Source: Gracilariopsis chorda (taxonomy: Eukaryota; Rhodophyta; Florideophyceae; Gracilariales; Gracilariaceae). Taken from it: DNA of 50,760 nucleotides. Shown here piece by piece: positions 1-50,760 of the stretch. The notes below the pieces were generated by a model, which ran no database searches, was not told where the DNA came from, and worked only from the letters and a program-made list of their open reading frames with translations. Location of the stretch: contig NBIV01000383.1 of NCBI GenBank assembly GCA_003194525.1, positions 1 to 50,760 on the forward strand, written 5' to 3'. The position numbers were made by a program, and so were the translations under genes. Every line of letters starts with the position of its first letter. The first letter of the stretch is position 1.

Positions 1-2867
1 GTTCCCAGGTTTGATGAATCCGTCCGGCTGCTCCATGTACACAGTCTTCTCCAGGTCGCCATTCAAGAATGCAGTCTTCACATCCATCTGGTGCAGATGA
101 TAGTCCTGCAACTGCTACAATGGACAGAATCATTCTAATGGATGTGAATTTGACCACTGGTGCATACGTCTCGGAGAAGTCTACACCTTCCATCTGCAGA
201 AACCCTCGAGCCACCACACGAGCCTTGTACCTCACTGTCGGTTCATCGTTGTCGCCAGCCTCATATTTTTGCACAAATACCCACTTGGATGATATCACGT
301 TGCTGTCAGCTGGCCTTGGCACTAACTCCCATTTTTCATGCTCCATCAGAGACTCGTACTCACTGTTTCATGGCCTTGGTCCACGCTTTTGAATCAGGAC
401 GTGACACTGCATCGGAGTATGAGGATGGGACGTCATCACTGGCAGTGAGTAGGGCAGTTCCGCGCCACCACGAGTAGGCGCTCTACGCTCACGAGTGGAT
501 CTCCGAAGTGGTGGTGGATCTGGTACATCTGGCTCAACTTCTGTCTCAGCTGTGGGCTCATCGTGGCCACTGCCTGAAGCTTCTTCTGGTGGAGTATCTG
601 GTGCAGCGGTTTCAACTTGGGCAGCATCGGTGGGTTTAGTAGAGGTGGAGGTGATGTTTGATTTCGGCTTGTCCGAGATGTCGATCTCAGCATAGTCGTC
701 ATCATCAACGTGGTCAGTACCTTGATCTGAACCACTACATTCGTCAAACCTCACATCTCTCGACACAACCACCTTCTTCTTTTGCGCATCCCACAGTTTA
801 TAACCGTTCGATCCAGATGTGTACCCAATAAAGATCGCCTCCACGGCACGTTGCTCCAGCTTCTTCAGCTTGTGGTCCACCACTTTGTACCAGCACCGGC
901 TACCGAACACACGCAGATTGCTCAAGTCAGGTTCATATCCACTCCACATCTCGAGTGGTGTCACGTCACTTCGGAAGGGCCTTGCAGGTGACTCGATTGC
1001 GCACATACACTGCAACGTTCAATGCTTCAGCCCAGAAGCTCTTTGGCAGTTTTCTTGTGATGCAGCATCGATCTCACCAAGTCCATGAGTGTTCGGTTGA
1101 ACCGTTCGGCCAGACCATTCTGATGTGGATTGTAAGGCACCGTTCGCTGATGTTCAATACCGTGACGTTCAAGCTCTTGTGAAAACTTCTTTGACACATA
1201 TTCACCAGCATTGTCTGTGCGTAACGCATGTAGCACAGACTCACGTGCGGTGATGGTTTTCACATGTCGGTCACTCTGATTTTGAACCATCTTGAGCCAC
1301 TTCACGAACACGTGGAACACCTCATCCTTGGTCTTGAGCATGTACAAGAAGCAAAAACGGGAGTGATCATCGATGAATGTGACGAAGTAGCGTGAACCTC
1401 CCAAGGAACCTACTTGGATTGGACCACAAATGTCCGAATGCACTAGGTCCAATGGGTGCAAAGCCCGTTCCCCCCTTGCTTGGGAGTTGGAGCACGTGTA
1501 GATTTTCCCACTACACAAGAGTCACACACATCCATCGATTGATTCAAGTCCACATTCAGCCCTGACACAACACCGTTACGAGCCATATGTTTGATACCAT
1601 CCACATTCACATGAGCCATTCGAGCATGCCATAGTGACAGGTCAGTCACAAGTGCGTTGTCCATGTCTTCTGGTACTTCAATCGCGGTACATAGGTAGTA
1701 CAGTCCTTTGATGCGACGGCCCTGGGCGATCATGGTGTTGCCTTTGTATACACATACTTTGGTTTTGTCAAACACCACTCGCGCACCCAGGTCACACATC
1801 GCAGATACTGACAGCAGATGATACCTTAGATTCGGTACGTGCACTACTTCACCCAACCGGCACTTGCTCTTACGCCCTTCAACAGCGAGATCGAGGTGGA
1901 CACTGCCATGACCAAGAGACTCCAGCTTCGAGTCATTGCCGATACTCACACCGGCAGACTCTCTTTTGCTATAACTGTCAAACATGGACTCGTCATACGT
2001 CATATGGGCGGTGGCACCAGAGTCAATGATCCAGTCACTGATACTTTCTTCCACAGAACCTGTCGCAATGAGACAAACAAAGTCAGAGTCACTGTCACAT
2101 CCTCGTTTCTCGTTGCCGAGATTGGTCTGCACAGCTGGGTTTGCGGCAGCACTCTGCTCTTTGCTAGCTTCGTCACGTTGTCTCTTGAAACAGTTTCTCT
2201 GGATATGCCCCTTCTTACCACAGTAGTAGCACACCATGGACTTCTTTCGTGACTGCGCACCGACCAAAGCCGTGTCACTTCCGGACTCCTCCTTGGCACG
2301 ATCGTTCATTCGCTGTTCCTCTTGCAGCAAACGACTCTTCACAAACTCTAAATCGAGTTTACGATCACCAATCGTGGTGTCAATAGCGACAATGAGGTGT
2401 TCGAAGCGGTCTGGTAGCCCACATAGGATTGCCATAGCGATGTCTTCCTCCTCAACCACTACGTCCATGCTCTTCAGATCCGATGCAAGATGACGAACAC
2501 GATTGATGAAGTTTAACATTTTCTCATCATCTCGCATCTTGGCTGTGTAGAAGGCACGTCTTGCATTGATTCGGTTGAGCAGCGTTTTACGCTGGAACAC
2601 ATCGCAAATGGCTTTCCACATTTCCGCAGCATTCTCGGTATCCCTCACATGGTCCAAATGCTCATCACTGATGCTGAGACCAATAACAGCCCTGGCCTTG
2701 GCGTCTTTCTTCTTCCATGCTGACAACTCGTCATCGTCCGTAGGCCTGGTTGATTCAAGATGGTCATCGAGGTCCTTGAGTGCAAGCAGCAACTCAACCT
2801 TTTGCTTCCATACATGGAAGTTATCCTCGCCCAACTTTTCAATCTTGATGCCACCGAATGAATCCAT
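1..2867 (-). pseudogene. Element A1 Gag-Pol pseudogene (family A, 5' part and start of RT)
   Basis: This is the decayed polyprotein of a Ty1/copia element, read right to left from the ATG at 2867 (good context: A at -3, G at +4). The first frame (2867-1443) carries Gag, a CX2CX4HX4C zinc knuckle (CYYCGKKGHIQRNC), the protease motif DSGAT and the GAG_pre-integrase HHCC region. The integrase core follows at 1518-1027 (DLVHSDICGP, FIDDHSRF, RTDNAGEY, HQNGLAERFNRT). The integrase C-terminus is at 1015-368 (IFIGYTSGSNGYK) and the start of RT lies below 370. Compared with A3, single-base indels break the frame near 110, 365, 474, 967-976, 1053 and a C-run near 1470. The rest of RT and RNase H lies beyond the left edge. 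The element cannot encode a working polyprotein; some indels could be sequencing errors. Confidence 0.88.
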
Positions 2868-2936
2868 GCTTGGTAGATGTCAACAAACAGCACAGGTGCG
2901 ATGAAAGACCTACGGCACTTAAGTAGTACAAAAATG

Positions 2937-2988
2937 GCAACAACGACAACAATAACAACAAAAACAACGACAACAACAACAACAAAAC
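2937..2988. repeat. CAA/ACA-rich microsatellite in family A leader
   Basis: An imperfect CAA/ACG/ATA trinucleotide run lies about 70 bp upstream of gag. The same tract is present in A3 at 22979-23030, so it belongs to family A and is not host DNA. It is absent from family B. Confidence 0.85.
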
Positions 2989-2996
2989 TTCAAATT

Positions 2997-3037
2997 CGGG
3001 CGCACTGACGGGAGAAACTACCTCCGCTACCCTAGGG
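2997..3037 (-). promoter_or_regulatory. Conserved leader block shared by families A and B
   Basis: About 41 bp upstream of gag, containing GGGCGCACTGACGGGAGA and CTCCGCTACCCTA on the plus strand, recur in A3 (23039-23079), B (9755-9796), C (15640-15681), F (29609-29650) and, inverted, in G (33411-33452). The surrounding leader differs between families. Conservation between divergent families suggests an RNA-level function such as packaging, dimerisation or translation, but nothing in the sequence proves it. Confidence 0.5.
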
Positions 3038-4071
3038 TGTCAGACCCCTGGCCCCCGGAGATGCTCCGGGTACAAGACGTCTTCTTCTGTCTTCCCTCTC
3101 CTACGTCTAAGGAGAAGATGCGTCGCTCTCTACGCGGCTTCGAGAGGATGGTTAATGACCCAAGATATGCCTTCACCAAGTATAACCCTCTCTGGCCTCT
3201 TGCAAGAACTTGCGCGACCTCGCAACTGAAGCTACTATGGCAACCAAAGTACGCTGCTAACGCGCAACCACTTAAGGTCACACGCGGCCTGATCCTAAGA
3301 AGGAGGTCAGCCTACGCCACGTCGCCTCCCCGCACAAACGCCCAAGGGTCAGATGCACGGATCAAAAGCTCGTTATGGAATACCTTCGCAACAGCCCAAG
3401 AATCCCGACACGCAGTCAGGATCAAAACAAATAATTCAATCACCCGCACCAGCGCAGTACGCCACGGCACCCCGTCCACAGATGCACCCGCTGAACTTAC
3501 CAGGTCTTAACGACCGTCACCGTTATCTGTCCAAATGGACCGGTGGGAAGCCGCTCGACAGTACACCCGCTTTGGTTCAAGCCGCCAGGCTCACGTCCCC
3601 GGATACCTGGAATCACCCAAAGTAACCCGGATCAACCGCTCGTCGCACTGGACACCAGATGATGATTAACAAACACGAAAACCAAACAACTGCTGAGCAC
3701 ACGATCACGGAGCCCAGACTTCGAAACTAGACCGACTCGACCTCACGGATACGACCCGACGAACGACTCGGGGATCCCAAAACACAAGATAGAGGGAGTG
3801 TCACACACAAAGTAGATAGCGATCGACAACACGGGCAACAACGGAGGCCCAACTCAACAACGATAGCAAGTAAACGTCGAACCACTACCACCACAACGCC
3901 CTCAGGGAGGAACGCAAACCAAAGGAGAATGACCAACACCGACCAACAATGGGATCAAGACACCCGACGCAACGACGAAAGACGCAACAACAGCGGAACG
4001 GATGAACGGCGGTGAGGGAGAGCGGCGACAGACGAACGATACGGAAAGGGATAGCGGCAGCGGTCAGCGGG

Positions 4072-4086
4072 GCTGGGCCCATAACC
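4072..4086 (-). other. Element A1 primer-binding site (half tRNA-iMet)
   Basis: The plus strand reads GCTGGGCCCATAACC, identical to the anticodon stem-loop of eukaryotic initiator tRNA-Met. The minus-strand element therefore carries its complement, directly next to the LTR end. This is the copia type of priming, with a tRNA fragment cut near the anticodon loop and not the tRNA 3' CCA end. Confidence 0.9.
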
Positions 4087-4173
4087 TGTTGAAAGTTGAA
4101 AGGAAGTTGAGGGGATGGAAGGGAAGTTCACCAGCTCTAGCTTGGATTTACTTGGAGGTCCTTCAGGCACATC

Positions 4174-4180
4174 TTATATA
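4174..4180 (-). promoter_or_regulatory. TATA box of family A LTR
   Basis: The minus strand reads TATATAA in the context GGTATATAAGATG, about 90 bp before the U5 end. This fits the U3/R promoter of the element. The motif is present in all family A LTRs here. Confidence 0.6.
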
Positions 4181-4771
4181 CCACTCTAAACTCGAATTGC
4201 GCGGGAACACCAACTACAAGTAAAACCTAAACCACTAAGCAGGGACACTCAATACTACCAATCATCATCTAACATGACATAGCCAGCTCAGCACAACCTC
4301 ATTACACCAACGCACACCAACGCACCAATGTTCTGTAATAGTTACGTGCATACACATGACCATGACAAGCCACAAATTCACGACTCCAACACACGCCAGC
4401 ACATGCCAACACATCACGGTAAGTCAACACGTCACGGTAAGTCGGCACGTAACCTGTGGTGTTAGTGCCATGTCATCATGTGGCAATGCACACAACACCC
4501 ACGTCATCAATATACCCGTGCATGTGTAAACCTGTTGACAGTGCATGCGCACCTTACCATTGTACCAACCACTGCTGTACCACTTGTACCAGGTGTCAAC
4601 GACTTCACCAGTACCCCCTGCACACAACGTACACTGTGACCACTGTAGTAGCTGGACACGTGGGTGTGTCCAACCGATCCAGTTATGCCATACCACTTGT
4701 ACGCACCACGTTGCATATGTACATTTGCAGTAGCCAATCAGAAGCCAGTTTCACGTTGGGTTCGCGCACAC

Positions 4772-4783
4772 GCGCATATGCGC
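4772..4783. promoter_or_regulatory. 12-bp palindrome GCGCATATGCGC in U3
   Basis: A perfect palindrome about 90 bp into U3, downstream on the plus strand of a CCAAT motif (4734-4738). It recurs in all family A LTRs and in the solo LTR (27506-27517), with a 10-bp core (CGCATATGCG) in family B. It is a plausible binding site for a dimeric transcription factor; this is inference. Confidence 0.45.
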
Positions 4784-4865
4784 TTTTGCAGAGGTACCCT
4801 CTAAAACAGCCCATGCTCCCCGGAACATTTGGTTTTCAGTGACAGCACAGGTACTACTGCCAACA

Positions 4866-5126
4866 ACCCATTCACCTTATGCCAAGTGGCCAGTTCCGTG
4901 CCAAGAGCCCATAGAATGCATAACACTTGTAACCAATACGTTGCATATGAGTGTTTGCAGTAGCCAATCATATGCCCGTTTCACGTTGGGTTTGAGAACA
5001 CACGCATATGCGCTTTTGTAAAGCAGGTCCCAAAAACAGCCCTCCGTTATATGAAACTTTGTTTTCAAGTGTTGCACCATGATGTCCCAGTACTACCCGG
5101 CACTCGACTACGTGCTAACATCAACA
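4866..5126 (-). repeat. Element B 3' LTR, U3 part (interrupted by A1)
   Basis: These 261 bp match 10751-11011 base for base as far as I could compare by eye. The U3 end (minus TGTTGATG) joins the polypurine tract at 5127. The remainder of this LTR should lie on the far side of A1, beyond the left window edge. Confidence 0.9.
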
Positions 5127-8100
5127 CTCCTCCTCGAGTTCCTGGGTCAGACCAACCCTATCCATGATCAACTGTGCCATAGCAGGACTAAGTGGTTTAG
5201 TGAGTATGTCAGCATCATTGTCCTCACTTGCCACATATTCTACAGTTATCACCTTGCTTTTGACCAAGTCTCGGATAAAGTGTATCTTCACGTCAATGTG
5301 TTTGGCACGTCCGGAGGGGCAACGCTCACCAATGGCCCATTCAATCGCACACTGGTTGTCTGAGCGTAGTGGAGTACTCTCATTAACCGGTATTCCACAT
5401 TCCTCAAGTACTCGAGATATCCACATTAGCTCTTGACTTGCCATCACTAATGCGTAATACTCGGACTCGCCTGTAGACAATGCCACTGACGCCTGCTTAC
5501 GCGCACCGTAGAAACAAGCACATGACCCAAGTTTGATCATAAAGCCAGACAAAGACTTGCGATCAGTGGTGTCACCAGCGTAATCAGAGTCTACATAACC
5601 ATTGAGCAGCAGGTTACCAGGTTGATAAACAAGTCCATGGTGAGTAGTGCCACGTAAATACCTCATCACGCGCTTCACCGCTCGATGACAATACCGAGTT
5701 GGTGCTTTCTGAAAGCGCGCTAGGATAAGTACGGGTGCCAATATGTCCAAACGTGTCCGTAATGCCAGGTACAGCAGAGACCCGATCATCTGCTGATACA
5801 ACTGGACTTCAAATGGGGACTTGTCCTCCTCCACATCAAGCGAGGAAAAGAAAGATTCTACCATTGGGCTTCGTGCAGGCTTGCTACATTCCAGTCCAAA
5901 CCGACGTAACATGCCACTGACATACAGCGGCTGTGCTAGTTTTACACCTAACAGTTGGCCATTGGAGTCCATGTTCCAGGTTAATTCAACACCAAGATAC
6001 ATTCTGATACGAGTCTCAACACGTAGGTCATACAGAGACTTGAGCTCCTCCACTATGTGGGAACGTTGTTCAGCAGTTGGCGTAAATATGAGAAGGTCAT
6101 CTACGTATACCAAGATGTATGCGTATGTGTTACCGGCTAATTTGCGCCTGAAGACACATGGTGCACTGGGTAATTCTTCAAAACCTATGCCTTTAATGTC
6201 TGTGCTGAACTTCGTATGCCATGCCAGATGAGCCTGCTTAAGCCCATATATAGCCTTTAGCAGTTTATAGCATCGTGACTTGAGACCAGGAATGCCACGC
6301 GGTGACATCACCCAAACGTCTTCCTTGAGGTCACCGTTCAGGAATGCGGTTTTAATATCCACCTGTGCAACAAACATCTGCATGCACAACATCAGGTACA
6401 GGAACATGCGAACCAAGTTGAACGAAACGACTGGTGCGTACGTCTCTAAGTAGTCCTGACCATATGTCTGGTGGTTGCCTCCAGCCACTATTCGAGCTCG
6501 AAATCGGTCAACGGAGTTGTCTGCGTCACGTTTCACCTTCAGAATGACATGCGTTGGTAGAGGCGCGGACTTTGGTGAGTCATCCGCAACCCATGTAGCC
6601 TTGTCTTCCAAGGATGTGAACTCCTCATCGATAGCATGTAGCCATTGCTCTCTTTCAGTTGGGGGTGCGGAGAGTGCTCCCTTGAGTGTGGGATCATCAC
6701 TCGTGGTAACCTTAACCTCCGATTTGGCCGCGCCAGCCATATGCCACCAGCGTTGTGGTGCACGCCTAGTGCGACGAGGATAGCGTGACTGTGACTCAGA
6801 GTCGAGATTTGCTTGTTCAATGTTCTCTGCATCACTCTCTGACCCCTCTTCGTTGCCGGAATTGTGGTCATCAGTAACAATATCTGGTGGTGCAGAGTTA
6901 GCAGTCACGTTTACAGGTGCCCCAGAATGGTCTATGCTGCCATTTTCGGATTCTGAAATGACGTCGGCAACATCGTCAACATAAAATTCTTCAGAGCTGG
7001 TGGAGCCTACATCATCCTCAGAACTATAAGTCGCATCTGATGCACTCTCGTCATCCATATAATTGCTTAGATACGGTACACCAGGGAACCTAGATTCATC
7101 AAAGGTGACATGACGCGACCTTACTATTCGAGGAATATCGTCGTCACCCGATACTAGGACTTCGTAAACACCATGCTCAAGAGTCTGCAAGTACACTCCC
7201 TCAAGTGCACGAGACTCGAACTTGGTGCCCGGGTTCATTTTTAATACATATGCGGCACATCCAAATACTTTGATATACTTCAAAGAAGGCCTATTGTCAG
7301 TGACCAACACATACGGGGTCACGCCAGTGGTGGAATGGGGCACTCTATTGCGAATATAAATCACATGTTTCAGTGCATATGGCCACAAACAGTCTGGTAA
7401 ACTTGCTTGAATCAGCAAAGCTCGGGCAGCTTCCCCCATAGTGCGATTGATGCGCTCCGCAATAGCATTGTGTTGTGGGGTATACGGAGAAGAAAACGAT
7501 ACCTCCTGAAGACCATTGTCGGGATTGTGTTGCAAAGCAATATACTCTTCTGCGTTGTCAGAGTGCAGTTTTCGAATAAGCACATGCTCTCCTCCAAGCT
7601 GTTTGAGCTTCTGCTTTACTCCCAAGAACACTTCGCTGATCTCAGTTCTGTGCACCATGAACCCAAGGACTGCATATCGTGAGTGATCATCGACAAATCC
7701 GGATGCATACCGGAATCGGTCGGGGAATGATGGCACCAACGGACCGATAATGTCCGAGTGCACCACGTCCCCAACCTGCTTGGCTCGTTCAAACTTGCCC
7801 TGAAATGGCAGTTTATGCGCCTTGGCAAGGCGGCATGGTCGACATACCTCCTCCATGCCCTTGATGTTTGGTACACCGTCGACGTGAGCATGAACTCTTT
7901 GAAGGTCATGTTCATTCATATGTGCCAGTCGGCGGTGCCACAATGAACTAGTGCGCTCGTCGGTAGCAGCAAGCACCGTGGATGTGTCCGTATGGTCGAT
8001 TGGGTTTGGCAGGGTGTATAAACGGGAGCGATGATGACGAGTCCCATGCCCGACCTCAAACCCATCTTCGTGTTGTAGGCGTACTTCCTTATCACAAAAC

Positions 8101-9407
8101 AGTGAGTGGATACCTTTGTCAGCCAACCGCCCTACAGAAACTAGGTTATATCCAAGATTCGGAACGAGCAGCACATTAGACAACCTAAGATTGACATCCA
8201 CAAACGGTAATACCACATCTCCTTGTTGCGTGGCAGTGACCGTGGTGTTGTCAGCTAGTTCAATTGTCCTATGTGGTATGTCGAACATTGTGGTTGGGAC
8301 GAACGCCGACACCGAACAAAAGAAATGAGACGTAGCGCCACTGTCTGCATATGTGTCAATGCACTCATTAACCGGTGGTACCACTGATGACTTTTCACCT
8401 GCGACTCCAGCAATCTCAACCTTGGATGCTTTCCGCGATGACTTGGCGGAACGTTTAGGCTTTTCGACTGCATTTAGCCTTAGCTGATCCAAGATAGCTT
8501 GTGGTAAATGGTTGTCAGGATTGTCCGGATTCATGTGACAACGGTCCTGGGTGTGTCCATCGCGGTCACAAAAGGTGCAGTGGTACCCATTTTTGTTTCC
8601 AGCAGCATATGCACGACCAGTGGGGTCGTTCACAGTGGTTGAATCTGATGCGTTACCATCATTCTCAATACCATTTGATAATTTGCTGTGTCCGCTAATA
8701 CGGGAACCACCCCTGTTCTTGTTCTTCTTGCGATTGCGCCCTCTACCAGAACTGCTTGACCCCATTTGACGAGCATTATATTCATCAATCAGGGTTGTTG
8801 CTACATACTCCCAGGTCAGTTCCGAGATCTCCTTGGTCCTCAGTGCTGCTGCAGTTGATTCCAATGAGCAGTTGGGGTCAATAGATGCCAGAAGCATAGG
8901 TGCCTTGTGAGACTCTGGTATGGCGGCATCTTTGCCCATGCAGTCCAGCTGCGAGAACAGAGAGGCAAACTGGTCCACGTATTCGGACATGTTTTGGCCA
9001 TTATACGACATTCTGAACAGCTGAGTCTGCACGGCTATACGAGACACTGTCCTGTTTGAGGCATATCGCGCATCAAGTAGTTGAAGCATGCGACCGGGGT
9101 CATCATCCACATCCATAACTACACGCAACGGGGCATCACCAAGTGCACAAATGATGATTGCACATGCCTTTTCGCGCTTTGCGAGTGTACGGGAGGGTGT
9201 CTGGGTAGCACTAGAACCAGACGCTTGTGTCATTATTCCACTAGATGACTCCTCCGAGCTTGACATAACGACATTCCAGACACCTTTAATACGACATGCA
9301 GCACGTAGACGGTGTCTCCATAGGGTGTAATCTTCTCCCCGCTTACCGTGGAAGCGCGGGATCTTCACACCAGAAGTGGTTTCTGACTCAACTTCGGAGT
9401 CTGACAT
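5121..9407 (-). CDS. Element B Gag-Pol polyprotein, 1428 aa (Ty1/copia)
   Basis: This is one uninterrupted frame encoding a complete copia polyprotein for virus-like particle assembly, processing, cDNA synthesis and integration. Gag covers about 1-270; the zinc knuckle is C277, C280, H285, C290. The protease site is D355-S-G. The integrase HHCC region is near H491, H496, C522, C525 and the DDE triad is D552, D617, E651. RT has D1017 and YVDD at 1101-1104. RNase H residues are D1273/D1275, E1316, D1350, D1372. The ATG at 9407 has A at -3. It differs from copy C at six residues: R156C, P526R (next to the HHCC cysteine), P640S, E910G, P1256H and R1293L. No envelope gene follows. The stop codon TGA lies in the 3' LTR. 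The frame is intact; activity is inferred. Confidence 0.95.
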   Translation of the reverse strand: MSDSEVESETTSGVKIPRFHGKRGEDYTLWRHRLRAACRIKGVWNVVMSSSEESSSGIMTQASGSSATQTPSRTLAKREKACAIIICALGDAPLRVVMDVDDDPGRMLQLLDARYASNRTVSRIAVQTQLFRMSYNGQNMSEYVDQFASLFSQLDCMGKDAAIPESHKAPMLLASIDPNCSLESTAAALRTKEISELTWEYVATTLIDEYNARQMGSSSSGRGRNRKKNKNRGGSRISGHSKLSNGIENDGNASDSTTVNDPTGRAYAAGNKNGYHCTFCDRDGHTQDRCHMNPDNPDNHLPQAILDQLRLNAVEKPKRSAKSSRKASKVEIAGVAGEKSSVVPPVNECIDTYADSGATSHFFCSVSAFVPTTMFDIPHRTIELADNTTVTATQQGDVVLPFVDVNLRLSNVLLVPNLGYNLVSVGRLADKGIHSLFCDKEVRLQHEDGFEVGHGTRHHRSRLYTLPNPIDHTDTSTVLAATDERTSSLWHRRLAHMNEHDLQRVHAHVDGVPNIKGMEEVCRPCRLAKAHKLPFQGKFERAKQVGDVVHSDIIGPLVPSFPDRFRYASGFVDDHSRYAVLGFMVHRTEISEVFLGVKQKLKQLGGEHVLIRKLHSDNAEEYIALQHNPDNGLQEVSFSSPYTPQHNAIAERINRTMGEAARALLIQASLPDCLWPYALKHVIYIRNRVPHSTTGVTPYVLVTDNRPSLKYIKVFGCAAYVLKMNPGTKFESRALEGVYLQTLEHGVYEVLVSGDDDIPRIVRSRHVTFDESRFPGVPYLSNYMDDESASDATYSSEDDVGSTSSEEFYVDDVADVISESENGSIDHSGAPVNVTANSAPPDIVTDDHNSGNEEGSESDAENIEQANLDSESQSRYPRRTRRAPQRWWHMAGAAKSEVKVTTSDDPTLKGALSAPPTEREQWLHAIDEEFTSLEDKATWVADDSPKSAPLPTHVILKVKRDADNSVDRFRARIVAGGNHQTYGQDYLETYAPVVSFNLVRMFLYLMLCMQMFVAQVDIKTAFLNGDLKEDVWVMSPRGIPGLKSRCYKLLKAIYGLKQAHLAWHTKFSTDIKGIGFEELPSAPCVFRRKLAGNTYAYILVYVDDLLIFTPTAEQRSHIVEELKSLYDLRVETRIRMYLGVELTWNMDSNGQLLGVKLAQPLYVSGMLRRFGLECSKPARSPMVESFFSSLDVEEDKSPFEVQLYQQMIGSLLYLALRTRLDILAPVLILARFQKAPTRYCHRAVKRVMRYLRGTTHHGLVYQPGNLLLNGYVDSDYAGDTTDRKSLSGFMIKLGSCACFYGARKQASVALSTGESEYYALVMASQELMWISRVLEECGIPVNESTPLRSDNQCAIEWAIGERCPSGRAKHIDVKIHFIRDLVKSKVITVEYVASEDNDADILTKPLSPAMAQLIMDRVGLTQELEEEC
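5127..5138 (-). other. Element B polypurine tract
   Basis: The minus strand reads CTCGAGGAGGAG immediately before the 3' LTR. It would prime plus-strand DNA synthesis. It overlaps the coding sequence (C-terminal residues LEEEC), and the stop codon is formed inside the LTR. Confidence 0.75.
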
Positions 9408-10185
9408 GGTTCCAGAACGAGTTCAGTAACCGAAATTAGAACAAACAAGGTACGAAAATGAAGCAGAGTGAGGGACTCGATGCTTAGAATCGCTATCAGA
9501 ATAGACGAGAGGGCTGTTTTGGCGGTACAGCTTTGGACTGATAGCGGATGTCACACTATGTGGGTGATGCTGGAGTGGATTATACTCAACACTTAACAGC
9601 GAGGGCGCCAGCGGAGACCGTGTAACCAAGTCTCAACGCTCGTCCAGACGCGTCTGGTACGCGAATCACAGGCGGAGTTCGGGTTCTCGACGCCTGGAGT
9701 ATACTCACGAGCAGCTCTGAAGCACACTCGGAAAGGAAACTAACTTCGTAAAAGCGGGCGCACTGACGGGAGATACTATCTCCGCTACCCTAAGGGTCGA
9801 ACCCCTGGACCCTGGTAACTCTCTCCAGGTGAGGTACGAAATTCTTCGTGACCTACCCTGTTCTGCGCACTTCAGAACGAGGGGCTTTATAATCCCTATG
9901 TGTCGTCCCAGGGAGGTTAGTAGCTGTCGCGATAAGCGTTCACCAGTTAACCCCTGCTAGACACTTGCAGGAAAATAGCGCGGTCTTCCTTGTGCGCTGA
10001 AGCACAGGTGCAGGGATCGGAACAGGCGCAGGTCGGCTTACCAGAGAAGGGGTCTCTGAACGCTTTGCCTACTTTCACCACAACAACTGTACCTCCACAA
10101 GATACGCAAAACTTCTCGCAAGAACAGCTTCGTAGAACGCAAATAAAAGAATTAGTAAAGCGCGACGTCGGCAAAGAATCGACGC
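9408..10185 (-). other. Element B leader (5' UTR)
   Basis: A 778-bp untranslated leader between PBS and gag. It holds the block shared with family A at 9755-9796. No coding domain is visible. The 159-aa plus-strand frame at 9990-10469 runs antisense through leader, PBS and LTR and is not credible as a gene. Confidence 0.75.
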
Positions 10186-10200
10186 TCTGGGCCCATAACC
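10186..10200 (-). other. Element B primer-binding site (half tRNA-iMet)
   Basis: The plus strand reads TCTGGGCCCATAACC, matching 14 of 15 bases of the initiator tRNA-Met anticodon stem-loop, directly next to the LTR start at 10201. Only the outermost base differs from the family A site. Confidence 0.9.
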
Positions 10201-11011
10201 TGATGATAGTAATGTTAGTTGGGCTACGGCGGATCTGTAGAACAAAGAAAGAAGAAAAAGAAGCAGTGAAGGTTGCCAGTCTTGGGGCGAGTTTACTTGG
10301 TAGTGCAAGTTCAGCGTGTTATATAGCACCTCTACGTCACACTACAACTACAAGAAAACCCTATACCACTAAGTGGGGACACCCAATACTACCAATCATA
10401 AACAAACATAACACAATAAGGGTTGCACACACTGATTACAGCCAAGTACAACCATGCATAACAACATAACAACACATTACAACAATGCAGACCAAGTGAA
10501 CCAAGTAGCCAGCAACGCACAATAAGTGAACCGGACACGCCAACAATGTGCCAGCATGTTGCAGCACTGTATAAACACTTACTCGCATCATCATGACAAT
10601 GACAAAGCACAAATACACATGCCACCGCATCCATGTACATACCCTAGGTGTGTTGCGTGCATGGCACGTGCCTGCTTGCACAACCGCACACATGACACAC
10701 TTCCATATACCTGTAAACCACATGTAGCCACACATATTCTTCAGTACCATACCCATTCACCTTATGCCAAGTGGCCAGTTCCGTGCCAAGAGCCCATAGA
10801 ATGCATAACACTTGTAACCAATACGTTGCATATGAGTGTTTGCAGTAGCCAATCATATGCCCGTTTCACGTTGGGTTTGAGAACACACGCATATGCGCTT
10901 TTGTAAAGCAGGTCCCAAAAACAGCCCTCCGTTATATGAAACTTTGTTTTCAAGTGTTGCACCATGATGTCCCAGTACTACCCGGCACTCGACTACGTGC
11001 TAACATCAACA
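10201..11011 (-). repeat. Shared LTR: 5' LTR of B and 3' LTR of C (811 bp)
   Basis: The plus strand starts TGATGATAG and ends CATCAACA. Its low end abuts the B primer-binding site and its high end abuts the C polypurine tract, so one LTR serves both elements. It looks identical to 16086-16896. A TATA motif is at 10319-10325 (minus TATATAA), and the CCAAT plus palindrome-core module is near 10821-10902. Confidence 0.93.
10319..10325 (-). promoter_or_regulatory. TATA box of family B LTR
   Basis: The minus strand reads TATATAA in GCTATATAACACG, about 118 bp before the U5 end of the LTR. It is repeated at 16204-16210 in the 5' LTR of C. It likely drives the genomic RNA of B. Confidence 0.6.
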
Positions 11012-14000
11012 CTCCTCCTCGAGTTCCTGGGTCAGACCAACCCTATCCATGATCAACTGTGCCATAGCAGGACTAAGTGGTTTAGTGAGTATGTCAGCAT
11101 CATTGTCCTCACTTGCCACATATTCCACAGTTATCACCTTGCTTTTGACCAAGTCTCGGATAAAGTGTATCTTCACGTCAATGTGTTTGGCACGTCCGGA
11201 GGGGCAACGCTCACCAATGGCCCATTCAATCGCACACTGGTTGTCTGAGCGTAGTGGAGTACTCTCATTAACCGGTATTCCACATTCCTCAAGTACTCGA
11301 GATATCCACATTAGCTCTTGACTTGCCATCACTAATGCGTAATACTCGGACTCGCCTGTAGACAATGCCACTGACGCCTGCTTACGCGCACCGTAGAAAC
11401 AAGCACATGACCCACGTTTGATCATAAAGCCAGACAAAGACTTGCGATCAGTGGTGTCACCAGCGTAATCAGAGTCTACATAACCATTGAGCAGCAGGTT
11501 ACCAGGTTGATAAACAAGTCCATGGGGAGTAGTGCCACGTAAATACCTCATCACGCGCTTCACCGCTCGATGACAATACCGAGTTGGTGCTTTCTGAAAG
11601 CGCGCTAGGATAAGTACGGGTGCCAATATGTCCAAACGTGTCCGTAATGCCAGGTACAGCAGAGACCCGATCATCTGCTGATACAACTGGACTTCAAATG
11701 GGGACTTGTCCTCCTCCACATCAAGCGAGGAAAAGAAAGATTCTACCATTGGGCTTCGTGCAGGCTTGCTACATTCCAGTCCAAACCGACGTAACATGCC
11801 ACTGACATACAGCGGCTGTGCTAGTTTTACACCTAACAGTTGGCCATTGGAGTCCATGTTCCAGGTTAATTCAACACCAAGATACATTCTGATACGAGTC
11901 TCAACACGTAGGTCATACAGAGACTTGAGCTCCTCCACTATGTGGGAACGTTGTTCAGCAGTTGGCGTAAATATGAGAAGGTCATCTACGTATACCAAGA
12001 TGTATGCGTATGTGTTACCGGCTAATTTGCGCCTGAAGACACATGGTGCACTGGGTAATTCTTCAAAACCTATGCCTTTAATGTCTGTGCTGAACTTCGT
12101 ATGCCATGCCAGATGAGCCTGCTTAAGCCCATATATAGCCTTTAGCAGTTTATAGCATCGTGACTTGAGACCAGGAATGCCACGCGGTGACATCACCCAA
12201 ACGTCTTCCTTGAGGTCACCGTTCAGGAATGCGGTTTTAATATCCACCTGTGCAACAAACATCTGCATGCACAACATCAGGTACAGGAACATGCGAACCA
12301 AGTTGAACGAAACGACTGGTGCGTACGTCTCTAAGTAGTCCTGACCATATGTCTGGTGGTTGCCTCCAGCCACTATTCGAGCTCGAAATCGGTCAACGGA
12401 GTTGTCTGCGTCACGTTTCACCTTCAGAATGACATGCGTTGGTAGAGGCGCGGACTTTGGTGAGTCATCCGCAACCCATGTAGCCTTGTCTTCCAAGGAT
12501 GTGAACTCCTCATCGATAGCATGTAGCCATTGCTCTCTTTCAGTTGGGGGTGCGGAGAGTGCTTCCTTGAGTGTGGGATCATCACTCGTGGTAACCTTAA
12601 CCTCCGATTTGGCCGCGCCAGCCATATGCCACCAGCGTTGTGGTGCACGCCTAGTGCGACGAGGATAGCGTGACTGTGACTCAGAGTCGAGATTTGCTTG
12701 TTCAATGTTCTCTGCATCACTCTCTGACCCCTCTTCGTTGCCGGAATTGTGGTCATCAGTAACAATATCTGGTGGTGCAGAGTTAGCAGTCACGTTTACA
12801 GGTGCCCCAGAATGGTCTATGCTGCCATTTTCGGATTCTGAAATGACGTCGGCAACATCGTCAACATAAAATTCTTCAGAGCTGGTGGAGCCTACATCAT
12901 CCTCAGAACTATAAGTCGCATCTGATGCACTCTCGTCATCCATATAATTGCTTAGATACGGTACACCAGGGAACCTAGATTCATCAAAGGTGACATGACG
13001 CGACCTTACTATTCGAGGAATATCGTCGTCACCCGATACTAGGACTTCGTAAACACCATGCTCAAGAGTCTGCAAGTACACTCCCTCAAGTGCACGAGAC
13101 TCGAACTTGGTGCCCGGGTTCATTTTTAATACATATGCGGCACATCCAAATACTTTGATATACTTCAAAGAAGGCCTATTGTCAGTGACCAACACATACG
13201 GGGTCACGCCAGTGGTGGAATGGGGCACTCTATTGCGAATATAAATCACATGTTTCAGTGCATATGGCCACAAACAGTCTGGTAAACTTGCTTGAATCAG
13301 CAAAGCTCGGGCAGCTTCCCCCATAGTGCGATTGATGCGCTCTGCAATAGCATTGTGTTGTGGGGTATACGGAGGAGAAAACGATACCTCCTGAAGACCA
13401 TTGTCGGGATTGTGTTGCAAAGCAATATACTCTTCTGCGTTGTCAGAGTGCAGTTTTCGAATAAGCACATGCTCTCCTCCAAGCTGTTTGAGCTTCTGCT
13501 TTACTCCCAAGAACACTTCGCTGATCTCAGTTCTGTGCACCATGAACCCAAGGACTGCATATCGTGAGTGATCATCGACAAATCCGGATGCATACCGGAA
13601 TCGGTCGGGGAATGATGGCACCAACGGACCGATAATGTCCGAGTGCACCACGTCCCCAACCTGCTTGGCTCGTTCAAACTTGCCCTGAAATGGCAGTTTA
13701 TGCGCCTTGGCAAGGGGGCATGGTCGACATACCTCCTCCATGCCCTTGATGTTTGGTACACCGTCGACGTGAGCATGAACTCTTTGAAGGTCATGTTCAT
13801 TCATATGTGCCAGTCGGCGGTGCCACAATGAACTAGTGCGCTCGTCGGTAGCAGCAAGCACCGTGGATGTGTCCGTATGGTCGATTGGGTTTGGCAGGGT
13901 GTATAAACGGGAGCGATGATGACGAGTCCCATGCCCGACCTCAAACCCATCTTCGTGTTGTAGGCGTACTTCCTTATCACAAAACAGTGAGTGGATACCT

Positions 14001-15292
14001 TTGTCAGCCAACCGCCCTACAGAAACTAGGTTATATCCAAGATTCGGAACGAGCAGCACATTAGACAACCTAAGATTGACATCCACAAACGGTAATACCA
14101 CATCTCCTTGTTGCGTGGCAGTGACCGTGGTGTTGTCAGCTAGTTCAATTGTCCTATGTGGTATGTCGAACATTGTGGTTGGGACGAACGCCGACACCGA
14201 ACAAAAGAAATGAGACGTAGCGCCACTGTCTGCATATGTGTCAATGCACTCATTAACCGGTGGTACCACTGATGACTTTTCACCTGCGACTCCAGCAATC
14301 TCAACCTTGGATGCTTTCCGCGATGACTTGGCGGAACGTTTAGGCTTTTCGACTGCATTTAGCCTTAGCTGATCCAAGATAGCTTGTGGTAAATGGTTGT
14401 CAGGATTGTCCGGATTCATGTGACAACGGTCCTGGGTGTGTCCATCGCGGTCACAAAAGGTGCAGTGGTACCCATTTTTGTTTCCAGCAGCATATGCACG
14501 ACCAGTGGGGTCGTTCACAGTGGTTGAATCTGATGCGTTACCATCATTCTCAATACCATTTGATAATTTGCTGTGTCCGCTAATACGGGAACCACCCCTG
14601 TTCTTGTTCTTCTTGCGATTGCGCCCTCTACCAGAACTGCTTGACCCCATTTGACGAGCATTATATTCATCAATCAGGGTTGTTGCTACATACTCCCAGG
14701 TCAGTTCCGAGATCTCCTTGGTCCTCAGTGCTGCTGCAGTTGATTCCAATGAGCAGTTGGGGTCAATAGATGCCAGAAGCATAGGTGCCTTGTGAGACTC
14801 TGGTATGGCGGCATCTTTGCCCATGCGGTCCAGCTGCGAGAACAGAGAGGCAAACTGGTCCACGTATTCGGACATGTTTTGGCCATTATACGACATTCTG
14901 AACAGCTGAGTCTGCACGGCTATACGAGACACTGTCCTGTTTGAGGCATATCGCGCATCAAGTAGTTGAAGCATGCGACCGGGGTCATCATCCACATCCA
15001 TAACTACACGCAACGGGGCATCACCAAGTGCACAAATGATGATTGCACATGCCTTTTCGCGCTTTGCGAGTGTACGGGAGGGTGTCTGGGTAGCACTAGA
15101 ACCAGACGCTTGTGTCATTATTCCACTAGATGACTCCTCCGAGCTTGACATAACGACATTCCAGACACCTTTAATACGACATGCAGCACGTAGACGGTGT
15201 CTCCATAGGGTGTAATCTTCTCCCCGCTTACCGTGGAAGCGCGGGATCTTCACACCAGAAGTGGTTTCTGACTCAACTTCGGAGTCTGACAT
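11006..15292 (-). CDS. Element C Gag-Pol polyprotein, 1428 aa (Ty1/copia)
   Basis: This is the second intact family B polyprotein, offset from B by exactly 5885 bp with no indel. Order and residues: Gag about 1-270; zinc knuckle C277, C280, H285, C290; protease D355-S-G; integrase HHCC region (H491, H496, C522, C525) and DDE D552, D617, E651; an acidic linker around 780-880; RT with D1017 and YVDD 1101-1104; RNase H D1273/D1275, E1316, D1350, D1372. Gag and Pol share one frame, so the Gag excess must come from processing, splicing or degradation, not frameshifting. Residue P640 (SFSPPYTPQHN) looks closer to the usual copia pattern than the serine in B. C has its own PBS and 5' LTR and is the best candidate for an autonomous element in the window. 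Confidence 0.95.
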   Translation of the reverse strand: MSDSEVESETTSGVKIPRFHGKRGEDYTLWRHRLRAACRIKGVWNVVMSSSEESSSGIMTQASGSSATQTPSRTLAKREKACAIIICALGDAPLRVVMDVDDDPGRMLQLLDARYASNRTVSRIAVQTQLFRMSYNGQNMSEYVDQFASLFSQLDRMGKDAAIPESHKAPMLLASIDPNCSLESTAAALRTKEISELTWEYVATTLIDEYNARQMGSSSSGRGRNRKKNKNRGGSRISGHSKLSNGIENDGNASDSTTVNDPTGRAYAAGNKNGYHCTFCDRDGHTQDRCHMNPDNPDNHLPQAILDQLRLNAVEKPKRSAKSSRKASKVEIAGVAGEKSSVVPPVNECIDTYADSGATSHFFCSVSAFVPTTMFDIPHRTIELADNTTVTATQQGDVVLPFVDVNLRLSNVLLVPNLGYNLVSVGRLADKGIHSLFCDKEVRLQHEDGFEVGHGTRHHRSRLYTLPNPIDHTDTSTVLAATDERTSSLWHRRLAHMNEHDLQRVHAHVDGVPNIKGMEEVCRPCPLAKAHKLPFQGKFERAKQVGDVVHSDIIGPLVPSFPDRFRYASGFVDDHSRYAVLGFMVHRTEISEVFLGVKQKLKQLGGEHVLIRKLHSDNAEEYIALQHNPDNGLQEVSFSPPYTPQHNAIAERINRTMGEAARALLIQASLPDCLWPYALKHVIYIRNRVPHSTTGVTPYVLVTDNRPSLKYIKVFGCAAYVLKMNPGTKFESRALEGVYLQTLEHGVYEVLVSGDDDIPRIVRSRHVTFDESRFPGVPYLSNYMDDESASDATYSSEDDVGSTSSEEFYVDDVADVISESENGSIDHSGAPVNVTANSAPPDIVTDDHNSGNEEGSESDAENIEQANLDSESQSRYPRRTRRAPQRWWHMAGAAKSEVKVTTSDDPTLKEALSAPPTEREQWLHAIDEEFTSLEDKATWVADDSPKSAPLPTHVILKVKRDADNSVDRFRARIVAGGNHQTYGQDYLETYAPVVSFNLVRMFLYLMLCMQMFVAQVDIKTAFLNGDLKEDVWVMSPRGIPGLKSRCYKLLKAIYGLKQAHLAWHTKFSTDIKGIGFEELPSAPCVFRRKLAGNTYAYILVYVDDLLIFTPTAEQRSHIVEELKSLYDLRVETRIRMYLGVELTWNMDSNGQLLGVKLAQPLYVSGMLRRFGLECSKPARSPMVESFFSSLDVEEDKSPFEVQLYQQMIGSLLYLALRTRLDILAPVLILARFQKAPTRYCHRAVKRVMRYLRGTTPHGLVYQPGNLLLNGYVDSDYAGDTTDRKSLSGFMIKRGSCACFYGARKQASVALSTGESEYYALVMASQELMWISRVLEECGIPVNESTPLRSDNQCAIEWAIGERCPSGRAKHIDVKIHFIRDLVKSKVITVEYVASEDNDADILTKPLSPAMAQLIMDRVGLTQELEEEC
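11012..11023 (-). other. Element C polypurine tract
   Basis: The minus strand reads CTCGAGGAGGAG next to the LTR boundary. It overlaps the final codons of the C polyprotein, exactly as in B. Confidence 0.75.
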
Positions 15293-16070
15293 GGTTCCAG
15301 AACGAGTTCAGTAACCGAAATTAGAACAAACAAGGTACGAAAATGAAGCAGAGTGAGGGACTCGATGCTTAGAATCGCTATCAGAATAGACGAGAGGGCT
15401 GTTTTGGCGGTACAGCTTTGGACTGATAGCGGATGTCACACTATGTGGGTGATGCTGGAGTGGATTATACTCAACACTTAACAGCGAGGGCGCCAGCGGA
15501 GACCGTGTAACCAAGTCTCAACGCTCGTCCAGACGCGTCTGGTACGCGAATCACAGGCGGAGTTCGGGTTCTCGACGCCTGGAGTATACTCACGAGCAGC
15601 TCTGAAGCACACTCGGAAAGGAAACTAACTTCGTAAAAGCGGGCGCACTGACGGGAGATACTATCTCCGCTACCCTAAGGGTCGAACCCCTGGACCCTGG
15701 TAACTCTCTCCAGGTGAGGTACGAAATTCTTCGTGACCTACCCTGTTCTGCGCACTTCAGAACGAGGGGCTTTATAATCCCTACGTGTCGTCCCAGGGAG
15801 GTTAGTAGCTGTCGCGATAAGCGTTCACCAGTTAACCCCTGCTAGACACTTGCAGGAAAATAGCGCGGTCTTCCTTGTGCGCTGAAGCACAGGTGCAGGG
15901 ATCGGAACAGGCGCAGGTCGGCTTACCAGAGAAGGGGTCTCTGAACGCTTTGCCTACTTTCACCACAACAACTGTACCTCCACAAGATACGCAAAACTTC
16001 TCGCAAGAACAGCTTCGTAGAACGCAAATAAAAGAATTAGTAAAGCGCGACGTCGGCAAAGAATCGACGC
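15293..16070 (-). other. Element C leader (5' UTR)
   Basis: A 778-bp leader matching that of B; I noticed one substitution (C at 15784 against T at 9899). The conserved block lies at 15640-15681. No gene is visible. Confidence 0.75.
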
Positions 16071-16085
16071 TCTGGGCCCATAACC
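16071..16085 (-). other. Element C primer-binding site (half tRNA-iMet)
   Basis: The plus strand reads TCTGGGCCCATAACC, abutting the LTR start at 16086. It is the same site as in B. Confidence 0.9.
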
Positions 16086-16896
16086 TGATGATAGTAATGT
16101 TAGTTGGGCTACGGCGGATCTGTAGAACAAAGAAAGAAGAAAAAGAAGCAGTGAAGGTTGCCAGTCTTGGGGCGAGTTTACTTGGTAGTGCAAGTTCAGC
16201 GTGTTATATAGCACCTCTACGTCACACTACAACTACAAGAAAACCCTATACCACTAAGTGGGGACACCCAATACTACCAATCATAAACAAACATAACACA
16301 ATAAGGGTTGCACACACTGATTACAGCCAAGTACAACCATGCATAACAACATAACAACACATTACAACAATGCAGACCAAGTGAACCAAGTAGCCAGCAA
16401 CGCACAATAAGTGAACCGGACACGCCAACAATGTGCCAGCATGTTGCAGCACTGTATAAACACTTACTCGCATCATCATGACAATGACAAAGCACAAATA
16501 CACATGCCACCGCATCCATGTACATACCCTAGGTGTGTTGCGTGCATGGCACGTGCCTGCTTGCACAACCGCACACATGACACACTTCCATATACCTGTA
16601 AACCACATGTAGCCACACATATTCTTCAGTACCATACCCATTCACCTTATGCCAAGTGGCCAGTTCCGTGCCAAGAGCCCATAGAATGCATAACACTTGT
16701 AACCAATACGTTGCATATGAGTGTTTGCAGTAGCCAATCATATGCCCGTTTCACGTTGGGTTTGAGAACACACGCATATGCGCTTTTGTAAAGCAGGTCC
16801 CAAAAACAGCCCTCCGTTATATGAAACTTTGTTTTCAAGTGTTGCACCATGATGTCCCAGTACTACCCGGCACTCGACTACGTGCTAACATCAACA
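16086..16896 (-). repeat. Element C 5' LTR (family B, 811 bp)
   Basis: The plus strand starts TGATGATAG and ends CATCAACA. It is followed by CCCAAGATATG, a sequence found uninterrupted in the A1 leader (near 3168) and A3 leader (near 23210). The B-C tandem is therefore inserted in the leader of A2, with CCCAA (16897-16901) the expected right target-site copy. The left copy is outside the window. Confidence 0.93.
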
Positions 16897-17809
16897 CCCA
16901 AGATATGCCTTCACCAAGTATAACCCTTTCTGGCCTCTGGCAAGAACTTGCGTGACCTCGCAACTGAAGCTACTATGGCAACCAAAGTACGCTGCTAACG
17001 CGCAACCACTTAAGGTCATACGCGGCCTGATCCTAAGAAGGAGGTCAGCCTACGCCACGTCGCCTCCCCGCACAAACGCCCAAGGGTCAGATGCACGGAT
17101 CAAAAGCTCGTTATGGAATACCTTCGCAACAGCCCAAGAATCCCGACACGCAGTCAGGATCAAAACGAATAATTCAATCACCCGCACCAGCGCAGTACGC
17201 CACGGCACCCCGTCCACGGATGCACCCGCTGAACTTACCAGGTCTTAACGACCGTCACCGTTATCTGTCCAAATGGACCGGTGGGAAGCCGCTCGACAGT
17301 ACACCCGCTTTGGTTCAAGCCGCCAGGATCACGTCCCCAGATACCTGGAATCCCCCAAAGTAACCCGGATCAACCGCTCGTCGCACTGGACACCAGATGA
17401 TGATTAACAAACACGAAAAACAAACAACTGCTGAGCACACGATCACGGAGCCCAGACTTCGAAACTAGACCGACTCGACCTCACGGATACGACCCGACAA
17501 ACGACTCGGGGATCCCAAAACACAAGATAGAGGGAGTGTCACACACAAAGTAGATAGCGATCGACAACACGGGCAACAACGGAGGCCCAACTGAACAACG
17601 ATAGCAAGTAAACGTCGAACCACTACCACCACAACGCCCTCAGGGAGGAACGGAAACCAAAGGAGAATGACCAACACCGACCAACAATGGGATCAAGACA
17701 CCCGACGCAACGACGAAAGAGGCAACAACAGCGAAACGGATGAACGGCGGTGAGGGAGAGCGGCGACCGACGAACGATACGGAAAGGGATAGCGGCAGCG
17801 GTCAGCGGG
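16897..17809 (-). other. Element A2 leader, PBS-proximal part
   Basis: This region aligns with about 3168-4071 of the A1 leader with scattered substitutions. The gag-proximal part and all of A2 Gag-Pol are missing because the B-C tandem entered here; they should lie beyond the left window edge. No gene is visible. Confidence 0.85.
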
Positions 17810-17824
17810 GCTGGGCCCATAACC
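17810..17824 (-). other. Element A2 primer-binding site (half tRNA-iMet)
   Basis: The plus strand reads GCTGGGCCCATAACC, the initiator tRNA-Met anticodon stem-loop, next to the LTR start at 17825. Confidence 0.9.
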
Positions 17825-18085
17825 TGTTGAAAGTTGAAAGGAAGTTGAGGGGATGTAAGGGAAGTTCGCCAGCTCTGGCTTGGATTTACTTGGAGGTCCT
17901 TCAGGCATATTTTATATACCACTCTAAACTCGAATTGCGCGGGAACACCAACTACAAGTAAACCTAAACCACTAAGCAGGGACACTCAATACTACCAATC
18001 ATCATCTAACATGACATAGCCAGCTCAGCACAACCTCATTACATCAACGCACACCAACGCACCAACGTTCCGTAATAGTTACGTG
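17825..18085 (-). repeat. Element A2 5' LTR, U5-side part
   Basis: The first 261 plus-strand bases of a family A LTR. It breaks at GTTACGTG where element A3 begins. The LTR resumes at 24913, and the two parts sum to 778 bp, matching an intact LTR. Confidence 0.92.
18081..18085. repeat. A3 target-site duplication, left copy (ACGTG)
   Basis: ACGTG precedes the A3 3' LTR. The same five bases follow the 5' LTR at 24908-24912, and intact LTRs carry a single GTTACGTGCATAC at this site. Confidence 0.9.
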
Positions 18086-18864
18086 TGTTGAAAGTTGAAA
18101 GGAAGTTGAGGGGATTGAAGGGAAGTTCGCCAGCTCTGGCTTGGATTTACTTGGAGGTCCTTCAGGCACATCTTATATACCACTCTAAACTCGAATTGCG
18201 TGGGAACACCAACTACAAGTAAAACCTAAACCACTAAGCAGGGACACTCAGTACTACCATTCATCATCTAACATGACATAGCCAGCTCAGCACAACCTCA
18301 TTACACCAACGCACACCAACGCACCAATGTTCTGTAATAGTTACGTGCATACACATGACCATGACAAGGCACAAATTCACGACTCCAACACACGCCAGCA
18401 CATGCCAACACATCGCGGTAACTCAACACGTCACGGTAAGTCGGCACGTAAACTGTGGTGTTAGTGCCATGTCATCATGTGGCATTGCACACAACACCCA
18501 CGTCATCAATATACCCGTGCATGTGTAAACCTGTTGACAGTGCATGCGCACCTTACCATTGTACCAACCACTGCTGTACCACTTGTACCAGGTGTCAACC
18601 ACTTCATCAGTATCCTCTGCACACAACGTACACTGTGACCACTGTAGTAGCTGGACACGTGGGTGTGTCCAGCCGATCCAGTTATGCCATACCACTTGTA
18701 CGCACCACGTTGCATATGTACATTTGCAGTAGCCAATCAGAAGCCAGTCTCACGTTGGGTTCGCGCACACGTGCATATGCGCTTTTGCAGAGGTACCCTC
18801 TAAAACAGCCCATGCTCCCCGGAACATTTGGTTTTCAGTGACAGCACAGGTACTACTGCCAACA
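18086..18864 (-). repeat. Element A3 3' LTR (779 bp)
   Basis: The plus strand starts TGTTGAAAG and ends CTGCCAACA. Its high end abuts the polypurine tract, which identifies it as the 3' LTR of a minus-strand element. Confidence 0.92.
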
Positions 18865-18874
18865 CCCCCCCTCT
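18865..18874 (-). other. Element A3 polypurine tract
   Basis: The minus strand reads AGAGGGGGGG immediately before the 3' LTR. It lies about 10 bp after the pol stop codon, so unlike family B it does not overlap the coding sequence. Confidence 0.75.
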
Positions 18875-18884
18875 GTCACTGACT

Positions 18885-21800
18885 TCAAAGGTCTAAGGGG
18901 AGCAAGCCACAGTCACCGCGGAACCTTGCCAGCTTAACTCGACCGAGCGCTTTCGTCAGCATATCGGCAACCATGTCTTCCGTGGAACAGTACTGCAACT
19001 GGACGGCTTTGTCGCGTAGAGCCTCTCTGGTGAAGTGAAAGCGAATATCAATGTGCTTAGTACGCTTGTTCACAACTCCATTTCGAGCAAGGTCGATGCA
19101 ACCTTGGTTGTCCACGTACACAGTTGTGGGCTAAACCATTAGCGTCACTGACTCATCCACGTGTAGTCCACTTGCGTTGCCAATGCCACTCCACAGTCGT
19201 CTCAGCCAGATTGCCTCCTTCGTCCCACTGCACAGACTCACATACTCAGCCTCAGCGCTGGACAATGCAACTACTTCCTGTTGGTGCGAGCTCCAAGACA
19301 CAGGAGCACCGCACATCATGAACACATACCCACTGGTGGACTTGCGGTTGGATGTATCACCTGCCCAGTCAGAGTCTACGTATCCATACAGCTGAGTATC
19401 AGTCGTGGTGCCATAAGTAAGTCCAAGGGAGCGAGTGCCATTAAGGTAACGCAGAACACGCTTGACCGCTTTCCAATGAGTCTCTCCAGGTTTCTCGACA
19501 TACTTGGCTAGCTTGGACACTGCAAACGAGATGTCCGGTCGAGTGCCAACAGAGAGATACATCAGACAACCGATCACCTGGCGATACGGGATGTTCGTCA
19601 GAGGCTCTTCTACCTTAGTGAGGTCAGCACCGGAGTCCATGGGAGTGTCCATTGGTTTGCACTGCAACATGCCAAAACGTTCTAAGACCTTACGCATGTA
19701 TGCAGACTGTGTCAGGTACAGCTGTCTTTTGGATCGATCACGATGGATCTCGAACCCAAGTACCATGCGCGCTTCACTGAGATCCTTCATCTGAAAACGT
19801 TTTGACAGTTCACGCTTTACGCGATTCATTGTCTCCATACTTGGACTCGCAATGAGCAAGTCGTCCACATAAAGAGCAATGATCACAAGCGCTCCCAGTA
19901 CCTCTCCGGTGTAGACGCACTCGTCTGCGACGTTTGGCTTCAGCCCCATCCAACCAACGAGGAACAAGTACATCTTTGCAAACCACTGCCTTGATGCCTG
20001 TCGTAGCCCATAGATGGCTTTGTTGAGAAGGCATACCAAGTCCTCGTTCCCAGGTTTGATGAATCCGTCCGGCTGCTCCATGTACACAGTCTCTTCCAGG
20101 TCGCCATTCAAGAATGCAGTCTTCACATCCATCTGGTGCAGATGATAGTCCTGCACTGCTACAATGGACAGAATCATTCTAATGGATGTGAATTTGACCA
20201 CTGGTGCATACGTCTCGGAGAAGTCTACACCTTCGATCTGCAGAAACCCTCGAGCCACCACACGAGCCTTGTACCTCACTGTCGGTTCATCGTTGTCGCC
20301 AGCCTCATATTCTTGCACAAATACGCACTTGGATGATATCATGTTGCTGTCAGCTGGCCTTGGCACTAACTCCCATGTGTCATGCTCCATCAGAGACTCG
20401 TACTCACTGTTCATGGCCTTGGTCTACGCTTTTGAATCAGGACGTGACACTGCATCCGAGTATGAGGATGGGACATCATCACTGGCAGTGAGTAGGGCAG
20501 TGCCGCGCCACCACGAGGTAGGCGCTCTACGCTCACGAGTGGATCTCCGAAGTGGTGGTGGATCTGGTATATCTGGCTCAACTTCTGTCTCAGCTGTGGG
20601 CTCATCGTGGCCACTGCCTGAAGCTTCTTCTGGTGGAGTATCTGGTGCAGCGGGTTCAACTTGGGCAGCATCGGTGGGTGTAGTAGAGGTGGAGGTGATG
20701 TTTGATTTCGGCTTGTCCGAGATGTCGATCTCAGCATAGTCGTCATCATCAACGTGGTCAGTACCTTGATCTGAACCACTACATTCGTCAAACCTCACAT
20801 CTCTCGACACAACCACCTTCTTCTTTTGCGCATCCCACAGTTTATAACCGTTCGATCCAGTTGTGTACCCAATAAAGATCGCCTCCACGGCACGTTGCTC
20901 CAGTTTCTTCAGCTTGTGGTCCACCACTTTGTACCAGCACCGGCTACCGAACACACGCAGATTGCTCAAGTCAGGTTCATATCCACTCCAAATCTCGAGT
21001 GGTGTCACGTCACTCGGAAGCGCCTTGCAGGTGACTCGATTGCGCACATACACTGCAACGTTCAATGCTTCAGCCCAGAAGCTCTTTGGCAGTTTCTTGT
21101 GATGCAGCATCGATCTCACCAAGTCCATGAGTGTTCGGTTGAACCGTTCGGCCAGACCATTCTGATGTGGATTGTAAGGCACCGTTCGCTGATGTTCAAT
21201 ACCGTGACGTTCAAGCTCTTGTGAAAACTTCTTTGACACATATTCACCAGCATTGTCTGTGCGTAACGCATGTAGCACAGACTCACGTGCGGTAATGGTT
21301 TTCACATGTCGGTCACTCTGATTTTGAACCATCTTGAGCCACTTCACGAACACGTGGAACACCTCATCCTTGGTCTTGAGCATGTACAAGAAGCAAAAAC
21401 GGGAGTGATCATCGATGAATGTGACGAAGTAGCGTGAACCTCCCAAGGAACCTACTTGGATTGGACCACAAATGTCCGAATGCACTAGGTCAAATGGGTG
21501 CAAAGCCCGTTCCCCCCCTTGCTTGGGAGTTGGAGCACGTGTAGATTTTCCCACTACACAAGAGTCACACACATCCATCGATTGATTCAAGTCCACATTC
21601 AGCCCTGACACAACACCGTTACGAGCCATATGTTTGATACCATCCACATTCACATGAGCCATTCGAGCATGCCATAGTGACAGGTCAGTCACAAGTGCGT
21701 TGTCCATGTCTTCTGGTACTTCAATCGCGGTACATAGGTAGTACAGTCCTTTGATGCGACGGCCCTGGGCGATCATGGTGTTGCCTTTGTATACACATAC

Positions 21801-22909
21801 TTTGGTTTTGTAAAACACCACTCGCGCACCCAGGTCACACATCGCAGATACTGACAGCAGATGATACCTTAAATTCGGTACGTGCACTACTTCACCCAAC
21901 CAGCACTTGCTCTTACGCCCTTCAACAGCGAGATCGAGGTGGACATTGCCATGACCAAGAGACTCCAGCTTCGATTCATCGCCGATACTCACACCGGCAG
22001 ACTCTCTTTTGCTATAACTGTCAAACATGGACTCGTCATACGTCATATGGGCGGTGGCACCAGAGTCAATGATCCAGTCACTGATACTTTCTTCCACAGA
22101 ACCTGTCGCAATAAGACAAACAAAGTCAGAGTCACTGTCACATCCTCGTTTCTCGTTGCCGAGATCGGTCTGCACAGCTGGGTTTGCGGCAGCACTCTGC
22201 TCTTTGCTAGCTTCGTCACGCTGTCTCTTGAAACAGTTTCTCTGGATATGCCCCTTCTTACCCAGTAGTAGCACACCATGGACTTCTTTCGTGACTGCGC
22301 ACCGACCAAAGCCGTGTCACTTCTGGACTCCTCCTTGGCACGATCGTTCATTCGCTGTTCCTCTTGCAGCAAACGACTCTTCACAAACTCTAAATCGAGT
22401 TTACGATCACCAATCGTGGTGTCAATAGCGACAATGAGGTGTTCGAAGCGGTCTGGTAGCCCACATAGGATTGCCATAGCGATGTCTTCCTCCTCAACCA
22501 CTACGTCCATGCTCTTCAGATCCGATGCAAGATGACGAACACGATTGATGAAGTGTAACATTTTCTCATCATCTCGCATCTTGGTTGTGTAGAAGGCACG
22601 TCTTGCATTGATTCGGTTGAGCAGCGTTTTACGCTGGAACACATCGCAAATGGCTTTCCACATTTCCGCAGCATTCTCGGTATCCCTCACATGGTCCAAA
22701 TGCTCATCACTGATGCTGAGACCAATAACAGCCCTGGCCTTGGCGTCTTTCTTCTTCCATGCTGACAACTCGTCATCGTCCGTAGGCCTGGTTGATTCAA
22801 GATGGTCATCGAGGTCCTTGAGTGCAAGCAGCAACTCAACCTTTTGCTTCCATACATGGAAGTTATCCTCGCCCAACTTTTCAATCTTGATGCCACCGAA
22901 TGAATCCAT
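18885..22909 (-). pseudogene. Element A3 Gag-Pol pseudogene (three disabling changes)
   Basis: This is a nearly full family A polyprotein starting at the ATG at 22909. Gag is followed by a zinc knuckle whose frame is shifted by a 1-base deletion near 22262 relative to A1. From 22274 the second frame carries protease (DSGATAH), GAG_pre-integrase, the integrase core (HSDICGP, FIDDHSRF, RTDNAGEY, GLAERFNRT) and its C-terminus. A Trp codon became TAG at 20424-20426, just before RT. RT (FLNGDLEETVY, YVDDLL) and RNase H (YVDSDWAGD, SSAEAEY) follow. A Glu codon became TAG at 19131-19133 inside RNase H, with the tail (VDNQGC, TKHIDIRFHF) at 19121-18885. Otherwise the frame is preserved, so decay is recent. 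Confidence 0.92.
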
Positions 22910-24113
22910 GCTTGGTAGATGTCAACAAACAGCACAGGTGCGATGAAAGACCTACGGCACTTAAGTAGTACAAAAATGGCAACAACGACAACAATAACAA
23001 CAAAAACAACGACAACAACAACAACAAAACTTCAAATTCGGGCGCACTGACGGGAGAAACTACCTCCGCTACCCTAGGGTGTCAGACCCCTGGCCCCCGG
23101 AGATGCTCCGGGTACAAGACGTCTTCGTCTGTCTTCCCTCTCCTACGTCTAAGGAGAAGATGCGTCGCTCTCTACGCGGCTTCCAGAGGATGGTTAATGA
23201 CCCAAGATATGCCTTCACCAAGTATAACCCTCTCTGGCCTCTTGCAAGAACTTGCGCGACCTCGCAACTGAAGCTACTATGGCAACCAAAGTACGCTGCT
23301 AACGCGCAACCACTTAAGGTCACACGCGGCCTGATCCTAAGAAGGAGGTCAGCCTACGCCACGTCGCCTCCCCGCACAAACGCCCAAGGGTCAGATGCAC
23401 GGATCAAAAGCTCGTTATGGAATACCATCGCAACAGCCCAAGAATCCCGACACGCAGTCAGGATCAAAACAAATAATTCAATCACCCGCACCAGCGCAGT
23501 ACGCCACGGCACCCCGTCCACAGATGCACCCGCTGAACTTACCAGGTCTTAACGACCGTCACCGTTATCTGTCCAAATGGACCGGTGGGAAGCCGCTCGA
23601 CAGTACACCCGCTTTGGTTCAAGCCGCCAGCCTCACGTCCCCGGATACCTGGAATCCCCCAAAGTAACCCGGATCAACCGCTCGTCGCACTGGACACCAG
23701 ATGATGATTAAGAAACACGAAAAACAAACAACTGCTGAGCACACGATCACGGAGCCCAGACTTCGAAACTAGACCGACTTGACCTCACGGATACAACCCG
23801 ACAAACGACTCGGGGATCCCAAAACACAAGATAGAGGGAGTGTCACACACAAAGTAGATAGTGATCGACAACACGGGCAACAACGGAGGCCCAACTCAAC
23901 AACGATAGCAAGTAAACGTCGAACCACTACCACCACAACGCCCTCAGGGAGGAACGGAAACCAAAGGAGAATGACCAACACCGACCAACAATGGGATCAA
24001 GACACCCGACGCAACGACGAAAGAGGCAACAACAGCGAAACGGATGACCGGCGGTGAGGGAGAGCGGCGACAGACGAACGATACGGAAAGGGATAGCGGC
24101 AGCGGTCAGCGGG
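22910..24113 (-). other. Element A3 leader (5' UTR)
   Basis: A 1204-bp leader, the same length as in A1. It contains the CAA-rich tract (22979-23030) and the conserved block (23039-23079). No gene is visible. Confidence 0.78.
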
Positions 24114-24128
24114 GCTGGGCCCATAACC
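24114..24128 (-). other. Element A3 primer-binding site (half tRNA-iMet)
   Basis: The plus strand reads GCTGGGCCCATAACC next to the LTR start at 24129, as in A1 and A2. Confidence 0.9.
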
Positions 24129-24907
24129 TGTTGAAAGTTGAAAGGAAGTTGAGGGGATGGAAGGGAAGTTCGCCAGCTCTGGCTTGGATTTACTTGGAGG
24201 TCCTTCAGGCACATCTTATATACCACTCTAAACTCGAATTGCGCGGGAACACCAACTACAAGTAAAACCTAAACCACTAAGCAGGGACACTCAGTACTAC
24301 CATTCATCATCTAACATGACATAGCCAGCTCAGCACAACCTCATTACACCAACGCACACCAACGCACCAATGTTCTGTAATAGTTACGTGCATACACATG
24401 ACCATGACAAGGCACAAATTCACGACTCCAACACACGCCAGCACATGCCAACACATCACGGTAAGTCAACACGTCACGGTAAGTCGGCACGTAACCTGTG
24501 GTGTTAGTGCCATGTCATCATGTGGCAATGCACACAACACCCACGTCATCAATATACCCGTGCACGTGTAAACCTGTTGACAGTGCATGCGCACCTTACC
24601 ATTGTACCAACCACTGCTGTACCACTTGTACCAGGTGTCAACCACTTCATCAGTATCCCCTGCACACAACGTACACTGTGACCACTGTAGTAGCTGGACA
24701 CGTGGGTGTGCCCAACCGATCCAGTTATGCCATACCACTTGTACGCACCACGTTGCATATGTACATTTGCAGTAGCCAATCAGAAGCCAGTCTCACGTTG
24801 GGTTCGCGCACACGCGCATATGCGCTTTTGCAGAGGTACCTTCTAAAACAGCCCATGCTCCCCGGAACATTTGGTTTTCAGTGACAGCACAGGTACTACT
24901 GCCAACA
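24129..24907 (-). repeat. Element A3 5' LTR (779 bp)
   Basis: The plus strand starts TGTTGAAAG and ends CTGCCAACA. The PBS abuts its low end, and the ACGTG target copy follows its high end. Confidence 0.92.
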
Positions 24908-24912
24908 ACGTG
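24908..24912. repeat. A3 target-site duplication, right copy (ACGTG)
   Basis: Matches 18081-18085. The A2 LTR sequence CATACACATGACC continues directly after it. Confidence 0.9.
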
Positions 24913-25429
24913 CATACACATGACCATGACAAGGCACAAATTCACGACTCCAACACACGCCACTACATGCCAACACATCACGGTAAGTCAACACGTCACA
25001 GTAAGTCGGCACGTAACCTCTGGTGTTAGTGCCATGTCATCATGTGGCAATGCACACAACACCCACGTCATCAATATACCTGTGCATGTGTAAACCTGTT
25101 GACAGTGTATGCGCACCTTACCATTGTACCAACCACTGCTGTACCACTTGTACCAGGTGTCAACCACTTTACCAGTATCCCCTGCACACAACGTACACTG
25201 TGACCACTGTAGTAGCTGGACACGTGGGTGTGTCCAACCGATCCAGTTATGCCATACCACTTGTACGCACCACGTTGCATATGTATATTTGCAGTAGCCA
25301 ATCAGAAGCCAGTTTCACGGTGGGTTCGCGCACACGCGCATATGCGCTTTTGCAGAGGTACCCTCTAAAACAGCCCATGCTTCCCGGAACATTTGGTTTT
25401 CAGTGACAGCACAGGTACTACTGCCAACA
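24913..25429 (-). repeat. Element A2 5' LTR, U3-side part
   Basis: The remaining 517 bp of the A2 LTR, ending CTGCCAACA. ACATG at 25430-25434 is the expected right target copy of A2. The flanking sequence is plus-strand family B integrase coding DNA, so A2 landed inside element D. Confidence 0.92.
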
Positions 25430-26030
25430 ACATGTCCTCTCGTTTGTACACGCTGCCAAATCCGATTGACATAATGACTTCGTTTCGCATCGCTATGGTG
25501 TTAGTGCAGTGTTTCCTGATGTTGGGCGAAATCTCCCGCAGGTTGGAGGAGCGCACGTGTTACCTCATAATGTTGGAGGAGCGCATGTGCATATTCAATA
25601 TTTGCATGCAAACAATGCCGAAGAGTACATTGCTCTCCAAGAACCAACCACGAATGGTCTGCAGGGAATGATATTCTCACCTTCCTACACCCCAGACCAT
25701 AATGCCATTGCCGAGCGCATCAATTGCACAATGGAAGAAGCTGCTCGGGCTTTGCTGATTCATGCATACTCGCAAGAATGCCTATGGCCGTATGCATTGA
25801 AATATGATATTTGTATATGCGATAGATCTCTCCACTCTACCACGGGTCTGAATCTATACCTTTTGCTGGGTGATGGTAAGCTGTCGTTGAAGTATGCTAA
25901 AGCGTTTGGATGCGCAGCATATATATTGAAAATGAACCCAGACACCAAGTTCCATTCTCGTGCACTTGAGGGAGTGTACCTGCAGACTCTGGAGCATGGT
26001 GCTTCCCAGGAACTCGAGGAGGAGTGTTGA
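25430..26030 (+). pseudogene. Element D pol remnant (integrase part, RT-RNase H deleted)
   Basis: A plus-strand, family B-like coding remnant. It begins with the segment before the GAG_pre-integrase region (SRLYTLPNPID) and jumps to the integrase core (HANNAEEYIAL, PDHNAIAERINCTM) and C-terminus (KAFGCAAYILKMNPDT). After YLQTLEHG it passes directly to the extreme pol C-terminus (SQELEEEC) with the stop codon in the LTR. RT and RNase H, about 670 residues, are absent. The GAG_pre-integrase region and the first integrase catalytic aspartate are also missing, and a motif is duplicated 30 bp apart (25542-25555 and 25572-25585). The frame 25509-26030 is open, but no functional enzyme is expected. 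D2 shares the same LEHG/SQ junction. Confidence 0.85.
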
Positions 26031-26841
26031 TGTTAGGACAAGGTCAAGTGCCTGGTAGTCCTGGGACATCATGGTGCGGCACTTGGAAGCAAAGTTTCAT
26101 ATAACGGAGGGCTGATTTTGAGAGATGCTTTGCAAAAGCGCATATGCGTGGGTTCTCAAACCCAACGTGAAACGGGCATATGATTGGCTGCTGCAAATAC
26201 TCATATGCAACGTATTGGTTACAAGTGTTATGCATTTTATGGGTCCTGGGCACGGAACTGGCCACTTGGCATAAGGTGAGTGGGCATTGTACTTAGGAAT
26301 ATGTGTGGCTACATCTGGTTTACAGGTACATGCAAGTGTTGCATAGGTGCAGTTGTGCAATTAAGCAAGTGCCATGCACGCAACACACCTAGGGTATGTA
26401 CATGGACGTGGTGGCATGTGAATTTGTGCTTTGTCATAGTCATGATGATGCAAGTAAGTGTTTACACAGTGCTGTCACATGCTTGCACATTGTTGGCATG
26501 TCTGGTTCACTTGTTGCACATTGTTGGCTGCTTGGTTCACTTGGTCTGCGTTGTTGTAATGTGTTTTTATGTTGTTATGCATGGTTGTACTAAGCTGTAA
26601 TCAGTGTGTGCAACCTGTATTATGTTTGATTGTGATTCGTAGTATTGGGTGTCCCCACTTAGTGGTGTAGGGTTTCCTTGTAGTGGTAGTGCGAAGTAGA
26701 TGTGCTATATAAGAATCTTAAGTCGCAGTACCAAGTAAACTCGCCCCCAAGCCTGGCAACCTTCACTCTTTATTTTCTTTCTTTCTTACTTTTTCATTTC
26801 TGCCGAAGCGCAACATCATCTCTCAACATCATTTCATATCA
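26025..26841 (+). repeat. Element D 3' LTR (family B-related, about 817 bp)
   Basis: Starts TGTTGATGTTAGGACAAGG directly after the GAGGAGGAG polypurine tract and ends at CATTTCATATCA. It is followed by ACAAG (26842-26846), the expected target copy, then integrase coding DNA of F on the opposite strand. It is clearly related to the B LTR but diverged, especially near U5. Confidence 0.82.
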
Positions 26842-26907
26842 ACAAGAACGATGGCACTAATGGACCCATAACGTCTGAGTGCACAATGTCTCCAACGTTG
26901 TCAGATC
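26842..26907 (-). pseudogene. Element F integrase fragment between D and the solo LTR
   Basis: On the minus strand this encodes a piece of integrase around the first catalytic aspartate (SDNVGDIVHSDVMGPLVPS). The equivalent B segment reads QVGDVVHSDIIGPLVPS. It continues exactly into 27646 once the solo LTR and one copy of AGATC are removed. To the left it is interrupted by D. Confidence 0.85.
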
Positions 26908-27640
26908 TGTTGCAATGCACGCGGGTTATGAAAACAAGAGGGAAGAAACAACGGGAGGAAGAAGAAACAAGAAAATAAAACAAGGAAGGTTGTCAGCCTT
27001 AGTTGATCAGTTTACTCGACAGCAGGCAAAGCCAATCTACATATACCCTACCGCACACACTTCACCGTCGTCGCAGCAAGCGACGGCGGTGGTTGCACCA
27101 TTACACTACACGTTATTCGTGTGTGCAGGTGTACACGAAAAGCGCGAACAATCTAGAGGGTCACAATTTCAAATAACTAAATCAATCAATGCGGCAAATC
27201 CATTGCCAGTCCCTTGATCTGGAACCAGCTCTAAAAAATCAACAATTACCATCCTTGCACTCCAACCCCTCCGCGCAGCCCGCAAACGCACATTGTCCCA
27301 AATCACCCAATACAGCTCCCATTCGCATCTTCGGCATTGCAGCACAACCGTCTACTGCGCGCACACTTGGACCAACCACATTGCTCCACTTATGCATATC
27401 CGCAATCCAGTACCATACACTCCATAACACTTGTACGGTATACATGGCATATAGCATTTTGCAGTAGCCAATCACATTGCCATTTCACGTTGGGTTTGAG
27501 CAGAGGCGCATATGCGCTTTTGGAGCGAGGGGCTCCAAAAGTGCCGATCGTCCCCTGAAGGTTTGGTTTTGGACCAAGCTGACACCTTCTGTGGGGGTTG
27601 GCCAGGCACTCGACCACTTGTAGAGTTCAACACTTCAACA
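26908..27640 (-). repeat. Solo LTR, third family, 733 bp, AGATC duplication
   Basis: The insert starts TGTTGCAATGC and ends CACTTCAACA, flanked by AGATC at 26903-26907 and 27641-27645. Removing the insert and one AGATC restores the same spacing as the intact B integrase. It carries the CCAAT, TTTCACGTTGGGTTTG and GCGCATATGCGC module (27461-27522) in the same arrangement as LTRs A and B. By that arrangement it lies in minus orientation. No internal region remains, so it is a solo LTR left by LTR-LTR recombination. Confidence 0.87.
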
Positions 27641-29266
27641 AGATCTTTCAAACTTGCCCAGAAATGGCAGTTTATGTGCTTTGCCAAGCCGACACGATCG
27701 ACATATCTCCTCCATGCACTTGAGTTTTTGGACTCCGTCGACATGTTCATGAACCTTTGGTAGTTCATACTCATTTATATGTGCCAGTCTGGGATGCCAC
27801 AATGTACTTGTGCTGTCGTCTGTTGCAGAAAGCATCTTGGATGTATCCCAATGGTCAATGGGGTTGGGTAGCATGTATAGACGGGAACGATTATGACGAG
27901 TCGCACGTCCAATGTCAAACCCGTCCTCATGTTGTAGGGTTACCTCCTTACCACAGAACCGTGACTGGATACCCTTGTCAGCTAAGCGACCTACAGATAC
28001 TAGGTTATATTCAAGATTCGGAACTAGCAGCACTTTCGACAACCTGAGGTTCACATCCGAGAAGGGTAGTATGACATCTCCTTCTTGCGCAGCATTAACC
28101 GTGGTGTTGTCAGCTAGCTCAATTGTCTTCTCTGGTATGTCAATCAGTGTGTCTGGAACGAACGCAGATCCAGAACAGAAGAAATGAGACGTAGCACCAC
28201 TGTCCGCATAAGTGTCGATGTGACTAAAAGCTGGTGGTACCACTGTAGACTTTTCAATAGCAACACCAGCAATCTCAACTTTGGACGCTCTACTGGATGA
28301 CTTCCCAGAACGCTTTGGCTTCTCAACTGCGTTCACCCTCAGCTGGTCCAAGATTGCTTGTGGCAGATGGTTGTCAGGGTTGTCTGGATTCACGTGACAT
28401 CGGTCTTGAGTATGTCCATCACGGTGGCAGAAGGTGCAGTGGTACCTGTTTATGCTTCCAGCAGCATACGCACGACCAGTGGGGTCGTTAACAGTGGTCG
28501 CATCTGACGCGTTACCATCATTTTCCTTACCAATCGATGATCTGCTGTGTCCACTTATACGGGCACCACCCTTGTTCCTGTTCTTTTAGCGATTACGACC
28601 TCTACCGGAACTACCTGAACCCATTTGACGAGCATTATATTCATCAATCAGGGTTGTCGCCACATAGTCCCATGTCAGTTTGGAGATCTCCTTGGTCCTA
28701 AGTGCTGCTGCAGTTGACTCCAAAGAGCAGTTGGGGTCAATAGAGGCCAGAAGAATAGGTGCCTTGTGAGACTCAGGTATAGCCGCATCCTTGCCAATGC
28801 GGTCCAGCTGCAAGAACAGAGAGGCAAACTGGTCCACATACTCAGACATGTTTTGGCATTTGTATAACATTCTGAACAGCTGAGTCTGCCCAGCTATACG
28901 AGACACAGTCCTGTTTGAGGCATATCTCGCATCAAGTAGTTGGTGCATACGACCAGGGTCATCATCCACATCCATGACTACACGCAGTGGTGCATCACCA
29001 AGTGCACAAATGATGATTGCACATGCCTTTTCGCGCTTTGCAAGTATACGGGAGGGTGTCTGGGTCGCACTAGAAACAGACGCTTGTGTCATTGTGGCAC
29101 TAAATGACTCCTTCGAACTGGACATAACCACATTCCAGACACCTTTAACTCGAGACGCAGCACGTAGATGGTGTCGCCATAGGGTGTAACCTTCACCTCC
29201 CTTACCATGAAATCGTGGGATCTTCACACCAGAGGTGGTTTCGGAGTCAACTTCGGAGTCAGACAT
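27641..29266 (-). pseudogene. Element F Gag-protease-integrase N-terminus (interrupted)
   Basis: A minus-strand family B polyprotein starting at the ATG at 29266 with MSDSEVDSETTSGVKIPRFHG, close to B and C. Gag reads through to a single Lys-to-stop codon at 28586-28588 in the basic tract before the zinc knuckle. The same frame then continues through the zinc knuckle, protease (TYADSGATSHFF) and HHCC region (LWHPRLAHINEYEL, CRSCRLGKAHKLPF). At KFER it is cut by the solo LTR; the integrase continues at 26907-26842 and then is cut by D. The remainder of F pol should lie beyond the left window edge. One nonsense codon and two insertions disable it; otherwise the frame is good. Confidence 0.9.
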
Positions 29267-30038
29267 TGTTCCGGAAGGAGATCAACCACCAAAAAAATTA
29301 AACCAAATGAAAATGAAGCAGAGTGAGGGACTCGATGCTTAGAAAGTTGACCAGAAGCTAATATGAATGCCTGATCGCGATACAGCTATTGAGTTGCAGC
29401 TGATGGCACACTATGAGGAGGGAACTGGAGCGGAGTATCTCAACACTCAACAGCGAGGGCGCCGGCGGAGACCGTGTAACCAAGTCTCAACGCTCGTCCA
29501 GACGCGTCTGGTACGCGAATCACAGGCGGAGGTCGGGTCCTCTACGCCCGGAGTATTCACACGAGTAGCTCTGAAGCAAACTCGGAAATGAAAATAACTT
29601 GGTAAAGGCGGGCGCACTGACGGGAGAAACTACCTCCGCTACCCTAAGGGTTGAACCCCTGGACCCTGGTCACTCTCTCCAGGTGAGGTACGGAATTCTT
29701 CTTGACCTACCCTGTTCTGCGCACTTCAGAACGAGGGACTTTACAATCTGTACGTGTCGTCCCAGGGAGGTTAGTAGCTGTCCCGATAAGCGTTCAGCAG
29801 TTAAGCCCTGCTAGACACTTGCAGGAAAGTAGCGCGGTCTTCCTTGTGCGCTGAAGCAATGGAGCCGGGATCGGAACAGGCGCAGGTCGGCTTACCAGAG
29901 AAGGTGTCTCTGAACGCTTTGCCTACTTTCACCACAGCACCAAATACTTCCACAAGATTGGCAAAAATGATCTGCGCAAGAAGATGAATCAAACGAAAAG
30001 TAGGTCAAAAGAGCGCGACGTCTGCAAAATATCGACGC
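29267..30038 (-). other. Element F leader (5' UTR)
   Basis: About 772 bp, homologous to the B leader and, inverted, very close to the G leader (33023-33799). It contains the conserved block at 29609-29650. No gene is visible. Confidence 0.75.
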
Positions 30039-30053
30039 TCTGGGCCCATAACC
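30039..30053 (-). other. Element F primer-binding site (half tRNA-iMet)
   Basis: The plus strand reads TCTGGGCCCATAACC, identical to the B and C site and next to the LTR start at 30054. Confidence 0.9.
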
Positions 30054-30865
30054 TGATGGTGTAAACGATAGTTGGGCTTCGGCGGTGACGAAAAAGGAAA
30101 AAAAGAAAGAAAATAAAGAGTGAAGGTTGCCAGGCTTGGGGCGAGTTTACTTGTTAGTGGAACTTCAGCGTGTTATATACCACCTCTACGTCACACTACA
30201 ACTACAAGAACACCCTATACCACTAAGTGGGGACACCCAATACTACCAATCATAAACAGACATAACACAAGACGGGTTGCACACACTGATTACAGCTATC
30301 TACAACCATGCATAACAACATAACAACACATTACAACAATGCAGACCAACTGAACCAAGCAGCCAACAACGCACAATAAGTGAACCGGACATGCCAACAA
30401 TGTACCAGCATGCTGCAGCACTGTATAAACACTTCCTCGCATCATCATGACAATGACAAAGCACAAATACACATGCCACCGCATCCATGTACATCCCGTA
30501 GCTGTGTTGCGTGCATGGCACGTGCTTGTTTGCACAACCGCACACATGACCCACTTCCATATACCTGTAAAACACATGTAGCCACACATATTCTTCCGTA
30601 CCATGCCCATTCACCTTATGCCAAGTGGCCAGTTCCGTGCCCAGGACCCATAGAATGCATAACACTTGTAACCAATACGTTGCATATGAGTATTTGCAGT
30701 AGCCAATCATATTCCCGTTTCACGTTGGGTTTGAGAACACACGCATATGCGCTTTTGTAGAGCAGGTCTCAAAAACAGCCCTCCGTTATATGAAACTTTG
30801 TTTCCAAGTGTTGCACCATTATGTCCCAGGACTACCAGGCACTCGACTATGTGCTAACATCAACA
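30054..30865 (-). repeat. Element F 5' LTR (family B, 812 bp)
   Basis: The plus strand starts TGATGGTGTAAACG and ends GCTAACATCAACA. TCAGG (30866-30870) is the expected right target copy and belongs to D2 integrase coding sequence. In inverted orientation it closely resembles the G LTR at 32191-33007. Confidence 0.9.
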
Positions 30866-31136
30866 TCAGGCACACTGGCAAGAATGCTTATGGCCGTATG
30901 CATTGAAATATGATAATCTTATATGCAATAGATTTCTCCACTCTACCACAGGCCTGAATCTGTACCTTTTGGTTGGTGGTAGTAAGCCGTCGTTGGAGTA
31001 TGCTAAAGCGTTTGGATGCACAGCATATATATTGAAAATGAACCCAGACACCAACTTCGAGTCTCGTGCACTTGAGGGAGTGTACATGCAGACTCTGGAG
31101 CATGGTGCTTCCCAGGATCTCGAGGAGGAGTGTTGA
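30866..31136 (+). pseudogene. Element D2 pol remnant (same deletion as D)
   Basis: A plus-strand integrase C-terminal fragment (QECLWPYALKYD, STTGLNLYLL, KAFGCTAYILKMNPDT) that passes from YMQTLEHG directly to SQDLEEEC and a stop codon in the LTR. The junction is the same as in D although flanking bases have diverged, so both copies descend from one deleted ancestor. The 5' part is separated by the insertion of F. No functional product is expected. Confidence 0.85.
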
Positions 31137-31921
31137 TGTTAGGACATGGTCGAGTGCCTGGTAGTCCTGGGACATGATGGTGCAGCACTCGGAAACAAAG
31201 TTTCATATAACGGAGGGCTATTTTTGAGGGCTGCTTTCCAAAAGCGCATATGCGTGTGTTGCCAAACCCAACATAAAACGGGCATATGATTGGCTACTGC
31301 ATATAATCATATGCAATGTAATGGTTACAAATGTTATGCATCGTAAGGGTCATGGGCATTTAACTGGCCACTTGGCATAAGGTGAATAGGCATGGTACTT
31401 GGGAATATGTGTGGCTACATCTGGTTTACAGGTACATGCAGATGTTGCATAGGTGCAGTTGTGCACGTAAGCACGTGCCATGCACGCAACACACCTAGGG
31501 TATGTACATAGATGCGGTGGCATGTGAATTTGTGCTTTCTCATAGTCATGATGATGCAAGTAAGTGCTTACACAGTGCTGTCACATGCTGGCACATTGTT
31601 GGCATGTCTGGTTCACTTGTTTGCGTTGTTGTAATGTGTTGTAATGTTGTGATGCATGGTTGTACTAAGCTGTAATCAGTGGGTGCAATCCTTATTGTGT
31701 TATGTTTGATTGTGATTGGTACTATTGGGTGTCCCCACTTAGTGGTGTACGGTTTTCTTGTAGTGGTAGTGCGCACTAGAGGTGCTATATAAGACTCTGA
31801 AGTTGCAGTACCAAGTAAACTCGTTCCCATGCCTGGCAACCTTCACTCTTTATTTTCTTTCTTTCTTTCCTTTTCATTTCTGCCGAAGCCCAACATCATC
31901 TATCCACATCATTTCATATCA
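31131..31921 (+). repeat. Element D2 3' LTR (family B-related, about 791 bp)
   Basis: Starts TGTTGATGTTAGGACATGG and ends CATTTCATATCA like the LTR of D. The exact right end is uncertain by three bases (ATATCA or ATATCATCA). TCACT or a nearby pentamer would be the target copy; gag sequence of E follows. Confidence 0.78.
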
Positions 31922-32190
31922 TCACTTAGTCTCACAAGGCACCTATGCTTCTGGCATCTATTGACCCCAACTGCTCTTTGGAGTCAACTGCAGCAGCTCT
32001 TAAGACCAAGGAGATCTCCGAACTGACATGGGACTATTTGGTGACAACCCTGATTGATGAATATAATGCTCGTCAAATGGGTTCAGGTAGTTCCGGTAGA
32101 GGTCTTAATCGCAAAACGAACAGGAACAAGGGTGGTGCCGGTATAGGTGGACACAGATGATCATCGATTGGTAATGAAAATGATGGTAAC
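31922..32190 (+). pseudogene. Element E gag remnant
   Basis: Plus-strand family B gag, aligned to residues about 166-252 of B and C (SHKAPMLLASIDPNC, TKEISELTWDY, NARQMGSGSSGRG). It has a stop codon at 32158-32160 and ends at GNENDGN, where an LTR begins exactly at its TG end. GTAAC (32186-32190) is the likely target copy made when G inserted. The upstream part is cut by D2. No product is expected. Confidence 0.82.
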
Positions 32191-33007
32191 TGTTGATGTT
32201 AGCACATAGTGGAGTGCCTGGTAGTCCTGGGACATAATGGTGCAACACTTGGAAACAAAGTTTCATATAACGGAGGGCTGTTTTGGGGACCTGCTCTACA
32301 AAAGCATATATGCGTGTGTTCTCAAACCCAACGTGAAACGGGCATATGATTGGCTACTGCAAATACTCATATCTAACGTATTGGTTACAAGTGTTATGCA
32401 TTCTATGGGTCCTGGGCACGGAACTGGCCACTTTACATAAGTTGAATGGGCATGGTACTTAGGAATATGTGTGGCTCCGTCTGGTATATAGATACATGCA
32501 ACTGTTGCATAGGTGCGGTTGTGCAAGTAAGCACGTGCCATGCGCGCAACACACCTAGGGTATGTACATGGATGCGGTGGTATGTGTATTTGTGCTTTGT
32601 CATTGTCATTATGATGCGAAGAAGTAAGTGTTTATACAGTGCTGCAGCATGCTGGCACATTGTTGGCATGTCTGGTTCACTTATTGTGCGTTGTTGGCTG
32701 CTTGGTTCAGTTGGTCTGCATTGTTGTAATGTGTTGTTATGATGTTATGCATGGTTGTAAATAGGTGTAATCAGTGTGTGCAAGCCTTATTGTGTTGTTT
32801 CTTTTTATGATTGGTAGTTTTAGGTGTCCCCACTCAGTGGTATTGGGTTTTTCTTGTAGTTGTAGTGTGACGTAGAGGTGGTATATAACACGCTGAAGTT
32901 CCACTACCAAGTAAACTCGCCCCAAGCCTGGCAACCTTCACTCTTTATTTTCTTTCATTTTTTCCTTTTTCGTCACCGCCGAAGCCCAACTATCGTTTAC
33001 ACCATCA
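32191..33007 (+). repeat. Element G 5' LTR (family B, 817 bp)
   Basis: Starts TGTTGATGTTAGCAC and ends TTACACCATCA, with a PBS directly after it, so it is the 5' LTR of a plus-strand element. It lies inside the E gag remnant in the same orientation. A TATA motif occurs near 32881-32887 (GGTATATAACACG). Confidence 0.88.
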
Positions 33008-33022
33008 GGTTATGGGCCCAGA
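33008..33022 (+). other. Element G primer-binding site (half tRNA-iMet)
   Basis: GGTTATGGGCCCAGA, complementary to the initiator tRNA-Met anticodon stem-loop, abuts the LTR. This plus-strand case shows the element-sense PBS directly and confirms the minus-strand assignments. Confidence 0.92.
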
Positions 33023-33799
33023 GCGTCGATATTTTGCAGACGTCGCGCTCTTTTGACCTACTTTTCGTTTGATTCATCTTCTTGCGCAGATCGTTTTTGC
33101 CAGTCTTGTGGAAGTATTTGGTGCTGTGGTGAAAGTAGGCAAAGCGTTCAGAGACACCTTCTCTGGTAAGCCGACCTGCGCCTGTTCCGATCCCGGCTCC
33201 ATTGCTTCAGCGCACAAGGAAGACCGCGCTACTTTCCTGCAAGTGTCTAGCAGGGGTTAACTGCTGAACGCTTATCGGGACAGCTACTAACCTCCCTGGG
33301 ACGACACGTACAGATTGTAAAGTCCCTCGTTCTGAAGTGCGCAGAACAGGGTAGGTCAAGAAGAATTTCGTACCTCACCTGGAGAGAGTTACCAGGGTCC
33401 AGGGGTTCAACCCTTAGGGTAGCGGAGGTAGTTTCTCCCGTCAGTGCGCCTGCCTTTACGAAGTTATTTTCATTTCCGAGTTTGCTTCAGAGCTACTCGT
33501 GTGAATACTCCGGGCGTAGAGGACCCGACCTCCGCCTGTGATTCGCGTACCAGATGCCTCTGGACGAGCGTTGAGACTTGGTTACACGGTCTCCGCTGGC
33601 GCCCTCGCTGTTGAGTGTTGAGAATACTCCACTCCAGTATCACCCTCATAGTGTGACATCCACTATCAGTCCAAAGCTGCACCTCTCGAACAGCTCTTTT
33701 GTCAATTCCGATGGCGATTCTAAGCTTCGATTCGCTCACTCTGCTTTATTTCCGTGAATTATTTGTTCCTATTTTGGTTACTCAACTCCTTCTGGAAGC
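33023..33799 (+). other. Element G leader (5' UTR)
   Basis: About 777 bp, homologous to the B leader and nearly the reverse complement of the F leader. The conserved block is at 33411-33452. No gene is visible. Confidence 0.75.
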
Positions 33800-34649
33800 A
33801 TGTCAGACTCCGTAGTTTAGGCAGAACCTTCTGGTGGGAAGATACCGCGCTTCTACGGTAAGCGGGTCCTCTGGCGACACGGTCTACGTGCGGCTTGTCG
33901 AGTTAAAGCTGTCTGGAATGTTGTCATGTCAAGTTCGGAGGAGTAATCCAGTACTATAATGACACAAGCGTCTGGTTCTAGTGCTACCCAGACCCCCTGC
34001 CATATAGTTGCAAAGCGCGAAAAGGCATGTGCAAATCATCATTTGTGCACTTGGCGATACTCCACTGCGTGTAGTTATGGATGTGGATGATGACCCTGGT
34101 CGCATGCTTCAGCTATTTGATGCGCGATATGCATCAAACAGGACGGTTTCTCGTATAGCAGTGCAAACGCATCTATTCAGAATGTCGTATAACGGCCAAA
34201 ACATGTCCGAGTATGTGGACCAGTTTGCCTTTCTGTTCTCGCAGCTGGACCGCACGGGCAAGGATGCCACTATCCCAGAATCTCACATGGCACCCATGCT
34301 TCTGGCATCTATTGACCCCAGCTGCTCATTGGAGTCAACTGCAGCAGCACTTAGGACCAAGGAGATTCCAGAACTCACATGGGACTACGTGGCGACAACC
34401 CTGGTCGTTGAATACAATGCCCGCCAAATGGGTTCAGTCAGTTCTGGTAGACGTCGCAGTCGCAAGAAGAACAGGAACAGGGGTGGTGTCCGTATAAGTG
34501 GACACAGCAAATCATCACATGGTAACGAAAATGATGGTAATGCATCGGACTTAACAACAATTAATACCCCCACTGGTCGTGCATATGCTGCTGGAAGCAG
34601 AAACGGGTACCATTGCACCTTCTGTTAGCGCGATGGGCACAATCAATAA
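33800..34649 (+). pseudogene. Element G gag pseudogene
   Basis: Family B gag beginning at the ATG at 33800 but hitting TAG at codon 7 (33818-33820). It has a small in-frame loss in the N-terminal region (GKR to LWRH), another stop in the SSSEE tract and a frameshift in KACAIIICALG. From 34008 to 34628 the gag frame is open (MDVDDDPGRMLQL, YVDQFAFLFSQLD, basic tract). A TAG at 34625-34627 falls inside the zinc knuckle after CTFC. The tandem array begins at 34650; AATAA (34645-34649) is the likely left target copy. It is non-functional. Confidence 0.87.
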
Positions 34650-35428
34650 TGTTGAAAGTTGAAAGGAAGTTGAGGGGATGGAAGGGAAGTTCGCCAGCTC
34701 TGGCTTGGATTTACTTGGAGGTCCTTCAGGCACATCTTATATACCACTCTAAACTCGAATTGCGCGGGAACACCAACTACAAGTAAAACCTAAACCACTA
34801 AGCAGGGACACTCAGTACTACCATTCATGATCTAACATGACATAGCCAGCTCAGCACAACCTCATTACACCAACGCACACCAACGCACCAATGTTCTGTA
34901 ATAGTTACGTGCATACACATGACCATGACAAGGCACAAATTCACGACTCCAACACACGCCAGCACATGCCAACACATCACGGTAAGTCAACACGTCACGG
35001 TAAGTCGGCACGTAACCTGTGGTGTTAGTGCCATGTCATCATGTGGCAATGCACACAACACCCACGTCATCAATATACCCGTGCATGTGTAAACCTGTTG
35101 ACCATGCATGCGCACCTTACCATTGTACCAACCACTGCTGTACCACTTGTACCAGCTGTCAACCACTTCACCAGTATCCTCTGCACACAACGTACACTGT
35201 GACCACTGTAGTAGCTCGACACGTGGGTGTGTCCAACCGATCCAGTTATGCCATACCACTTGTACGCACCACGTTGCATATGTACATTTGCAGTAGCCAA
35301 TCAGAAGCCAGTTTCACGTTGGGTTCGCGCACACGCGCATATGCGCTTTTGCAGAGGTACCCTCTAAAACAGCCCATGCTCCCTGGAACATTTGGTTTCC
35401 AGTGACAGCACAGGTACTACTGCCAACA
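34650..35428 (-). repeat. Array unit 1 LTR (779 bp, long type)
   Basis: TGTTGAAAG...CTGCCAACA. It contains both copies of TACCACTTGTAC (35141-35152 and 35254-35265), 113 bp apart, whose recombination explains the short LTR type. Confidence 0.92.
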
Positions 35429-35440
35429 CCCCCCCTTTTT
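35429..35440 (-). other. Array unit 1 polypurine tract
   Basis: The minus strand reads AAAAAGGGGGGG before the LTR, about 8 bp after the RNase H stop codon. The other units have a similar AAAGAGGGGGGG tract. Confidence 0.7.
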
Positions 35441-35448
35441 CACTGACT

Positions 35449-37014
35449 TCAAAGGTCTAAGGGGAGCAAGCCACAGTCACCGCGGAACCTTGCCAGCTTA
35501 ACTCGACCGAGCGCTTTCGTCAGCATATCGGCAACCCTGTCTTCCGTGGAACAGTACTGCAACTGGACGGCTTTGTCGCGTAGAGCCTCTCTGGTGAAGT
35601 GAAAGCGAATATCAATGTGCTTAGTACGCTTGTTCACAACTCCATTTCGAGCAAGGTCGATGCAACCTTGGTTGTCCACGTACACAGTTGTGGGCTCAAC
35701 CATTAGCGTCACTGACTCATCCACGTGTAGTCCACTTGCGTTGCCAATGCCACTCCACAGTCGTCTCAGCCAGATTGCCTCCTTCGTCCCACTGCACAGA
35801 CTCACATACTCAGCCTCAGCGCTAGACAATGCAACTACTTCCTGTTGGCGCGAGCTCCAAGACACAGGAGCACCGCACATCATGAACACATACCCACTGG
35901 TGGATTTGCGGTTGGATATATCACCTGCCCAGTCAGAGTCTACGTATCCATACAGCTGAGTATCAGTCGTGGTGCCATAAGTAAGTCCGAGGGAGCGAGT
36001 GCCATTGAGGTAACGCAGAACACGCTTGACCGCTTTCCAATGAGTCTCTCCAGGTTTCTCGACATACTTGGCTAGCTTGGACACTGCAAACAAGATGTCC
36101 GGTCGAGTGCCAACAGAGAGATACATCAGACAACCGATCACCTGGCGATACGGGATGTTCGTCAGAGGCTTTTCTTCCTTAGTGAGGTCAGCACCGGAGT
36201 CCATGGGAGTGTCCATTGGTTTGCACTGCAACATGCCAAAACGTTCTAAGACCTTACGCGTGTATGCAGACTGTGTCAGGTACAGCTGTCTTTTGGATCG
36301 ATCACGATGGATCTCGAACCCAAGTACCATGCGCGCTTCACTGAGATCCTTCATCTGAAAACGTTTTGACAGTTCACGCTTTACGCGATTCATTGTCTCC
36401 ATACTTGGACTCGCAATGAGCAAGTCGTCCACATAAAGAGCAATGATCACAAGCGCTCCCAGTACCTCTCCGGTGTAGACGCACTCGTCTGCGACGTTTG
36501 GCTTCAGACCCATCCAACCAACGAGGAACAAGTACATCTTTGCAAACCACTGCCTTGATGCCTGTCGTAGCCCATAGATGGCTTTGTTGAGAAGGCATAC
36601 CAAGTCCTCGTTCCCAGGTTTGATGAATCCGTCCGGCTCCTCCATGTACACAGTCTCTTCCAGGTCGCCATTCAAGAATGCAGTCTTCACATCCATCTGG
36701 TGCAGATGATAGTCCTGCACTGCTACAATGGACAGAATCATTCTAATGGATGTGAATTTGACCACTGGTGCATACGTCTCGGAGAAGTCTACACCTTCCA
36801 TCTGCAGAAACCCTCGAGCCACCACACGAGCCTTGTACCTCACTGTCGGTTCATCGTTGTCGCCAGCCTCATATTTTTGCACAAATACCCACTTGGATGA
36901 TATCACGTTGCTGTCAGCTGGCCTTGGCACTAACTCCCATTTTTCATGCTCCATCAGAGACTCGTACTCACTGTTCATGGCCTTGGTCCACGCTTTTGAA
37001 TCAGGACGTGACAC
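35449..37014 (-). CDS. Array unit 1 RT-RNase H frame (521 codons) with IN tail upstream
   Basis: An open frame for a complete copia RT (RVT_2) and RNase H. RT has D108 and YVDD at 194-197; RNase H residues are D359/D361, E402, D447 and D468. The frame counted here begins at a GTG codon; the first in-frame ATG is at 36978, and the frame remains open upstream to the shared 1-base deletion near 37275. Beyond it lies the integrase C-terminus (IFIGYTSGSNGYK) in another frame, ending at the LTR of unit 2 at 37443. The natural start codon is lost, so expression would need a fresh promoter or internal initiation. Whether any protein is made is unknown. Confidence 0.72.
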   Translation of the reverse strand: MSRPDSKAWTKAMNSEYESLMEHEKWELVPRPADSNVISSKWVFVQKYEAGDNDEPTVRYKARVVARGFLQMEGVDFSETYAPVVKFTSIRMILSIVAVQDYHLHQMDVKTAFLNGDLEETVYMEEPDGFIKPGNEDLVCLLNKAIYGLRQASRQWFAKMYLFLVGWMGLKPNVADECVYTGEVLGALVIIALYVDDLLIASPSMETMNRVKRELSKRFQMKDLSEARMVLGFEIHRDRSKRQLYLTQSAYTRKVLERFGMLQCKPMDTPMDSGADLTKEEKPLTNIPYRQVIGCLMYLSVGTRPDILFAVSKLAKYVEKPGETHWKAVKRVLRYLNGTRSLGLTYGTTTDTQLYGYVDSDWAGDISNRKSTSGYVFMMCGAPVSWSSRQQEVVALSSAEAEYVSLCSGTKEAIWLRRLWSGIGNASGLHVDESVTLMVEPTTVYVDNQGCIDLARNGVVNKRTKHIDIRFHFTREALRDKAVQLQYCSTEDRVADMLTKALGRVKLARFRGDCGLLPLDL

Positions 37015-37442
37015 CGCATCGGAGTATGAGGATGGGACGTCATCACTGGCAGTGAGTAGGGCAGTTCCGCGCCACCACGAGGTAGGCGCTCTACGCTCAC
37101 GAGTGGATCTCCGAAGTGGTGGTGGATCTGGTACGTCTGGCTCAACTTCTCTCTCAGCTGTGGGCCCATCTTGGCCACTGCCTGAAGCTTCTTCTGGTGG
37201 AGTATCTGGTGCAGCGGGTTCAACTTGGGCAGCATCGGTGGGTTTAGTAGAGGTGGAGGTGATATTTGATTTCGGCGCTCCGAGATGTCGATCTCAGCAT
37301 AGTCGTCATCATCAACGTGGTCAGTACCTTGATCTGAACCACTACATTCGTCAAACTTCACATCTCTCGACAGAACCACCTTCTTCTTTTGCGCATCCCA
37401 CAGTTTATAACCGTTCGATCCAGATGTGTACCCAATAAAGAT
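37015..37442 (-). pseudogene. Array unit 1 integrase C-terminal tail and linker
   Basis: Contains the linker rich in Pro, Ser and Glu and the integrase C-terminal fragment IFIGYTSGSNGYKLWDAQKKK. The two are out of frame because of the shared deletion near 37275. It stops exactly at the LTR terminus. Corresponding tails are 39695-40122, 42488-42915, 45168-45595 and 47849-48276, and, partial, 50529-50760. Confidence 0.82.
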
Positions 37443-38108
37443 TGTTGAAAGTTGAAAGGAAGTTGAGGGGATGGAAGGGAAGTTCGCCAGCTCTGGCTTG
37501 GATTTACTTGGAGGTCCTTCAGGCACATCTTATATACCACTCTAAACTCGAATTGCGCGGGAACACCAACTACAAGTAAAACCTAAACCACTAAGCAGGG
37601 ACACTCAGTACTACCATTCATGATCTAACATGACATAGCCAGCTCAGCACAACCTCATTACACCAACGCACACCAACGCACCAATGTTCTGTAATAGTTA
37701 CGTGCATACACATGACCATGACAAGGCACAAATTCACGACTCCAACACACGCCAGCACATGCCAACACATCACGGTAAGTCAACACGTCACGGTAAGTCG
37801 GCACGTAACCTGTGGTGTTAGTGCCATGTCATCATGTGGCAATGCACACAACACCCACGTCATCAATATACCCGTGCATGTGTAAACCTGTTGACAGTGC
37901 ATGCGCACCTTACCATTGTACCAACCACTGCTGTACCACTTGTACGCACCACGTTGCATATGTACATTTGCAGTAGCCAATCAGAAGCCAGTTTCACGTT
38001 GGGTTCGCGCACACGCGCATATGCGCTTTTGCAGAGGTACCCTCTAAAACAGCCCATGCTCCCCGGAACATTTGGTTTTCAGTGACAGCACAGGTACTAC
38101 TGCCAACA
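37443..38108 (-). repeat. Array unit 2 LTR (666 bp, short type)
   Basis: Ends TGTTGAAAG...CTGCCAACA are intact, but 113 bp between the two TACCACTTGTAC repeats are missing, leaving one repeat at 37934-37945. The deletion is clean and lies in U3. Confidence 0.92.
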
Positions 38109-38128
38109 CCCCCCCTCTTTCACTGACT

Positions 38129-39694
38129 TCAAAGGTCTAAGGGGAGCAAGCCACAGTCACCGCGGAACCTTGCCAGCTTAACTCGACCGAGCGCTTTCGT
38201 CAGCATATCGGCAACCCTGTCTTCCGTGGAACAGTACTGCAACTGGACGGCTTTGTCGCGTAGAGCCTCTCTGGTGAAGTGAAAGCGAATATCAATGTGC
38301 TTAGTACGCTTGTTCACAACTCCATTTCGAGCAAGGTCGATGCAACCTTGGTTGTCCACGTACACAGTTGTGGGCTCAACCATTAGCGTCACTGACTCAT
38401 CCACGTGTAGTCCACGTGCGTTGCCAATGTTACTCCACAGTCGTCTCAGCCAGATTGCCTCCTTCGTCCCACTGCACAGACTCACATACTCAGCCTCAGT
38501 GCTAGACAATGCAACTACTTCCTGTTGGCGCGAGCTCCAAGACACAGGAGCACCGCACATCATGAACACATACCCACTGGTGGACTTGCAGTTGGATATA
38601 TCACCTGCCCAGTCAGAGTCTACGTATCCATACAGCTGAGTATCAGTCGTGGTGCCATAAGTAAGTCCGAGGGAGCGAGTGCCATTGAGGTAACGCAGAA
38701 CACGCTTGACCGCTTTCCAATGAGTCTCTCCAGGTTTCTCGACATACTTGGCTAGCTTGGACACTGCAAACGAGATGTCCGGTCGAGTGCCAACAGAGAG
38801 ATAAATCAGACAACCGATCACCTGGCGATACGGGATGTTCGTCAGAGGCTTTTCTTCCTTAGTGAGGTCAGCACCGGAGTCCATGGGAGTGTCCATTGGT
38901 TTGCACTGCAACATGCCAAAACGTTCTAAGACCTTACGCGTGTATGCAGACTGTGTCAGGTACAGCTGTCTTTTGGATCGATCACGATGGATCTCGAACC
39001 CAAGTACCATGCGCGCTTCACTGAGATCCTTCATCTGAAAACGTTTTGACAGTTCACGCTTTACGCGATTCATTGTCTCCATACTTGGACTCGCAATGAG
39101 CAAGTCGTCCACATAAAGAGCAATGATCACAAGCGCTCCCAGTACCTCTCCGGTGTAGACGCACTCGTCTGCGACGTTTGGCTTCAGACCCATCCAACCA
39201 ACGAGGAACAAGTACATCTTTGCAAACCACTGCCTTGATGCCTGTCGTAGCCCATAGATGGCTTTGTTGAGAAGGCATACCAAGTCCTCGTTCCCAGGTT
39301 TGATGAATCCGTCCGGCTCCTCCATGTACACAGTCTCTTCCAGGTCGCCATTCAAGAATGCAGTCTTCACATCCATCTGGTGCAGATGATAGTCCTGCAC
39401 TGCTACAATGGACAGAATCATTCTAATGGATGTGAATTTGACCACTGGTGCATACGTCTCGGAGAAGTCTACACCTTCTATCTGCAGAAACCCTCGAGCC
39501 ACCACACGAGCCTTGTACCTCACTGTCGGTTCATCGTTGTCGCCAGCCTCATATTTTTGCACAAATACCCACTTGGATGATATCACGTTGCTGTCAGCTG
39601 GCCTTGGCACTAACTCCCATTTGTCATGCTCCATCAGAGACTCGTACTCACTGTTCATGGCCTTGGTCCACGCTTTTGAATCAGGACGTGACAC
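38129..39694 (-). CDS. Array unit 2 RT-RNase H frame
   Basis: A 521-codon open frame with YVDD and all RNase H acidic residues present. It carries variants MEHDKWEL, QIEG, EEPDG, a Cys in place of Arg in SNCKSTSG, and SNIGNARG. As in unit 1 the frame starts without its natural ATG (first ATG 36 bases in). The integrase tail is at 39695-40122. Confidence 0.72.
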   Translation of the reverse strand: MSRPDSKAWTKAMNSEYESLMEHDKWELVPRPADSNVISSKWVFVQKYEAGDNDEPTVRYKARVVARGFLQIEGVDFSETYAPVVKFTSIRMILSIVAVQDYHLHQMDVKTAFLNGDLEETVYMEEPDGFIKPGNEDLVCLLNKAIYGLRQASRQWFAKMYLFLVGWMGLKPNVADECVYTGEVLGALVIIALYVDDLLIASPSMETMNRVKRELSKRFQMKDLSEARMVLGFEIHRDRSKRQLYLTQSAYTRKVLERFGMLQCKPMDTPMDSGADLTKEEKPLTNIPYRQVIGCLIYLSVGTRPDISFAVSKLAKYVEKPGETHWKAVKRVLRYLNGTRSLGLTYGTTTDTQLYGYVDSDWAGDISNCKSTSGYVFMMCGAPVSWSSRQQEVVALSSTEAEYVSLCSGTKEAIWLRRLWSNIGNARGLHVDESVTLMVEPTTVYVDNQGCIDLARNGVVNKRTKHIDIRFHFTREALRDKAVQLQYCSTEDRVADMLTKALGRVKLARFRGDCGLLPLDL

Positions 39695-40122
39695 TGCATC
39701 GGAATATGAGGATGGGACGTCATCACTGGCAGTGAGTAGGGCAGTTCCGCGCCACCACGAGGTAGGCGCTCTACGCTCACGAGTGGATCTCCGAAGTGGT
39801 GGTGGATCTGGTACGTCTGGCTCAACTTCTCTCTCAGCTGTGGGCCCATCTTGGCCACTGCCTGAAGCTTCTTCTGGTGGAGTATCTGGTGCAGCGGGTT
39901 CAACTTGGGCAGCATCGGTGGGTTTAGTAGAGGTGGAGGTGATATTTGATTTCGGCGCTCCGAGATGTCGATCTCAGCATAGTCGTCATCATCAACGTGG
40001 TCAGTACCTTGATCTGAACCACTACATTCGTCAAACCTCACATCTCTCGACAGAACCACCTTCTTCTTTTGCGCATCCCACAGTTTATAACCGTTCGATC
40101 CAGATGTGTACCCAATAAAGAT

Positions 40123-40901
40123 TGTTGAAAGTTGAAAGGAAGTTGAGGGGATGGAAGGGAAGTTCGCCAGCTCTGGCTTGGATTTACTTGGAGGTCCTTC
40201 AGGCACATCTTATATACCACTCTAAACTCGAATTGCGCGGGAACACCAACTACAAGTAAAACCTAAACCACTAAGCAGGGACACTCAGTACTACCATTCA
40301 TGATCTAACATGACATAGCCAGCTCAGCACAACCTCATTACACCAACGCACACCAACGCACCAATGTTCTGTAATAGTTACGTGCATACACATGACCATG
40401 ACAAGGCACAAATTCACGACTCCAACACACGCCAGCACATGCCAACACATCACGGTAAGTCAACACGTCACGGTAAGTCGGCACGTAACCTGTGGTGTTA
40501 GTGCCATGTCATCATGTGGCAATGCACACAACACCCACGTCATCAATATACCCGTGCATGTGTAAACCTGTTGACAGTGCATGCGCACCTTACCATTGTA
40601 CCAACCACTGCTGTACCACTTGTACCAGCTGTCAACCACTTCACCAGTATCCTCTGCACACAACGTACACTGTGACCACTGTAGTAGCTCGACACGTGGG
40701 TGTGTCCAACCGATCCAGTTATGCCATACCACTTGTACGCACCACGTTGCATATGTACATTTGCAGTAGCCAATCAGAAGCCAGTTTCACGTTGGGTTCG
40801 CGCACACGCGCATATGCGCTTTTGCAGAGGTACCCTCTAAAACAGCCCATGCTCCCCGGAACATTTGGTTTTCAGTGACAGCACAGGTACTACTGCCAAC
40901 A
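40123..40901 (-). repeat. Array unit 3 LTR (779 bp, long type)
   Basis: A full-length LTR with the 113-bp segment present, as in unit 1. Like units 1 and 2 it reads CATTCATGATC near the U5 side. Confidence 0.92.
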
Positions 40902-40921
40902 CCCCCCCTCTTTCACTGACT

Positions 40922-42487
40922 TCAAAGGTCTAAGGGGAGCAAGCCACAGTCACCGCGGAACCTTGCCAGCTTAACTCGACCGAGCGCTTTCGTCAGCATA
41001 TCGGCAACCCTGTCTTCCGTGGAACAGTACTGCAACTGGACGGCTTTGTCGCGTAGAGCCTCTCTGGTGAAGTGAAAGCGAATATCAATGTGCTTAGTAC
41101 GCTTGTTCACAACTCCATTTCGAGCAAGGTCGATGCAACCTTGGTTGTCCACGTACACAGTTGTGGGCTCAACCATTAGCGTCACTGACTCATCCACGTG
41201 TAGTCCACTTGCGTTGCCAATGCCACTCCACAGTCGTCTCAGCCAGATCGCTTCCTTCGTCCCACTGCACAGACTCACATACTCAGCCTCAGTGCTAGAC
41301 AATGCAACTACTTCCTGTTGGCGCGAGCTCCAAGACACAGGAGCATCGCACATCATGAACACATACCCACTGGTGGACTTGCAGTTGGATATATCACCTG
41401 CCCAGTCAGAGTCTACGTATCCATACAGCTGAGTATCAGTCGTGGTGCCATAAGTAAGTCCGAGGGAGCGAGTGCCATTGAGGTAACGCAGAACACGCTT
41501 GACCGCTTTCCAATGAGTCTCTCCAGGTTTCTCGACATACTTGGCTAGCTTGGACACTGCAAACGAGATGTCCGGTCGAGTGCCAACAGAGAGATAAATC
41601 AGACAACCGATCACCTGGCGATACGGGATGTTCGTCAGAGGCTTTTCTTCCTTAGTGAGGTCAGCACCGGAGTCCATGGGAGTGTCCATTGGTTTGCAAT
41701 GCAACATGCCAAAACGTTCTAAGACCTTACGCGTGTATGCAGACTGTGTCAGGTACAGCTGTCTTTTGGATCGATCACGATGGATCTCGAACCCAAGTAC
41801 CATGCGCGCTTCACTGAGATCCTTCATCTGAAAACGTTTTGACAGTTCACGCTTTACGCGATTCATTGTCTCCATACTTGGACTCGCAATGAGCAAGTCG
41901 TCCACATAAAGAGCAATGATCACAAGCGATCCCAGTACCTCTCCGGTGTAGACGCACTCGTCTGCGACGTTTGGCTTCAGACCCATCCAACCAACGAGGA
42001 ACAAGTACATCTTTGCAAACCACTGCCTTGATGCCTGTCGTAGCCCATAGATGGCTTTGTTGAGAAGGCATACCAAGTCCTCGTTCCCAGGTTTGATGAA
42101 TCCGTCCGGCTGCTCCATGTACACAGTCTCTTCCAGGTCGCCATTCAAGAATGCAGTCTTCACATCCATCTGGTGCAGATGATAGTCCTGCACTGCTACA
42201 ATGGACAGAATCATTCTAATGGATGTGAATTTGACCACTGGTGCATACGTCTCGGAGAAGTCTACACCTTCCATCTGCAGAAACCCTCGAGCCACCACAC
42301 GAGCCTTGTACCTCACTGTCGGTTCATCGTTGTCGCCAGCCTCATATTTTTGCACAAATACCCACTTGGATGATATCACGTTGCTGTCAGCTGGCCTTGG
42401 CACTAACTCCCATTTTTCATGCTCCATCAGAGACTCGTACTCACTGTTCATGGCCTTGGTCCACGCTTTTGAATCAGGACGTGACAC
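40922..42487 (-). CDS. Array unit 3 RT-RNase H frame
   Basis: A 521-codon open frame with RT and RNase H motifs intact. Variants include MEHEKWEL (shared with unit 1, the other long-LTR unit), EQPDG, GSLVII, FGMLHCK and MMCDAP. The integrase tail is at 42488-42915. Confidence 0.72.
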   Translation of the reverse strand: MSRPDSKAWTKAMNSEYESLMEHEKWELVPRPADSNVISSKWVFVQKYEAGDNDEPTVRYKARVVARGFLQMEGVDFSETYAPVVKFTSIRMILSIVAVQDYHLHQMDVKTAFLNGDLEETVYMEQPDGFIKPGNEDLVCLLNKAIYGLRQASRQWFAKMYLFLVGWMGLKPNVADECVYTGEVLGSLVIIALYVDDLLIASPSMETMNRVKRELSKRFQMKDLSEARMVLGFEIHRDRSKRQLYLTQSAYTRKVLERFGMLHCKPMDTPMDSGADLTKEEKPLTNIPYRQVIGCLIYLSVGTRPDISFAVSKLAKYVEKPGETHWKAVKRVLRYLNGTRSLGLTYGTTTDTQLYGYVDSDWAGDISNCKSTSGYVFMMCDAPVSWSSRQQEVVALSSTEAEYVSLCSGTKEAIWLRRLWSGIGNASGLHVDESVTLMVEPTTVYVDNQGCIDLARNGVVNKRTKHIDIRFHFTREALRDKAVQLQYCSTEDRVADMLTKALGRVKLARFRGDCGLLPLDL

Positions 42488-42915
42488 CGCATCGGAGTAT
42501 GAGGATGGGACGTCATCACTGGCAGTGAGTAGGGCAGTTCCGCGCCACCACGAGGTAGGCGCTCTACGCTCACGAGTGGATCTCCGAAGTGGTGGTGGAT
42601 CTGGTACGTCTGGCTCAACTTCTCTCTCAGCTGTGGGCCCATCTTGGCCACTGCCTGAAGCTTCTTCTGGTGGAGTATCTGGTGCAGCGGGTTCAACTTG
42701 GGCAGCATCGGTGGGTTTAGTAGAGGTGGAGGTGATATTTGATTTCGGCGCTCCAAGATGTCGATCTCAGCATAGTCGTCATCATCAACGTGGTCAGTAC
42801 CTTGATCTGAACCACTACATTCGTCAAACCTCACATCTCTCGACAGAACCACCTTCTTCTTTTGCGCATCCCACAGTTTATAACCGTTCGATCCAGATGT
42901 GTACCCAATAAAGAT

Positions 42916-43581
42916 TGTTGAAAGTTGAAAGGAAGTTGAGGGGATGGAAGGGAAGTTCGCCAGCTCTGGCTTGGATTTACTTGGAGGTCCTTCAGGCACA
43001 TCTTATATACCACTCTAAACTCGAATTGCGCGGGAACACCAACTACAAGTAAAACCTAAACCACTAAGCAGGGACACTCAGTACTACCATTCATCATCTA
43101 ACATGACATAGCCAGCTCAGCACAACCTCATTACACCAACGCACACCAACGCACCAATGTTCTGTAATAGTTACGTGCATACACATGACCATGACAAGGC
43201 ACAAATTCACGACTCCAACACACGCCAGCACATGCCAACACATCACGGTAAGTCAACACGTCACGGTAAGTCGGCACGTAACCTGTGGTGTTAGTGCCAT
43301 GTCATCATGTGGCAATGCACACAACACCCACGTCATCAATATACCCGTGCATGTGTAAACCTGTTGACAGTGCATGCGCACCTTACCATTGTACCAACCA
43401 CTGCTGTACCACTTGTACGCACCACGTTGCATATGTACATTTGCAGTAGCCAATCAGAAGCCAGTTTCACGTTGGGTTCGCGCACACGCGCATATGCGCT
43501 TTTGCAGAGGTACCCTCTAAAACAGCCCATGCTCCCCGGAACATTTGGTTTTCAGTGACAGCACAGGTACTACTGCCAACA
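42916..43581 (-). repeat. Array unit 4 LTR (666 bp, short type)
   Basis: The same 113-bp deletion as unit 2, but CATTCATCATC in place of CATTCATGATC, so it is not a simple copy of unit 2. Confidence 0.92.
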
Positions 43582-43601
43582 CCCCCCCTCTTTCACTGAC
43601 T

Positions 43602-45167
43602 TCAAAGGTCTAAGGGGAGCAAGCCACAGTCACCGCGGAACCTTGCCAGCTTAACTCGACCGAGCGCTTTCGTCAGCATATCGGCAACCCTGTCTTCCGT
43701 GGAACAGTACTGCAACTGGACGGCTTTGTCGCGTAGAGCCTCTCTGGTGAAGTGAAAGCGAATATCAATGTGCTTAGTACGCTTGTTCACAACTCCATTT
43801 CGAGCAAGGTCGATGCAACCTTGGTTGTCCACGTACACAGTTGTGGGCTCAACCATTAGCGTCACTGACTCATCCACGTGTAGTCCACGTGCGTTGCCAA
43901 TGCCACTCCACAGTCGTCTCAGCCAGATTGCCTCCTTCGTCCCACTGCACAGACTCACATACTCAGCCTCAGTGCTAGACAATGCAACTACTTCCTGTTG
44001 GCGCGAGCTCCAAGACACAGGAGCACCGCACATCATGAACACATACCCACTGGTGGACTTGCAGTTGGATATATCACCTGCCCAGTCAGAGTCTACGTAT
44101 CCATACAGCTGAGTATCAGTCGTGGTGCCATAAGTAAGTCCGAGGGAGCGAGTGCCATTGAGGTAACGCAGAACACGCTTGACCGCTTTCCAATGAGTCT
44201 CTCCAGGTTTCTCGACATACTTGGCTAGCTTGGACACTGCAAACGAGATGTCCGGTCGAGTGCCAACAGAGAGATAAATCAGACAACCGATCACCTGGCG
44301 ATACGGGATGTTCGTCAGAGGCTTTTCTTCCTTAGTGAGGTCAGCACCGGAGTCCATGGGAGTGTCCATTGGTTTGCACTGCAACATGCCAAAACGTTCT
44401 AAGACCTTACGCGTGTATGCAGACTGTGTCAGGTACAGCTGTCTTTTGGATCGATCACGATGGATCTCGAACCCAAGTACCATGCGCGCTTCACTGAGAT
44501 CCTTCATCTGAAAACGTTTTGACAGTTCACGCTTTACGCGATTCATTGTCTCCATACTTGGACTCGCAATGAGCAAGTCGTCCACATAAAGAGCAATGAT
44601 CACAAGCGCTCCCAGTACCTCTCCGGTGTAGACGCACTCGTCTGCGACGTTTGGCTTCAGACCCATCCAACCAACGAGGAACAAGTACATCTTTGCAAAC
44701 CACTGCCTTGATGCCTGTCGTAGCCCATAGATGGCTTTTTTGAGAAGGCATACCAAGTCCTCGTTCCCAGGTTTGATGAATCCGTCCGGCTGCTCCATGT
44801 ACACAGTCTCTTCCAGGTCGCCATTCAAGAATGCAGTCTTCACATCCATCTGGTGCAGATGATAGTCCTGCACTGCTACAATGGACAGAATCATTCTAAT
44901 GGATGTGAATTTGACCACTGGTGCATACGTCTCGGAGAAGTCTACACCTTCCATCTGCAGAAACCCTCGAGCCACCACACGAGCCTTGTACCTCACTGTC
45001 GGTTCATCGTTGTCGCCAGCCTCATATTTTTGCACAAATACCCACTTGGATGATATCACGTTGCTGTCAGCTGGCCTTGGCACTAACTCCCATTTGTCAT
45101 GCTCCATCAGAGACTCGTACTCACTGTTCATGGCCTTGGTCCACGCTTTTGAATCAGGACGTGACAC
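43602..45167 (-). CDS. Array unit 4 RT-RNase H frame
   Basis: A 521-codon open frame with catalytic motifs intact. Variants include MEHDKWEL, EQPDG and LLKKAIYG (Asn to Lys). The integrase tail is at 45168-45595. Confidence 0.72.
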   Translation of the reverse strand: MSRPDSKAWTKAMNSEYESLMEHDKWELVPRPADSNVISSKWVFVQKYEAGDNDEPTVRYKARVVARGFLQMEGVDFSETYAPVVKFTSIRMILSIVAVQDYHLHQMDVKTAFLNGDLEETVYMEQPDGFIKPGNEDLVCLLKKAIYGLRQASRQWFAKMYLFLVGWMGLKPNVADECVYTGEVLGALVIIALYVDDLLIASPSMETMNRVKRELSKRFQMKDLSEARMVLGFEIHRDRSKRQLYLTQSAYTRKVLERFGMLQCKPMDTPMDSGADLTKEEKPLTNIPYRQVIGCLIYLSVGTRPDISFAVSKLAKYVEKPGETHWKAVKRVLRYLNGTRSLGLTYGTTTDTQLYGYVDSDWAGDISNCKSTSGYVFMMCGAPVSWSSRQQEVVALSSTEAEYVSLCSGTKEAIWLRRLWSGIGNARGLHVDESVTLMVEPTTVYVDNQGCIDLARNGVVNKRTKHIDIRFHFTREALRDKAVQLQYCSTEDRVADMLTKALGRVKLARFRGDCGLLPLDL

Positions 45168-45595
45168 CGCATCGGAGTATGAGGATGGGACGTCATAACT
45201 GGCAGTGAGTAGGGCAGTTCCGCGCCACCACGAGGTAGGCGCTCTACGCTCACGAGTGGATCTCCGAAGTGGTGGTGGATCTGGTACGTCTGGCTCAACT
45301 TCTCTCTCAGCTGTGGGCCCATCTTGGCCACTGCCTGAAGCTTCTTCTGGTGGAGTATCTGGTGCAGCGGGTTCAACTTGGGCAGCATCGGTGGGTTTAG
45401 TAGAGGTGGAGGTGATATTTGATTTCGGCGCTCCGAGATGTCGATCTCAGCATAGTCGTCATCATCAACGTGGTCAGTACCTTGATCTGAACCACTACAT
45501 TCGTCAAACCTCACATCTCTCGACAGAACCACCTTCTTCTTTTGCGCATCCCACAGTTTATAACCGTTCGATCCAGATGTGTACCCAATAAAGAT

Positions 45596-46261
45596 TGTTG
45601 AAAGTTGAAAGGAAGTTGAGGGGATGGAAGGGAAGTTCGCCAGCTCTGGCTTGGATTTACTTGGAGGTCCTTCAGGCACATCTTATATACCACTCTAAAC
45701 TCGAATTGCGCGGGAACACCAACTACAAGTAAAACCTAAACCACTAAGCAGGGACACTCAGTACTACCATTCATCATCTAACATGACATAGCCAGCTCAG
45801 CACAACCTCATTACACCAACGCACACCAACGCACCAAAGTTCTGTAATAGTTACGTGCATACACATGACCATGACAAGGCACAAATTCACGACTCCAACA
45901 CACGCCAGCACATGCCAACACATCACGGTAAGTCAACACGTCACGGTAAGTCGGCACGTAACCTGTGGTGTTAGTGCCATGTCATCATGTGGCAATGCAC
46001 ACAACACCCACGTCATCAATATACCCGTGCATGTGTAAACCTGTTGACAGTGCATGCGCACCTTATCATTGTACCAACCACTGCTGTACCACTTGTACGC
46101 ACCACGTTGCATATGTACATTTGCAGTAGCCAATCAGAAGCCAGTTTCACGTTGGGTTCGCGCACACGCGCATATGCGCTTTTGCAGAGGTACCCTCTAA
46201 AACAGCCCATGCTCCCCGGAACATTTGGTTTTCAGTGACAGCACAGGTACTACTGCCAACA
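45596..46261 (-). repeat. Array unit 5 LTR (666 bp, short type)
   Basis: A short-type LTR with CATTCATCATC. It carries private substitutions such as CACCAAAGTTC. Confidence 0.92.
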
Positions 46262-46281
46262 CCCCCCCTCTTTCACTGACT

Positions 46282-47848
46282 TCAAAGGTCTAAGGGGAGC
46301 AAGCCACAGTCACCGCGGAACCTTGCCAGCTTAACTCGACCGAGCGCTTTCGTCAGCATATCGGCAACCCTGTCTTCCGTGGAACAGTACTGCAACTGGA
46401 CGGCTTTGTCGCGTAGAGCCTCTCTGGTGAAGTGAAAGCGAATATCAATGTGCTTAGTACGCTTGTTCACAACTCCATTTCGAGCAAGGTCGATGCAACC
46501 TTGGTTGTCCACGTACACAGTTGTGGGCTCAACCATTAGCGTCACTGACTCATCCACGTGTAGTCCACGTGCGTTGCCAATGCCACTCCACAGTCGTCTC
46601 AGCCAGATTGCCTCCTTCGTCCCACTGCACAGACTCACATACTCAGCCTCAGTGCTAGACAATGCAAACTACTTCCTGTTGGCGCGAGCTCCAAGACACA
46701 GGAGCACCGCACATCATGAACACATACCCACTGGTGGACTTGCAGTTGGATATATCACCTGCCCAGTCAGAGTCTACGTATCCATACAGCTGAGTATCAG
46801 TCGTGGTGCCATAAGTAAGTCCGAGGGAGCGAGTGCCATTGAGGTAACGCAGAACACGCTTGACCGCTTTCCAATGAGTCTCTCCAGGTTTCTCGACATA
46901 CTTGGCTAGCTTGGACACTGCAAACGAGATGTCCGGTCGAGTGCCAACAGAGAGATAAATCAGACAACCGATCACCTGGCGATACGGGATGTTCGTCAGA
47001 GGCTTTTCTTCCTTAGTGAGGTCAGCACCGGAGTCCATGGGAGTGTCCATTGGTTTGCACTGCAACATGCCAAAACGTTCTAAGACCTTACGCGTGTATG
47101 CAGACTGTGTCAGGTACAGCTGTCTTTTGGATCGATCACGATGGATCTCGAACCCAAGTACCATGCGCGCTTCACTGAGATCCTTCATCTGAAAACGTTT
47201 TGACAGTTCACGCTTTACGCGATTCATTGTCTCCATACTTGGACTCGCAATGAGCAAGTCGTCCACATAAAGAGCAATGATCACAAGCGCTCCCAGTACC
47301 TCTCCGGTGTAGACGCACTCGTCTGCGACGTTTGGCTTCAGACCCATCCAACCAACGAGGAACAAGTACATCTTTGCAAACCACTGCCTTGATGCCTGTC
47401 GTAGCCCATAGATGGCTTTGTTGAGAAGGCATACCAAGTCCTCGTTCCCAGGTTTGATGAATCCGTCCGGCTGCTCCATGTACACAGTCTCTTCCAGGTC
47501 GCCATTCAAGAATGCAGTCTTCACATCCATCTGGTGCAGATGATAGTCCTGCACTGCTACAATGGACAGAATCATTCTAATGGATGTGAATTTGACCACT
47601 GGTGCATACGTCTCGGAGAAGTCTACACCTTCCATCTGCAGAAACCCTCGAGCCACCACACGAGCCTTGTACCTCACTGTCGGTTCATCGTTGTCGCCAG
47701 CCTCATATTTTTGCACAAATACCCACTTGGATGATATCACGTTGCTGTCAGCTGGCCTTGGCACTAACTCCCATTTGTCATGCTCCATCAGAGACTCGTA
47801 CTCACTGTTCATGGCCTTGGTCCACGCTTTTGAATCAGGACGTGACAC
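46282..47848 (-). pseudogene. Array unit 5 RT-RNase H, single-base frameshift
   Basis: RT with YVDD is intact in the frame 47848-46655, but an extra A near 46666 (GCAAACTAC against GCAACTAC) shifts the frame within RNase H at the VVALSS motif. The remaining RNase H residues (VDNQGC, HIDIRFHF) continue at 46662-46282. The indel extends a short A-run and could be a sequencing error. The integrase tail is at 47849-48276. Confidence 0.8.
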
Positions 47849-48276
47849 CGCATCGGAGTATGAGGATGGGACGTCATAACTGGCAGTGAGTAGGGCAGTT
47901 CCGCGCCACCACGAGGTAGGCGCTCTACGCTCACGAGTGGATCTCCGAAGTGGTGGTGGATCTGGTACGTCTGGCTCAACTTCTCTCTCAGCTGTGGGCC
48001 CATCTTGGCCACTGCCTGAAGCTTCTTCTGGTGGAGTATCTGGTGCAGCGGGTTCAACTTGGGCAGCATCGGTGGGTTTAGTAGAGGTGGAGGTGATATT
48101 TGATTTCGGCGCTCCGAGATGTCGATCTCAGCATAGTCGTCATCATCAACGTGGTCAGTACCTTGATCTGAACCACTACATTCGTCAAACCTCACATCTC
48201 TCGACAGAACCACCTTCTTCTTTTGCGCATCCCACAGTTTATAACCGTTCGATCCAGATGTGTACCCAATAAAGAT

Positions 48277-48943
48277 TGTTGAAAGTTGAAAGGAAGTTGA
48301 GGGGATGGAAGGGAAGTTCGCCAGCTCTGGCTTGGATTTACTTGGAGGTCCTTCAGGCACATCTTATATACCACTCTAAACTCGAATTGCGCGGGAACAC
48401 CAACTACAAGTAAAACCTAAACCACTAAGCAGGGACACTCAGTACTACCATTCATCATCTAACATGACATAGCCAGCTCAGCACAACCTCATTACACCAA
48501 CGCACACCAACGCACCAATGTTCTGTAATAGTTACGTGCATACACATGACCATGACAAGGCACAAATTCACGACTCCAACACACGCCAGCACATGCCAAC
48601 ACATCACGGTAAGTCAACACGTCACGGTAAGTCGGCACGTAACCTGTGGTGTTAGTGCCATGTCATCATGTGGCAATGCACACAACACCCACGTCATCAA
48701 TATACCCGTGCATGTGTAAACCTGTTGACAGTGCATGCGCACCTTACCATTGTACCAACCACTGCTGTACCACTTGTACGCACCACGTTGCATATGTACA
48801 TTTGCAGTAGCCAATCAGAAGCCAGTTTCACGTTGGGTTCGCGCACACGCGCATATGCGCTTTTGCAGAGGTACCCTCTAAAAACAGCCCATGCTCCCCG
48901 GAACATTTGGTTTTCAGTGACAGCACAGGTACTACTGCCAACA
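48277..48943 (-). repeat. Array unit 6 LTR (667 bp, short type)
   Basis: A short-type LTR with one extra A (CTCTAAAAACAGC against CTCTAAAACAGC), otherwise like units 4 and 5. Confidence 0.92.
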
Positions 48944-48971
48944 CCCCCCCTCTTTCACTGACTTCAAAGGT

Positions 48972-50528
48972 CTAAGGGGAGCAAGCCACAGTCACCGCGG
49001 AACCTTGCCAGCTTAACTCGACGAGCGCTTTCGTCAGCATATCGGCAACCCTGTCTTCCGTGGAACAGTACTGCAACTGGACGGCTTTGTCGCGTAGAGC
49101 CTCTCTGGTGAAGTGAAAGCGAATATCAATGTGCTTAGTACGCTTGTTCACAACTCCATTTCGAGCAAGGTCGATGCAACCTTGGTTGTCCACGTACACA
49201 GTTGTGGGCTCAACCATTAGCGTCACTGACTCATCCACGTGTAGTCCACGTGCGTTGCCAATGCCACTCCACAGTCGTCTCAGCCAGATTGCCTCCTTCG
49301 TCCCACTGCACAGACTCACATACTCAGCCTCAGTGCTAGACAATGCAACTACTTCCTGTTGGCGCGAGCTCCAAGACACAGGAGCACCGCACATCATGAA
49401 CACATACCCACTGGTGGACTTGCGGTTGGATATATCACCTGCCCAGTCAGAGTCTACGTATCCATACAGCTGAGTATCAGTCGTGGTGCCATAAGTAAGT
49501 CCGAGGGAGCGAGTGCCATTGAGGTAACGCAGAACACGCTTGACCGCTTTCCAATGAGTCTCTCCAGGTTTCTCGACATACTTGGCTAGTTTGGACACTG
49601 CAAACGAGATGTCCGGTCGAGTGCCAACAGAGAGATAAATCAGACAACCGATCACCTGGCGATACGGGATGTTCGTCAGAGGCTTTTCTACCTTAGTGAG
49701 GTCAGCACCGGAGTCCATGGGAGTGTCCATTGGTTTGCACTGCAACATGACAAAACGTTCTAAGACCTTACGCGTGTATGCAGACTGTGTCAGGTACAGC
49801 TGTCTTTTGGATCGATCACGATGGATCTCGAACCCAAGTACCATGCGCGCTTCACTGAGATCCTTCATCTGAAAACGTTTTGACAGTTCACGCTTTACGC
49901 GATTCATTGTCTCCATACTTGGACTCGCAATGAGCAAGTCGTCCACATAAAGAGCAATGATCACAAGCGCTCCCAGTACCTCTCCGGTGTAGACGCACTC
50001 GTCTGCGACGTTTGGCTTCAGACCCATCCAACCAACGAGGAACAAGTACATCTTTGCAAACCACTGCCTTGATGCCTGTCGTAGCCCATAGATGGCTTTG
50101 TTGAGAAGGCATACCAAGTCCTCGTTCCCAGGTTTGATGAATCCGTCCGGCTGCTCCATGTACACAGTCTCTTCCAGGTCGCCATTCAAGAATGCAGTCT
50201 TCACATCCATCTGGTGCAGATGATAGTCCTGCACTGCTACAATGGACAGAATCATTCTAATGGATGTGAATTTGACCACTGGTGCATACGTCTCGGAGAA
50301 GTCTACACCTTCCATCTGCAGAAACCCTCGAGCCACCACACGAGCCTTGTACCTCACTGTCGGTTCATCGTTGTCGCCAGCCTCATATTTTTGCACAAAT
50401 ACCCACTTGGATGATATCACGTTGCTGTCAGCTGGCCTTGGCACTAACTCCCATTTGTCATGCTCCATCAGAGACTCGTACTCACTGTTCATGGCCTTGG
50501 TCCACGCTTTTGAATCAGGACGTGACAC
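48972..50528 (-). CDS. Array unit 6 RT-RNase H frame with altered C-terminus
   Basis: A 518-codon open frame. RT and RNase H motifs are present, including the final HIDIRFHF. A missing C near 49021 (CTCGACGAGCG against CTCGACCGAGCG) changes the last residues after MLTKAL. It has Arg in SNRKSTSG, as unit 1. The integrase tail (50529 onward) runs off the window. Confidence 0.7.
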   Translation of the reverse strand: MSRPDSKAWTKAMNSEYESLMEHDKWELVPRPADSNVISSKWVFVQKYEAGDNDEPTVRYKARVVARGFLQMEGVDFSETYAPVVKFTSIRMILSIVAVQDYHLHQMDVKTAFLNGDLEETVYMEQPDGFIKPGNEDLVCLLNKAIYGLRQASRQWFAKMYLFLVGWMGLKPNVADECVYTGEVLGALVIIALYVDDLLIASPSMETMNRVKRELSKRFQMKDLSEARMVLGFEIHRDRSKRQLYLTQSAYTRKVLERFVMLQCKPMDTPMDSGADLTKVEKPLTNIPYRQVIGCLIYLSVGTRPDISFAVSKLAKYVEKPGETHWKAVKRVLRYLNGTRSLGLTYGTTTDTQLYGYVDSDWAGDISNRKSTSGYVFMMCGAPVSWSSRQQEVVALSSTEAEYVSLCSGTKEAIWLRRLWSGIGNARGLHVDESVTLMVEPTTVYVDNQGCIDLARNGVVNKRTKHIDIRFHFTREALRDKAVQLQYCSTEDRVADMLTKALVELSWQGSAVTVACSP

Positions 50529-50760
50529 CGCATCGGAGTATGAGGATGGGACGTCATCACTGGCAGTGAGTAGGGCAGTTCCGCGCCACCACGAGGTAGG
50601 CGCTCTACGCTCACGAGTGGATCTCCGAAGTGGTGGTGGATCTGGTACGTCTGGCTCAACTTCTCTCTCAGCTGTGGGCCCATCGTGGCCACTGCCTGAA
50701 GCTTCTTCTGGTGGAGTATCTGGTGCAGCGGGTTCAACTTGGGCAGCATCGGTGGGTTTA

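Follow-up and report, generated by a model that had tools for sequence, protein, structure and literature searches.

How does a piece of a copia retrotransposon come to be repeated head to tail, and has it thereby become a satellite? The window, i.e. the whole stretch of DNA that was analysed, is the complete 50,760-bp contig C383 (NBIV01000383.1) of the 91.3 Mb assembly of the red alga Gracilariopsis chorda. An HSP90 search favoured this host, and an oomycete was dropped as a candidate; a COX1 (PF00115) search gave two fragments, both under the cut-off for the family. It contains an array that runs from 34650 to the contig end at 50760.

Structure and setting of the array

Analysis of the array revealed five complete units (2793, 2680, 2793, 2680 and 2681 bp) and a sixth, incomplete one of 2484 bp, in agreement with the first-pass annotation, which had described five complete units and one partial unit, head to tail and open at the contig edge. 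The unit size of about 2.7-2.8 kb given there is correct as a range but conceals two monomer lengths, which exist because U2, U4, U5 and U6 have a common 113-bp deletion in the LTR. The units and their surroundings are as follows.

1..4868, minus strand: family-A copy that runs off the left edge of the contig and lacks the truncation seen at the array breakpoint
18086..24907, minus strand: longer family-A copy with both 779-bp LTRs, used as the yardstick for the unit
32191..34649, plus strand: left flank, a fragment of a second copia family (B)
34650-37442, minus strand: U1, 2793 bp, with a full 779-bp LTR at 34650-35428 (TGTTG...CAACA)
37443-40122, minus strand: U2, 2680 bp, LTR with the 113-bp internal deletion
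40123-42915, minus strand: U3, 2793 bp, LTR without the deletion
42916-45595, minus strand: U4, 2680 bp, LTR with the deletion
45596-48276, minus strand: U5, 2681 bp, LTR with the deletion; RT-RNase H frame broken by an additional A
48277-50760, minus strand: U6, 2484 bp, cut by the contig end, LTR with the deletion

The source element (family A) is a Ty1/copia LTR retrotransposon by its domain content. Frames of the longer family-A copies contain Retrotran_gag_2, Pol_BBD, gag_pre-integrs, rve and SH3_retrovirus, and the unit contains RVT_2, which confirms the earlier description of a truncated copia element. Beyond the LTR, U1 reads through the complement of the PPT, RNase H, RT, linker and integrase tail, in that order. 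Family-A LTRs have the form TGTTG...CAACA. The copy at 18086-24907 is an exact-terminus insertion into an LTR that belongs to a different family-A copy, with the 5-bp target duplication ACGTG flanking it on both sides. The array itself begins inside the left-flank family-B fragment, exactly at the LTR terminus; this fragment is oriented opposite to the family-B copies at 4867-16897. The surroundings of the array are a nest of retroelements.

Monomers derived from one element, arranged head to tail and joined at one common junction, place the array among retrotransposon-derived tandem repeats of the CRM1TR kind. A non-autonomous mobile element (LARD or TRIM) is recognised by a PBS and by dispersed copies of the same structure; here the PBS side was replaced by the integrase tail at all five junctions, and no other contig carried the junction. 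A mobile truncated element was rejected, as no second locus was found in the assembly.

A common junction and exchange between units

The join between the integrase tail and the exact LTR terminus was identical letter for letter in 5/5 cases, as expected from the earlier claim of one breakpoint in every unit, and a simple deletion would have had 0 bp of microhomology to use there.

37431..37454, plus strand: first junction; the others start at 40111, 42904, 45584 and 48265

The first-pass annotation had proposed a genome-wide junction search, in which isolated single junctions at other loci would count against a tandem origin. This search, allowing up to 3 mismatches across the 91.3 Mb assembly, returned 5 matches, all in C383 and none of them isolated elsewhere; the reversed pattern used as a control gave 0 matches. 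The linker allele was likewise matched 5 times and in C383 only (one match with 1 mismatch). What had been called a common linker deletion is indeed a common change, but a small and complex one, with a net loss of 1 bp that shifts the frame. At nine sites (8 substitutions and the 1-bp deletion, three of the sites being adjacent and perhaps one event), all units with letters there agreed and no compared dispersed copy had the same letter. The comparison covered 6 of the 7 best-scoring of 35 listed non-array matches, together with the longer window copy and the left copy where it reaches. Since the junction, the linker allele and the 113-bp LTR deletion were found in the array only, these sequence markers indicate that the array is from a single founder, as suggested earlier, which would have been amplified in place.

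The units nevertheless differ. Pairwise comparison of U1-U5 revealed 3-18 substitutions. Against the longer copy (positions 18086-20879) these five units differed by 47-56 substitutions and the shorter U6 by 39. Each of the six units has private letters of its own. The 113-bp LTR deletion is present in U2, U4, U5 and U6 and absent from U1 and U3, and its scar lies at a 12-bp direct repeat.

37931..37953, plus strand: deletion scar at the 12-bp direct repeat; also at 43404, 46084 and 48765

At up to 1 mismatch the scar had 4 matches in the assembly, all within the array, compared with 679 family-A LTR starts at up to 3 mismatches. The deletion most likely arose inside the array; flanked by 12-bp repeats, it could in principle have recurred independently. 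Two site pairs failed the four-gamete test in U1-U5 (conflicts that rest on 5 informative sites), and mean differences climbed with separation along the array (11.5, 13.0, 13.5 and 18.0, from 4, 3, 2 and 1 pairs, respectively). With the deletion in four of six units but not in U1 or U3, and with other sites also at odds with simple branching, the units therefore appear to have been homogenized, or to have exchanged sequence, after founding.

We also examined the RT-RNase H reading frame, which had been described as coding-competent in each monomer.

35449..37293, minus strand: open frame of 614 aa in U1, RVT_2 (Pfam)

This frame carries what we take to be copia RT and RNase H motifs, RNase H being recognised by motifs alone. 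The frame is fully open in U1, U2, U3 and U4, so the earlier description holds for these four units. In U5 it is shortened to 490 aa by one extra base, and in U6 it continues past the end of the contig, with a shift near the C-terminus only; both indels may be real or assembly errors. The differences among U1-U4 comprised 15 amino-acid-changing and 6 silent changes, against 77% changing expected without constraint (P = 0.36). These 21 changes gave no sign of selection keeping the RT frame. In a protein search with the RT, the named organisms among 120 listed matches were mainly land plants.

Origin of the array

Nested insertion is inferred here as the founder event and LTR-LTR recombination as the motor. 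We consider a nested same-family insertion followed by multiplication of the unit in place through LTR-LTR recombination the probable origin (roughly two chances in three). A family-A LTR would have been joined at its exact outer terminus to a site in the integrase tail, with the loss of everything upstream of that tail. Integrase most likely made the join, as one family-A element inserted into a second copy in matching orientation, and the product left would have been LTR-[integrase tail, RT, RNase H]-LTR. Recombination of misaligned LTRs on sister chromatids or homologues, by unequal exchange or gap-filling conversion, could then have multiplied the LTR-plus-tail unit, and exchange among units would have continued, with the 113-bp deletion now in 4/6. 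An integrase-made founder is suggested by the exact LTR end and its lack of microhomology, and also by the exact-terminus insertion of family A into its own family, with its 5-bp duplication, elsewhere in C383. LTR recombination may also have acted elsewhere in the assembly: in C468, C530 and C582, RT regions occur in same-strand pairs with a spacing of 6044 bp, which fits full family-A elements with a common LTR; in C468 an LTR start precedes the second RT match by 917 bp, as it does in a full unit.

An exact LTR end without microhomology would also result from autointegration, in which element cDNA attacks its own integrase region and the resulting circle, or a rolling-circle concatemer of it, enters a resident family-A LTR by homologous recombination. 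From retroviral work, the deletion circle of autointegration is expected to hold one LTR plus the tail, and this equals one monomer. Among 31 places found by a pattern that detects only an exactly matching LTR end, neither the reciprocal junction that a nested insertion would leave (LTR end plus the same 5 bp) nor the far array edge was present. This counts against nested insertion, and the missing junction is consistent with a circle; both targets may, however, lie past the contig end. As the array-only deletion occurs in just some units, later exchange in place is needed even with a circle origin, which we regard as unlikely. A simple internal end-joining deletion, stretching from the integrase tail up to the base that adjoins the 5' LTR, with later growth through LTR recombination, would make a second insertion unnecessary, and an LTR-UTR-LTR precursor arising through deletions has been proposed for CRM1TR (PMC3648361). 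With 0 bp of microhomology, however, the break must have hit the LTR terminus exactly by chance, and we judge this route quite unlikely.

Two further readings concern the extent of the array, and both draw on the fact that the contig stops within it. A repeat-graph loop through the LTRs could have generated false extra units, a reading favoured by the single-base indels in U5 and U6. The units differ mostly by substitutions, however, and these, together with the private letters and the irregular order of the 113-bp deletion, exclude a loop over one identical sequence; units of a second array, on contig C184, are also distinct (11-72 substitutions per pair), though 850 compared bases of the C281 array are identical. 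An artefact is very improbable. Compatible with any of the other origins, the contig could show the margin of a very large array, possibly a block of centromeric DNA or heterochromatin, and the surrounding retroelements would suit such a place; with the junction on no other contig, we find a true satellite decidedly unlikely. Of the birth of a satellite, as first proposed, the tandem amplification of a truncated copia element is supported, but 'satellite' overstates an array of which about 5.9 units are seen. Nested insertion followed by LTR recombination remains our preferred origin, and the array is most economically viewed as something that recombination in the retroelement nest left behind.

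Related arrays and precedents

The C383 array was rejected as the sole such case, as tandem arrays with other periods are present on other contigs of the same assembly. The four companion arrays examined, whole or in part, consist of composite repeat segments with family-B-like pieces, and in C184 the repeat similarity begins outside the LTR. LTR-LTR exchange is therefore not the simple cause of every array, and this general explanation was rejected on C184. A broader and rather doubtful idea is that integrase itself founds satellite seeds: where a single recent copia family crowds the genome, its self-insertion or autointegration might repeatedly make LTR-bounded fragments, from which LTR recombination would raise many independent incipient satellites with different monomers from one family.

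Close precedents for the C383 array are CRM1TR and CRM4TR, tandem repeats from maize centromeric retrotransposons at few loci, and the arrays of Cassandra. In CRM1TR and CRM4TR the monomer is likewise an LTR with adjoining internal sequence, growth and homogenization by conversion or unequal exchange have been proposed, and nested insertion was also considered (PMC3648361). In contrast to the Ty1/copia array of C383, CRM elements are Ty3/gypsy, with a monomer of LTR plus UTR whose 5' end lies inside the LTR (PMC3648361); the C383 junction is at the exact LTR terminus, and its monomer holds an RT and RNase H frame. Plant Cassandra arrays also alternate LTR and internal domain in tandem, for which LTR-LTR recombination, template switching and unequal exchange have been proposed (PMC7215508), and unequal crossing over has been suggested for tandem Wukong TRIMs of maize (PMC4528315). 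Both are described as short non-coding TRIMs (PMC7215508, PMC4528315), whereas the internal part repeated in C383 is coding, though truncated, and comes from a family that is otherwise full-length. The Lathyrus satellites derived from Ogre are also satellite-like arrays founded by LTR retrotransposons, with several origins per genome as here, but they were seeded by short tandem repeats of the 3'UTR (PMC7004042) and not by an LTR-bounded piece of pol. Full-element tandems with common LTRs (LTR-internal-LTR-internal-LTR) are known for barley BARE1, as cited in PMC7215508, and match the family-A spacing in C468, C530 and C582; they keep the complete internal region, unlike the truncated units of C383. 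No publication on the C383 array was present among the literature matches listed, several queries having matched far more than were listed.

Taken together, these data describe a young example of a known route from mobile element to tandem repeat. In this red alga a retrotransposon-derived tandem repeat is seen at an early stage: its founder junction is legible at single-base resolution, and one mutation, the 113-bp deletion, is apparently passing from unit to unit. With the other arrays of the assembly, it provides a set of independent cases on how mobile elements seed tandem repeats.

Structure of the array and its source family

Self-comparison of the contig and alignment of its units confirmed the tandem array that the first-pass annotation had described at 34650-50760. 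The analysis used the complete contig (C383) and an assembly of 91,333,945 bases in 1081 contigs. An HSP90 encoded on C102 of this assembly matched entries labelled Gracilariopsis chorda and Gracilaria vermiculophylla with 100% identity across 730 residues, which makes G. chorda, a florideophyte red alga, the likely host.

Head-to-tail units of the truncated family-A copia element
U1, 34650-37442, 2793 bp
U2, 37443-40122, 2680 bp
U3, 40123-42915, 2793 bp
U4, 42916-45595, 2680 bp
U5, 45596-48276, 2681 bp
U6, 48277-50760, 2484 bp, cut by the contig end

Unit alignment revealed 3 to 18 substitutions per pair among U1-U5. Compared with the longer family-A copy in the window (18086-20879), U1-U5 carried 47 to 56 substitutions and the shorter U6 carried 39. 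The left edge of the array was an exact LTR terminus within a fragment of family B, the contig's second copia family (34649/34650). In every complete unit, the integrase tail occupied the position where the following LTR would have its PBS side, and the unit end led directly into the exact LTR terminus. All five of these junctions had identical letters across the 30 bases compared, and microhomology for a simple deletion was 0 and 0 bp.

The family-A LTR measured 779 bp (TGTTG...CAACA), and 679 LTR starts were identified in the assembly at ≤3 mismatches. Gag, gag-pre-integrase, integrase and SH3 domains were found in the frames of longer copies, and RVT_2 in the array unit. The 18086-24907 copy had inserted into the LTR of a second family-A copy, and the duplicated ACGTG flanked it at both ends; thus, family-A insertion generates target duplications of 5 bp and can occur within members of its own family. 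This insertion nest spans 16896-25431, and the inner part of the older copy beside its LTR was interrupted by a family-B tandem (4867-16897). This family-B tandem had a period of 5885 and contained two internal regions along with three copies of the LTR side (99.85% identity between 4866-11012 and 10751-16897); its first LTR copy adjoined a family-A LTR end. Elsewhere, C951 (17053-17818) and C739 (3674-4440) had similar pairs of oppositely oriented family-A LTR starts, separated by about 245 bases and resembling a duplicated inverted LTR structure; two same-strand starts on C310 (89549 and 89618) were just 69 bp apart.

Each monomer had been proposed to contain a coding-competent RT-RNase H segment. 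This held for U1-U4, in which a 614-residue frame was open. The U5 frame was cut at 490 residues by one extra A, and the U6 frame (595 residues visible before it runs off the contig end) was shifted near its C-terminus; both indels may be real or may be assembly errors. Differences among U1-U4 comprised 15 changing and 6 silent substitutions, against 77% changing predicted for an unconstrained frame (P = 0.36); the frame is therefore open, yet not demonstrably kept.

Founder and formation of the array

An assembly-wide search for the junction, as the first-pass annotation had suggested, returned five matches at ≤3 mismatches, all within C383. The linker allele, a small change with a net 1-bp loss, also had five matches at ≤1 mismatch (one carrying the mismatch), all in the array. 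The location of both features in the array alone upheld the proposal of one amplified founder. Of 389 candidate matches, 40 were scored, and 35 of those listed lay outside the array. Six of the seven top-scoring copies among these 35 served as references for the units, together with the longer window copy and, over its extent, the left copy (1-4868). Nine sites were fixed in the units having letters and differed from every compared copy having letters; three are adjacent and may represent one event. The six dispersed copies showed 0 to 4 mutual differences per 1877 bases, a sign of a recent family-A burst, 21 to 27 differences from U1-U5, and 15 to 17 in 1680 bases from the shorter U6. These sequence comparisons suggest that the founder branched off earlier than the six copies of the burst.

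Integrase produces junctions of this form, in which an internal site meets the precise end of an LTR. An LTR-X-LTR seed could have arisen when a family-A element inserted into another copy of the family, or when cDNA underwent autointegration, a reaction that would yield a circle equal to one monomer; units would then have been added by LTR-LTR misalignment. A search of the assembly for the far edge of the array (LTR end plus 5 flank letters) identified 31 places at ≤2 mismatches, with neither 5-letter flank present. Since this search also covers the reciprocal nested-insertion junction, provided its LTR end is exact, the assembly does not tell nested insertion from autointegration.

Four units (U2, U4, U5 and U6) carried a 113-bp LTR deletion between 12-bp direct repeats, which U1 and U3 lacked. 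Recurrent slippage at the 12-bp repeat could imitate spread of this deletion; however, its scar had four matches assembly-wide at ≤1 mismatch, all in the array, despite the 679 family-A LTR starts. The deletion thus most likely originated within the array and spread there. Among five informative sites of U1-U5, all four combinations were present in two site pairs, and the mean difference grew with unit separation (11.5, 13.0, 13.5 and 18.0).

Other arrays and precedents

Spacing was surveyed for 100 listed LTR starts of the 679, with the intact-element spacing of about 6043 set apart.

Further tandem spacings of family-A LTRs
C184, 5842, five LTRs; sequence compared (110001-160000)
C272, 4432, four LTRs; sequence compared in part
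C281, about 4060, three LTRs; sequence compared in part
C55, 8071, three LTRs; spacing alone
C147, 11953, two pairs; sequence compared (165001-195000)
C212, about 10,228, two pairs; spacing alone

C184 units differed by 11 to 72 substitutions per pair; the leftmost was clearly diverged (69-72 from the other three, which differed by 11-14). Besides its family-A LTR, the 5842-bp period of C184 contained family-B-like sequence and internal pieces that had undergone an inner deletion. C147 repeats differed by 62 substitutions in 9 kb, C272 by 8 over the 1.4 kb compared, and the 850 bases compared in C281 were identical. The monomers of these four arrays were differing composites including family-B-like pieces; the arrays thus look independent of the C383 array, and LTR-LTR exchange is no simple explanation for all arrays. 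On C468, C530 and C582, RT regions occurred in pairs with a spacing of 6044 bp, which is consistent with full elements that have an LTR in common.

Retrotransposon-derived tandem repeats are already well described (PMC3648361, PMC7215508, PMC4528315, PMC7004042). CRM1TR/CRM4TR were proposed to stem from an LTR-UTR-LTR precursor and to have grown by conversion, with nested insertion also considered (PMC3648361); Cassandra (PMC7215508) and Wukong (PMC4528315) tandems are further examples, as are Ogre-derived satellites (PMC7004042). Among the papers listed by our literature searches, none dealt with the C383 array. The C383 array adds a case, most likely from a red alga, to these repeats and stands out by its unusually clear founder junction.
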